A stretch of 64,000 nt of DNA from Coprinellus micaceus (lineage: Eukaryota > Basidiomycota > Agaricomycetes > Agaricales > Psathyrellaceae), in the NCBI GenBank assembly GCA_951394405.1, contig OX596341.1, positions 124,001-188,000 on the forward strand, read 5' to 3'. The notes under the pieces are model-generated. The model was not told the DNA's origin and ran no database searches. It saw only the letters and a program-made list of their open reading frames with translations. Shown piece after piece: positions 1 through 64,000 of the stretch. The first letter of the stretch is position 1; each line of letters begins with the position of its first letter. Position numbers and translations under genes: made by a program.

Positions 1-3000
1 GCATGCTCCCTCTCGAGCCTCTCCACCCTCTCAAGCATCTCCCTCCTCTCCCTCTCCACCCTATCAAGCATCTCCTTTCTCTCCCTCTCCGCCCTTTCGA
101 ACATCTCAGCCCGTTCCCGCTCGAGCCTCTCAGTCGCAGCTCTCTCCCTCTCCAATCGTTCCCTCTCTCCCTTCTCCAACCTTTCAAGACGTTCGACCTG
201 CTCCCGCTCGAGCCTCTCTACCTTGTCTTTCTCTCGGTCGAGCCGCTCTCTCTCCAACCTCATCTCCAGTTCTCTCCTCCTCCTTTCCTCCTCCACGGTT
301 CTATCCAGATCGCTACGCAACACATCCAGCTCGGCTCGATGCAAGAGCTTCGTCGAAGCCGTTTCCTCTCTCGCACGGCGTTCACTCGCTGTCAGCTTAT
401 CCTTGATCAATCTAAACTCATCGAGCATCAAAGCGAGGAGCGTGCTCTCAGAATGGTCTTGCGATGCCGACACGACTTGGGTCTGCTTGCGAGCGGGGAC
501 GACAGCGACTTCACGTTCCTTGCCCTTGGCGGACACAGCGCGAGTTCGAACAGAGACTACACCGTCATCTGAAGAGGCGATATCGTCCTCATCGTTATAG
601 GTGAATCCCGGGAGATCAGCCATATGCTGCATAACATCGAGAACCTTCTTCGCCTTACTCGCCGCAACCGCCTTTTTCTGCCTCTCCTCCGACTGAACAT
701 CTCCCATCTCCACATCCCCCAACTCCGCCTGAACCGCGACCTCGGATACGACCTTGTATCTCGTTTCCACCTCTTTCCCACCCATCCTCTCAACACCTCT
801 CATCCTCACCTCCCCCAACAGACTCTCAACCGCCTTCTCACTCCTAACCGCCGCCTCCCTCGCCTCCTCCACAACCTTCCCCCTTCTCACCTCTTCTCCC
901 TCCCTCTTCCGTTCTCTCTCCTCCGCCTTCCTCTCGCTCTCCACCCTCCTCCTCTCCAACTCCTCCAACATACTCTTCAACGCCCCCACCTCCTTCCGAT
1001 ACTCGCCCACAACCTGGATCTGCTGCACCTGCTTCCTCGAGAGCTCTTCACCCCTCGACTCGGCCGCTTGGAATCGGGATACGACTTCCGCGCGGAACTC
1101 GCCTACGATACGGTCGACGCCGTCAAGCTTGGATTGGAGGGAGGAGAGGAGCTTGGCTTTGTGCTCGTCCGAGACGGCTAGAGGGGTTATGATGTTGAGG
1201 AACGCGGTTTGGTTGTCCTTTACCTCCTTGAGGACGGTCTCGACGTAATTGACAACGCCCCACGTCCCCTCCACCATAGCTTCCATCTTATCACGCTTTT
1301 CGGTCCCCTTCTTCTGTCCTTCAGAAAGACCCTCAACCGCTTGGAGAACGCCGTGGGTATGCGACCCAACCAAATCCTTCAACCTCGTATTCCCCTCCAA
1401 AAGTCCCAACAACGCCTCAAGAATCTGCTTCAATTCCGGCGCGACCGACGGAGTCGGTCCTGGCGCAGTCCGCTTCGCATTCTCCGAGGCAACCGCAGCA
1501 GTCTGAGACGCAAGGACCTCGACCTTCTTCACCTCCTCAATAATCGCCCCCACCGCACCATCAAGCCGGTTCCCAAACGCCGCACTGAGATCTTTCACGA
1601 ACCTCATATACGAGGGTACGTTCGCCTGGGACAATGAGGTCGAGGCCGAGCCTGTCGCGGATGAAGGCGGGACAAGCGTAGCCGTAGACGATGCCGATGA
1701 TGGAGGCGGTGGTGGAGGCGGAGTCGAATCGGCGGGAGGTGTAGGCGTAGCTGGAGCCTGAATAGCCGTCGCCGTATCAGACGCCGTCGAAGGCACAGTC
1801 GAAACCGGCGCTGGAATCACAATGCCCAAGGACGGCTCGACCACAGGCGACACCTTAGGAGCCGTCGGTGCAGTCAACACCGAACTCATAAACGCAGCCG
1901 CAGCCGTACTCTCCTTCCCTCCCTGCTCCTTCGGTTCAATCTCTCCTCCGCTCCCACCCACTCCCCCTGCTCCATTCACACTAACACTACCCCCCGTCCC
2001 ATTCGTCTGATACACCAAACTCGCCGACGCCGACGTCCCAACGCCCGGAGCCGACAAATTCGCAGGGTACCCCGCGTCCGACACCCAAAAGCCTCCCACA
2101 TCACCCCCCGCACCCCCAAACGTCGGGGCGGTCATAACGACCGGGGTCGCATCCGCACTCGAGAGCTCGCTGCTCGAAGTCGTGGAGGGCGTAAACGTCG
2201 CTGGGGTAAGGGAAGGCGTGGTGAAGCTCGCAGGGGAGAGCGTCGTCGTGGCGTAGATCGCGGAGAAGGGGACGTAGCCCTGAGTGGGGACCGTAGGAGA
2301 TGAAGGGGGCGGAACGGGGTGGGAGTTGGCTGTCCAGGTTAGAGACGAGGTTCTAGGCAGGACACTGGCTTTCGCTGTCGTCGTAGGACCCGGAGCTGAT
2401 GGAGGAGGCGAAGGTGACGGTTCGTCAATGTCCATATCCTCTTCACCCTCACTCTCCCCGGGCTTCTCCCCATCCTTCACGACATCATCCATCTTCCCAT
2501 CCTCCTCATCTTCCTCCTCCTCCTCCTCCTCTTCATCCTCATCACTCGACTCAAACGTATCGTACCTGGAGTTAAACCCCGAACTAAACGCCGCAGGGTT
2601 CTTCTCCTTCCCACTACTCTTCTTCTTCGTCGCCGTCGCCTTGACCCTCTTCGACGCAGTGACATCCTCGTCTTCCCTAGCCCTCTTCTTCCCGTTGGTA
2701 ACAGCCGTAGTCGAGTTCCCATTTGTCGCTGGCCTAAGCACACTGGGGACGGGATGCTTGGCCATCATGGGCGGAGGAACGGGCTTGACAAGGACCGACG
2801 GTCGACTCGCATTGCCCGCTGTCGCTTTGCTGGTACTTGTCACTGGGGCACGTGCAGCCGAGATCGACGTAGCCGCCGCCGCTTTCGCCACACCAGCAAA
2901 CCTCGGCGGAAGCGCAGACGTCGCCACGCTCACATTCAGAGTGGGGGGGACACTCTCCCCCTCACTCTCCGCACTCTCCTCCCTCTCCCTATCCGCAGCA

Positions 3001-6000
3001 AGACTCGCCTCGACAGCTTCCTGCTTGATCCTCACCGCGTCCTTCTCCTTCTCTTTCTCTGCGGCCTTTCCCTTCACACCCTCTTTATCCTTACTCGTAG
3101 ACTCCTTGTCCTGGGCCGTCGAAGAAGAGGATTCCTTATCCTTCCCAGCTCGACCAGGCGTACCCTTCTCCTTCGTCTTCGGACTCGGCTTCCTCTTCTC
3201 CTTGGCTGTAGTAGTCTTCCCCGCAGTCGAAGCCTTCGCCGTAGACGCCGACGCCGAGCCGCCAGTAACAGCGAGCCCCCGCGCACCGACGTATCGTTCG
3301 TTATCCCAGACCCACTTGAACTTTGGCTTTCCGTCTTCGCCTGTTCGTCTCCGATTAGCGTGTATTCGTCAGAATGAAGGAGACGGAGATAACGCACTTA
3401 ACCCGTCCGGAACTCTATCGAGACCAGCGAGGAACTGGTCCGCGGAGATTCCGAGCTCGACCTCGTCCTTGGTGAGGAGGAAGCCCTTGTGGCCTTTCAG
3501 GACCCAGCGCGCCCAGTCTGTGAGGGAGGATCCAACATCCAAGGGAGGCGTGTGAAAGAGGGCATAGATGGAAGAGTAGGACGAGCACGGAAGAGCATAT
3601 AGGTAGGTGTGGAAGAGTGAACGAGGTCGGAGATGCGGGTGGAAGAGCACGTAGACAGATGGAGGAAACGAACGGGAAAACAAAAGGCGGGAGATGGGAG
3701 TAGGGATAGGGGCGATGACGTGGCGGGAAGAAACCGACGATACAGCATCGCAAAACGGAGAGGGACAATGACGAGCGGGTGGGATCAACGAGTGAAACGA
3801 AAACAGAAACGACGCAGGCGGAAATTCAATCAGCCCATATTCAAAACAAAGAGTCGGCAAGAAACCACGCACCATACTTCAAAACATCATACTCATACTC
3901 GTCCTCCCCAAACTCCTCCCAGAACAGCTTCACGCTCCAGTCGCGGCATATCATCCAGCGTCTGTAGAACCTGGTGGGGGTGTCAGCGTCGTTGGTCTTT
4001 CATTGGGAGTGGAGAGAGGGAAGCGGGGGATAGGGAAACTGGAAGCGGAAGTAGGGGATGGAAATGGGGAGACGAAAATTGGGAAACGGGGAACGGAAAC
4101 GGAAATAGAGAAACAGTAAAGGAAATGAGCGCAGCGAAAAGAGATACGAAGAAGATGAGTGGGTATATGCGAGTGGATAACAGACAGACTCCGCATATAC
4201 CCCGCAGAGGCAACGCATACACCCCGACGGCCAGGACGAGGTTCTTTAATTCCACGCAACATATAGCCCGTCACTGACGACTAAGGAGCGCAAAGCACGA
4301 ACGAAGGCATACACCCGTAACCACAGCGCATACCGACACAACCTCCCACCTCGTTATCGACGCGCATCCAATCACTACACGAATTCACCCCGACACCGAA
4401 AGAACGACCGAAAGAAGGAAAAAAGCAGGGGTGTAGGCGCCTCCTACACCCCGTCTTCGTGCATAACTCCGCGCATACACCACGCACACACCCCGAACTG
4501 GAGCACAAAACAACGCATACACCCCAAACCACAGCGGATGCCGGCACATCGTCGTCGACACACCAATCCTCACCCAGAGACGAAAAAACAACGGTAGGAA
4601 GCGGGTATACGCGCCTCCTACAGACATACACCCCATCTCCACCCATCTCCACACGCCTACACCCCTCCAAAACCATCCAAGCCACGCGTGTATCAACCCA
4701 ACTTATGCCCCAATCGTAGGCGCTCCCGCTCCCAGCCTCACCCCCGAACCGAAACGAAACCTCAAAACCGAAAGAAAACCGCCGAAAGAAAGAGAAAAAA
4801 GATTAAACATCACAGGATGTCAACGTATACGCGTACGAAGCGCATACACCCCACCACCGAAGGTCAGGTGGCGCATCTACACCAAAACAACAGCAGTACG
4901 CATCATATACACCCCTCCCAAAGCCCAAAACCACGTAGACACCGACATCACCGGATCGCAGCCATCGTCCTCACCACAGCGTAACGACGTGTCAAGAACG
5001 ACGGAGCCGTCGAAACCCAGAGGAGAACGAGGGAAATGCGAAGAGAAAACACGATCACGAACGGGAGAAAACGGAACCCCAAACGCGAAAGCCTCCACAA
5101 AAGGACTCCGGGGGCGGGGATACGCGTATAAGAGACGCATACAACCGATTATCGAGGACTACGTCGCGCATATAACCCATCATCGAAGGTCAGGTCGCGC
5201 ATATATCCCGAAACAACGCACAACGCAACGCATACACGCCCCCCAAAGCCCGAAATGACGCATACATCTACACCGTCGCACCCATCGTCCTCATCACGGA
5301 GTAACGACGCGTCGAAAACACATAAAGGTCGAAGCTCCAAGGATCTCCCTTGAGGAACAAGAAAACGTCGAGAAAGATGAGACGCCGAAACCCAGAGAGG
5401 GAGCCGTCGAAACCATAAGAAAGATCGAAACCCAGAGGAGACGTTAAAACGAAGGAACCCCGAAATCCAGAGGGGACATTGAGAAAGGAGGAACCGTCGA
5501 AAATCAAAGAGTCGACGTCGAGAACCACCGAAAACACAGGGAATGTCGAAACTCAGAGACACCGAAAACCAAGGAAACGCCAACCTCCTCCCCATTCCTT
5601 CCTCTCTCTCAAAACAAAACTCCAAAACTCCAATAAAAAACTCAAGAAAAAAACGCACCGAGTCAACGCCCGATCAAACATCGCACACCGCCACATCTTA
5701 TTCATCCCTCCAATCCTCTCGTCTTTATACCCGCCCTTCCCCGTGCTGGGTCGCACTTCCACGTCTCCTGTCGAGGGGCGAGCGTCAGCGAGCGGCTCTC
5801 CTTTACTTCTCCAGATAAAAAGGAGCGAGTCCTCCGTTACCATCTCCCCAGATAACGCTTTTTGCATCCCAGAGAAGGAGGGGAGAAAGACGAAAATGGG
5901 AGGTGCATCCTCCCCTTTTCACGGCGGGTAGATAAAATAGATGGACTAACCTTCCCTAACCCACCCACCCCCCTCATCCCCGACCCTCTCCTCCGCCGCC

Positions 6001-8206
6001 TCCCTCGCCGCCTTCAAAAGGTGGCTGCACAGCCTGCTCAGGTGGACTATATCATATCTGTTTAGGGGGGAGGGGTGGGTGTTAGTAAATGCGATGGGGG
6101 CATGGATATAGTAAGGAAACGGGTCAAGAATACGAGGGACTGGGGGACATTAAGGAGAGAAGAGGGGAACTAGGTGAAGTGAAAGCGATGAAATCGAAAC
6201 GCGAAGAAGACGCGAAAGGAACGCGACAACAGAACCAATTATCTCGGTCAAAACTATCTCAGTCAAAACGAGGTGACGCATCACCACACAAATCTATCCC
6301 AGTCAGGCATACCACCTCCCCGCCCTCCTCTACGATTCCCCAAAGGGAAGAAATAAAGCGAACACGAAAACAAAGCAGGGTGTTGGGTCGACACCGAGAG
6401 CAGTTCCGGTCCCATATCCCCGTCTCTTCCCCAACCACAATACCCCAACTCCCCCCCCCCCAAAAAAAAACCCCTAAAGAAAGCCACTCACCGAAACTCC
6501 CCCCACTCCCCCTCAACCCTCTCACTCGTCAACACCAGCCTCAAACTCTCCCACTGGAACTTGGCCACAAACATCAGCGGGATCCTGTACCCACGAGGGA
6601 GGTACGTGTAGCTCGTCGGGGTGTGGGTGCCTTCGGTAGAAGGTGCCCCTGTTCCTCCCTCTATTCTTCCACTTTCTCCTCCTGAACTTCCTACACCAGT
6701 CGTTCCCCCTACACTAGACCCCGACATGGACCCAAGGAACCCCCCCTCAACCCTCACAAACGCACTCCCCGGCCCCCCTCCCCCTCCTCCTCTCCCTCCT
6801 CCCCCTCCCTTCCCCCCTCCCCCTCCTCCCCCTTTAACACCCCCTCCCCCTCCTTTACCTCCTCGAACACGCTTCGGCACCCCAAACACGTTCTGGACGA
6901 GGTACGTAATCGTGGCATCCTGCGTCCAGTCGTCTCTTTGGATGTAGGGGAGTTCCGAGGGGTGGAGGTGGGGTGGTTGGGGGTTGGGTGTGTCTTTGGG
7001 TTGGGTTGGATTGGTGGGGAGAGAAGAGGAAGAGGCTGGGTTGGTATTTGAAGAAGAAGAGGTGTTGGGGAGAGAGGAGGAGGAAGGATTTGGGAGAGAC
7101 GATGTGAGAGAAGTGGATGATGAAGGGAGACCGGAAACCGGAGGAGGCGAAGTCGTAGTAGGCGTTATAGACAGCGGAACGCCGAACGTCTGTACCATCA
7201 TCGCCGGTTGGCTTCCTGTCATCTCCCCTACTCAAACTAGTCAGTACCACGCATATAGAGGAAGAAAGGAAAGCGTACCCTGAGTCTCTTCACGCATCTC
7301 AACATCTTCTTCTCCCTTCCTATTCGACACACCAACCCCCTCCGTCGGTTCCCTACTAACACTTTGACTCCGACTCTCACTCCTACTCTCCGTACTCCCT
7401 CTCCCCCTAGAACCCGACGTCCTCCCCCTCTCCCTCCCCTCCCGCACCGCCTTCGGGCTGCTCTGCACCTGCACCTGCAGCCGCCCGTCCGGCGTGGGCG
7501 TCGCGAGGCGCACGAAGGGGCCTTTCGGGCCCGAAGCCCTCGTTGAGCGGCGGGTCGCTGTCGTTGTGGGTGTTTCGGTATTGGAGGTGGTAGATATTGA
7601 GGGGGTAGAGGTGGAGATAGAGGCGGTAGAGATGGAGGGGGTGGAGACGGAAGACGGGTGAATGGAAGACGTAGTCGTAGACGAAGACAACGGCGGTTGA
7701 CTCCTCTTCAGCGTGCCCGGCGTCGAGGACTTCGTCGGCCCCGAACCCGACGTAGACGTGGACATCGTAGGTTTAGAGAGAGAAGAGGAAGAGCGGTACG
7801 CTTTTTGACCTGGGAGTTCTCTCTTCCCTTGACTTTGCCCGTGGGCTTGACCGTGACCTTGAGCTTGAGCTTGCACGGCGGGGCCCGCCTTGAACGTATT
7901 CGTCGAAGAGGTGGTGGGAGGGTGTGAAGGCGTGGAAGAAGATGTGGGGTGAGCGGGGTGGGAGGTCTTGTACTGCGAGCTCGCCGGCGTGGCCGTCGTC
8001 ACTGGTTTAGCAGCGGAGGCGTTCCGGTGGGATGGGTTGTTCGTGTTCGTCTCCGTATTTGCTGAGTGAGATGTGGAATGTGAATGTGAAGAGGCGGGGT
8101 GAGAGGCGGAATGTGAATTTGCGTTGGAGGCGGAAGGATGAGCGGGCAGAGTGGCGACGGAAGAAGACTTGGAGGGGCTCTTGGAACGCTGCACCCCGGT
8201 GTTCAT
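1..8206 (-). CDS. Large low-complexity, coiled-coil protein (partial, runs off left edge)
   Basis: One multi-exon gene read right to left; the C-terminus lies outside the window. Start chosen at the ATG at 8206. Exons inferred from GT/AG borders: 8206-7279, 7227-6492, 6057-5965, 3961-3873 (or from 3970), 3517-3403, 3348 to <1; reading phase agrees at every junction, giving about 1,770 residues before the edge. Order of features: Ser/Thr/Ala-rich N-terminus (~310 residues); a Gly-rich run (~6,770-6,860); a folded-looking, aromatic-rich core assembled from the short exons (RGYRIPLMFVAKFQWESL, RWMICRDWSVKLFWEEF, DWARWVLKGHKGFLLTK); a Lys/Glu/Ser linker with an acidic run near 2,510-2,545 and a bipartite NLS-like stretch (KKRAREDEDVTASKRVK, ~2,620-2,700); Pro/Ala/Thr-rich segment; then an Arg/Glu heptad-rich coiled coil from ~1,000 to the edge. 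Nuclear location is inferred from the basic cluster. I do not recognise the family. Long plus-strand open frames here are antisense shadows of this GC-rich gene. Main doubt: whether the 2 kb intron is real or separates two genes. Confidence 0.7.
3962..5964 (-). other. Oversized (~2.0 kb) intron filled with degenerate repeats
   Basis: Lies between an exon ending at 5965 (donor GTGGGT; a stronger GTTAGT donor sits at 5950 but changes phase) and one starting at 3961 (acceptor CTACAG). The content has no coding look: many imperfect GCATACACCCC-type units at 4,190-5,270 on the plus strand, followed by CGTCGAAACCCAGAGG-type units at 5,000-5,560. Other introns seen in this window are about 45-70 nt, so this one is about 30 times longer. 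A small extra exon inside it, or a gene boundary, cannot be excluded. Confidence 0.45.
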
Positions 8207-9219
8207 TCCCACACTCGTCTCTTCACTTCTTTTCTCTTCGACTTCGTGTCGTGTCGTTCGTGGGTATGACGTCGGTCGTCGGTCTTCTGGTCCACTCGTT
8301 TGTTTGGTTTTGGTTTCTTCAACGAAGCTGTCCCAGCCACTCGCGGGCTTCCGGAATTACACACGCCTATAGCTACTACCCCTCAGAATTTTATGTTGTT
8401 CCTCACACACTGGGACGACGTACGCTGAAATACTCTTACGACGTGTACGCGGAGCTAGAATCGCAAGGCGTTGTCACCGAGAAAGGGGAAACGCAGAGAA
8501 CACAGAAAAGGGAAAAGGTGAGAAGAGCGGATGAAGGGGCAAAAGAGTCTGAACCCAGAGCCCCCGATTTCGAGGCTCCGATTGGTGTCGATTGTTTACC
8601 ATCATCCCCTATTTCACACACACTCCCCTTGCCCCCTTCTCCCTCTCTCTCTCCTTCCCTCATCTCCTTCCTCCTACCCCTTCCCCTCCGCCTCCCTCAT
8701 CCCCACCCACACCCACCCACTCCACTCCATCCCACCCCCCCCCTAACCCTTCCCTCTTATCCCACCCAAGACACCGAAACAAGGGGCCCCCCCACCCAAA
8801 AAAGGAAACACCATTCCAAACTCCGCAAGGCAGGGATGCACGACACGACGGCGTTTTCGGTCGGATGCGGAGGGTCCAGGGGAGAATTTATCGTGCCAGC
8901 CTAGCTGTGTGGCTCTGGTGGTGATGGTATCCATCGAATCGAATCGAATCGACGGATCGATAAGGGCGGATAGGAGGCGATGAGGCTACGGGTCCTCGCC
9001 CAAGGCTTCGTCGATAGAAGAGTGGCCAACGTCGACGACGGACCGCTCGTCGTCGCCATCGTCTCGAGCGGGTGAGTCCAGTAAAGATCGGTATTCTCGA
9101 ACCTTCCACCCGGCGACGTCGACACGCTCGGCCTCTCCTTCCCCCCTCACCTTGTCCCGCCTCGTGTACCGCAATTTCACTCTATCTAACTCTCTTAAGG
9201 CCTTATCGACGTCCCCGCC
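8207..9219. other. Intergenic, pyrimidine-rich, no gene seen
   Basis: C/T-rich tracts at 8,590-8,800 fit a divergent promoter/5' UTR of the minus-strand gene. An open frame on the minus strand at 8,986-9,309 lacks an ATG and overlaps the start of the decayed repeat array; I do not call it a gene. Confidence 0.4.
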
Positions 9220-10640
9220 CAATAAACTTCCACGCTCACCCCCCGACAGTTTATACCCGGCGATCGATGACGCCACACTGCTCGTGCTCGGCCCCTCCCT
9301 CTCAAGCACACACCCTCCCTCTCACATCCAGAGTCCTCCCCGCTCTACCCTCACATCCTCGCATTATTACCTACCCCACAGCTATTTAGATCTGCTCAAT
9401 ACCCTTCCAACCTTCTCCCCTCCGTCGATACTCCGGTCGTCACTATGCATATAGTCACCACCCTCGTGTGCGTAGCTATCGATCTGTCTCTTGTATGCTC
9501 GGCCTCGTGTAGAATTCCAAACTATTTAACTACATTATCGACGCCTAAACCTCCTCGATGGCCTTTCACCCGCCCTCCTCGTGCCTGGTGTCTTCGAGTT
9601 CGGGGTGATGACTCATTACGTCCCATCGCCTCGTGCCCAATTTACCGGCGTTCCCGCTCAATAAACTTCAACGCTCATCGCCCGGCGGCTCATACCCCAG
9701 CGATCGATGTTATCACACCCACCCTCCTCGTGCTCGGCGTCTTCGAGTTAGATACACATTCTCCCTATCTAGTATCCGTACGCCCCGTGCCCAATTTCCA
9801 ATCCATTTAACTACATTATTGACGCTTAATATTATTCGATAGCCTCTCCCCGACACTGTTCTCCCCCGGTATCCGAGACTTTCGCTCTCCTCCCGTCCTC
9901 TTCTCACCGACGCTAGATGTCCGACGAAGGGTGCACCACGTGCTGTCACACCCACCCTCCTCGTGCTCAGCCTCTCCCACTTAACCATCTTCCCTACAGC
10001 CTCGTGCCCAATTTATCGGCGTTCCTACTCCATAACCTTACACACTCATCGCCCGGCGGCTCGTACCCCGGCGATCGATGTTATCACACCCTCCGCATCT
10101 TCAACCCACGCACACCCCTCCCCACCTACTATCATCCTCGCCTCGAGCTCGTGCCCAATTTCCAATTTCCAAACTATTTGACTCCCTTAATATACCGAAA
10201 CCCGATCCTCCTCGATACCCTCTCAAATGGCCCTTGCCCCTCTTTAGAGGGAGACTGAGACTGCCGTCGCCCACCCTCCTCGGCCTCGGCTTCCCCTCCT
10301 CAAGCATCTCCTCCATACCTACCTATCGCATCGTGTCTTTCAATTTCAAATTTCACTACCTACCTTTGACTTTACCTTCCTGCTCCACCCTCGATCCCCT
10401 TGCGCAGCCAACGTCAATTTACCTTCCTAAACCCGCCAGCTCGTACCCCGGCGATCGATACCGCCACACGACTCGGCGCCTTCACAAGGTACAACGACTC
10501 CCCACTTCGTATTAGCGCCTCGTGCCCAATTCCCAATTTCAAATTTCGCTATCTATCTCTGACTTAACCTTCCCGCTCCATCCTCGATCCCGTGCGCAGC
10601 CAACGTCGCTTTACCTCTCTAAGTTCATGGTCCCAGTTTA
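9220..10640. repeat. Degenerate tandem array, ~370-440 bp period
   Basis: The anchor CGATCGAT preceded by ACCC(G/A)G or ACCCCAG occurs at 9,261, 9,701, 10,072 and 10,452 (steps of 440, 371 and 380 bp) and is followed each time by a CACAC block. The words TCGTGCCCAATTT and GCCCGGCGGCTC recur in register. A second decayed unit (CCAATTTCAAATTTC then CAACGTC) occurs at ~10,330, ~10,530 and again in part at ~12,510. Copies differ by many substitutions and indels. No coding frame is conserved between units. Confidence 0.6.
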
Positions 10641-13600
10641 CCTCTCTAACTTCGGGGCGTAAATTACCTCCCCAAATTCAGGTACCCACCCTCAACCCTC
10701 AAATCCTACCCGACTCCGAGGAGCCAGGACAAACGCAGTGCACCTAATGAAATCGGAGTATCCCCCACCCTACCTCTCAGTCGGGCCTCGTGCACGAATC
10801 GGGGCTCTCGTCACGGTCGTGAGCCTCGTGCCCCAATCGAATCTCAGCCATCCGTATCGAGCGAAGTGAGCCTCGTGCCCCAGCGTGAGTCAAATTGACT
10901 CGGACTTCCCGTGTAGTGAGGGTCTAACTCGCGCTGAGGATTGATCCAAGGCCAGGAACGCATTGCGAGTTGTGCATCACCTCCCTCCCCGTAACGACGA
11001 GCATCCTCGACGTTCCACGCACATAACCCCGAATCTCAATTTCCCAAACCCAATTTCTGAATTTGAAATCCTCCCATTGAAGTCACCGAAAACCCTCATG
11101 GACCCAAACTCACCCTCGTCCCTACCCGCCCCTCGTCCTCCTCGTCCTCCTCCTCCGTACTCATATCCCACCCACTCACTCCATTGTACCCCGGTCCCCT
11201 GAACCCTCCTCCCATCACGGATCCAACACGACCAGGACCTCCATCACCGAACCCAACCCAACCCAATGTCGTGATCACCGCACCTCACTGCCCGCGGCGA
11301 GTCAGCGACCCCGAAATGAACTCACTAAATAGGTTACAGGTATGAAAGGTATAACCAACGAAGTGAAGGATTAGGGAGGGATATTGGTATCCTGGACCCT
11401 GTGAGCTTCGCAATGGTCGTACGGCCGGAAGAACGCCGGTCAAAGCCCATCACACAAATACCGTCCCCGGTCGTACCTATCCTCCCCACACGTGCTTTGA
11501 CATGATCCATTCCTGATATCGTAGCGTCCGAGGGTGGAACCTCACGCACGTAGTTGACACGCGCTTCGCAACAAGCGACGGCTAGATGAAGACGAAGGAT
11601 CCACCAGACGCTCGTCTCTCCTCCCTCCCTCCTCCACCTCATCCACTATCCCTGATACCTACTTTGACTGACAACCATCTCATCTCCCCTCCCCTCCCCA
11701 CACGTCCAAACCAAGACTCCGACCTCCGTCATCGTCATCGTTCATCTCCAGCGCAGACAGCCTCCGTGAGTGACGTGCGATGACTCTCCGCGAATCGGAA
11801 TCACCCATGTCGTCCTCCGTGTACCTTTCCCATCACCGACCACAGTCGTCACGGTCATATCCAGGACTTACATCACTGAGACCTGGGTTCAAGCGCTCGG
11901 ACTCGCAAGGCCCGGCTCGGCTCGCACTAAACGCCCCTTGGCTTGGGGCCACTTGGACTCTGGAGGGTAAATCAGCTTGCACATCGGCGACGTACGGAAT
12001 CGAATGTCCACCTCAAGTGAGACTCGAGACGTCAACGTTCCCGGAAAGGGTTATACGCCCACACGTACCTTGTACCTCTTGCCTTACACCTTAGTGTACC
12101 TTCAGTGGGAGGGACTCACGTCCGTCATATCACGAGCCACCCTCTCCCACCCATCCACCATACCGTATCCGGCACAGCACCTCCCATCCTTTGGAATACG
12201 AACATCCTCGACGTACCGCATACAATTACGGATCCCAATATTCAATCGCGGAGACGACTCGAAATTTATATTTCTCCCAACGTCGTCCTCACCTCGCCGA
12301 GGATATCAGGTGAGACTCCTTGGCCGCGACCCCCTCGGTTCTTTGCCTACATCCTAACTGCACTCATTATTCATAGCGCAAGTACGCTCGTTCCTAGATT
12401 CAGCCTCACCCACGGCCGCTTGTACTTACCTTCCACCACGCTCATTGAGCGATGTCACGTCCACCTCCTCACGCTCGCCGTCTTCAAACAAGGCACATCT
12501 ATCTCGTACCGCCTCGTGAATTCCCAATTCCCAATTCCCAATTTACAACGTAAATTTGACTTCCCGTTAACGTTGCTCGGAGGTTCGCTGAACGAAATGA
12601 ACCCTCGATCCCCGTGCGGACGGTGTCAATTTGTCTTTCTAGGTTTGGGGTTACCACAGTCGACATTGTTACCCTCAAAGCGTACTCGACTCCGAGGACG
12701 GGTGTCAATGCACCAATCCGGACTTCACCCCTCCCTACGCTCTACGAAGTGAGCCTCTTGCCTCTGAATTTCGCGCCGCAGGGTGACCGCAGCAACCTCC
12801 ATCGAGGCGCTCAGGTACCCTTAAGTAAGGTGCCATGGGCTATGACTCTCGCAGTAGGGCCACTAGGGTCACGGGTAAGCCTTCGGGCGGATTAACCCAG
12901 AACCTAGGTGGAGGGGTGGATAGTATTGATGGGATGAGACATGCCCATTATCACGACCCCTACAACCTCGAACTGCGGGAAGTCGACAGTGTCCTAGTGT
13001 GGACTTGTTCGGCGACATCATCAAATTGCTTGAAACCCTTTTCCCAAGAGTACCGCGGAGGGCGTGAAAACGGCCTTGCAGCAGGCGCGATAAGTGCGCG
13101 CCGGATGGTAATAATCTCGAGGGACCTGTTACAGTGACGGTGTCTACTCCAGTCTAGTTTACTAGCTTAAGCCACCTTTGGGTGTCGGAGAGACTAACAG
13201 GATGGGTGTAAGCCCGGGAAGGTAATAAGCAGCCAAGTGCGTCGGCGAGACTCTTAGAGTGCCACGCATGCAGTTCAGAGGCCATATGGTGATGGACGAG
13301 CGCACTAACAAGATGCCGGATTTTGTTCCGCGCTCCGCTGTTAGATCTCCAGCCGCTGTAAATTAAGCTGGGTCTACACCTGAAGAGGGCGCCTGTGGTA
13401 ATATGGGTGTTAAAATGGAGAGTTGCGGTCGTATAAGAGATGGTCCTTCTTCCCCGTGAGGGGTGGCGTATAAGTCGACGGTCCATTACCGGATGTGGAC
13501 AGTCTAACCAGCTGTCGAATTGTCGATGATCTACGTTCCGTGGAACCCAGAGTCGCACTGGTAGTACAATCTGTTTGTCATAACAGTACAGGCAACAGCC

Positions 13601-13822
13601 CTGACGGATGCACAGAAGTAAGAGGGCTGACCATGGAAAGGGTCCCTCTCTGTGTACTGATTCTGACTCAATTAGCCAGCGCCGGTGCCCCCTCACACAC
13701 TCAAGGATACCCCTATTTTGGTTTTCAGGCAGGGGAGACCTATTGTACCTGGACCCTAACGGGAACTCAAGAGTTATAGTGACGTTTAGGCACTTTGCGC
13801 AGGATCCGGCAGTAGGAAAGAT
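10641..13822. other. Gene-poor stretch, nothing convincing
   Basis: Open frames (for example 12,105-12,752 plus and 13,154-13,696 minus) show no recognisable motif, no consistent splice structure and no ATG context that stands out. A partial copy of the upstream array's second unit is visible at 12,505-12,640. I see no RNA gene. Confidence 0.4.
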
Positions 13823-14146
13823 TGTTGAAATCGGAGTGTTGAAATCGGACCTAGATACCCGTAGGTTAGACTCAGTCGTGTAGGATAATCGACTTTATTC
13901 TCCGTACCTAGATACCCGTAGGTTAGACTAGGTACGTCGTTAGTATGTAGGGTATAGATATAGAATAGATAAGTGGCTCACCTCAGTCGTGTAGGATAAT
14001 CGACTGAGGTGTCTAGTAATGTCCGAGGTCAATATAAATAGGGAATGGTCCAGTCTTTGTCCTATCCACCCCAATGCCACTACTCGTGGCATCGGTGTAC
14101 CCGCGCGACTAAGCGCCCGCATTGTCTATGACATCATCGCTCAACA
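13823..14146 (-). mobile_element. Solo LTR of a Copia-like retrotransposon
   Basis: A 324-bp segment that begins TGTTGA and ends TCAACA, flanked on both sides by the identical 5-bp word AAGAT (13,818-13,822 and 14,147-14,151), the expected target duplication of an LTR element. No internal domain adjoins it, so it is a solo LTR left by LTR-LTR recombination. Orientation (minus) is inferred from its layout match to the Copia 3' LTR at 58,793-59,146. Inside are a 24-nt word repeated at 13,849 and 13,906, and a second word repeated at 13,871 and 13,982; the latter copy sits in a perfect 11-bp stem (13,979-13,989 with 14,001-14,011). A TATAAATA lies at ~14,033. Confidence 0.85.
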
Positions 14147-14151
14147 AAGAT

Positions 14152-15771
14152 ATTTGTTATTCTAGTGCAGGTGAGATCCAGCTTCTCTCAATTGGGGTTG
14201 CCCGGACCCAGCCGCCGTACGGTTCATGCGTTAAACCGAGTACTATTATGCGTAACGTCTTTACCCTGGCGGGGTTGGCGTTGAGGAGTAAGAAAAGTGA
14301 AAAGCCCAACTTTGGCAAGTGGTGTGTGAGCCACGTGTAGCCGGTGCGCCCTTCTGGTTAACTGCGATGCCTGCCCCGGCTAGCAGTCCATTTGGGTGTA
14401 TCTCTGCCGAAATTGATGAAACGATGGAATCTCTGGTTATGAAGTCGTTGTGAAACGTGTCGGCGTCTAGTCTGGGCAGCTCTTGGGGGCCCCTTCCACC
14501 CTCGACCAAAGTCCATCCTGGCATAGTGACGCTGGAAAAGGCGATAGTTAGTGATGCTAAGTGAAGCTGCGGGACTCCTAAGGGAAGAACCAACCTGTGA
14601 GAGGGTGCGCTTATAGGGGGGCCTCACCACTGGTCAACGTACGCTGATCGAACCAAACGAAGCTATTAGAGTGACATAAGACAATGGCATAAGAGAACCG
14701 AAATGGAACCTGAGTACACTCTGGGGATACCTACGTGGTCCGTAGCATAGCATACCTGAGCTTGAGTGCCTTCGGGAGTGATCGACTTTAAATAGCCGGC
14801 CCGATTGTTAACGAACCAGAAAGGGACAGTGTTTCCAAAGTAAGTGATCGGTGAATCTTCGACGGATTTTCTGGGGTGAACAGAGTGGATTCTCGGGAAG
14901 CGGACACATTTATGTGGACCACTTTTTGGCTGTTCTTGTTGTTTAAAGCCCTTAGCGACCCTTCTGTTGAGATAAAAACCTGCGATTTCCGTTAATCGGG
15001 GCCTTGGCTAACCGAGAAGGGGCGACAGGATGTTTCGATTTGTTGCAGTAGGTGGAACCGTTGGGGTGCGATACCCCGCTGCATATCTTCGTTCACGGCA
15101 CGAACGCGCCCTTCACCCGTAGGAATACCAAAGGAATCTTCAATCTGGAATGCTAAGCGACGGGCCGTCAGACACTTGAATAAGCGGATTGTGTTTTTCA
15201 TAAAAGCGAAACACACATCAACTACCTAAAGGGCCTTGCAAGCAGGACTAAAGTTAGTTCACCTACTACCCACGTCCCGAGGGAGAGGGTGACAGATCTG
15301 GCAGGTTTACCTTGCGTTTTTGACCAGCAATTCCGATGGACACTCCACAGGTTGACGTCATTAAATTTGTGCGGAAACGGCCGTTTCCCTAGTGGGACCT
15401 AGTAAAAATCAGACCCTATCACACGAGCAGCATTCCCAGTCGTACCTTGGTCGGAAATTTCCGAGAGGCCGTTGACGGAGGGTTCAAGGGCATAGAGAGC
15501 ACGTTGAAAAGCGTTGATTCGGTTTATGGAAATTTGTGACCCATTATTTCCCCACTTATGCTTTCACCCGTGATGTTCTTAGTATCTTAACTCGTGGATG
15601 AGCGGATGGAATGTCCTCGTTGAACGACGCATATACGTACCCAGATCTACACTTCGTATAAAAACGGGATTTATATATGCAACCTTATGGGGTAGAACGC
15701 AGTCCGAGGGAGATATAATATGGGAGAATAAGGAGAGCAAAACCGATCTTTCGAGCATATAGAACACGGGC
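14152..15771. other. Intergenic, no gene seen
   Basis: Only short, unconserved open frames on both strands and no repeat that I can match elsewhere in the window. The 3' end of the F-box gene on the minus strand follows at 15,772. Confidence 0.4.
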
Positions 15772-17775
15772 TCACGACACATAGTCTGCATAGTACATGC
15801 CCCGGTTCTGGTAGTCAAAGTAGAGGACACGACCGGAGAACGCACATGAAGCGATGGGTTCTCCATATGCGAGATAGGCCAACCTAGCCGGTGTGGTGCT
15901 TTCGAGTTCCCAAACCGACAAATCTGGGGATGCCGCGTCGATGGGCGAATACGCGCATACATAACTCTCGATGACGCTCGATGCCGATTCGTCCTTCGAT
16001 AAATGCATACAGAGCATCCCACTCAAACTTTTAGCCCGCGGAAATGGGGAACAGCCATCTACATTTCCCCTCGGGAAGTATCCCGCACCGACTTGCTTGA
16101 AAGTGCCACAAGGCTCGCCCAACTCAGTCGTAAGTCTGAGTTGGTATCTGGCGACGCCCTGCTGCGTACCCACACCCTCCTGGTCCACCTTTCGCGATCT
16201 GGGGGTGCGCACGAGGTCGAATATGACAAAATTGCGCCCCCTTGTGTGGGATCGTGGCGGACCTAAGAAGAGACGCCACAACGTGTCCTCCGCACAGAAC
16301 CGTTCGTAGTTCGGATTCAAGAGACTCCAATGCGGTGCAAGGGGAGGGTCAGCGGTCAGGCTAGTCGCGCTAATCGCAGTCATATCCAAAAGGCGAATAT
16401 CCCACGACGCCACCCCTGCGGGAGCAAGGCATACAACATAATCCTCGGTGAGGAGGCACCCCTTTGTTGAACGTCAGCTCGAATTCCCTGGGCCTCGCGA
16501 TGGAGTACATGTGACTCACCGGCATGAGGTAAAAGGCGTCAGGTGCCCCCTCGATGCTCCACTGGCAAATCCTCGATTCCTTGTAGTTCCACAGGAGGAA
16601 ATCTCTCGAGGTCCGCACGGGACCGTTCACGCAATGCGCAATCAGCACCCGATCACCGAGTATGCGCGTACGTCGCACCCATCGAGCATTTGGGCATTCG
16701 ATAGATGCGAGGACTTTGAAGGTGGTATTGAGGCCTTTGAGTGACGCCTCCAGAACAACCGCGCTATGTAAAGATTCGTGAATAGCCCGTTGCGTGACGC
16801 AGTCCTTAAGTGGCTGAGCACTCACTGGGACTTCAACTGAAAGGCCGGCTAGCCTCACTCGGTCAATGACAAGACAATGGTATCTCTTCGTTGCGTATCG
16901 TTAGCGATCGATACATGAATGTAAATAAGTGTACCCACCTTCGTTGCGTATCGTTAGCGATAGAGCAACGAAGGTGGGGGAATCGTTCTATAATATTCGT
17001 TTGCACGTGTTGATGGTCGCGCGTCCATTAGGCGCGCGTCCAGTCGTAAGGTGGCCTAGGCCATCCTTACACCAACTCGTCGTTGAGTTGGAAAGATACT
17101 GCGACCCTCAAGGTCAATTCGTCGACGACTTCCACGTCCATGGCCATGAGGAATTCGGGGTCTAACAGTGAACGGGATAGCCGGGCCAGGAGATGAGTGG
17201 CCACGCGAATGGGGCGGGTGTCCGACCTGGAGCCAGGGGGCCCGAGATCCCACAGAGTTATGACGGCACTTTTGGACCCTTGAGACCCTTCGGGAAGGCT
17301 TGCATAGACTTCGTATTGTGGGGTGACAAGGAACCTCCCGCCTGGTAGTAGGCGCCACATATCTTTCATCTCTTCAGGAGCATCGTGCCAGGCCTTTACA
17401 TTGGTAGGTTGGATCAGAAAGTTGGGCGCCGGTTCTTCAGCAGAGATTGCCCTCTTGTCGATAAAACCCTTCCAACGCCTTGGTCTTGTTGCTGCCTTTT
17501 GTAGAGCCTCCAGGCTCATATCGTCGAGGGGATAGGAGACAATAGTCGCCCCATACTGGTGTATCACGTTATTCAGGATGGCCCTCCACACCGATTCGTT
17601 CGATAGAAGGGAGTGAACGGCTTTGCATGTCTGCTCGGAGGTCGGTTACCTGCACTGTCTTCTAGAATCAATCGCGACATACCTGAGATAGGAGGACTAC
17701 GTCCAGCGGGTCTGATTCCAACGCAATCTTGGCCCATAGCTCCGCCGGAAGATCGGTATCCGCCGTCGAAGACAT
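15772..17775 (-). CDS. F-box-like protein, tandem paralogue 1
   Basis: Four exons inferred: 17775-17683, 17630-17077, 16763-16520, 16461-15772; lengths sum to 526 codons plus stop and match the exon structure of the paralogue at 18,523-20,236. The N-terminus (MSSTADTDLPAELWAKIALE) is a short F-box (LPxELW...LDVVxLSQ), the motif that recruits SKP1 in SCF ubiquitin ligases. The rest is a divergent region with paralogue-conserved blocks such as LTLWDLG, RILGDRVLIA and PIASCAFSGRVLYF, possibly beta-sheet repeats that would act as the substrate-binding part. The second intron is ~313 nt against 52 nt in the paralogue, because it contains a large hairpin-bearing insertion. The exon-2 donor is weak (GTTGGT at 17,076); a stronger GTGTAAG donor at 17,072 breaks the frame, so expression could be impaired. 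The F-box assignment is good; substrate unknown. Confidence 0.75.
16886..17071. repeat. Hairpin-bearing insertion inside F-box intron
   Basis: A perfect 14-bp stem (CCCACCTTCGTTGC at 16,934-16,947 with its complement at 16,965-16,978) encloses a 17-nt loop. A 23-nt piece covering the loop is directly repeated 53 bp upstream (16,886-16,908 and 16,939-16,961). A further near-palindrome spans 17,047-17,071 (GTAAGG...CCTTAC). The paralogous intron at 19,495-19,546 has none of this, so it was gained after the gene duplication. Confidence 0.6.
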
Positions 17776-18522
17776 GGTGGTTGAGAGCAATCGATGGGAC
17801 AAGTCCCGAGTAGCGTTCCGTTTCTACCTAGGTTTGGCCTTGTTATGATCAAAGGTATTCTCCACTCGAACCGGGTATCACCACGTGTTGGGCGCTTAAT
17901 CCATTTCCGTGGTCCACTGCCAAGTGTCACAGCTTTCGACCCGGCAACTTCGTTATCCCAACCACCCATTTTCATACTTGGCCTGTTACAGCTGCTCACG
18001 GCCTTACCTCCCAAGACGCATCGAATTCAATGCACGGAACCCAATTGCAGATACTCATAAGTCGCCTTGATGTCGACATTCGAACGGTGTAGAGTAGGAG
18101 TGGGCCGAGGAAGGCTGACAAATGTACGCAGCGGAGCACGTAATGCTCGTTGGTGTGTTCCTTGGTTAGGAAAGGCTAGGAAATCGTCTCGAGCTCGCCA
18201 CTATACTCACACATTTGCTCCCCTGTCACTCAAGAGGATTCTTGGGTAAGCTTTATGGCCTCGCCCGTGGCACCTAGATATCGCTCGTGACGTTTTCTGA
18301 CGCCTTCGTGTGTATTATTACGTGCCCCGGTTTAATGCGCATCTTCCCTTGGCGTCCCATTAGAGTGCTTGTGTAGGAGTCATGCGGTGTCGTCGTGGCG
18401 AGGCTTCGGGACTCGAACGTGTTGTTCACCTTCTCCGTATTTCGGTTCAACCATATCATGTCCTATTCAACGTACAAGTCAAATAGGTGATCTTGTCAAG
18501 TACGAAGTCACGGAAACTAATA
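17776..18522. promoter_or_regulatory. Upstream region of F-box paralogue 1, duplicated at 20,237-20,460
   Basis: Blocks within ~17,840-17,910 (including CTCGAACCGGGT and TTGGGCGCTTAA) recur in the same order upstream of the second paralogue at ~20,285-20,370. The tandem duplication therefore included the promoter. The rest of the interval down to the 3' end of paralogue 2 holds no gene that I can support. Confidence 0.45.
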
Positions 18523-20236
18523 TTACGATAGGTAGTCCACGCAGTATACACGCTGAATTCGCTTCGTACCCCCTCCCGAATCCCCGCCTTCGCCCACCTC
18601 CCATTTATAATATATAACGCGACCTGAAAACGCACACGCGACAAAAGGTCGACTATCAGAACCAAGGTAAGTTCGTATAACAGGTATAGCAGTCGCCAAT
18701 TCCCTAACGACATCAGGACTGGAGTCGTGTGACGGTGGCTCTCTAGGATGGTATGCATACATCCGAGAGGTGGCGCCCCGTATGATGCATCGGTTTTCGC
18801 CTTGCGGAGAGGCGGTCCATATTCCATTGGAATAGTGCGGCCATTGAGAGGAGTGGAACTCGCCCCCGGACAAACGGCCTGCGCCTACCACCTGGAGCAT
18901 TCCGTTGATACCGCCGGACTCCCTCGCGACTGTCAGCTGATATCTGATCATCCTCCGCGGCTCAGGGGGTTCATAGCAGAGAAGTTCGAAGAGAACAGTA
19001 TTTCTCTCTATGTCGCGCAGGAGAGGTAGAGTTGTGAAGAAATGAAGGCGGCAACTCCTGAAGGGCCAATAGTCATGGAGTTCCCAATGCGGCGCGACAA
19101 GCGGACGCCGCGCCAACGCGTCTGCATCTACCCGAACCATATCGAACAGGGAGATATCCCAGGCGTACACGCCTTCAGAAGTGACTGATATGATGTATTC
19201 GTGCGTGAGTACGCATCCCTTTGGATGGTCAGCGATCCGAAAGTTTCTCAAGACGGTAGAGCACTCACTGTTTGTATGTGATACGTCCCTTGAACACTCC
19301 ATGTGCAAATGCGAGATGTTCGGTAGTCCCATAGCAGGAAAAATCCGGAATTATCCCGTCCTATTTGTGCAATGAGCACGCGGTCGCCGAGAATGCGCGT
19401 CTCATGAATCCAGTTGGCATCTTTACATTGGATGGATGCAAGAACATTGAATGACGTCTCTCTCTGGCTAAGTAACGCCTCCAGAACAAATGCGCTAGGG
19501 TAGGTATCAGCAAGGCTGAAGAAGAATGATCAAACGGGATACGCACTAGGACTTTGCGCCGTAATTATGAGTGAAGGAAACTGCTACTCTCAGGCTGAAT
19601 CCCACAACCTCCAGAGAGGTAGCCACCGGGAAATGTGTGGTAGAACGCCTGCGCGCTAGGACGTGGGTCGTGAGGCGGATGGGCTGAGCCTTCGAACCAG
19701 GGGAGCCAAGGTCCCAGAGGGTAAGAACCACTTTGACAGACCCTCTGTATTTGAGCGGTAGGTTTGGATCGACTTCTAACCCGCGTACGAGCAGGAACCT
19801 TCCGCCTGGCACCAAGTAGTAGCCCCCGCCCAAATCCCCCGAGGCCTCATGCCATTCTCTGGTCACCGCCGGTTGGATAGGAAACGTCGGGGCGAGTTCA
19901 CGTTCGGAGATAGCTGATCTTTCGACGAGGTTTCTCCACCGGTGTGGTCCTGCAGCGGCCTTCTGGAGCGCTTCAAGGCTCATTTCGTCGATCGAGTAAG
20001 AGACGAGGACCTCCCCGTACTTGCGCATGGTGTTGCGTAGAATAGCCTTCCAGACGGACTCGTTCGCAAGGAAAGAGTGGAGGGTCGTACGAGTCTACTT
20101 GGAGGTCATTTGAGCGTGCCCTCTGGATGAATGACAGGCATACCTGTGACAGGAAGACTACGTCCAGAGGGGCTGATTCCAATGCGACCTCGGTCCATAG
20201 CTCCGCAGGAAGATCTGTTTCTGCCGTCGAAGACAT
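18523..20236 (-). CDS. F-box-like protein, tandem paralogue 2
   Basis: Exons inferred: 20236-20144, 20094-19547, 19494-19269, 19218-18523; summed length 1,563 nt gives 520 residues with phases agreeing at each junction. It starts MSSTAETDLPAELWTEVALE, a short F-box with the LP-ELW and LDVVFLSQ signature used for SKP1 binding in SCF complexes. It is collinear with its neighbour throughout: MSLEALQKAA, LTLWDLG, RILGDRVLIA, then the C-terminal block PFVACAFSGRVIYY. Introns are 49, 52 and 50 nt, typical of basidiomycetes, and no frame damage is seen, so this is the better-preserved copy. The substrate-recognition part has no family that I recognise. Large, fast-evolving F-box sets are common in Agaricomycetes (established knowledge). 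Confidence 0.8.
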
Positions 20237-20460
20237 GGAGATTCAACGCAGTCGATGGTACGAGAATTTTTCCTCTCCAACCATACTTTGGTCCTGTTAT
20301 GATCTCAAGAAGCTCTTCTCCGCTCGAACCGGGTGTGAGCACCGTGCACATGCTTGGGCGCTTAACACGCTTTTGTGGTCAGAGCAGAGCATAGGGTTCG
20401 CAGCTCTCGACCACACTTGTAGACACGCCGCACCATTTTCAGCTCTCAGGCTGTAGGGAC

Positions 20461-23149
20461 TCCCTCGCACCGCCTTGCTATCTCTACTTGGCATGTCGTT
20501 CCTTTTGTGATCGAGCCGATGTCGAACACGACAGTACCGAACACCGTTGACTGGAGCTCCGAGTCATGGCTGACTCTCGCTGGAACGGCTGTTTGAGCTC
20601 CCTTACATGCCGTACCTTGTAGTGCGTCTCGTCCCACACAGTTTACATACACCTACCCACCTACCCAGATGCTTGACACTCTGCCCGGCACATTCGGAGA
20701 GACCTCGACGTCCTAGCACAAGGCTGGGGGTAGCATAAGCGAACTGAGAATATGATGAACACATAGAGGGTTTATCCAAGAAATACCCTTTTGAATTTTC
20801 GCTGAACGAATTGTTGAGTTTATAGAGGCCGCATAACTTCACGTGGAAAGTTGTGGGGGATACAGTGAGGAAATGTGGTCCGAGTATTATCCCAATATGT
20901 TCAGCCTTTGCCTCCGGGTTTATGATGAATTTATGTGATCTGGAAAGGTTCTGCATATTCCCTCCCAATTTGGACCGGGGCTTATGGTGAACAATCGGGA
21001 TGTCACACCCACGTGCGGCGTAACGCATAAGTTCACCCATTTCCCTCGAGCTTATGGTGAGGTTCGGGGTCTGAGAGGCGGCCTTCTGCTAGCGCCCCGC
21101 TCTTGCTCGTACTTACTCCCTACGTCTGGAGGACATATCTCCGATTATTTCCTCTCTTTCTTACACTGTTTCCCACCTCGCCAACACCTCGCATTACGAA
21201 CATCCGCCAGTATTAGGCAACTCAAACAGCAGCCTTGAAAGTCTTAGCCGCGTTACCTTCGTACATGGGCGACATATGTATAACTCGGGCCCTCAATACT
21301 TACAACGATAGATGCGCCTTACCAAGCTGGGCAGATTGATTTTTACTTTGAGCCTGTCCGCAGGTTCCTACGTCGGGAACTCGGTGCCATTATGTAGCGG
21401 TTCGTGGGTGGCATGGTTCATCGGATCGAAGACGAACCAACCCTGGTTCGCCGTCCGGTCGCAATGAGCCTGGTCCACAGGTCCGCGGTACTTTCTTAGT
21501 CCATGGCCTACTCTGGGCTAGTCATTGCATTGGGATGTGATGCGCAACTCAATGCAGCACCGACACAGTATTTAAAATGAGCCGCGAGGAATGCAAAACC
21601 CATACGATTCCGGACTTTCACGAGGACAACAACCAGTTGTATCGGTACGGCCACCTCCCGTGCAGAAACGAAGGGATATATCCGAGGCGCTTTCGCGAAC
21701 TCTGCTCCATCCTCGATCGAGTTATAGATACAAAGGTTTGCTTTATTGAGGTTCATGCACCCACGGCGACCCCTAATGCACTAAAGAGCCAGTAGGTATG
21801 GCCATCAGCAGGTGCTAGCAGGGTTGCTTGACGCTTTTCCAAGCAATGGAAACGACCAGGAGTAAGCCTGCGTTGAGTCCCCGCCTCGATGCCTGCTCCT
21901 GAAGGTAACTCGAAACCATCGCACGGCACGAGCTTGCTCATGAGTGAGTGGCTGGAGCCCGGCTTGAGAGCCGAGTTTTCCCGGCGCTGGGGGGTATTAA
22001 ACACCCTGGAGCCGCGTCCCCCGGATGTGTGTATTTAATCTCACTGCTCAAAGGGAGACACAGACCATGAAAACCATAGCTCACCGTCAAGAACCCGTGA
22101 GGAAAGTTAATGCGCAGATTTGACAGCTGGTCACCCGCCTTCCATTAACCGTGTCGTGGGAGGTCTCCTAGTTCTCCCCTGGGGCATACAAGTCACGGAC
22201 GTAACTCTCTTGCTCGGCGACGTGGAGAGACGCTGGGGATTAGCTATTCGACTGGCCAGCGATTTTGACGCTGCAGAGGAATGTAAAGGTTCAGCAATTG
22301 GGAGAAAATGCCCGCTCAGTGGGAACTACGCTGACCGGGGTGCTACCGATCGCATAGGGGCACTTCCACGAACGAAAAGACTTGTGGCCACGATGGCCGA
22401 GCTCCGTAGGCAGTATCAATTTGTCAAGGCCAGAAGTCGAAACTTGAAACTTGAATCCTGCCGAATTTGACCATTCCATCTTCATATGAGGGTCCACGCC
22501 TTTCCTGACTGGCTCGGTTGCGAATGAAATATTGACTTCTGCTCGTGTTCCTCCAGTCGACAAAACACTTGTTGCCGAGGGTGACGGTCTGCTTTAGTTG
22601 CCGATGTGGGTGAACCGGCAGTAGGCGGTATGCTTCTGCGACGTCGGCATTCCACACGGTAATTCTTGGATTAGGGTCGTCCATGTGAGCACGAAGACGG
22701 TCGCCGATGCGGAAGGTGCGAAATGGAACACTAGGATAGCCGGCACGGCGACCCACCGACTTCCTGCAGTTGCTCTGCGACTCGGAACGATGATAGGCCC
22801 ATTGGTAAACTTTGCCAGCTGTTGGCTTAATTCCAGCCTGTGTGGGGAGGGCTCATGACTGCAATTTCTTAGATGCCTCAAAGCGTGAGGGAGCATGGAA
22901 AAGCATAGGTAGGGATGCGTGGACAGACCCGCGTCAAGAGGCAGATGACACGAGCGGCGATATAATACCGGTAGGGCGGAGTCATATCGTGGGGCTGGAA
23001 CCGGTGTGGTAGTACGTTGATGTTGTGATCGTCCAGGCTGTCCATCGTGACCGAGCCTCCTTCGCGTTGAGACCCTTCCGCACGGTCACAAGGGGGCATA
23101 GAGAACGCACGATACGATCTACACCGTTGAGTTTACTAAACGCCTGTTG
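20461..23149. other. Gene-poor stretch
   Basis: No supported gene. A short motif (CTTATGGTGA) recurs at ~20,981 and ~21,050 with an inverted partner (CATAAGTTCACC) between them; beyond that nothing is recognised. The minus-strand frames at 22,291-22,900 show no motif. Confidence 0.35.
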
Positions 23150-23650
23150 ACGGGGCGCCGTACGTCTGCCCAGTAGGCCGAGTGTTGTCCCCGCTGTCCA
23201 TTGTGTCCAACGCAGGGTGCTGCCAGTGACCACCTCTGAGGGTCAAAAGCGGAATTAGCAACGGATAGCAGGATTCACACGAACATCAAGCGTATAAGGG
23301 AGGCGCCGACATAATTTTCGTGGCTCCATGACATCGTTGAGCCCAGGCGCCGTTCCTAACTGCCGTGAAGCATTATCCTCGCAAACACACACCGATGTCC
23401 CCATTGTCCATGCCGTCCATCGGCCATCGAGCTTCTCTACGCGTCTGGAGCTAAATCAAATCCTCGAACGCACTGACAAATGTTTCGAGCGCAGACAGAA
23501 CGGCCACATGCCTCACCCCCAGATGCCCCTTCGTCGCCTCATCGCCAGTTCACCCATACCCAGGGCAGTCGGTCATCAGAGGCTCAGAATGGTGAGGTCT
23601 AATGCGTCTGTTGTGTCTGATTCACACGAGATAGAGGTGAGAGGGTGAAT
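23150..23650 (+). repeat. Two decayed copies of a TGTCCA-containing dispersed repeat
   Basis: Copies at ~23,150-23,290 and ~23,330-23,620 share the order TGTCC-n-TGTCCAT-n-TGTCCA, then in the first copy CAAAAGCGGAAT, or in the second TTTCGAGCG(C/T)AGA and a downstream CCCAG(A/G)TGCCCCT block. The same order appears at 26,040-26,400 and within both inverted arms. Units differ by many point changes. Class unknown. Confidence 0.5.
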
Positions 23651-23933
23651 CTGTGTATTTCGAATGGTCGATGTTGTGATACAAGGAGATGTGGTCGCCC
23701 CTAACCCCCAATATTGATGGCATGCAGATCGCTGGCACTGCCACTGGCGAGCACCGCACCGGGCGTCCCACGGGCGCTTCTTCTCTTCTCTTCCCTTAAC
23801 GAACAACATCACCATAGTTTTGCCTGCTCCACTTTCAAAACACGAGGCGCATGGCCCTGCGCTAGCAGAAATACGACAGAAGTTTGAGATCTCGCCGTTC
23901 TGAAGCTCTGGCGACCGACGACCTCCGTGTGCA

Positions 23934-24655
23934 GCGATGCGATAGCGGGCATTCCCAGCAGCGGTAGAGGGGCACCTGGGAGTGACAGTGAGGTATGCTC
24001 TCTCCACGTTTGAAACATGTCCCGGCATGTTCGAGGAGCTGATTCTACCCCTGACACCCAAAATGGCGCGATAGCTAACACTGGACACTATGGACAACTG
24101 GGACAACGGCGTATTCGCGGCGCCAACTCCACGGGAGTTTCGAACGGCGGATGATTCATACTAAGACGCCTATGAACGACAAATATGATACCTGGTGCGT
24201 CCTTACTACGCTAGACACATGTAAAGGTTCTGATTCCGCTTTTGATACTTAGGAACGGCCGGGTGCCCTGTGTTGGACGGTATGGACAATGGGGACACCG
24301 TCTGCTCCCCAGGAAGAAGCACCGCGGTTCATGAACAGCCGGTTGGTCTGCATTATTGTGTTCTCTATGCGCCTCTGGGCTGTACAGAAGGCGTTGGCAG
24401 AAGCGAAGTGGCTTCCCAACAGCTATTCACAAAGAAGCATGGAGGCGGGGTTGAGTACCTGACGGCGGGATTCTATGGCAACCAGGTCAAAGGTGTGCCT
24501 TTCCATTCGCTCCCAGCACGTCCATATCTCATGTTTTGACGTTTAGTGTTCGCGATAAGCCTCAGGCCCTTCATTGGAGTTTGTGGAGTGTGAGTTCTAT
24601 CACCATTACCTTCCAAGCTCCCAATGCATACGAGCAATATCTCCGGAGATACTAC
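23934..24655. repeat. Left arm of ~720 bp inverted repeat
   Basis: Reverse-complement match to 32,666-33,386. Identity is nearly complete from 23,934 to ~24,625 (I see one substitution in the block coding the same 89-residue open frame), then falls over the last ~30 bp toward the inside. The arm includes decayed copies of the TGTCCA repeat in reverse orientation. The identical 89-residue frames (24,270-24,539 and 32,781-33,050) are a by-product of DNA identity and are not called genes. Confidence 0.85.
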
Positions 24656-27365
24656 CTTCTACTATTTGTGCACTCTCAGTTTCATTATGCCGTCTCCCTG
24701 TAACATTGTATCGAACTTCCGCCGCTTCGCACCCATCTATAATATCAATACCTCTCTCTCTCAATACAGAGCACCGGACGAAGCTGAAGCTACGCAATAA
24801 GATTGGAGTAGTGAATAGGCTGGATCACTCGGCATGGCGGGGGACATGGCCAGATGCGCACGGGGCCCCGCGCGCTCGTGCCCGATTCGCGCAAGATGCA
24901 GTTTGCGGAGACCCAGAACACGTCAGGGTCACCCATAGGGAAGGCAAGTTGTACGAAATATGCACTCCATGCTAATCGAAAGATTCATTGCATGAAAACG
25001 TCCTGGTAATCGTAGTGCGCGTCCCCTGCACTACTTCTAGATCTACGTATTCGGCCAAGAAACCCGTCCTGAAAACCTTGCTAAATGATAAACACGACGA
25101 TGACCCCTTCGGCGGTAGGATGCGCCATGGTGATGCGCGTTGGGTCCCACGCTGAGGGCACGAGGGAAGGAGCGAGATGGGGGAATCGAGGACGATGGGA
25201 AGTCGATGCTTGCAGTGTCGCGCTGCACGATCGATCAGCATGCCAAAGAAACCGTCCAGTGTGCAGCGGTCAAATAAGGAGAAAGCTTCCGCCTATGAGT
25301 CTGTCGTTGGCCATGTCGGGTCATTGTTGTCGTCACCCGAAGCAGTTCGAACACTGGCCCAGCGAGAAATGGAGGAACATATTCCGGATCGAGGCTCACG
25401 CGTACACCGGGCTCGGATACGGGGTTGACGCACAGATCAACAGCAGGATAAAGGCTGTGGTTGGTACCGGGAAACATACTGCGGGAAGCGAGGCTAGTCA
25501 GCGCCAGCGAGTGCACGTTTTGACACTACGTACGGCCTCGTCGAGGGTCGTAATAATAATGCTATTGTCCCCGCCCCGGTCGACCGACGATATGTACTGG
25601 GAGACGCAAAACATCCAGTTAGCTCGTTCTACGGGCACCGCCCAGCTCCTTGTGAGGGTCGCACCTGGGTTAACCCTGGTGGGCGGGTGTCCTTTTCGTC
25701 CATATTGGCAATGTGAGCCACCAAAACTGTCTTGTGGTCCAAGTTGTCCACTGTGGGCTCACGGGCCAGCGAGCCCATCCAGCACAACCGTCGAAGAGTC
25801 GGCTTCTCGAAGGCATTCAGTACTACACTCTCAGGCGCTTAGACAACGCGCCATTCCATCTCATTCTCCAAGTTGGCCGGGCATCTTTCTCCTAGACCGT
25901 TATACTCGCCGCCCAGCACTGGGCACTGGTCCATTCTTAAGTGTCAAAAACAGAATCAGCTACTCAGAAGAACCAACACGGGTGCATAGGAGATAAGAAG
26001 CGCACAGAGTAACATTGTCCGCTCCGTGGGCCAGGGGCCGTTCTAAACCGCCATACGGCGTTGTCGCCGCGATTACGCCGCTGTACCAGCTGTCCATGCC
26101 GTCCAGCGCAGTTTTCAAGCCTCCTGAGGCGGGGTCAGCTACACAAGTAGGTCAGTAGAGGTTTCGAGCGTAGAAAGAACACACCTTTACTCCCAGGTGG
26201 CTGCTGGGGATGCCCACTACCGCATCGCTGTTTCAACTATACTAAGGGGTCGTCGGTTTCAGAGCGGCGAGGTCTCGAGCGCCTGTCGTGTTTCTATGAG
26301 CGCGGACCCATGTTTCTCGTGTTTTAGGGATGAGGGCACGAAACTGTGTATTGTGTATGTCGGTTGGTGGATGTTACGATACAACCAGGGCTAGATCCCG
26401 AAGCTGAATCCTCGCCCAAAGTCATCAAGAGCACAGCCACTCACGGGCGCTAGTGAATTCGACGGGCGCTTTTTATAATTAGCTCAACCACCCTTAGAAG
26501 TTAGAACGTCACACACCATCATTACCCTTATCGCCAATCCACAGCTGCAATAATCAGTGTAAATGTGCGCCTTAAAATGATAAGAGTACTCAGACGTCAG
26601 TCGCTTTATGTGCCTCGTGCAGCCCCTCGGGCGCATGAGTCTCCGAACTGGCTATATCTCGTGAGGACCAGCATTGCCTTAGGGCTATCTTGGATTCCCC
26701 GCTCAGCAGCAAAAGTAACTCTTATTCCAGAACCAAGCCCGGTTCACGTCAAAGAGTGGTGCCCGATGGCGCTGGCTATGGGTGCCGCCGCTCCAGCACC
26801 ACGGATGTGGGGAAGATCTCCTTCCCCTCTCCCACGCACTGGGCCGTAGGAGCTGTTACATCTTCACCCCAGAATCCTTCTAGTTGCCACCCTTCTCGCC
26901 ATGCCCTCACGATTCCTATCTCACGATTTACTTCCTCACCTCCCCTTCATCCTTCGTCCGTTTACCCCTATAGAGTCGCCAAAGTCTTAGGCGGGCCTCT
27001 AACCTTTGTGTTGGACCTCTATGGCACGAGGTAGCAAGGGATGCGGGCTGTGGGCAACGTGTTCTGACGCCAGAGAAAGTGCGTCAGACGTCGCTGTGTC
27101 TGGTGAATAAGGCTGACGGGGGAAAGCAACGTACCAGCCGGCGATTCTCGCGAAGTGCGAGTCACTATTGTTTGTCTCGTTCCCATTTGATACTGCGTTT
27201 CAGATCGCTGAGACGTCTCCGCGTTTCCGTTTCTTTACAGCCTCAAGCAGGCTCTACTGGCAAGCTCACAGAGCAGGGGCCACGTCTGTTGAAGTGCCGA
27301 CACCGAAGGGTTGAACCGTGTATGCCTATAGAGCCTGTGCTGCGTGCCCTGTGACTCGACTTGGC
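24656..27365. other. Spacer inside the inverted arms, no intact gene
   Basis: Contains another decayed TGTCCA-repeat copy on the plus strand (26,040-26,400, with CTGTCCATGCCGTCCAGC at ~26,090). The remaining open frames have no recognisable motif or splice structure. Confidence 0.4.
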
Positions 27366-27733
27366 TTACAGTGTTTTGCATAAAAATCTGCAGGTCGTGG
27401 AATCAATTTCCGATTGTTTGGCTTGTTTGCGAGCGCCCAGAAAAGGAACAACAGCCGAGTGCGTGATGCAGCGGCCCAGCAACGAGAGCAGTGAACTTGG
27501 GTGGTGCTCCTCACCTCCAACGTCAGCGTGTATGGAGGTCTACATAGACCCGATGGAGTGAATTGCAGAGTCCCCCGCAACAACCTAGGCTCGCCCATGG
27601 CCCCTCACCTCTTGTCATATCTTCGACCGAGGACCGCAGCCGACTATCACGACCAATTCTGGCCGTGAACAAACACGCCAAACAAGGCGGAATTGTTTCC
27701 ATGACCTGCAGTTTTTTATGCAAAGCACTGTAA
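27366..27733. repeat. ~64-bp inverted repeat pair with 240-bp spacer
   Basis: 27,366-27,429 and 27,670-27,733 are reverse complements with scattered mismatches; shared words include TTTTGCATAAAAA versus TTTTTTATGCAAA, and CTGCAGGTC versus GACCTGCAG. Together they would form a long imperfect stem-loop. No gene within. Confidence 0.6.
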
Positions 27734-28599
27734 AACGTACTGCTTCGAAAGGTGTAGATGTGTACACCGACGCCATCTCTTCTAATCAACTCATTGTTCA
27801 ACGTCCAACAGCAAGGAGCGACCAACAGACCGTCCAAACGAATACGAATGTACATACCGACGAGAGCGAATGTTAAAGTGAACAGGCGCTAGTGGCGTAA
27901 AAGGTACAACAAAATGTGTTGCGGTTATACGGACTTGACCTCCCTGTAAGGTTGAGAGTGGTGCTCGCCGCCATCCTTGCGCCTCTTCACAGACTGTCCG
28001 ACTTCCGGGCCCTCAACAACTCGTAGGAGAGCTGGCGGGACTGGATATCAGCTCGAAGTCGGCCGGAAACACCTCGACGCTGCTGTATTTGTCACCATCG
28101 AGTTTCTGCCGCGGGGATCTTTGGAAGGGGTGGGGAGACGTCCTTGACCAACTTTCTAACGATCCCTTTTAGACCACGCTTCCCATTGAAGGCGAGTCTT
28201 CTCCTTCTTGGAGACCTCTGCGATTCACTGCAGGTGACGGGGAATGTGAGGGGAGGGTTGAATCGACGGGCGAAGATGAGCTCGACGCTTTTCTTAACAC
28301 CCGCCACTGTATCGGACTCTCCACTGTAACTTTTCATCAGTAGTATGAAAGTCCATAGGGTTCACGATCTTCTCGAGTTAACAGGCTTGTGCATTAGTGT
28401 TCATTCCAAATGAATGTGTTAGTGAACTCGCGAAGGGAACGCGGCGAGGACTGAGTCGACTCGGCGCAAGAAGATAGATGCCTCTGGTACATTGGTAATT
28501 ATTTTGGCAGCTCCTTGGCCTTCTTCGCGTTGACCAGCGCCGCCGGAAAAATCGGCGTCTTCTGCTTGGACTTCATCTCGTCGTTGCCAGACTTCATAA
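27734..28599. other. No intact gene; possible 3' remnants of TAF2-like sequence
   Basis: A minus-strand frame at 28,092-28,337 (81 residues, basic C-terminal half) and the frame ending at 28,419 lie directly downstream of the TAF2 remnant in its orientation and could be its decayed tail. Neither is strong enough to call. Confidence 0.3.
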
Positions 28600-31500
28600 C
28601 GTAGGCGAAGGATATCCAAGAAACCATCCCCTCTCGCTCTGTTTCCATTTGTTGATGGAGATACGCAAAGGATTAACGACGGAAGGCTGTCCTGGGTTCT
28701 CTCCAGAGCCTTTGTCTTTCTTCGCCTTGGGTGCGGGGGCGACAATTCTCGAGGCAGGGGTAGGACAGGCTCCCGGGGCTTCGAAAGAGGCTCGAAGATA
28801 ATCCTCGCGGAGATGGACGTCGAGGGTTCGGGAGGGGACAGAAGAGGTTGTCCGTGGAGCCAACCGCCTTTTTCCATTTCGAGAGACACTCGAAGCACTC
28901 TTCCGCTCCTTCCTCTTTCTCAGCCCGCTCCCTCGTTCGCGTTCTCTCTCCCTGTTCTCTTGCTGTTACCTCTCCTCATCCTTCTCCTGTTCGATGTACA
29001 ACCTTTCGTGGAGGATATTGTAGGATCCATCGTCGACGTAAGGGGCAGGTGGGGCCTGCGACAGGCTCCGGAACTGGAGACTCCACGATCCTGGCCTTTC
29101 GAGGCTCGGAAGACGACGGAGTCGGTGCTTGACGTTCTGGAGCATTCTGCCCACCAACACGAAGCTTGATGCCAGTGGTAGGCCGAGCAGGTGCTGGAGG
29201 TGGGTCGGGGACCGGAGAAAAGATACGGTGTGTGTGTTTGGCAGGGGCCGCCCAGAGGCAGGTGTTGGCGGTGGTAGTGGGGTTGTTGTGCAGGGGCAGG
29301 ATTCCGTTCCAGGGTCTTGTCGATGATCGCCCCTTCTACACCAAGGTCAGACGTTAGGTACCAAACAGAAGACGATGGACGTACGCTTGTCGTAGAAGGT
29401 TTCGAAGACGTACGCTCCGTTGTAGACGCGGCTGCCAGCCAAATTGTACGGCTTTGCGTTGGTGATCATAAGCTTAGGGTCGCACCACGGAATTGGGAGC
29501 GATCGCCGTATTGTCCATCCTGCAACTTCGCCGCCATAGTGCTAAGGTCCATCGAGTCCTCGATGATGTTGAAGTAGCCATAGATAGAAATTCAATTATA
29601 TTAAATACGGACGCGTTGAAGAGAATCCACATACGTTGGAGTATGGTCGCGAACAGGATCCGCAGGATGAAGGAAGAAGGGGTGTTTGTTGGCCTGTAGC
29701 TTATTCAGGGATTCTGACACCCCTTCAAGTCCTGAATAGTCAAGCCTCCCGACTCTGCTTCGGGACAGCAACGGGCTTCGCAGGAGAGGCTGGCACAGGG
29801 ATCGAAGGTCGCGCCTTGTCCTTCGTCGACACCTGGGAGATCGACGGGGGAGGTGAGGGCTGAGCGAACGACGCCTTTCTTCATAAGAACGGGAGGAACC
29901 GAGACGGAAGGCATTCCTGGGGAGCCGACAACAGGGGTCCCCGGTAGCTTATGATACGTGGGGATCGACGGAACTTGGAAGCCGGTCGTAGCAGTGATGA
30001 GCTGGCGCAATTTACCCTCGATCGGAGGGATAATGGGTGGAACAGCCTCGATGACGAGAGTGCTAGAAATGCGGATCTTGACTGTTGGGGCCGTCTCTCC
30101 GACTGGTCGGATGAGGAGATCGGCGAGCTTGAGGAGGCACCAACGAACTTCATGATCGATGTTGGGAAACCTTGTATAACTGGTGAGCAACTATTCAACG
30201 AATGGAAGAGAAAAGTACACACAGAGCTATTGGAAGGAAGAACTCAAGGACACCTCGTTCTTCCCCAACTCACGGTCCCTACGAAGGACATTGAGCCACG
30301 AGTCTAGCTCGCCCTGCTTTGACTCCTTCGTTTTCTCATTCTCATTCCACTCCTCAATCAGGAGCGACAGCGCCTCCTTGATCGGGTCTTCTGAATCATC
30401 TCTCCCATCTGAGCCAGCAATGGCAGGCTGGGGCAAGCGCTCTTGGGGACGTGCCTCTTCACGGCTGCGAATGCATGGTGGTGATAATCGTCCAGACGTA
30501 GTAGCCATTGGAGTACTGAATGAAGAGCGTGAGCGTCAGGCTAACCCCTCCAGATAGTGAACCTACCGAATTAGCAGTGTTATCGTTGTAACGGAGCTGG
30601 TCGATCAAGAATTGACGGACGATACCAGGCGTCTCTCCATTCTCGAAGCGAAACCTGACATATTGCCATGATCAAAGCCTAGGGGGAAGGTAGGGTCAGA
30701 TGGTTCTAATGGCCTAGAGGTAAGCTTGAATTACCTTGCGGACGAGATATTCTGGGAAGTCGGTGATGTCGTCAGGCTCCGGGACGTACTTGTGCGCGAG
30801 TAGATCCTGCGGTGGGTCGTCGGGTCCGTAGCAATATCAAAGAAAGGATTTAAACCAATGGAAAGGTCCCAAGAAGCCTATTAGTCGGATTGTGCACTGG
30901 ATACCGAACTCGTCAACATCGCTTCGATCCGGGATAATCCAGCGAATAGGTATCCGTTCAGGAATATTGGGTAGGCCTTGCCATGCTTCGTGTCCCACAG
31001 TCTGTTCTGCGAAGACCACGCTTTCATAGATTCCTGGCATCTTCAGCTTCACCACAGCGTTGCCTTCATCGTCTGTCGTGTCGTAGATCCCTGCCTCGAT
31101 ATAGATCTTTAGAACATCGGGTGCCATGCACGGAAGAAGGGGTTCTTGAGATAGGATGTGAGGACTTCGTCTCTGAATGAGAGCAGGACCGGAGATAAGA
31201 GGGATGATCAGAATTTAGCGCTGCGACGACCGGCCTTGGCTTGTCGCACTTACCGCGTTTTCCAGGTGTCGCGTCGGACTAGTGAGTTCAAAAGAAGACC
31301 GTCTGTCTTAGCTTCTGCTTCGTCAAAGATCTCTCTGGTCACGAATGGCTTGGGGATTACTAGATCGATCAATGAGAACCAGGGAATCGACGAGATGAGG
31401 GTAATTTTCGGTTGCAAGTGTTCTGAGGATGAATGTTAGCTCGCTCTCTTGAACCGGAGTGGAGTGAGAGCGTACGAGGTGCAGCACGGTACGAGCACAA

Positions 31501-32530
31501 CGTCTCGAATGACAACGGAAGGTCACAAACCGAAACTGGCGCCAATGCGGCCTCACAGCGCACTCGATCGTAGCCAGAACCGCCTTGGTGAGGGCGCTCG
31601 ACACGATCGCGGTGGGCTCCTCGGCAAGTGCGTGGATGGCCTGGAAATTTCGTCAACGACTAAACTCAGCCGTGACTTGGGGTACATACCAGCTGAGCAA
31701 CGTCATCGCTGTCGGGCTGCAATCGAGACACCCGCATGAAGTCGGGCCGTCAAACTTGCTGATCGAAATCCAAATACGTATCCCTCCGAATGCATTCATA
31801 GGCCGCCCCGTTCGTCGTCCATTGTCCATCCCCCGTACAATCAGCCGCCTTCCAGTATCAATCAGCCTATCACCTCGGCGGCCTCTGTATCACCTCTGCA
31901 GCAGCCTGGGCGGCGGCTTGCCTCGCGAGGTAACTCTTCGTGTTCCTGCGGACACGCTTGCATTTGGTATTGAGCAGGACTTTGTAACGCTTGAACGGAC
32001 TCCGGATATCGAGGACTCCGTGACCGTACGGCGCGTCATCCGCCTCGTGAATACGGATTGCCATTTCCATTTGACCCTGAAGCAGAATGATAAGGATAGG
32101 CCTTCACTGATGTGGGGATGGAGTACTCACCTCGAAGAACTTTACTGGCCTGAGGAGCGCCTTGGGAAACATCGTTGTTCCCCATTGCCCCGTGAGCTAG
32201 ACGTTCTTGTCGCATGGTGATCTCGACGGCCATCTTCTTGCGGTTGTAAGAAGCTGAGAAGCCGAAGGAAGGGAACCCATTCGCAAACGACCGCAAACTC
32301 ACTCCGCTGACGTTCCGACATGTCTTGAGGAAGGAAGATAGTGCATTGTTCTGCAGCTCCCCGGGACGCGGCTGAGGCCAAGGGAAGTGGTTAACTTTCC
32401 GAGCTTGCTGTCGAGGATCCGGAGGACGAGAGGGGGCTTCAAGTTAATGAAGGGTGGGGTCGCCGCCTCCAGAGGGTCCAGGATCTGGGGCTGACATGCC
32501 GAGGGCAAAAGGTGGAACTATTGCTGTGGT
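28600..32530 (-). pseudogene. TAF2 (TFIID subunit 2) pseudogene with C-terminal bromodomain remnant
   Basis: TAF2 is a core TFIID subunit with an M1-aminopeptidase-like body. Pieces appear in the right order on the minus strand: FINLKPPLVLRILDSKLGK (~32,440), FPSFGFSASYNRKKMAVEI (~32,260), IRIHEADDAPYGHGVLDIR (~32,040), AIHALAEEPTAIVSSALTK (~31,640), YVPEPDDITDFPEYLVRK (~30,770), VRQFLIDQLRYNDN (~30,610), then a bromodomain-like block YFNIIEDSMDLSTM (~29,550) with NAKPYN downstream. Damage is extensive: an in-frame TGA at ~31,750 and another at ~30,835 (both at expected CGA/CAA-type positions), frameshifts at ~31,580, ~30,660, ~29,715 and ~29,470, a lost intron acceptor at ~29,580, about 130 expected codons missing at ~30,490, and a foreign insert at ~30,890-31,490. 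The N-terminal half is absent. Family assignment is from memory of conserved blocks, not from a search. Confidence 0.75.
30890..31490 (-). pseudogene. Alpha/beta-hydrolase gene fragment inserted in the TAF2 remnant
   Basis: Same strand as the TAF2 remnant but unrelated to it. Readable pieces: YPHLVDSLVLID then VIPKPFVTREIFDEAEAKTD (a conserved strand-turn region after the nucleophile elbow in this family), an intron with GTAAGT donor (~31,257) and CATTCAG acceptor, then NPFFRAWHPDVLKIYIEAG and a segment ending IPIRWIIPD, typical of the cap-to-core region of MhpC-like hydrolases. The nucleophile elbow itself is missing. Between LVLID and the next block the tetranucleotide GATC is doubled, which shifts the frame. 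Because an intron is retained the fragment moved as DNA, not via RNA. TAF2 coding similarity stops at ~31,530 and resumes at ~30,885. Confidence 0.6.
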
Positions 32531-32665
32531 GGCCTTGAGAAGTCTCTTGAATAGTACCTGGAAGGTGTAACCACTACGGGACGCGCATTTGGAGGACTAA
32601 CATTTGCGGTCGTGAATCAGGCTTGAGGTGGTGATAGTCGTTCATATAGAAGTAGGCGGAGGCCG

Positions 32666-33386
32666 TAGTATTGCCGAAGATATTACTCGTACGCATTGGG
32701 AGCTTGGAAGGTAATGGTGATAGAACTCACACTCCACAAACTCCAATGAAGGGCCTGAGGCTTATCGCGAACACTAAACGTCAAAACATGAGATATGGAC
32801 GTGCTGGGAGCGAATGGAAAGGCACACCTTTGACCTGGTTGCCATAGAATCCCGCCGTCAGGTACTCAACCCCGCCTCCATGCTTCTTTGTGAATAGCTG
32901 TTGGGAAGCCACTTCGCTTCCGCCAACGCCTTCTGTACAGCCCAGAGGCGCATAGAGAACACAATAATGCAGACCAACCGGCTGTTCATGAACCGCGGTG
33001 CTTCTTCCTGGGGAGCAGACGGTGTCCCCATTGTCCATACCGTCCAACACAGGGCACCCGGCCGTTCCTAAGTATCAAAAGCGGAATCAGAACCTTTACA
33101 TGTGTCTAGCGTAGTAAGGACGCACCAGGTATCATATTTGTCGTTCATAGGCGTCTTAGTATGAATCATCCGCCGTTCGAAACTCCCGTGGAGTTGGCGC
33201 CGCGAATACGCCGTTGTCCCAGTTGTCCATAGTGTCCAGTGTTAGCTATCGCGCCATTTTGGGTGTCAGGGGTAGAATCAGCTCCTCGAACATGCCGGGA
33301 CATGTTTCAAACGTGGAGAGAGCATACCTCACTGTCACTCCCAGGTGCCCCTCTACCGCTGCTGGGAATGCCCGCTATCGCATCGC
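32666..33386. repeat. Right arm of ~720 bp inverted repeat
   Basis: Reverse complement of 23,934-24,655; the outer edge is sharp (GCATCGC at 33,380-33,386 then divergence) and the inner edge fades near 32,666-32,700. Plus-strand reading shows two TGTCCA-repeat units in tandem (~33,020-33,130 and ~33,165-33,386). Just inside the arm a short minus-strand coding-looking piece (MNDYHHLKPDSRPQM, ~32,650) precedes the TAF2 remnant. Confidence 0.85.
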
Positions 33387-36300
33387 CGCTCGGAGAGGTC
33401 GTTGGTCTGTAGAGCAGTTAGGAGGCTCTAGATACATGGCTCAGCACGGTGTGGCTGGGGGCCCTCAACGCAAGGACTGGGCCCGAGGAAGGCGTCCTGG
33501 AAGCTCGACGGTCATGAGAACAGGGCGGGGTCGGAACGGATACAGAGGCACGGCCGACGTTGGCCTCGTCCAGAGCCAGCAAAGATGGAGAGCGGCGGTT
33601 CCAGGTAGTGAACGAGGTGAGCGAGGTAAAGATATCCACCTAGTGAAGTTGATATTTTACGGCTGGTTGGTCTAATGTTAGAGGAAGAGAATACCGGTTC
33701 GGGAACCAGGAAGAACCGGTCAAACTCGGAGCCATGAGGTTGCCAGCTGGCCAATAGTCCGTGGGAATAATTTAATTTAGTCCGAACGGGGATACGGGCG
33801 CCTATTTGATTTTCGGTTTTCATTGTTTGGCTACACCGCCAAAATGTCGAAACCTGTCCAACACATTTTGGGCATCACATCGTCACACCCTTTTCCCAAC
33901 ATGTGATGGCCTGACGGCCATGTTGCTGCCAGGAAACAATCCGTCTAATAGGGTACTGTCCCCAGGCCGGCATGGCAGACAGGTGTCCGCCCACCCTGTG
34001 GACATGTTTTGGGCCCAGGTGGCAGGAACATTATGAGACATACTGGCTGGGGCTAAATTTACACCTTGATTTCTTCCACTGGTGTTGTCATAGGATGCCA
34101 CTTTCACTAGGAATGGTACAACTTACAAGAAATAGAAGTATATTATTCACTGGTAGCAAATACAAGGACTGGTTGATATAGATGACTACATGTCTAAGGA
34201 TGCGCTTGTATGGCACTCTGTTCTACCAATACATAAAATATGGCCAGGGAAAGAGCGAAAGTAGCAAACATTGAGAGACCTGGGGACGATATTGTCAACC
34301 TGGGTGACAGAAGGAACTGAAGGAGGTTCGTACCGACCCCCCAGCACCTGCCCACTGTCCACCTAGTACCGCCCCGCCTGCCAGTTCCATTGCTTTGTTA
34401 AACCCCGAGCAAGTGGATGGAACCTAGAGGAACGCCAGCGAACTCCAACCTTCTGAAGGATGGCCTAAATTCATACCTTGTGAGTCAAGCACGACACATG
34501 ACGTGGCACAAGAAATCTGGGAATGCAACATTAGAAGGGTAGGGATAATGAACAATACCTGGATGCACGTACCTGGGGAAGGGTGGACACTGAGAGCGGT
34601 GTCGGGCAAGGTGGTGGAGGGCAAGGAAGCGTGTCGTGTCCATTGATGGATATTTTGCTTATGTTGGACTTCCCATCGGAGAACGAACTGCTGCCTGCAC
34701 GAATCAATTTGTTGCCTGCCAGGGTCCAGTCCCCATCGCCTCCAAGTCCCCATTCCCCTTGAGCAGCACTCTTAGTAGGAGGGTCTCCTACAAAATTTTC
34801 ACATAGAATGGCTAGAGTATGTTAGCTTACTTCATTTGTGGACCTAGATATTGGTCGAACACATTTTGCATTTTCTAAGGCATTTATTAATATTATTGGG
34901 CCAGAGACCTGTCCCCAGGTTTCACAAAAACATTGGCACCACACTCACAAGTGTGTGGAAGAGACGTTTGGCTGGCCAGCTGCTCTCACACTGTTGACAG
35001 GTGCCAGCTAGCTGAAGAATTGCCCCCGTCGACCTGGGTCGCCCACATCTGTGGTACCTTTCGTCTGTTGAAGCGCTGACTATGGGGTGATGCACAAAGA
35101 ACACACACACAAACACCAACCAAAAACAACTCCAATCTATCCAATTCACACCAATGCCTGAAGGGCGACGTGCTAAGTTATCATGTACGATTTGTATGGA
35201 CAAAGGGTAGGGTTTATGTGCAAGTGTATCTTGCACGGTTCGACTTTGCAGAAATGCGCAAGTTCATTTGGGGGACGACTGGTATAGTCTCAGAGTTCTT
35301 TAATACAATCCAACTTTCTCTCGTGAGATCCGTGTGCTTCTCGAAGTCCCTTGGACCTTCAGACAGTCACTATGCGATCCTCCGATTTCAATTCAAATCT
35401 GACTTCCTATCGACTCTTCAGAATGCAGGCTTCCTCTCGAAGCAGCTTCTCGAAGGTGACTCGCAAAGTATTTCTCACAACAAATGATAGGGTCGTAACT
35501 CGCACCATTCGATTACTCGATACTCTGCTAATACTGCTATATTATTCCTAGACTAAAGGCACTTGTATTTATATGTACATTTTATGTGCATGGACCAGAA
35601 CGATGAGAAAGGAAATAAAACTATTTGACCACAGGAATGGCCAATGAGAAGAGGCGCGTGTTGGGCGCTTCTATAATTAACAGACAGGTTGCGCCATCCA
35701 GGGGTCGTCCTTGTGGACATGGGTTATTCTGGGGCGCCAAGGCCTTTTCTGACTCATTTCCTTCCCCAAGCCATTGCTGCTCCACTCCTATTCCCTTTCT
35801 TCTGTCTATGCGTAGCTGGTTATCAGGATTGCGCAAATGTTTGCATGCACACCCTTTGGCGTCTGTTATTGATCCGCTGTGAGAGCCAATCTGCTCGCAT
35901 TCTCGACTGTGCTCCGTGGAGTCATCCCAGAATAGCTTGCTTAGGGAATGTCTATTTTCTCTTAGCTGTCGAATTCGGGGACTCAGTGCTCCATCATGCC
36001 TGGGCGCTTATGCTCCTTGCAATGTCATCCTGTGTCCTCGGAACTGAGCCTGTCGGCTGACCATTCTCCTTCCATTTCCAGATAGGGGCATAGCCAGGTT
36101 AGGGGTTTTCGGCTATTGCTGTAGAGCCTGTCCCCTGCCCCTCATACTTGCTCTGTCTCTGGTACTTCGTAGCCCTATTTGTTTGGTAGGCGCCACACTT
36201 GTCTTGAAGCAGAACCTCCTTCTAATATTGTGTTTCAGCACTTAGGCCTTTGCGCACTTCGAGGGAGATCTTGAGGTGATTCTCGGCATTTGCCGGGAAA

Positions 36301-36833
36301 CGTGATGGTCTCCTTGAGACTCGCGTCTTAAGTCTCTAGTGTCCATTAGTCGTCGAACCGGGTTCCGCTCACAACTCTCTATTGCCCAATGACTCTCATT
36401 GGTCTTCGAATACACGTATATTGTTAATATAATCGAAATTTTTATGGGTAGTGCGGCGTACACTGTATCACCGTTTGGTGGTGTAATCAAAAGGCCCAGT
36501 GGAGAGGGTTCGCAAGCTTTGCGAGCCTGGCACAGTACACCTGCTATGAGCTCTCTCATCCCACTTGAACCAACCCACTGCTGGGCAGACAATTGAATCA
36601 TGCTCCCCAATGTGCCCATACTTACAACTTGTGGGCTGTGGGCCGACGAGCGGCATCTCCGAGGCTTTAAGCCCCCTATCTCTTGGCAGAGCGACAGCAA
36701 GTGACCGTGGGACCAACCTTCTTAAAACGACCTGTTGCCGACCCAAAAGTGCATTCTCTTGGCCCTGGTCAACCAATCCCAAACCAATCCCAAAGCCTTA
36801 GTGATCACATTCCTTAAGCGCCCATAGAGACCT
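33387..36833. other. Gene-poor stretch
   Basis: More A+T-rich than its surroundings from ~33,660 on. Contains a 9-bp inverted pair CCAAAATGT/ACATTTTGG at ~33,839-33,871 and scattered CTGTCCCCAGG words (33,955 and 34,906). Open frames at 35,170-35,487 and 35,689-36,060 have no motif. Nothing supported. Confidence 0.35.
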
Positions 36834-37031
36834 CTAGAATTGTCTGTATCCTATATACTCCCGTTGTGCCCCTATACGAACATTTGTTAACATTATCCCT
36901 CTTCGACCGAACTCCACGACCTCATTTCCAAACCACTCCGCTTCCTCCAGTATCGGTACGCCCTCCCCACGCAACGCAATCTTAACCGCCTTCAGGGATA
37001 TTGCCATGCCATGGCGAAGGATCATCGAGTA
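36834..37031 (-). CDS. Possible last exon of the nucleotidyltransferase-like gene
   Basis: Begins after a CTGACAG acceptor and reads TYSMILRHGMAISLKAV... to a stop at 36,834, about 65 residues with good coding texture. It would join the gene upstream only in phase 0, which requires a weak GTAGGG donor near 37,205; the stronger GTTAGT donor there gives a different phase. Either an alternative 3' end or a remnant. Confidence 0.3.
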   Translation of the reverse strand, partial: YSMILRHGMAISLKAVKIALRGEGVPILEEAEWFGNEVVEFGRRGIMLTNVRIGAQREYIGYRQF

Positions 37032-37172
37032 GGTCTGTCAGAAGAACGACAGTCATCTGGTGACCTTATGAAGGATGCGACGGGAGTGGGACCTTAAATG
37101 GGTGTTGGATGTAAAGGAGTGAAACCAAGCAACACTAGTTGGTATACGGCGTTATGTAAACCTTTTCCATTG

Positions 37173-38460
37173 TTAATCTATCTGGCGATGCTGCACAACT
37201 AACCTCCGCCCTACACTCCCATTCCATTCTGAGTCTTGACCCTCCTCTTCCACAATTATCTGCGGCATCCAAAGATCCAAATGCTCGTACACGCGCACTG
37301 TAGACCATAAGACGTCCTGGGGTCCCCTGTTGTAGTGTGGAAGGCTGTAAACCGACACGTTCCTCAAGGACGAAGGTAACACCTGATTGGGCCTGCCGCT
37401 GGTCATCGCTTTGGGCTGAGTTCCATAACAGATAGCGTTCCTACGTCGCGTCCGGGATGTTCCCAGCTTCCACTGGAACGCTGGAGACAGTGTCACCTGT
37501 TGTCCCTGGATGAACGGCATACGCAGGCACCCTTCATCATCCGAAAAGCGAAAGCAGTTCCTGCACCACTCGCATGACGCCCTCACCGTCATGTACTGGT
37601 GATCGCAATCGTTGGAGATGGTGTATCCGCAACCGTGATATTTAGCCAATGCCGCGGCCTCGCGGGGATCCGGCTCGTTCCAGTTGATCGTCTTTGGAGT
37701 TCTGGAATGGTTCCGAATGCCTGCGCCGGAGAGTACTGTGACTTCTATCCCATTTCCACACTGACAGAATTGCACCACTCACCCTTTTGGATCGCCGTCA
37801 TATCCGGGTAAAACGATACGATCCCTGCGGCCATGATAATGTTCATCACGACCGTCGAGTGGAAGAAAAGCATGGGGGTGCAAGCCGAGGACGACAAAGA
37901 ACTCACAACATTGATCTTCAGACCCCGTGAGGAATGGACCAGCGTCGCAACCTCCCCAATCCCATTGATATCCGAATAAGGTCCTTGCACTTCGTTGGGC
38001 TCTTGTTTCGGTTGTAGGATGTACCTTCCTTGGATGAAGAAGGCGATGACCTCGTGATACTGAACCGCTGGACAATAGAAGTCCAGATCGACAGGGAACC
38101 AGCTCCCAATGAAGGCTAAGTACAGGGCAAAGGACCCCGACATTACCGTGTTGCAGTCCTTCATCATGGCGAAGGTGTCGACGAAGGACAAATCCCAGAG
38201 CTCGAAAATGTCCTTAAGCCTTGTGAGAAGGATGGAATAAGCTAGTGTGCTGTAGCCTTCAATGTCGCCCAGAATCCTAAGTTCACGTAGGGTGAGGTAC
38301 ATGAACACCTCTGTTTGGAGCTTGAGGGACAGGGACCTCCACCCGCATTCTAAAAAGTATTAACGCTCAGGTGAGCGTGGTAAGGGGACCAAGGTGTTGG
38401 AGACGTACGAAAAAGCTTGACGTCTAGTCTCGGCCCCCTACCCATGGTGAGGTTGGACAT
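37173..38460 (-). CDS. Nucleotidyltransferase-like protein
   Basis: Exons inferred: 38460-38409, 38349-37783, 37735-37173 (or from the next acceptor ~10 nt on), 393 residues. The first exon (MSNLTMGRGPRLDVKLF) joins in phase to a short F-box-like helix region (LQTEVFMYLTLREL). At about residues 70-95 it has SGSFALYLAF then PVDLDFYCP: the GS...DLD signature of the nucleotidyltransferase fold, where the two Asp bind metal. The C-terminal half has a Cys-rich block (CGY, CDH, CEWC, C; ~37,560-37,640) that could bind zinc. Proteins of this layout are frequent, lineage-expanded and of unknown substrate in Agaricomycetes. I claim the fold, not an activity. The 3' end is uncertain (see the entry at 36,834). 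Confidence 0.6.
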
Positions 38461-38493
38461 GCGTACACCGGGGGAAATGCCTGCTCCCTACGA

Positions 38494-38814
38494 CTACCCC
38501 TTCTCTTTTAAAGCCCTGGCCCGCCGGTTGAATGAAACTGCGAGATTCATGCCCTGTAAATTTTCGGCCTGAACCACATGCACTGCTCCCCCAAAGCATC
38601 GCCGGCGGATGGCATCCTGCATTTTGCGTCGGCCTTCCGATGCGTAGCCACCCTGAATTGTCGTGACACCAGGCAACGCTGTAAGCACACCGACGAACAA
38701 AAGGAGGAGAGCGACGTTCGTAGAGTTGAATTGAACTTGAAGTCTCGAGATAGTGGGAGAACTCCCAGGGCTTGATTTGGTGTTGTTTGTCAATGTCATT
38801 GGCACCGTCTCCAT
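38494..38814 (-). CDS. Small hypothetical protein with one membrane segment
   Basis: ATG at 38,814; 106 residues. A hydrophobic stretch (VALLLLFVGVLTALPGV, about residues 33-50) could span a membrane; the C-terminal half is basic. An upstream minus-strand frame (38,796-38,990) also has a hydrophobic segment and might be a 5' exon joined across GTAAGC, so the true start is unsure. No family recognised. It could be a non-coding frame. Confidence 0.25.
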   Translation of the reverse strand: METVPMTLTNNTKSSPGSSPTISRLQVQFNSTNVALLLLFVGVLTALPGVTTIQGGYASEGRRKMQDAIRRRCFGGAVHVVQAENLQGMNLAVSFNRRARALKEKG

Positions 38815-39052
38815 GATCGACCTCGGATTTCAGGCGTATCGACCGATAAGTTGGGGACGTGAATGCTATATATCATTCTCGGGTGCCAAGTAATATATGA
38901 AACTAGACATGTATATTCTACTCGAAGGCTTACAACGACCAAGGCAGGAACCGGGACGAATACAAGCGATGTAGGGAGGGCGGCAAACACCTGCGAGAGC
39001 TCTGTATTAGCTATGTACTAGACAACGGGGGTCGTGGGGTCAACAATACCTT

Positions 39053-40369
39053 CTATGACAGCACCACCATCTTCACCGGTATTCCCCTCTCTTCTATATC
39101 TCTCACTGCACTGAACCATCCATCTGCGGCCTCGATAGCCGCTACGTATATGGCAGTTGTGGTGGTGATGCATTGAAGAGCCGGCAGGTCTGTATTGTTG
39201 ATGAGCTCGAGGGCGAGAAGAACGGCGCCCCGACCACCCCCAGTGGCCCATTCAGGGCGAACATAGACTATCCCGATTTCCTGGACGGAAGAGGCGAGTG
39301 GCCGGACGGGAGAGGTAATCGGCCATTCCGTTGTGAACAACACCAGCTTCGACAGATTCGGGCAGTAAGTTGAAATGTGTGGGTGCCATGTTTCCGGGTC
39401 TTCCCAGTCGTAGCCCTCAGTGAAACACAGCTCCCCTGATCCATATCCAAGTTCCTTCAGCTGGGGACCAAATTTGGATAGGAACGACGCCATGAAAGGG
39501 ACCGCCTTCTGAAAGTGTACCACCGCAAGCTTGGGTAGGGCGTGATAGTCGATACACGCACTGAGGAAGACCCCGGCTCTGTCAAGGCCTGCTACAGTGT
39601 GGTGCCGGCGTCGAACACTCCCAATGGACAAGGTCATCAGCTCGGTGTGAGGAACGGAGATCGGCTCATTGTTGTCGTCATCCCCCTGCGCCGGCCAGTA
39701 AGCAGAGTCGATGTGGAGGGTCTTCAGTTCCAGAAGATCGCGCAGAAAGTCCTTGAGCATCCGTACCGTTGGCTCCTCGCCGACGGACTCGAACTGTACT
39801 CTGGTCAACCGGGGACAGGACCTTCCGACCGCTTGGATAATGATATCTGGCCAAAAGCGGCCCTCCGACGATCCCCCCAACGATGGATTGCAGATAACCA
39901 GGACCCGCAGGTTGGGAGTAAGAGCCAGTATCCTTGCCAACATGGAAGGCATGTAACATGCAGAAATGCGTAGGTTGATCCGCCAAGTCCACGCTCCCAC
40001 GTCGTCAGTGGATATCCCTGTCCCCCGTTTGATGATGTCCCAAGTGCAATCAATGTCGTCCTGGGAGGTGAGGACCAAATACCGGCTGACGAGGCAGAAC
40101 GCGGTGACATAGAACTGCCTGGAAATGAGGAGGTAGCACTCCTTAAACGTCTCCTGTGCCTCTTCAACCTCCCCATCAACACCGGCCACATCTTCCGCCT
40201 GAAGATCAGGTGAGAAATCCGCGTCGTTGTAAAGACATATTTGGAGAATCTTGGTCCAAAGCTCGTTCGGCAGTATCTCCTCACTCCTGCGTGCGGGGCG
40301 TCCGGTGGTTGAGGTGTAATCCACGCCGACGGCTTGCGGAGTCAAGGGGTCAGTGGAAGTTGTCGACAT
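39053..40369 (-). CDS. F-box / leucine-rich-like protein, single exon
   Basis: 438 residues from the ATG at 40,369; a longer frame upstream starts only at a non-ATG codon. After a Thr/Ser-rich leader come EILPNELWTKILQICLY (F-box core, residues ~25-45) and an acidic insert, then FYVTAFCLVSRYLVL, which completes the F-box-type helices. The remainder carries LRR-like strands (NLRVLVICN, RLTRVQFESV, ELKTLHIDSA, NLSKLVLF) that would form the substrate-binding solenoid of an SCF ubiquitin ligase adaptor. It is unrelated in sequence to the tandem F-box pair at 15.8-20.2 kb. It lies directly outside the left end of the 18-kb transposon, so it belongs to the host flank. A possible 3'-UTR intron follows the stop (GTATTG...CGCAG). 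Confidence 0.75.
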   Translation of the reverse strand: MSTTSTDPLTPQAVGVDYTSTTGRPARRSEEILPNELWTKILQICLYNDADFSPDLQAEDVAGVDGEVEEAQETFKECYLLISRQFYVTAFCLVSRYLVLTSQDDIDCTWDIIKRGTGISTDDVGAWTWRINLRISACYMPSMLARILALTPNLRVLVICNPSLGGSSEGRFWPDIIIQAVGRSCPRLTRVQFESVGEEPTVRMLKDFLRDLLELKTLHIDSAYWPAQGDDDNNEPISVPHTELMTLSIGSVRRRHHTVAGLDRAGVFLSACIDYHALPKLAVVHFQKAVPFMASFLSKFGPQLKELGYGSGELCFTEGYDWEDPETWHPHISTYCPNLSKLVLFTTEWPITSPVRPLASSVQEIGIVYVRPEWATGGGRGAVLLALELINNTDLPALQCITTTTAIYVAAIEAADGWFSAVRDIEERGIPVKMVVLS

Positions 40370-40576
40370 GATCCTGAGGAGGGCGCAAGCGAAAAAACGG
40401 AGAAGCGATGATATATGAGGGGGGGAAGACAGAGGCACGAAACGGGCCTGAGTCAATCTGTGGATCCCCGGTTAACCTCATCCCGTCATCGCAGTAATGT
40501 CTGTGGAACCGATCCTCCCGATTTGGCACCTAGGTCACCTGAGCTGGCCGGCTCTAAGCCGGGCCCAGCTCGCCTC

Positions 40577-40663
40577 AGCTCTCCGGCTTAGAGCCGGCCA
40601 GCTTGGCAGGGAGCTGGGCTGGGCTGGGCCATGGCTCAGCTAATCGGGGTCCTCAGCTGAGCC
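40577..40663 (+). repeat. Left terminal inverted repeat (87 bp)
   Basis: Begins AGCTCTCCGGCTTAGAGCC and ends CCTCAGCTGAGCC; no mismatch to the reverse complement of 58,693-58,779. Its outer 19 bp (40,584-40,602) is mirrored again just outside at 40,543-40,561, so the left terminus can fold back on itself. Confidence 0.9.
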
Positions 40664-40859
40664 GATCAGTCAAGCTCAGCCAAATTTCTCCAAGCTCAGC
40701 TCATCAATTCTGAGCTGAGCGTCCTGCAGAAGAGCTCAGCCAACAGTGGAAACTGACATGGGCTGAGCTCCAAGCTGAAGAGCCCTCAGCTGTGCTCAGC
40801 TCAGCTGGGGCCACCCCAGCTTGTTGGGTAGGGGTGTCTGGGGTCCCGATCACTTTGAC

Positions 40860-41390
40860 CTGGCTCAGCTGTACGCGTTGTATAGCTGAGCTGTATGTGC
40901 CTTGCAGCTGAGCTCCACGACGCGTATAGCTGAGCTCCCCGACATGTATAGCTCAGCTCCACAATGCATATAGCTGAGCTCCCCGACACGTATAGCTCAG
41001 CTCCACGATGCGTATAGGTGAGCTCCCCGACCCGTATAGCTCAGCTCCCCGACACGTATAGCTCAGCTCCACGATGCGTATAGCTGAGCTCCCCGACACG
41101 TATAGCTCAGCTCCACGATGCATATAGCTGAGCTCCCCAACCCGTATAGCTGAGCTCCCCGACACGTATAGCTCAGCTCCCCGACACGTATAGCTCAGCT
41201 CCACGATGCGTATAGCTGAGCTCCCCGACACGTATAGCTGAGCTCCCCGACACGTATAGCTCAGCTCTACATGCCTCCCAGCTGAGCTCTACACCCCCCA
41301 TACAGCTGAGCTCTGCAGTGTGTGGCTGAGCTCCAGTATGCCTGTACGGCTGAGCTCAACGACATGTATAACTGAGCCCAGTCCCACATA
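40860..41390. repeat. Left subterminal tandem array (22-24 bp units)
   Basis: About 17-18 imperfect units of the type GAGCTCC(C/A)CGAC(A/G)CGTATAGCT, most regular at 40,908-41,270, in which nearly every unit ends in AGCTGAGCT or AGCTCAGCT. The interval 40,664-40,860 has the same AGCT words without a fixed period. Likely transposase binding sites (inference). The minus-strand open frames here are products of the repeat and are not genes. Confidence 0.75.
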
Positions 41391-41747
41391 TGACCCATGT
41401 ATCACCAATCTACCTAACTATCTGGTCCCTTACATGCATATTAGTACAGGACATCTCAATCTACCTTCTGGTGGGCATTCGCCATAGAGTTATAAGTAGA
41501 TATATTCGAGTACGACAAGGACCCCATCAATGGTGGAACACGAATGATTTTCTTACTGATGAATGAACAAACAGGCCATTAATTGGCAAAGGTTAACAAA
41601 CAGACAACCCAACTATATACAGGGCAGAGGTCCCAAAGCAGACATTGATATAGACAAGTAAGGATTAGCTAGAACAATAAATAAAGAGCCGGACATATGC
41701 AACAGGGTGTAAATGAGGAAATTGAAAACAATAGCGGGCTGACAAAA

Positions 41748-42650
41748 TCAATCCTCCTCCTCCTCCTCCTCCTCCTCATCAGCTTTGCCACCATCCAAGC
41801 CACCCTTCTGCCCAGCGGACACTTTACGTTGGTCTAAGAATCGGTTCAAGGTAGATGTGTCCACAATGGTTGGTGCCCTGAAGAGGGCAGCAACATCACG
41901 TTGAAGTTCGGAGCGCTTGCGGGCGATTAACAACGGCTTGTTAGTGCGACCAATCACCACCTCCGTGGCTGAACCAGCCTTGTTAAGAGCAACGTTGAGG
42001 GTATCACCCACCATTTTGTAGGTATTCATGGGCTTGGTGGACGAAATCACGACCGGCACAGTCTTGTAGCGAGGGTCAGACGCGAGGAGTTTGGCATTAT
42101 CTGAACGGAAACTACTTAGAATGGACGGGACAGAAAACAATGAACTGCTCACCTTCCGTCCACCTTTCCATCCGAATCCGAGTCCCATTGCGACGGAACT
42201 GTTCAAGGAAATGGTCTGTCTTTGTGACTGCCCACTTGTTGGGGTCCCACGAGTCAGTCCCGACCTCCAACGCAATGTCACTTGGACAGTAGAATACGAG
42301 CTTATGGGTAACGAGTTGGTTGCAGAAGTTGAGACGCCAGATACCTGGCGGCGGTTTTGCCTGGTTTTGCTTGTCCGCTGAATGATTGTTAGCTGTGAAA
42401 GATTACACCAAGGTACAGGTCAATGTACCCAAGATACCACGGAGAATCATGCGACAGACAGCGCGGTCTTGCCTGACTGTGATCCGCGCAACTTCGGGGG
42501 GAAGATCATTTTTATCGGCGTGATACTTCTCCGCCAGCCCACGAAAGTCGGAGATGCACTCCACGCCACAGGGTTCCTTCTCAGTTTTGACCTTGGTCTG
42601 TGGGGGCAACTTGCTGTTACGCTTTGCTTCACATGTCTTATAGTATGATA
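41748..42650 (-). CDS. Transposon cargo gene 1, acidic C-terminus, unknown
   Basis: Three exons inferred: ~42,650-42,429, 42377-42153, 42100-41748, phases agreeing. Readable product ~265 residues: KVKTEKEPCGVECISDFRG, then AVCRMILRGIL, a middle part rich in aromatic residues (GIWRLNFCNQL, DSWDPNKWAVTK), KTVPVVISSTKP, and a run of eight or more Glu/Asp at the C-terminus. I find no in-frame ATG at the 5' side; the frame stays open upstream to a TGA near 42,768 but reads as A+T-rich non-coding DNA. The first exon may start further up, or the gene may be truncated. No family recognised. Confidence 0.5.
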
Positions 42651-42659
42651 TTATTTTTA

Positions 42660-43121
42660 TCTTTCGTCGAGGACTTATTCTTTTTCTTTCGGCAAACTCT
42701 TTTGTATTATTATTTGTGTTTTTGGTTAAGTAGTTGACTCTCGTTGACTTGTTATGACGTTTATTGAGTCACCTTATTTATGACTCATATTCGACTCATA
42801 CTTAGTTTGCTCCAACTAAGTATGACTAGTCTCTGACTGTAATCGACTCATAGTTATATTGACTTATAGTTTATAGTGACTCATAGCGACTAGTATCCAT
42901 GGGTATATAAACCCTTTAGATTAGACCCATGTACTTTAGCTTGTTATACTTTTCCCCCGTTATTCAATAGTGCCTTGTGCCAAAATCCAAAGACAACTAA
43001 GAACAAGCCAATTAAGCCAATAAGACAACGACCAACGCCTTGAGTCCAAGTGAGCTATCGTCAACATAGTTCTTGGTAGTATCAGATACAACGATCGTCA
43101 ACATCGTACTCGATACCTAAG
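42660..43121. promoter_or_regulatory. A+T-rich interval with repeated GACTCAT words and a TATA box
   Basis: Between the two minus-strand cargo genes. Six or more copies of (T/C)GACT(C/T)AT or GAGTCA occur at 42,765-42,890, a palindrome ACTTAGTTTG...CAACTAAG at ~42,808-42,830, and GGGTATATAAACCC at ~42,901-42,914. It reads as a promoter for cargo gene 1, though it also resembles LTR U3 sequence. I could not define LTR ends with a target duplication. Confidence 0.4.
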
Positions 43122-46100
43122 CTAAGTGATCATTATATCATTGACCATTGACCTGCCCAGAGTCGACCAATTGTCGGACACTTGTCCAACTCCCTCATCG
43201 AGGTCGTAACACTTGCTGGTCTTCTGGGAAGGAGGAGAACTGGGACTCATGTTGCCGGTGAGGATCCCTAAGAACTGTGCAAAAGACACATCTTCGGGGG
43301 ATATGGCTCCCAACTTGAACATCCTGTACATTCATATCAGAAATCTAGAGATGAAGGACGCGGCTAGGATATACTCACTCGGTAAACATGATGAAGTTGT
43401 TGATAAACCCTCGTGCATCACCATCGGTTTCGTTGAGGAAATCCATTAAGGCGGGATCCCCAGTGACAAACTGAGACGATCCGCGAAGGCCAGTTTCAGC
43501 GCTGTATACGAGGGTCAGGATGTCGACAGGCCCGTTGTTGCGAATATTTGTCGCCTAGGGTCCAAGTATCAGTGGATGTGAATTCAGAAAGGCAGCATGC
43601 GATAACGTACAAGATCTTCCTGCTGCTTCAATACTTTGTCGAAGTAGACCAGCGCCTCAGCCTGGAGAGCGTCCGGCGGCAGCACGTCATCGTCACCCAC
43701 CCGAATTAGGGCATCCTTCCACTGCTGCTTCTGCAGCTCCCAAGCCTCTTCTCCCTCCTCAAGACATTTGGTCTTGATGTTCTGGTAAAGCTCAGAGGTC
43801 ACCCTGTTATACGATTCAAAGGGAGCCACTTCAGTCCCAAGTGAATAACATATAAAAAGGGCGAGCAGGGAAGTCAAACTCACGAGGTCCTGAAGTCTCT
43901 TTCGCCATCTTAACGTACTGCTTGTAAATGTTGTAGGGATTCTCCCAGCTGTAGGTAATAGAAAGGTCGAGTTTCTTGAGGATGGTGTGCAACGGCAAGC
44001 GGGTCGCACCGAGCAGGTCCTTGAGGAGTGTCCCAACGTTTTGGAGAAGATCAATGTTCTCCGCCGTCCAGATCTCCTCCGCCCTGGAGGTTGACGAGGC
44101 AGCGTTGAGGTGTTCTCTCTGTTTACCCTTGTCCACCTTCGCTGGCTGTACCCCTCCTTCATCCTTGCCCTTTGTCCGGGACTTGGCCTCAGCCTCCCGT
44201 CCACTATCCTCCTCCAGGTCAGGACTTTTCCTATCCTTCCGACCCTTCGCTTCCTCACGAATGCAGCAGTCATCAGCAACTTTCTTCTTCCGCTGCTCCT
44301 CGTGGACGCGACGACCCTCGTCCTCCTTCTCCTTCAACTTCAGCTGATGGCGAACACGCCAATCCTCTTCCTCCTTCTCCTTCCGCCTTTGCTCGTGACG
44401 AATACACTGTTCCTGTTCCTGTTCCTCCTTCCACCTCTGCTCGTGGTGGGCACGCCGTTCCTCATCATCCTTCTCCTTCCTCTGTTTGTGACGGACACAC
44501 CGCTCTTCCTCCTCCTTCTCCCTCTTCCTCTGTTCGTGACGGACACGTCGCTCCTCCTCCTCCTTCTCCCTCTTCCTCCGTTTGTGATGAACACATCGCT
44601 CTTCCTCCTCCTTCTCCCTCTTCCTCTGTTCGTAACGGACATGTCGCTCTTCCTCCTCATCCCCGTTCCCTTTCCGGACGTCACGGGAGCGATACTCTTC
44701 GTCCTCCCTCTCTTTTCTCATCTGCTCCTTCTTGCACTCGCGCTGTCCTCGCTCCTCCTCAGCTTCCTGAACCATTAACTTCGCCACCAGCTCGTCCCGT
44801 CGGCACCGAGCCACAGATTCTTTCGACGCCATCTTCATGGTGTTGAGAGGCTTGGGGTCGTTGTGATCCTCCGAGTCAGGGGCATTACCCCTTGTGTTGA
44901 TCCTCCTTCCTATTTGGAAACGCGCGCTAAGGTCGACAGGGTTCTTCCCCTCGTGCCCTTTCAGGTTCTCAGCGGTGTCCCTTCCCCCGATCTTCTGCCC
45001 CCGATCGAGGTCATCCTCCCAGTCCTCGTCTTCCCAGTAGTCCTGGTCCTGCAGCCCGTGCTCCCCATGCCGCTCCAGGTACTCGGCCTCGGCATCGCGG
45101 TGCCAAGCATACATCGCCGCCTCGTCATACAGATTGAACATGGGGATTTCGTCCTGCAGGAGGTCGATGTCGATGTCCATGCCATCTGACTCTTCGCCAT
45201 TTGATCTATCCTTCTCAGCAATGGGCGAGTGAACTCTTGCGCGCTTGCTGACACATCTGCGATGGTACGGGGTCTGCTCGCCTTCGCTGATTGGGTCATG
45301 TTCCGGGGATGCACAGAGTGGCGCAGCATCCGGTTTGTGCTTTCCATTGAAAACATTCCCTTGGCTGGAACGGGAGGCGGAGGAGACGGCGTCGACGGAC
45401 GACGGGCGATGTCGCTGTGTGAAGGGCGGGCGCTGGGTAGCAGGGGGAGAGGTAAGACGCTCAGGCAATTCGAAACTATCGTCATCGATTTCATGAGGTA
45501 TGAGTCGGCCGGGGCAGTACGTTGTGTGATCGATATCTTGAGGCAACGATGCCAACTCACACGTATGAATAGTTATGGAAGGGACGTTGGCGATGTTGTA
45601 CTTGTCCATAACAGCTTCGAACCATGGAGAGAGGGACCTTTGACCGAATTTGAGGGCGTCTAGTAGATGGTCATAGGGGAGGTGTTCGTACACCTCCTTG
45701 ATGTGAAATCCTTCGGGGAGCTTCACCCAGAGGATGTCACCCTTCGGCTGAATGTATGAGACGTAGCTCCCAACGCCAGAGTCCTTGAAGCCTTCAGGCT
45801 TACGGCGAATGTACCCACAGCCGGTATGGCGATCAGTCTGAGGGGCGCCTAAGTAAGAACACTGCCACCCCGCTTGCCAGATAATCATGACATCTTCATT
45901 AGGGACGTCCTCCGGGTTGGGATACGGGTACTCATAGAGGTGGTGGATCGGAGCTGTTTCGGGGGTGAGGCCTTCCCGGTCATCCACAGCTTTGGCGTTC
46001 AAATTGACAAGGGTGGCTGGTACGGGAGCGCATGGAATAGGAACCCAAGCCAGCGGCTTCCAAGGGGGTCGGACGGGCTTTGAAGTACCCTTGGCGACGT

Positions 46101-47733
46101 TCGGCGTGATCTTAGCAAGCTTTGGTGTGGCCTTGCCTTGGATGGGGGACAAAGGATGACCTTTGGGGCTGCGCAGAGCATCAGCATGAGTGCGAGAAAC
46201 CGTGGTGCAAGGCTCGTACCTTGCGTAAGGGGGGTTGGGAAGATGATACTCCTCATCCCCATCTTTGACCCCCAGTCCGGAGAACACGTCACTAAGTAGA
46301 AACATTAGATGTTAAGGCCAACGGCAAGGACAGAGACCGCCCGTACGTTATCCCAGAAATGCCCCGACGTGCCGTTCCTCCACCATTTCCCAAGTGCGCC
46401 TCCGTCGCTTTCTTGCCGGGATTGGCCTGTCCAACTTAATTGGCATACATGGCTCTGTAGAGGGAAAACGAACTTACCCCTCTGGCGTTGGCGTTGGCTT
46501 TCTTGGGCACTGGCTTCCCCTCACCCTTGTCTCGGGTCTGGTCGGTTTCGGCCGCAGGGGGTGGAGCCTACCGCGTAGAAGTCAGCAAGCAGTTTCAATG
46601 ATCCACGCAACAGTACCTACCACAACCTTTGCGAACCCTCTCCTCGATCTAACCCTCTCGGCGATGGAATTGCCCTTAATCCCCATGCCGTCTTCGTTGT
46701 CGCTCCCCTCGGCTTCACTGTTGCTGTCTCCCCCGGAATCTTCAGCACTGTATGAAATGAGTAAAGGCTAAAGATAGTAGGGCAGAGAAAGGCAGATAGA
46801 AAGTCAACGGCAAAGAGTCGAGTTGGCATGGATAAACCACCGACAATGAGTCAAGGTGGAGGGTAAACGAGCCCTGACAAGGAGTCAAAGGGTCGGCGAT
46901 GAGGAAAGGATGTGTGAGGGATTGGAGGACGGAAAGAAATATAACGGAAAGGAAGGAGGAGGCAGTGGACTCACCTAGCCGTGGAGTAAGTGACTATAGG
47001 GCTGGAGGCCCGGGCCGCAATACGAGTGAGCTGGGGCCTGTAGTATATAGGGTCAGTCGACGAACAAGGGAGGGAGAACACGTGGGGCAAACCAACAACA
47101 AGGAGTCAAGTTGGTCGAAGAACCCACAGACAAGGAGTCAATGTGGGGCGTTAAAGGCGCTGACAATGAGTCAAAGCGCTCAGTGACGAGGGGGGATGTG
47201 GATGAAATGCAGTGTATCAAAGGGGGTGGAACATGGTATGGTGACGGACAATGGACTTACCTAGTGTCGGCGACTTTGGCGGCGCACTTCGGGAGGTTCC
47301 TCAGGGTTCTGGTCTGGATGGGGCGACGTGTCTGTGAGTTTCGGGCTAAAAGAAATAGTGAGGCGAACTCACCTGGGGCAAATCAGCCTCGGGGTCGCTG
47401 TCGCCCCCTCCGATGTACTTCTTCCTGGTAGCTTGGGGGAGACGAGGGACGGAGACATATGGCACAAGTATCGGCTTGTACCGGGCCTGTGACGAGGGAG
47501 TAAGTGACGAACGTCTTACAAAGTGCAGAGAAAACTCCACTCACCTTCCTCGGAGACGGAACTTCGTTCCCAATGTTCTTGGGGGAGGCGCTCTGAAGGG
47601 TCACCACATAAACGGCTTAGACAAGGCAAGGCGGTGAGGAAACACATACCTCGGCGGCAGGAGGGGTCTTGGGCGGAGGGGATGAAGGACGGCGGCCCTT
47701 CAAGTTGTTCTTCTTCTTGGACTTGCTGGGCAT
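43122..47733 (-). CDS. Transposon cargo gene 2, 12-exon coiled-coil protein
   Basis: Exons inferred: 47733-47650, 47592-47545, 47486-47373, 47331-47261, 47037-46975, 46747-46621, 46567-46478, 46426-46347, 46291-43884, 43828-43611, 43554-43379, 43323-43122; total 3,681 nt, 1,226 residues, every junction in phase. Start is MPSKSKKKNNLKGRRP, strongly basic. Residues ~30-330 are low-complexity and charged; then a folded-looking segment (DVMIIWQAGWQCSYLG, GDILWVKLPEGFHIKEVYEH); then a Ser/Asp/Glu-rich region; then about seven tandem 15-19 residue Arg/Glu/Lys units (RKREKEEEERCVRH-type, 44,340-44,690) that should form a long coiled coil; and a C-terminal helical domain (KTKCLEEGEEAWELQKQQ, GPVDILTLVYSAETGL). 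I do not recognise a family. It probably binds nucleic acid or the element's other proteins (guess from basic and coiled-coil content). Several introns carry the GACAAGGAGTCAA hairpins. Confidence 0.7.
46805..47180. repeat. Cluster of core-loop hairpins, inside introns of cargo gene 2
   Basis: Copies of core GACAA(G/T)GAGTCAA at 46,842, 46,876, 47,097 (first base A), 47,129 and 47,162, plus a variant (GGCAAAGAGTCGA) at 46,809. Each is flanked at once by a 4-6 bp inverted repeat of different sequence: CAAC, CCACC, CCCT, CCAAC, CCCACA, GCGCT and their complements. All lie in inferred introns (46,748-46,974 and 47,038-47,260). Confidence 0.8.
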
Positions 47734-50700
47734 TGTATGGATATATGTAACTAATTCTACGAGTATACGAGAGGGTGAAGGATGAAAGTGGGAGGCAGAA
47801 AATGACGGAACAAATCCCTTTAAAAGGTGAGAAAAAAAAAGGGGGCGCAAACAACTCGCATGTCCAAGATCCGGCAAAGAACAACGGCACATCACACGCG
47901 CTGCGGGCGGGCCCGACCAATGCGCCCCCCGCAGGACACAGACACGGCCCTATCGTGACGAATATACGTGTGCCTAGTATACTCGGGTCAGCGATTCCGA
48001 CACTAGAACACAATGCAAACAAGGACTGACCTGTCAAACTCTCGTCGAGACTTTGTAGCCGGAAATGTTTGTGCACGGTATGATCTACCCAACGGCGCGA
48101 CTCCCGCCACGGTACATTTGACTCGGTTGAGGATTCCCGCCGTAAGAGAAAGAAGCACCATGGGCGAATAAGTAATTGAGGCTAAGGATACGGTGCCCCA
48201 TGTGGGCGCTACCCAACAAACGGCGACTTAAGCGCCGGTCAAGCGAGTAGAATGATCGCCACTACATAACGCATCACACCGTCTCAACACGACGGCGCAT
48301 TGGCATTGCCTGTGACGTTTGGCGGGAAGGCAATTTAGGGGAAAGTCCTGAAGGGCGAAGCGGTGAGTTACGAAGCCTCGGAATAAGTAAAAGGTTGCCT
48401 ACCGGGAAGTCATGAAGACGTCTTCAGAAGATGGTCCTGAGACGCCAAATGGTGGACTTATACTCCACTTACGATGTCGGTTGTCGGGTGTCGGCGTCGG
48501 TTGTCGTGCCGTCCATGGAAAGCAGCGGTAGGGGTCGACGAGATTCCGGGCGTCCAGTCCAGCGATGCAATCCTAAAGAAAGGTAAGTCGTTTGCTTCGA
48601 GTTCGATATGTCGATTACTCCTCCAGCTCACCTTCCGTCTATGGCATCGGTCATTAGAAGACCTTGGACTCGTCGGATGAGGTCTGTGTGGGGCGTCGAG
48701 TCGGAGGAGGGAGGCGGGGAACAGGTGAACAGGAGCACAAATAGAATACACAGTATCGTAGCGGCGCGGCTCGGCAGCGCCAGTCCCCGACTCACGAAGT
48801 TGATATTTGAACAAAGCACTGGCAGCTCTTTTCCCGGAGCGAAGGAATCTAGGGTCGTCCCGCAGAAGTGTACCTTCAAATGTCTTCAACGTTCGCGTTC
48901 TTGAAATCAACAGAACCGGTCAGACTTAGGTGAGGGAAGGTCCCCTCGACTGAACGCGAAGGGAAGGGGTGCGTCAGTCGCGAGTCGGTACGTGCGGTAG
49001 AAACCTTTGCCTTCAGAAACTGCATATCATCTTCAATTTGTCCCACTCATTCTGCATATTCGTGTTCTGTACACCAACAGAAACACATATTCCCCAGTCT
49101 TTTTTTTACATCAGAGATCCGTAGATACAGTTATTCGAATTTGGATGGCCTGTCTCAGTCCCCATCCCACACAACACCACGAGTGCGTCGCTTCGATCCG
49201 CAACAAGTTATCACAGTAACCATCGTCTGAGAAGAGAACGCCCCGAGTGGAGGATCTCGTCCGGCGAAAGATATCTGAAAGGCGTCACCATCTCGGGCAT
49301 AGGGATATCTTGGGTTTAGCATGTGGGGTCGTAGAAGGTTGGATATTGCTCAAAGTCGTGAGGCTGCCAAGTAAGAGAGGGCAGTCCAGGGTCCTCCTGA
49401 TAAAGGACACGGGTGACGTGCGAAGGTCGTTTCAACAGGAGAAACATGAAGACGAAGGAAGGGGACGGTGTCAAAAGGGGCGACGGGACAGAGAACTTCG
49501 GGGGGATACGCAGCACGGGGAGTGGAGGGAGCGGGGGTTGAGAATGAAGACTGACGCCATTTGCTCCGCAGGAGATAAGATGAGATGAGATGTGACAACG
49601 TTCTCACGGCCTGTAGTTCAAGTGACGGACGAGCATAGACCGTTTCCTGGGTACAGAACCCTCCCCCACTTTGTGGAGTCGGGGATTGATGCAAGCGAGC
49701 GTTCCATGGAGATCGTCTTGCGTGTCGTGAATGTGAGGCGAGAGGGTGATTTGGCCTGACGATGGGGTCGAGAAATCTGGGAATCTTCGAGGGATGTGCA
49801 GCGAGGTATGGGCACTGGTGTTTCGGCACGTGCGAGACATGGAACCCCAGTTAAGTGGTCGTACGTCTACAAGTGGGAAGATGGATTGAAGAGGAAACTG
49901 AGACTCTAACGGACGGCCCGGGTGGTTGGAGATATTGAGGGGCTAGAAGATGAGAGGTAAGTGCTCGGTGACGTATTCGAGCGAAGCGTTTGACTTACCT
50001 ACCGCAGTAGACATACTATCCACCCTCGGACCGGCGTCTCCAAACCCCATCGCACGGCAAGTCGATTCGGTTGTCATTTATCGAGGCGCGGCGACGATAT
50101 GCCCGCTCTTGCTCCTGGGTGTCGGAATCGGGGCCTTGAGTCGCGGTATCCCAAGGTTCCCTGTGGCGTTCGGCACGAGTGTTGAGGCAATGTCATGTAG
50201 ATGCTAGGGGGACCTGGAGGGAGGGTGAGTTTGTTTGTATCTGCGAGTGCGATCCGACGGGCTACTGACCTCGTGTCCGGGTCCCACTCGCTCACTCTGT
50301 CAGTAGAGGAGGTCTTTGAGGTCGTTGGTCGGCTGGTGGCCATCGTACAAACCCCCTGGTACGACAATGCGAGATCCTCGTCTCCTGACGGCGCGACTCC
50401 ATGCTGCCTGTCTGATACGAGTCGCAAGGTGTACATAGTTGATCCATACATGTGCGATCCTAGCGGAAGCGATCCCTGGTGGGGAATCAACTATGACTAG
50501 GACAGGGATGCCAGCGATGTTGATGTGCGTCGCCTGTCCTAGGGGTAAGCTCCCCTGCGTTTTGTAAAATGACTCAAGAATGAGCTGAAACATTGGTAAG
50601 TAAGGTCAGTATTGAGCTAGTGGTGCCATAGCGCCGTGGCAGCAATTGACACGTACGCACGTTCAAAGGGCGAGGAGCCGCACACTTTGGGCGCTTAATC

Positions 50701-50884
50701 TCCGGACCCCTATTGAGGTGGGCGACGGTGGAGGTCCCCGAAGCGATGCCCTACCCAGATTTGCGCACTGGGGTTGCGGAGACATCTCCTGCCATAGAGA
50801 TGCCCGTTGAGAGACTGGACCCCCCCAGGGAGTCAGACTTCAGCCATCGTCAGTTTCCCAACCAGCGTAGCACGCCAGAGATCT
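47734..50884. other. Central part of the transposon: coding-like fragments, no complete gene
   Basis: A minus-strand frame at 48,458-48,910 (no ATG; begins with a TLKTFEGTLLRDDPRF-like stretch) and one at 50,300-50,593 look coding but cannot be joined into a gene. The words ACTTAAGCGCC (~48,228) and GGGCGCTTAA (50,690) recall the promoter motif of the F-box pair. No RNA gene seen. Confidence 0.35.
50300..50593 (-). CDS. Hypothetical fragment in transposon centre
   Basis: 97 residues from the ATG at 50,593. The first half (IAGIPVLVIVDSPPGIAS, then RIAHVWINYVHLATRI) has a regular strand-helix texture; the end is basic and probably reads into an intron (GTTTGTAC at ~50,360). No family recognised. 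It may be one exon of a larger or broken cargo gene. Confidence 0.3.
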   Translation of the reverse strand: MFQLILESFYKTQGSLPLGQATHINIAGIPVLVIVDSPPGIASARIAHVWINYVHLATRIRQAAWSRAVRRRGSRIVVPGGLYDGHQPTNDLKDLLY

Positions 50885-51503
50885 GCAGGCGATGACAAGG
50901 AGTCAAACCGTCTGGAAAAGGAACCGACAAGGAGTCAAGGTTCCTGGAAAGACGAGGCGACAAGGAGTCAAGCCTCGGTGCAAGAGAGGGGATGGGGAAT
51001 AAAAGGGGAAAGGGGGAAAAAGAAGCGGCAAATTCGACTTACCTCTGGACCTCCGCCAAATGTCGTGCACAACGTGGTGTTGGGGAGAAGAGAAGGGGAT
51101 GTGGGGGTTGGAGGGAATAAACGAGTGTGTGGGTGGGAGCGAAGAGTGGGGAAGGGAGGTGGGGGATAAGAAGAACCCAAGCCAAACGAATGGGCTTTGG
51201 GCGGAGAGATGATGTGTGATAAGATGGGCGCCATTTCCATCTCGGTCTCAACATGGGTCACGCGCAGAGCGGACTTCGAACTGACTTGTCGCTTGTCTCC
51301 TGCCAACCATCATCCTCACTCACCGACTGGGCTCCCGCTCTCCCCTCGACAGGTAAGTGTTTCGTTTTTGATTTACTTTTACCTACCTTTTCAACCCCAC
51401 TCCTCCATCGCATGGGACTTGACTCCTTGTCGTCCCTTTTCTAACGGATTTGACTCCTTGTCATCTGTTCTTCGGGCCAGGCTTGACTCATTGTCGCCTG
51501 CCC
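50885..51503. repeat. Second cluster of core-loop hairpins, upstream of cargo gene 3
   Basis: Core on the plus strand at 50,894 (imperfect 8-bp arms), 50,926 (AGGAACC arms, 7 bp) and 50,959 (CGAGGC arms, 6 bp); core on the minus strand at 51,419 (GGGAC arms), 51,450 (AACGGAT arms, one mismatch) and 51,483 (CAGGC arms). Arms differ at every site while the 13-nt core does not, apart from the same G/T choice at its sixth base. Confidence 0.8.
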
Positions 51504-51771
51504 ACCCCTTACTCTTGCCAGTCGGAAGGAGGATCGAAACGCTGCCCGCTCGAGCAGCCAAGGCTCGAGCTTCCATCCTCCTCCACCGTCTCGTCGTCCC
51601 TCGATTTGGTACGTCGCTTCGAGTCGCATCGGCTGACATCCCGTTTCTGACTCCTTGATAGCTGTACGCCCGCCTTCCCGTTATTGGCCAGTCTGCTAGG
51701 GCGTACCGCGGTCGAGGTGAGTCGTTACCCCACTCACCATCTTCGCTGTCCTTATACCCTACAGACCGACG

Positions 51772-54507
51772 ATGTCTTCGGAGGAAGGATTGCCCAAGCT
51801 GGAAGTGGAGTATGGCAAGGATGGGGTGCCCACACTCTGCTTCAACGAGATGTTGGACGACTGTAAGTCGTCTCTTTCTGGGTCTACCTTCACCGCTCAC
51901 AGACCAACAGACAAGCTCTATCGGGCGAAGGATGTCCTTTCATACTACGTCCTCGAATGGCCCATCCAATACGACAAAAACCTCGACAAAGCTGGCCTGC
52001 CCGTATATTCGCCTGAAGAGTTCAACCGCTACAAGGGTCTGAAGGCTTACTGGCTGGTCACCTCGCCGAACTACCGAGGGATATACAAGCCAGGCCTCGG
52101 GATCCGGAACTTGCGTGCGAAGTCGAACGGGTGCTATGGCCTAGACGATCGGATGTTACACCCCCAGCTCGTTTCAAAGGGGTTCGAGTGGGCGGTGTGC
52201 ATCCCTAGGAAGACCGACATGTTCCCCGGACTGTGGTGGCGGCCCACGTTAGACGACTCTGTCGTCCTCCAGAGCGGAATTATCATCACGACAACACGCT
52301 ACTTAAAGAAAGGAGCCTACGTGATCCTCGAGGTGGAACTCAACCACGCCACCGACATGGCCTTCTCCACCCTCGCCAAGTTCCCGAAAGCTACCCTCCT
52401 CGGCTCCCTCGTCACCCATGCCAAGCAGTGCCTCGAGCGCCTGGAGGCGTACGGCCTCACACACGTCGACATCCTCGTCACCGTAGGCGACTTCCAGCGC
52501 TCTTGCCTCGATATACACGGCATCGTCGGCTACATGATAATATACTACCCTCGATCTTTCCCCCTTTCCAAAGAAAAGAACATTACTTGGCCCTGCGACA
52601 CCAGTATCATGGGCGGTTTCACTCAAAGCCGCAAAGAGGCCCAGTTCCTCCATGCGATCGGCATCCCCGTCTGGTGGATTCGCCCCCAATGGTCCTTCAA
52701 CCCCCACAACACCGCCGTCCTCGCCGGTTCCCAGTGCCACACTCTCCTTGTCGGCGAGGATGTTGTCATGACGGAGTACACTCAGTTTGGTACCCAGGAC
52801 AAGGTCTTTCATGAGATCTACAGAGGCCTTCCCAGTACCCAACTGCAGATGATGACCCAACGCCTTGGCTGCCACGTCTTCGATCTTGTCGAACCCTCCA
52901 AAATCGCTTGGCAGAACCTCAACAAGAAATTGACCAAGAATGCTGACCCCACCTGCCCAATTCAACCTGGTATGTCCCTTCTCAGCCTCTCGTCCATCCG
53001 GTGTACTTACCTATATACTCTAGTCCACCTCTTCTGTCTTCCCGGGTTCAAGGAACATTCCCCCTCCGAATTCCCTTCCTCCCAGCCGAACGCAACACAC
53101 TCGAATTCTTCCAACGTTCCCAGCACTTCGTCTTCGCCGACCTCCGCCGCCCCCAGCATCTCATCAATTCCCCCTGAACGGTCGACTACTCCAATGCCTG
53201 CTCCGTTGACGTCATCTCACTCCCAGGCCTCGTCGATTGCTGTCGGCAGTCGGACTCACAGGAACTTTGGGCCTGACCCAATGCCTTCAGAACTCGACAA
53301 GCGTCCCCCCGAGATTGAATCCTTTGCTGAGGGTGTCAGCACTCTCACTGTTCGCAAGCGACCCGCAATCAAAGACACCATGTACCTGACGTATTACACC
53401 CCCGACCCCAGCTTCATTTTGGGCGCCGAGGAGGAGAACGAGGTTTTTTACGTTGCCACCTGGATCGTCACCCGAAACGTGCATATGTACAACGTCGCGA
53501 ACGGCATCGTCACCGAGGAGATTACGAAACAGCAATGGCGCCAATTCCTCAAGTCCATCCTCAAGCATATTGCCCCCACCTCAAAGACCTCTCTGGAACT
53601 GGGCGATAACGACCACGAGGGACCTTCCTCTGCCTCCTCGGTTCAGCGAAACACATCGTCGTCGCCTTCTTCCACCATCCATTCCAACCAGCCGATCGCC
53701 TCGTCGTCGCGGTCCACTCACTCTGCTCGTCCCTCGCACCCGCCTTCTCCTGCTGTGCCAGCTCCGAGTGGCATTCATGGCCTTCCCCCCAGGCCCGTGA
53801 AGCGCCGGACTAAACCTCAACCTCCGACTTATGTCAAGCGCCACAAGAAGAGCTCCTGCCTAGAGAGTCTACCCGTTCGATCCGGAACCCTCGAGAAGAT
53901 CCTGTACTTCGAGCAGGTGATCATGCTGGGGTTGGAGGAGGACCTTCGAAAGGCGATTACGCCAGCCGTAACTGTGGAAGTTATCTGGGAGCTTCGAGAG
54001 AATACCTGGCACCTTGAGCTAATGGCTCTCGATCAGGCTCTCGCCCCCGATTTCTGGCCCCCGGCTGGCGATGATCTGGTCGATTCAAGTGGGGCCCGTC
54101 ATACTCGCCTTCAGCGCGAGACGGTTCTCCGTCAAGTTTTTCCTGCTCGTGATGGGGATGAACTGGGCGAGATTTTCATCACCGAGATCCCGATCGTCGA
54201 CAAGGGCCTTGCATCATACCACTGGTCGAATCGTCACGGCTACCTGCTGGCCTTGCGGGAGCTGATGCTGTCATGGCATAAATGCCCTGAGACCATCGTC
54301 AACGCCGACATCGCTCGCATTGAGCTCCCATCCAGGAGGTTGGAACGGCTGCTCGTCAAGTTCTACTGCGAGTCGTTCTTTGACACGTTCGGTCGGGCCC
54401 CCATTGTCCCTTGTCGCCTTCCTCATTGTGCTCGCATTCGTGAAGTCCCTGTTCGGTCATTCGGCTCCCTCACATGTAAGCCCTTATTTACTACCCTTGC
54501 CGCCTGA
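51772..54507 (+). CDS. Transposon cargo gene 3, unknown
   Basis: ATG at 51,772 just after a CCTACAG acceptor, so a 5'-UTR intron is likely. Two in-frame introns can be removed: 51,863-51,910 (48 nt) and 52,970-53,023 (54 nt); both are multiples of three and free of stops. The spliced product is ~875 residues. N-terminal ~380 residues are compact and rich in aromatic residues (YYVLEWPIQYDKNL, NYRGIYKPGLGIRNL, MFPGLWW, ILVTVGDFQRSCLDI, GIPVWWIRPQWSF); then a Ser/Pro-rich linker; an acidic-aromatic segment near 53,380-53,560; a second linker with a basic patch; and a C-terminal helical domain (53,880-54,480). Near its end a GTAAGC donor and further small exon-like pieces continue to ~54,640, so the 3' end is uncertain. 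Similar proteins occur near mobile elements in Agaricomycetes as far as I recall; function unknown. Confidence 0.65.
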   Translation: MSSEEGLPKLEVEYGKDGVPTLCFNEMLDDCKSSLSGSTFTAHRPTDKLYRAKDVLSYYVLEWPIQYDKNLDKAGLPVYSPEEFNRYKGLKAYWLVTSPNYRGIYKPGLGIRNLRAKSNGCYGLDDRMLHPQLVSKGFEWAVCIPRKTDMFPGLWWRPTLDDSVVLQSGIIITTTRYLKKGAYVILEVELNHATDMAFSTLAKFPKATLLGSLVTHAKQCLERLEAYGLTHVDILVTVGDFQRSCLDIHGIVGYMIIYYPRSFPLSKEKNITWPCDTSIMGGFTQSRKEAQFLHAIGIPVWWIRPQWSFNPHNTAVLAGSQCHTLLVGEDVVMTEYTQFGTQDKVFHEIYRGLPSTQLQMMTQRLGCHVFDLVEPSKIAWQNLNKKLTKNADPTCPIQPGMSLLSLSSIRCTYLYTLVHLFCLPGFKEHSPSEFPSSQPNATHSNSSNVPSTSSSPTSAAPSISSIPPERSTTPMPAPLTSSHSQASSIAVGSRTHRNFGPDPMPSELDKRPPEIESFAEGVSTLTVRKRPAIKDTMYLTYYTPDPSFILGAEEENEVFYVATWIVTRNVHMYNVANGIVTEEITKQQWRQFLKSILKHIAPTSKTSLELGDNDHEGPSSASSVQRNTSSSPSSTIHSNQPIASSSRSTHSARPSHPPSPAVPAPSGIHGLPPRPVKRRTKPQPPTYVKRHKKSSCLESLPVRSGTLEKILYFEQVIMLGLEEDLRKAITPAVTVEVIWELRENTWHLELMALDQALAPDFWPPAGDDLVDSSGARHTRLQRETVLRQVFPARDGDELGEIFITEIPIVDKGLASYHWSNRHGYLLALRELMLSWHKCPETIVNADIARIELPSRRLERLLVKFYCESFFDTFGRAPIVPCRLPHCARIREVPVRSFGSLTCKPLFTTLAA

Positions 54508-54852
54508 TCAGACTGACCAGGAGCACCCCTAGAATTCTTGTCATCTCACCCCTCATCGTATTCCATGTAAGCCCTGCTTAACAGCTATTCAATGCGAAAC
54601 ACATGAACTGATATTTCCCCCTTTAGCAGTATCTCTTGTCACTGCTTTCATACGTCGCATCCCTGTAAGTCTTGCTTATCTCTCCCTCAATTGTTCCGGT
54701 GTTAACTCGGTACATCCTTCCTTAACCAACAGCCTTTGTACTACCATTACTCCGTTTAAATTACTTGATCTGTGATATTCCGATGTTTGCCCTAGATTCG
54801 CTCCGATAAGAATCGATATGTCCATCTGTGGTTTGTCTTTCCCCCATTGACA

Positions 54853-57800
54853 ATGTCCTTCAAGGCCCCTCGTGCCCCACGCCTAGCTGTGTCCATGCCC
54901 CTGCGTCGAAAGTGGGCTCCGGCTCAGGAGGGTCAAATCAAGGTACCAAGAGGGTTGAAGCGGAGAGGAGTTACCTTACGCCCTCAAGTGGATGTCAGGG
55001 TGGCAGGTGTGGGCTACGTGCAGCGGCGAAAACGACAAGTGGGGCCATCGGGTGTTCATCGCGCCCCTGTGAAGACCTCTTCCTCTCCTCAAAAGGGAGA
55101 CAAGCGATTAATCGAGTGGAACCGATGGAGGGAGCTCATTCCCCAACTCATACCCACCTACATGCAGGTACTCCAACAATCAAACAATTTACGATCGATT
55201 CGTCGAGACAACCCACAGCCCTGTGCATGCGCAAGCCGGCGCAGCCTTCGTGTCACCGTTTACAGTTTCGATGGTACGTCCCGTTTCTTTACGTCCTTCG
55301 GAGGCCAAATTATTAAGTGTCTCATAGGCGCAAGGGACATCGCCGTGTGTCCGTGCTGCCCAGGAGTGGCTCTTTTGCTCAATGGTTACTTCCCTTCTGC
55401 CCCATTGCGACCATCTGTTGCGTTCGATATCGCCATGCTGGAGTTCGCCCGAGAACTCTACCTTCGGTCTTCTCCCAATCGGTCTGTGTTTGCAGCTGCG
55501 CTGGAGTCTTACCTGCAAGGCCTCGGATATCCTATCCCTGGTGTCGAGCGAACTCGCCGCAAGCTCGCGAAAGCTTGTCGTTACTATGCCCTTCTGCTAG
55601 TGGAAGTCGATACCTTCCCCCGGAGGCGGGTGGCTCTTTTGTGTTCGGTTGACGGTCAAGCAGATGCAGAGGATTGGGAAGATGATGACGGTATTGAGGA
55701 GTCACTCACCGATTACCTGAGGTCCTGCTGTCCTCTATGTTTTGGTGCTGTTGCAGAACATGACGACCTCGCCCCGTGAGTCAAATGCTGGATATGTAAT
55801 ATTTATTAGAACACTTACTCTCGTTCCCAGTGCCGACATTATTGTGTGCCTGGACGCTTGCTTCACGCAGAAACGGAGGACTCCGGCGCGTGGGTCAGGG
55901 CGTGATCCACCGTTTCGCCATCCACGTTCTGTTTTTCTCACAGAGGAGGAGCTACGTGAAGCTAAGCATCTAGTGGAATTGGCTCGTCCACCTCCCGCTC
56001 CAGCTCCGACGGGGACCGCTGGTGACGTGGTCGAAAAGGGCATGAAGGTCCCCATCTCGGTTTTGGATGCATGTTCAAATTCGTTCAAAGCCGCTGACGA
56101 GAACCGTAACAAGGCAAGTCCGACCTTCTTCTCGGATACTGGACTTATGGCCTTGTTATGTCGCCACGATCGTGTCTTGTGGCTCGCGAACATCACGACA
56201 CCTGGAGAACAGCAATTCTACGTGATTGCACTGATCCTGAAGTTATTCAAGTCTATCCCCCGCCATATGACAGTTGGCATTCTGTACGACATAGGATGCC
56301 AACTTCACCGCAGTTGCGTGAAGTGGGACTTCATCCCTGACTTCATCGACCGAATAATATGGGGAATATCTGTGTTCCACGCCTATGGTCACCAATGGCC
56401 ATGTCAATTGGTTTACCATCCGCGGAAGTGTATCGGGTTTGGGCTGTCGGATGGTGAGGGGTGCGAGCGATTCTGGAGTAGCATCCAGGGCCTAATTCCC
56501 TCCCTCCGGGTCTCCGGCGTATGTATATTTATATGTCCTTTGGTCAACTTGTTTGCTGATTTTCGTTGCAGTATCATCAGTGTATCTTTACCTTAGATCT
56601 TCAAATCAAGTTCCTCCAGGACGATGGTCTCACCGATATTGCCAGGTGGTTAGCAAGAAAATGGAATACCTGTCAGTGCAAGAAATCCGATGCACAACGT
56701 ATTATAGATGAGTCCGGCCTGGCCATGGAAGATCTGGAGGATCTATGGGAGGATCAAGTCAGGGTGCAGACCCGACCATTGGTGGCTGCAAGCGGTGGAC
56801 TTGCGAAAGCAGCGATCAAGTTGGTGCTAGAATTGACGGAGTACCAGAGGTCAATCACGAAGGAGGTTGATGGCCTTGACCATCTTGTGAAGGCTGGTGA
56901 TGTGGATGTAGGGGATGCAGCTGAGCGGCGTGCAGTCCTTGTAGGAAAGCTGGCTGATGTGGCGGCGCAGATCAGACGAAAAAGGGGGGAGTTGGGGGTA
57001 AGCGAGAGGGCGAACCTGAAGCAAATGGAATCAAGTCAATACCTTAAAGTACGTCGTCTCATGGGTATGTCCTGTAACCTGTTACATATAACTAACCATT
57101 CCCTTAGCTTCGGATGCAAGCGAGGGCCCTCAAGGACCGTCTGCAGGCCAGGCTTCGAGACCACAAGTTCGAGCTGGAAAGATTCAACAGGGTTTATTCT
57201 CAATCCACAGCATCAGGTACTTTCCTTGAAATAGATGCATTTTTTCCATGTCTTATGCCTCCAATAGAACGCCGTTTGACCGACCATGTCAAATCTCAGG
57301 TCTCATGGCATGAGCCGACTGTTGTTAAGATTGCCCAACGCTTCAATAAGCTTGTGGACGACATGGCAGACCTAATTCGCAAACGCCAGGCTCCCCGGCA
57401 TGCCATCACTCCCAAACGTATTGATCAGGCTACCCTCTTCTCATTGGGTGTCAACGACCCTATCTGGAATGACTGCGGCCTTGAAGAATCCGACTCGGAG
57501 GTGCCTCGATGGCTTGGTGATGATGAAGTGCAAGATGGCATTGCGGCGATGCTGAATTTGAACCGCTGTGAAGAAGAGGAATGCTATCTCATACGTGAAG
57601 CTATGCTCCTTCAATCGTGGTACACAGTTGAATGGGAGCAGCTTAACCACGCCATTCTCCAGTCTGATGGTTAGTTCATCTTATGCTTGCCTCGTACTGG
57701 TGCTTACATGCCAACAGGCGGCTTCTGCCACTATCTAGAACAGAAACATGGGCGCTTAGTGTATCTGGGTGCTCTTTGGCATGAGGTGTTGGAGGAGACA

Positions 57801-58064
57801 GTCCTTGGGGATGAACTGGGTGGATGGGGGCCATCTGAACAGGACTTTGGGTCTGTACTTGCGGCATTCGCAGGTCAACAGGGCACAGCAAGGTCTACAG
57901 CAGATTCTGAGTCTAAGGTATCCGATGTTTTTGAGGAGGAAGAGGATGTTCTGTGGGAGATGGAAGAATTGCAATTGGGGGGGCGTAGCTCGCCATACCA
58001 TAGTGAGAGTGACAGCGGTGAAAGCACTCTTCATCCTCCGGCAAAGAGAAAGCGCCCCTCTTGA
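54853..58064 (+). CDS. KDZ-family transposase
   Basis: Seven exons inferred: 54853-55273, 55328-55775, 55831-56518, 56572-57048, 57108-57216, 57268-57669, 57718-58064; 2,892 nt, 963 residues, all phases agree. The ATG at 54,853 was chosen over an in-frame TTG. Domains: a basic N-terminus; a Cys-rich segment (CACASRR, VCPCCPG, LRSCCPLCF) matching the CxC clusters of fungal KDZ transposases; the RNase H-like DDE core with IIVCLDACFTQKR (first Asp, ~residue 297), MALLCRHDRVLWL (second Asp, ~400), YDIGCQLHRSCVKW, HAYGHQWPCQLVYHPRKC and SDGEGCERFW (Glu, ~498); then a long helical C-terminus with an acidic tail. It would cut the element at the terminal inverted repeats and reinsert it. No stop or frameshift in the exons, so it may still be active. 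Introns 1 and 5 (54 and 51 nt) are in frame and stop-free. Confidence 0.9.
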
Positions 58065-58199
58065 TACTCGTACTATACATGAGCTTGTAACACATGGGGG
58101 CTGTCAATGGTGTTGACTTTTCATTTAATTCTGTATTTACATTGATTTACATGAATGATGTCCTTGCTAGTGTACTAATTCTAGCCCGAGCACTTGCAG

Positions 58200-58692
58200 G
58201 TTTGAGCCAGGCATCTATTGGAGCTGAGCTGGAGAATGAACGGGCTGAGCTCGTTTCTCTCAGTGAGCTGAGCTAGAGCGTGAACGGGCTGAGCTCGTTT
58301 CTCTCGGCGAGCTGAGCTCGAGCATGAACGGGCTGAGCTCGTTTCTCTCCGTGAGCTGAGCTCGAGCATGAATGGGCTGAGCTCGTTTCTCTCAGCGAGC
58401 TGAGCTCGAGCATGAACGGGCTGAGCTCATTTCTTTTGGTGGGCTGAGCTCGTAAAGGTGAGCTCAGCCGCATGTACCACCATCGAGCTCAGCCCTGTTG
58501 GGTAGGTAGGACCCCAGACACCTCTGGGTATGAGAGCTGAGCTGGTCTTCCAACATCCAGCTCGGCTGAGCTCCCCTGGTCAGCTGGGTGCACATAGCTC
58601 AGCAAGCTGGGTGTACCCCAGCTCAGCTGAGGTGGGGTCAGCTTAGCTGAGGTACATCCAGCTTAGCTGGTGAAGACTCAGCTTTGGGGTGG
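58200..58692. repeat. Right subterminal array (~44-bp units and AGCTGAGCT words)
   Basis: About five units of ~44 bp (GGGCTGAGCTCGTTTCTCTC...GAGCTGAGCT, 58,230-58,450), followed by irregular AGCTCAGCTGAGG words up to the right terminal repeat. The unit differs from the left array but shares the AGCTGAGCT word. Minus-strand frames with repeated RNELSPF are artefacts of this array. Confidence 0.75.
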
Positions 58693-58779
58693 GGCTCAGC
58701 TGAGGACCCCGATTAGCTGAGCCATGGCCCAGCCCAGCCCAGCTCCCTGCCAAGCTGGCCGGCTCTAAGCCGGAGAGCT
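58693..58779 (-). repeat. Right terminal inverted repeat (87 bp)
   Basis: Exact reverse complement of 40,577-40,663. Only 13 bp (58,780-58,792) separate it from the Copia LTR. Confidence 0.9.
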
Positions 58780-58792
58780 TGTAGAAATCCGA

Positions 58793-59146
58793 TGTCTATT
58801 GGTCAATGGGTAAGTATCTCAGTCACCGTATAGTAGACTGTGAGTATGATACCTATTGGTCAATGGGTAAGTATCTAGGCAGGTATCGTCAGTAAGGTAG
58901 GTGTGCATAAGGTATAGTATGTGGCTCACCTCAGTCACCGTATAGTAGACTGAGGTGAGGGTAAGGTGGGTGTCCGTAATATATAAGGATAGGGTAAGGT
59001 GGGTGTCCGTAATATATAAGGATAGGGTAAGGTGGGTGTCCGTAATATATAAGGATAGGGTAACAAAGGTCTTTGGGAAAGGGAAAGGAAGGGGGCGGAC
59101 CCGGTGGCATCACATGCATTCACGGTGCAAGCCACATACTTCAACA
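58793..59146 (-). mobile_element. 3' LTR of the Copia element
   Basis: Reads TGTTGAAGTATG... on the minus strand, directly after a polypurine tract (GTGAGGAGGAG), and ends ...CAATAGACA; 354 bp with TG/CA ends. It contains a 24-nt word repeated at 58,796 and 58,853, a 22-nt word repeated at 58,818 and 58,930, the latter inside a perfect 12-bp stem (58,925-58,936 with 58,948-58,959), and three 33-bp tandem units. Layout and spacing match the solo LTR at 13,823-14,146. Confidence 0.8.
58961..59059. repeat. Three 33-bp tandem units in the LTR
   Basis: GTAAGGTGGGTGTCCGTAAT followed by ATATAAGGATAGG, three consecutive copies with no difference that I can see. Each carries a TATATAA-like core, so the LTR holds three candidate TATA elements. 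Confidence 0.85.
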
Positions 59147-59184
59147 CTCCTCCTCACCAGGAACGCGCTCCTCCTCGCATGGAA

Positions 59185-62100
59185 TCATCGGACTAATCCA
59201 GCAAGCTCGCGCAGACGTGCAAATTGTTGGGGGGGGAGAGCCTTGGTGAACATGTCGGCAATATTGTCATTAGTGTTGACATATCGGAGCACGATGGATT
59301 TAGCTTCAACGGCACGCTCACGTAGGAAATGATATTTGATATCGATGTGCTTGACACGGGCGTGAAGTAGTGGGTCCTCGGAGATGATGATTGCCGCGCG
59401 ATTGTCGCATAGGACCGTGGTGGGTTCATCCGGTCCTAAGTCGATTTCGTTCAGTAGAGATCGTAGCCATTCGCTTTCCTTGCATGCTTCGTAGGCTGCG
59501 ACGTATTCCGCTTCACATGAAGAGGCTGCAACGGTCGCTTGTTTCTTTGCTGTCCATGATATGAGACCAGAGCCAAGCGAGAACCCGTATCCGCTGACAC
59601 TTCGCCGAGTGTCCAGGCAGTTGGCCCAATCCGAGTCTGTGAAGCCGACCAGCTTCAACTCTTCCTGTCCTCCTAGGCGCAGTTTGAGATCCCGAGTACC
59701 CTTAAGATACCGGACTACTCGTATGGCTGCGTTCCAGTGCACGCTGGTGAAGCAGTCAAGGAACTGAGAGAGTTGCTGAATGGCGTATGAGATATCAGGT
59801 CGAGTTCCGATGGCCAGATATAGGAGCATTCCGACAAGCGAGCGATATGGAGTCTTGGCGATCCAGGCAAGGTCCTCAGCATCGAGTGAGCTTTTGTCAG
59901 GACAACGCAGCTTTAAGCCCGGGTCCATGGGAATGGCTGTTGGGTAGGCATCTGACTGTCCAAAGGATGCGATAATGCGATCAATGAGGGCGGTTTGTGA
60001 GAGATAGACGTAGTTATCGTCGAACGAGACACCCAGACCTAAGAACTGCTTGGGTGGACCGAGTTCCTTGATTGTCCAGCGCTGTTGCATCTGTCCCTTG
60101 AGGTGCTCATTATCAGCCTTCTTCGGTGCGATGCAGAGGAAGTCATTGACATGAACCAGAACAATGTTGATATGACCTTCGTGCTTCCGATAATAGATGC
60201 AGGCGTCAGATCCCAGGCGCTTGAAGTTCCATCCAACCATCGCATCATTCATGGTCCCGTTCCATAGTCGGCCACTTTGCTTCATGCTGTAGAGTCCGCG
60301 CTTCAGCTTCCATACCCAGTGCTCCTTCCCTTTTACCTCAAATCCTTCAGGCTGATGCATATATTGGGTTTCCTCTTCTGGTAGTAAGCTGTAGAGGAAC
60401 ACCGTCTTGACGTCAAGCTGCTGGATATCCCACCCAAGTTGCTTCGCGATGTGGAGTAGGAGCTTTGATGCTTCCATGCGCGCAGTCGGTGAGGTTGTCT
60501 TGGTGTAGTCACGGCCATATATCTGTTCGAAACCCTTCAAGACATATCTGACCTTTCGGCGAATTGTTTCTCCGAGCTCGTTCTTCTTCCGTTTCATCAC
60601 CAACTTCCCTTTTCGGATGCTAGCTCCCTTGGGGACCGCTTCTGGTGGAACCAACTCATATACTCCCATATCCTTCAGAGATGTGAGCTCCTCCTTAGCT
60701 GAACCTTCCCATTCTTCCGCATCGTCCATGGTCATTGCCTCCTTCCAGGTTTTCGGATCATCAGCCTCTGCCTCAAATGCATCGGGGTCGATCTCCGATG
60801 TCACCGATGCTAGTGCCACTTCAACCTCCTTCAGCTCCTGAGCAGTGAGTCCGGAGTCCTCGAGTAATCTCTGTATCTCAATCTCCTCGCCTTCAGATTC
60901 GGATTCGGATGCTACTGTGGGCGCCTGTGGAGCTGGGGCTTGTGCCAGATCGGGATCTTGATTGATTGGCGCTGGGGCGGCAGATTGTTTATCGATTACG
61001 GTGGTTCAGTGTTTCTCGACGCGAGACTGGTTCGAATCTCGAAGACGCTCAGCCTTACGGAGTCCGGCCTCCTTGCTTTCCTGCACTGCCTTCGTCAGCC
61101 TATCTGATTCTGAGGTTGGGATACGGCCTGATCTTCGTGGAGGTGGCGCAACTTGAGGTGGGGCCTCAGGTGGAGCAGGGATTTCGTCTTCGGCTGCTCG
61201 GGCGCCTAGCAGTGCAGGGACGAATATTTCATCGTCATCACCAAACATGGGTTCTGTAGAGGCTGACTGGGTGATCTCCTGAACGGAGATAGGCTGGGAT
61301 ATTTCGGTTTCGGAGGTTGGAAGCTGCTCAAGCTCGGGGTTGAACGCTGCGGGGTGCCCATCGTGGCTCTCGAGAAAGGTCACATGGTAGCTCGAGAACA
61401 CCTTCCACGTCTGCCTGTGATAACAGCGATAGGATTTGGCGTGCTTCTCGTACCCAATGAGGACGCATTCTGTAGATCTGTCGAAGATCTTTGGGTTGGC
61501 CTTTGACGGCTGCGTGAGTACGAACGCTCGACATCCGATCTCTCGAAGATGTGACACGTTTGGCTTCCTCCCATACCAGAACTCATACGGAGTTTTACCC
61601 TGGAGTGATCGCGTGCTTGTGCGCGAGTGTAGGTAGCTTGCCGTCATGTAGAATTCGTCCCAGAGGTTAGGTGGACACTTTGCGTAGATGCGCATCGTCC
61701 TCCCTTTGTTCATGAGGGTGCGTTGCATGCGTTCAACTCTTCCGATGTGTGCGGAAGTGTGGGGTGCTGTTGTCTGATGGGTCGTACCCTTCGAAGCGAA
61801 CCATGCTTCCATCTCGATTGACTTAAGCTCCCCGTTGTCCGTTCGGAAGATGTGCACCTTCAGCCCAGTCTCATTCTCCCTTGCAAGTTGCCATTCTCTT
61901 AGCCTTGGCGCTGCCTCGTCCTTCGATTTGAGTAGGATGGACCACGGAAACGCGGAGTAATCATCAACGAGATTCATGACATATCGATACCCATGTTGGG
62001 ATACTACAGTGTGCGGCCCTGACAGGTCAACCCAGACTTTCTCCAGTTTCCTCGTCGCTCTACCACCCTCCTCCCTCTCCTTAGGTACTGATGATTTGAC

Positions 62101-63918
62101 CTGTTTGCCCAGAATACAAAACTCGCATTTAGGCGGCTTTTCTGGTGGAGGGGTAGAGGGCATACCTTCGACCTTAGCCGACTTGGCCATGTTATAGATC
62201 GTTTGGTAGTTAGCATGTCCCAGGCGGTAGTGCCAGGTTTGCCAGGTAGGGGTGTGGTGGGCAACGAGAGCGGAGTGGCCGTGATCATAGGTGTTGAGTG
62301 CGTACAGGTTCTGATTTGCCTGTAGCGTGCCACGTGCAATAGTGCGTCCAGTATTCTTCGTCGTGAGCCAGCAGCCCTCATCATCAAAGTGTGAGACGAT
62401 TCTGGAGTCGCGTGCCATCTTGCTGACGGAGATAAGGCGAACAGTCGATTTGGGAATGAAGAGGGTGTCTCGCAAGACGATGATGTCACGGTCGTTGATC
62501 CGCAACTCGATATCTCCGATAGCGGTTGCCATGATAGCAGATCCGCCGACCCCTTTGACCGATCTATTGTGGACTGGGTGGAGGTTGATGAAGTCGTTGC
62601 GGTCGTTCGAGATGTGGACGGTCGCTCCAGTGTCGGTGAAGAAGACGCTGATTGTGCTCGAGAGGGATGGGGAGACAGCTAGGGCTAGATCGCTATCGCT
62701 TGTGTATCTGGTCCAGTCGATGGAGACGGAATAGTCTCGTGTCTCCTCCTCGATGGCGATCCAACCGTGGTCGACGGGGGGCCTCCCAGACGGTCCAGGC
62801 GAATCCTGGTTGAGTTCCTCGATGCTAGCCGACACCAGCCCAACGAACTCTCCTTGGCTCGTGTTGGCGTCAGCTGGCACCAGGATCATCTCGGACGCGT
62901 CGACGAGGTAGACCTTCCCTCCAATCGACATAGCTACCTTGTTTCCGCCAGGTTTCTTGCTTTGCCTCGCCTTGAAGTCGGCCTGCTGCTTCGCACGAGA
63001 CTCGTCGATAGTCTTCCCTGCCATTCCCCCTCCGCTGCGAATGCAGTACTCCTGCGTGTGGTTGGTGGCGCTGCAATTATCGCAGTGTAGCTTGGTCTTG
63101 CCCTTCTGCTTTCCACGCGATCCTGAGGATGTAGCAGCCATCGCCGAGTCCTTACCGCCGCCGTCAAAACCATGGGCCAGCGCCACCTCCCTCTCAATTA
63201 GGGTGCGAATGAGTGGGGCATATTTCCGCGCTGATTTTCCAGGGGTATCGGCGTCGGCTCCAGCATCGGCGAGCTCCTGAACGATCAGAGTTCGGACTTG
63301 GGGGAAGTCGGCGCTAATGGCATGCAGCATTGCGATGCTCTGGAGTAGGTCTTCGGAGAGTGATCCTCCTCCCATTGTGAACGCATCTCGAATATTGGTG
63401 CAGATCTTCTGAATGCGGGCATTGATATCGGTGTCATCCTTCGAGATGCGGGTGGAGAAGGCCTCGCTGAGAAGGTTGGTTTGCTTGATTGGGCCGTCTT
63501 GGGCGTGTCGCTCTTTGAGCATGTCGTAGATTTGTTTGGCGGTGGCAGTCTCCGGGTTGATGTCATCACATTCCCCACTGGCGACGCTAAGCATGAGGGC
63601 CCCGGCTGTGATGTCATCGTTGACCTTCCATGCGCTGTAGGATTCGGCGTTGACGGATTCCTCGGGGCAGGTGACAGTTCCTTTGACGTAGCCAAGGAGA
63701 GCATGTGCACGTAGATGGAGACACACCGAATGGTTCCACTCGCGCCAGTTTCCATCTGCCTTGCTCAGCTTTGGGCTGGCGAAGGTCACCGATATCCCTT
63801 TGTGGACAGAGATCTTCGCCATGGTGGGGGTCGCAGTCAGTTTGGGTGGTTTGGGTGTGCTGTCCGTGGGTTTAGGGGTAGTTGCAGAGTCTAGTTCGCC
63901 GTCCGCTCCAGTGGTCAT
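59185..63918 (-). pseudogene. Copia Gag-Pol polyprotein, one in-frame stop, altered RT active site
   Basis: A single frame of 1,577 codons from the ATG at 63,918, broken only by TGA at 61,008-61,006 (codon ~971), so it appears as two open frames in the same phase. Order is Copia type: Gag with UBN2-like helices; zinc knuckle CDNCSATNHTQEYC (~278); protease FFTDTGA (~426); integrase HHCC (HYRLGH...CEFC, ~566) and core Asp (WVDLSG), Asp (FRTDNG), Glu (GRVERM); reverse transcriptase (QLDVKTVFL ~1168); RNase H (GFTDSDWA, CEAEY, LCDNRA). The RT box reads VLVHVNDFL (60,142-60,153 codes HVND) where YVDD is canonical; loss of the first Asp should abolish polymerisation. The 5' LTR is beyond the right edge. 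Integrase before RT is the defining Copia order. Confidence 0.9.
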
Positions 63919-64000
63919 CAAAGGAGTTCAAGAGTCGAGAGGGTTATCAAAGGATGTAGGGCGCTTCACGTCGCGTTCGGGTAGTCGCTACGCCGCCAGA
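63919..64000 (-). other. Copia 5' leader (partial)
   Basis: Untranslated leader upstream of the Gag start. No tRNA primer-binding site could be assigned, and the 5' LTR is not in the window. Confidence 0.5.

Follow-up and report, generated by a model that had tools for sequence, protein, structure and literature searches.

The locus examined here raises two questions: whether the additional genes of an approximately 18-kb KDZ transposon are passengers or belong to it, and what role the arrays of hairpins in and beside these genes may have. The transposon lies in a stretch of 64,000 nucleotides of Coprinellus micaceus DNA (hereafter the window), where its part left of a nested Copia-type element occupies 40527-58779 (no strand assigned). 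An earlier note on this DNA had placed its ends at two 87-bp inverted arms (40577-40663 and 58693-58779). These arms exist as described, being complementary at 87/87 positions and 18,029 nt apart, but they are the inner part of a 137-bp terminal inverted repeat (TIR) and not the termini, since the element starts at 40527 (CACCTAGG...). The left copy of the repeat (40527-40663, plus strand) contains an imperfect inner palindrome, and the two copies are alike at 137/137 positions. The right copy is split at 58779/58780, with its inner 87 bp at 58693-58779 (minus strand) and its outer 50 bp behind the Copia-type element at C8:188469-188518, outside the window because they were displaced by the insertion at 58780. 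The outer right end, C8:188518, corresponds to window position 64518 and so falls 518 bp past the end of the window. With these corrected ends, and only with them, a 7-bp target-site duplication GATTTGG appears (40520-40526, plus strand, and C8:188519-188525 directly after the right terminus); no target duplication is present at 40577/58779. The AGCT-rich arrays described inside both ends were found, on the left as 16.5 copies of 22 bp (40906-41267) and on the right as 5.3 copies of 44 bp (58221-58452), neither with an assigned strand. A search against Rfam gave seven matches up to E 1, none above the gathering score; they are confined to 40538-40647 and 58596-58674, away from the hairpin arrays, and the weak miRNA matches near the element ends were taken as chance.

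The assignment to KDZ, also made in the earlier note, is borne out by the transposase domain, the termini, the target duplication, sibling copies and short relatives with similar ends. The transposase gene (54853-58064, plus strand) is intact, with a reading frame free of stops, GT-AG introns and seven exons (54853-55273, 55328-55775, 55831-56518, 56572-57048, 57108-57216, 57268-57669 and 57718-58064) encoding 963 aa, and its product contains a KDZ domain (PF18758, E 8.9e-58, residues 292-533) and a CxC1 zinc-cluster domain (PF18802, E 2.8e-8). Two further elements, C1:582131-598354 and C3:4840872-4857065, carry the same three genes in the same orientation, gene A on the minus strand and gene B and the transposase on the plus strand, and align with one another from one terminus to the other at 99.6% identity (16,224 columns, 35 mismatches, 30 gap positions). 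The C3 copy has the 7-bp CCACTCA, within the 7-8 bp expected of KDZ elements, as is the window copy with its 7 bp; at the ends of the C1 copy there is no target-site duplication. The short relatives are 2526-3900 bp long, and the ten read at both ends have duplications of 8 bp (four), 7 bp (two) or none (four). The earlier note had named other copies of the terminus bounding much shorter segments as evidence against the element. Such segments do occur, to the letter, and the element nevertheless stands, since they look like non-autonomous relatives.

Recent mobility, which had been suggested for the window copy from its perfect termini and undamaged transposase, is not supported. Two LTR insertions have entered the copy since, and TIR identity is uninformative on its age, because the young C1/C3 pair has TIRs that are only about 90-91% alike. 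One insertion is a 597-bp solo LTR (42615-43211, no strand assigned) in a coding exon of gene A, flanked by the 5-bp duplication CTTGC (42610-42614 and 43212-43216). The other is the Copia-type element (58780-64000, minus strand; RVT_2, E 2e-48), which is nested in the right TIR and leaves the window; its near LTR is 58780-59146 and its far LTR C8:188163-188463, the two differ by two 33-bp units, and its 5-bp duplication is GAGCT.

Besides the transposase we find two genes, where at least three unassigned cargo genes had been counted. The two minus-strand pieces belong to a single gene, A, since a Coprinellus micaceus relative (P0009, 1503 aa) has matches on either side of where they join. Gene A (41748-47733, minus strand) is broken by the solo LTR: the 12 exons predicted upstream of the insertion give 1190 aa without a stop, and a 3' part ends at 41748. 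It includes a highly charged coding region of tandem repeats at 44316-44712. Gene B (51772-54522, plus strand) encodes 867 aa in predicted coding exons 51772-51862, 51911-52969 and 53024-54474, with the stop completed at 54521-54522; without the final splice there is an in-frame stop at 54507. Neither B nor A gave anything credible in Pfam, NCBIfam or PDB sequence profiles, and Pfam searches with their relatives gave two hits, both sub-threshold. Structure predictions from alignments reached a mean pLDDT of 42.2 for B (window frame) and 51.6 for a relative of A (P0010), values too low for a fold to be assigned. We do not claim that a part of gene A resembles HMG boxes. B is under purifying selection (dN/dS 0.153 and 0.202).

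The hairpin arrays, which the earlier note had not mentioned, lie in predicted introns of A and beside B. Each hairpin has a near-invariant apical part GAC-N5-GTC, a two-nucleotide bulge TT and stems that are variable in sequence but complementary. In gene A (minus strand) they occupy predicted intron 5 (46748-46974; cores 46842-46854 and 46876-46888) and predicted intron 4 (47038-47260; cores 47097-47109, with one mismatch, 47129-47141 and 47162-47174), which are long (227 and 223 nt), the nine remaining introns upstream of the LTR measuring 51-59 nt. A third array lies in a predicted intron of a leftward transcript (50883-51042, minus strand; cores 50894-50906, 50926-50938 and 50959-50971), the acceptor of which is not seen in the C3 copy, and a fourth in the predicted 5' intron of gene B (51353-51521, plus strand; cores 51419-51431, 51450-51462 and 51483-51495), both splice sites of which are kept there. 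All 11 window sites are thus in predicted introns, all arrays are oriented in the sense of the predicted transcripts, and the hairpins are at least 6 kb from either terminus.

The core TTGACTCMTTGTC has 39 exact copies genome-wide, 38 of them in or near A/B loci (C1 8, C3 8, C6 12, C8 10, where the C6 figure includes C6:75690, in unread sequence 3.4 kb from an A match) and one elsewhere (C9:2600326), while the reversed control has none. The exact core is absent from the short relatives and also from L003-L008 (about 1.5 kb inside one end, six copies). Arrays with other loops stand before B at C6:2.414M (three hairpins), C11:190.7k (two hairpins, 12-bp stems) and C2:5.309M (five cores, two measured, 9-10-bp stems); in these distant B-bearing KDZ elements no A match was found, although a strongly diverged A may exist there. 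At C5 there are three cores with one good stem, and the array detector found no array. It likewise found none beside B-less KDZ genes at C10 and C9, in one TET-bearing KDZ element (C8:1.64M), or at C12 and C1:5229k, where the 5' end of B was not located. Loops other than TTGACTCMTTGTC were sought only before B and at three KDZ loci lacking it, so that the link of arrays to B partly reflects the places searched. One pair was detected in L003, within the palindromic end of a short relative, and one in the 40 kb of the window left of the element, where six shuffles gave 0-3. Outside the known arrays a covariance model gave weak matches only, in L019 (E 0.12) and at window position 48016 (E 0.91).

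The mean stem of 29 distinct sites is 4.55 bp, against 1.24 when re-dealt (maximum 2.41 of 5000) and at most 1.90 in slid registers. For the 11 window sites, 93.9% of cells are paired against 67.2% in shuffles, and covariation is 0.737 against 0.220 (slides at most 0.176), with none of 500 shuffles reaching the observed pairing or covariation; the structure was drawn from the same sites as those tested, which favours it over the slid controls. For 33 sites the values are 88.6% against 65.4% and 0.583 against 0.171; sites matched between sibling elements do not count as independent. Pairs changed on both sides are not separable from shuffles (245/500 for the 11 window sites, 415/500 for the 33 sites), and neither are further pair types (21/500 and 200/500). 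Several stems of the decayed C6 copies measure 0-3 bp. Overall, the hairpin arrays are nearly confined to A/B-bearing elements, and their stems are compensating.

Were A and B recently captured host genes, the lack of a Pfam domain and named relatives in Psathyrellaceae only (plus one further match) would be understandable. Such a capture is nevertheless very improbable, because 12 of the 13 B loci in this genome stand directly upstream of transposase sequence on the same strand, even at 29-37% identity, the exception (C6:57.7k) being in a scrambled region. Nor are they chance cargo, since the two sibling elements carry the A-B-transposase set as well. The earlier description of them as cargo, in the sense of passengers, is therefore not supported: in this genome A, B and the transposase are three genes moving as a unit of one B-bearing KDZ lineage. 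That they are not of the TET/JBP type, as had been stated, is supported. Among the 63 KDZ-domain clusters of the genome, B occurs in 9 and TET/JBP within 20 kb in 22, no Tet_JBP match lies within 20 kb of any of the 9, and both types coincide in 0/63, so that the two gene types do not overlap in KDZ elements of this genome. Within the unit, a block at 79.6% nucleotide identity between the window and C3 elements begins at the left array (50862) and finishes with B (54480), and dS in B is 0.58-0.60, whereas A and the transposase have values of about 1.8 or above (saturated in transposase exon 3), as if arrays and B had been exchanged as a module.

As for the hairpins, we tentatively prefer, as quite possible, a B-lineage KDZ unit with cis-acting hairpins, probably of RNA, that a protein of the element, perhaps B, would read. 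They could instead act in DNA, as cruciforms or single-stranded hairpins on which the transposase or an accessory protein docks or assembles, the introns being merely free non-coding space around a divergent promoter. Bulged single-stranded hairpins serve as such sites at integron attC and at IS200/IS605 ends, the TIR itself is palindromic, and the two arrays next to the promoter region are placed symmetrically, facing one another. Moreover, G-U pairs are about as frequent as A-C mismatches (4 against 3 in the window set, 9 against 11 among the 297 cells of all sites), so that pairing does not prove RNA. We still consider action in DNA somewhat unlikely, since every array follows the predicted sense of transcription and the two arrays beside B fold more strongly, relative to shuffles, as sense RNA (z -5.2 and -4.9) than as antisense (-2.6 and -2.6), although in the A introns neither strand folds much better than its shuffles (z -1.8/-1.7 and -1.1/-1.2). 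The distance from the termini and the absence of the exact core from short relatives also argue against it, and by the same token the hairpins seem unneeded in cis for mobility. It is unlikely, too, that the element is an ordinary KDZ transposon with long-retained accessory genes, in which the arrays aid splicing or transcription by shortening long introns with host factors only. The location of 11/11 window sites in predicted introns, which in A are the long ones, agrees with this, but such aids would work without a near-invariant apical sequence, 38/39 copies of the core lie in or near A/B loci, and the loop differs by element lineage.

Under the preferred reading, an element-encoded protein acting on hairpins, A would be transcribed leftward and B with the transposase rightward, a promoter region near 51.2 kb probably serving both directions. 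What is recognised in the hairpins would be their structure, most likely as RNA in A and B transcripts still being made. B is favoured over A as the partner, since the distant elements have arrays before B and no A match was found in them, and since arrays and B were seemingly exchanged as a module. By such self-recognition the element might regulate its own transcripts or evade silencing by the host, and hairpins with changing but paired stems point to an undescribed way of transposon self-control. It is tempting to speculate further, although we regard this as doubtful, that B or A recognises its own element through the intronic hairpins with their conserved apical part and free stems, the lineage-specific loop and the matching protein forming a self/non-self code that serves escape from silencing or autoregulation and stands in for the TET/JBP gene of sister KDZ elements.

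No hairpin arrays or A/B-type genes are described in the literature searched, a limited collection consisting partly of excerpts, where TET/JBP is the only type of non-transposase KDZ gene discussed. The window element resembles KDZ1-KDZ3 of Cryptococcus neoformans in its KDZ plus CxC1 transposase, TIRs and target duplications. Those elements are about 9-11 kb long, with TIRs of 139-241 bp, target duplications of 4-8 bp and demonstrated laboratory mobility, whereas the window element is about 18 kb long with 137-bp TIRs, and A/B genes and hairpin arrays are not mentioned in the excerpts of that source (PMC12810828). With the TET-bearing Kyakuja and Zisupton elements of Agaricomycetes it shares a KDZ transposase with an extra gene beside it, CA..TG ends and target duplications, which are of 7 bp in Kyakuja and 8 bp in Zisupton. 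The Kyakuja families described in the available part of that work lack TIRs and carry a TET/JBP dioxygenase, in contrast to the window element with its TIRs and with B and A in place of the dioxygenase (PMC12730594). In its working the element may resemble the plant VANDAL elements, three-gene DNA transposons in which short lineage-specific tandem motifs, enriched in the elements, occupy introns and upstream regions and all point the same way, and whose anti-silencing VANC proteins, which bind the motifs and lift silencing marks, have variable regions often with tandem peptide repeats, as far as the excerpts of these sources go (PMC5735166, PMC10398659). The three genes and the lineage-specific, same-orientation arrays in predicted introns are alike (PMC5735166), and the tandem-repeat region of gene A is comparable to the VANC peptide repeats. 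However, VANC proteins contact their motifs as plain double-stranded DNA (PMC5735166, PMC10398659), while the flanks in the window element form covarying stems, so that a VANC-like mechanism would here use structured sites instead of plain DNA motifs. VANDAL transposases are also of the MuDR type, a different superfamily; the window element, with its KDZ transposase, can at most resemble VANDAL in function, without belonging to it.

With 63 domain clusters, KDZ elements are numerous in the genome of this mushroom, and they are active in Cryptococcus (PMC12810828). The present element adds a second type of KDZ non-transposase gene, represented by two uncharacterised proteins of which B is clearly under purifying selection. 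Its covarying hairpins, nearly confined to the element, are a candidate target of an element protein, and self-recognition of a fungal transposon thereby becomes a question that a single protein and a single 37-nt probe could test directly. If this is true, structured hairpins would join the known kinds of transposon self-recognition sites.

By every feature tested the element in the window (C8:124001-188000) is a KDZ element, with gene A on the minus strand and gene B and the transposase on the plus strand. The exact 87-bp inverted repeat (40577-40663 and 58693-58779) that the earlier note took for its ends is indeed exact, but the arms are not the true ends, as no target duplication is found there and other copies of the terminus in the genome searched (50.3 Mb, 17 contigs) run further outward. 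The common terminus, CACCTAG, was found at both ends of the ten short relatives read (2526-3900 bp; target duplication of 8 bp in four, 7 bp in two and none in four), and lies in the window at 40527. Its right-hand counterpart is absent from the window because a Copia-type element, identified by RVT_2 and nested exactly within the KDZ terminal repeat, occupies the repeat at 58780. The 3 kb past the window contain the far LTR end, the GAGCT duplication of the Copia insertion, the outer 50 bp of the terminal inverted repeat (TIR) and GATTTGG, a heptamer also present immediately before 40527. The full TIR is 137 bp long, and left and right are identical at 137/137 positions. It holds an imperfect palindrome (in 40527-40663, where positions 16-77 align with their reverse complement). 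The short element family (2.5-3.9 kb) has just the outer ~105 bp in common with the window element; between two of its copies identity is 99.4% along 1.6 kb, so something has mobilised these short elements recently.

The LTRs of the Copia-type element measure 367 bp (near, 58780-59146) and 301 bp (far, within C8:187801-190800), and are set apart by two 33-bp tandem-repeat units and a few substitutions; the LTR pieces are 99.5% and 97.6% alike. This element and a 597-bp solo LTR (42615-43211, 5-bp duplication CTTGC) that interrupts gene A are insertions later than the KDZ element. Perfect TIRs are not evidence of youth here, since the freshly duplicated sibling elements on contigs C1 and C3 (C1:582131-598354 and C3:4840872-4857065) are 99.6% identical overall, yet the TIRs inside each differ by 9-10%.

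The transposase is intact (963 aa, KDZ and CxC1 domains), gene B encodes 867 aa in three coding exons, and the 12 predicted exons of gene A give 1190 aa without a stop as far as the solo LTR. Because P0009, a Coprinellus micaceus protein of 1503 aa, aligns with both sides of the LTR break, both pieces on the minus strand belong to a single gene, A, now broken. A and B were recognised by none of the libraries searched. Their named protein relatives all come from mushrooms of the Psathyrellaceae (Coprinellus, Candolleomyces and Ephemerocybe); one further match, P0011, carries no name. Between window and C3, dN/dS for B is 0.153 (exon 2) and 0.202 (exon 3); for A the large exon gives 0.29 and the last exon 0.17, with high dS in both, and for the transposase 0.10 in exon 6, with high dS, exon 3 being saturated.

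A and B had been regarded as cargo, but the evidence speaks against their being passengers. The order A(-), B(+), transposase(+) is repeated in the C1 and C3 elements, and a decayed version of it stands at C6:15.8-29.9k. When the 23 B matches in the genome are grouped into 13 loci, transposase sequence lies directly downstream on the same strand at 12 (exception C6:57.7k). Genome-wide, 107 KDZ-domain matches fall into 63 clusters, with B in nine, TET/JBP within 20 kb in 22 and both in none, counts that are lower bounds as the genome search scores best candidates only. The whole unit has moved, since the elements at C1 and C3 align along their entire length, both termini included. The C3 element has a 7-bp target duplication; the C1 element, adjoining a truncated KDZ element, has none, so that its junction may reflect a rearrangement and not simple insertion. 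At C1:576610-598354 the full element abuts its truncated inverted relative inside the relative's gene B. Decayed A, B and transposase pieces are clustered in scrambled order at C6:10-90 kb, near the contig end. Many of the 31 Tet_JBP matches genome-wide (28 above cut-off) lie close to KDZ genes, and the mushroom therefore hosts TET+ KDZ elements too.

This three-gene mobile unit, in which B is under selection, carries structure-conserving hairpins nearly confined to it. The 13-mer core at the hairpin apex, TTGACTCMTTGTC, has 39 exact genome copies (C1 8, C3 8, C6 12, C8 10, C9 1), and read backwards it has none. All but the C9 copy (38/39) are in or near A/B loci, the copy at C6:75690 being assigned by its 3.4-kb distance to an A match, its surrounding sequence unread. 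Only the C9 copy (C9:2600326-2600338) has neither an A nor a B match in its vicinity. A 12-mer is common to the window and C3 elements at corresponding places, and is absent from the 40 kb of window outside the element. The core flanks vary between sites yet pair mutually; each hairpin consists of two stem strands enclosing a TT bulge, then GAC, a five-base loop and GTC. Stem length averages 4.55 bp for the 29 distinct sites; re-dealing the sides lowers the average to 1.24 (highest value in 5000 trials, 2.41), and no slid register exceeds 1.90. For the 11 sites inside the window, pairing extends to 93.9% of cells and covariation is 0.737, where shuffles give 67.2% and 0.220; neither value is attained in any of 500 shuffles, and slides give at most 0.176. 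With decayed C6 copies included, 33 sites show 88.6% pairing and covariation of 0.583, although these are not independent, corresponding sites in sibling elements having common stems. Two coarser measures do not set the sites apart: pairs with any double change are equally frequent in shuffles (245/500 for the 11 window sites, 415/500 for the 33), and pair types differ from shuffles weakly at most (21/500 and 200/500, respectively). Within an array the sites are more than duplicates of each other, because copying would carry the stems along.

All 11 window sites fall within four predicted introns, with the TTGACTC strand as predicted sense in every one. The hairpin-bearing introns of A are long (223 and 227 nt; its nine remaining introns upstream of the LTR span 51-59 nt). 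The array-bearing predicted 5' intron of B has both its splice sites in C3 too, where no acceptor is seen for the array-bearing predicted leftward intron. When the two arrays beside B are folded as RNA, z is -5.2 and -4.9 in sense and -2.6 and -2.6 in antisense, while the A introns fold hardly more strongly than shuffled sequence in sense or antisense (z -1.1 to -1.8). Base-pair types do not discriminate between RNA and DNA, and we favour action of the hairpins as RNA because of the predicted sense, the intron location and the sense-strand folding beside B.

Other lineages have other loops. In the C6:2.41M element, whose B is 32-33% identical, three hairpins with core TCGACTCGCTGGTC and variants stand ahead of B, C2:5.309M has five cores TA-GAYCYCGYGTC (two measured, stems 9-10 bp), and C11:190.7k has two hairpins with 12-bp stems around GC-GATCTCGCGTC. 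C5 has three cores, of which a single one has a good stem, and the array detector found none there; a poly-A-tailed insertion, perhaps a non-LTR retroelement, stops just ahead of these cores (stretch L019, about 1-980). Shuffled KDZ stretches give 0-1 hairpin pairs, and no arrays were found in three KDZ neighbourhoods without B (C10, C9 and a TET+ one at C8:1.64M). Arrays or cores precede B at nine loci (C8, C1, C3, C6:20.7k, C6:57.2k, C6:2.41M, C5, C2, C11); at the other four of the 13, B lacks its 5' part (C1:580.9k, C6:42.9k) or this part was not found (C1:5227k, C12).

Some reader would recognise the apical part of the core in its hairpin context. B is the favoured candidate, because distant elements have arrays before B with no A match found there, an association to be read with the search for other loop types having been made mainly before B, and because arrays and B form one much closer block, as if exchanged together. 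This block (50862-54480) is 79.6% identical in nucleotides between window and C3, with dS of 0.58-0.60 in B against about 1.8 or more in A and the transposase; that it resembles its C1/C3 counterpart much more than the neighbouring A and transposase genes resemble theirs suggests module exchange between elements. Both reasons for favouring B are indirect. A is the second choice, on account of its tandem-repeat charged region and its divergence, the fastest of the three (41% aa identity in the large exon).

Judged by their published descriptions, as far as these were available, the TET+ Kyakuja elements (PMC12730594) and KDZ1-3 of Cryptococcus (PMC12810828) differ from the window element in gene content and in hairpin arrays. 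The arrays are a well-supported structural feature of the element, and their function is put forward as a proposal. In the VANDAL/VANC system (PMC5735166), an element protein binds arrays of motifs that share one orientation and lie within introns and upstream regions. By analogy, the hairpins of the Coprinellus element may serve self-recognition, which would lead to autoregulation or to escape from silencing.
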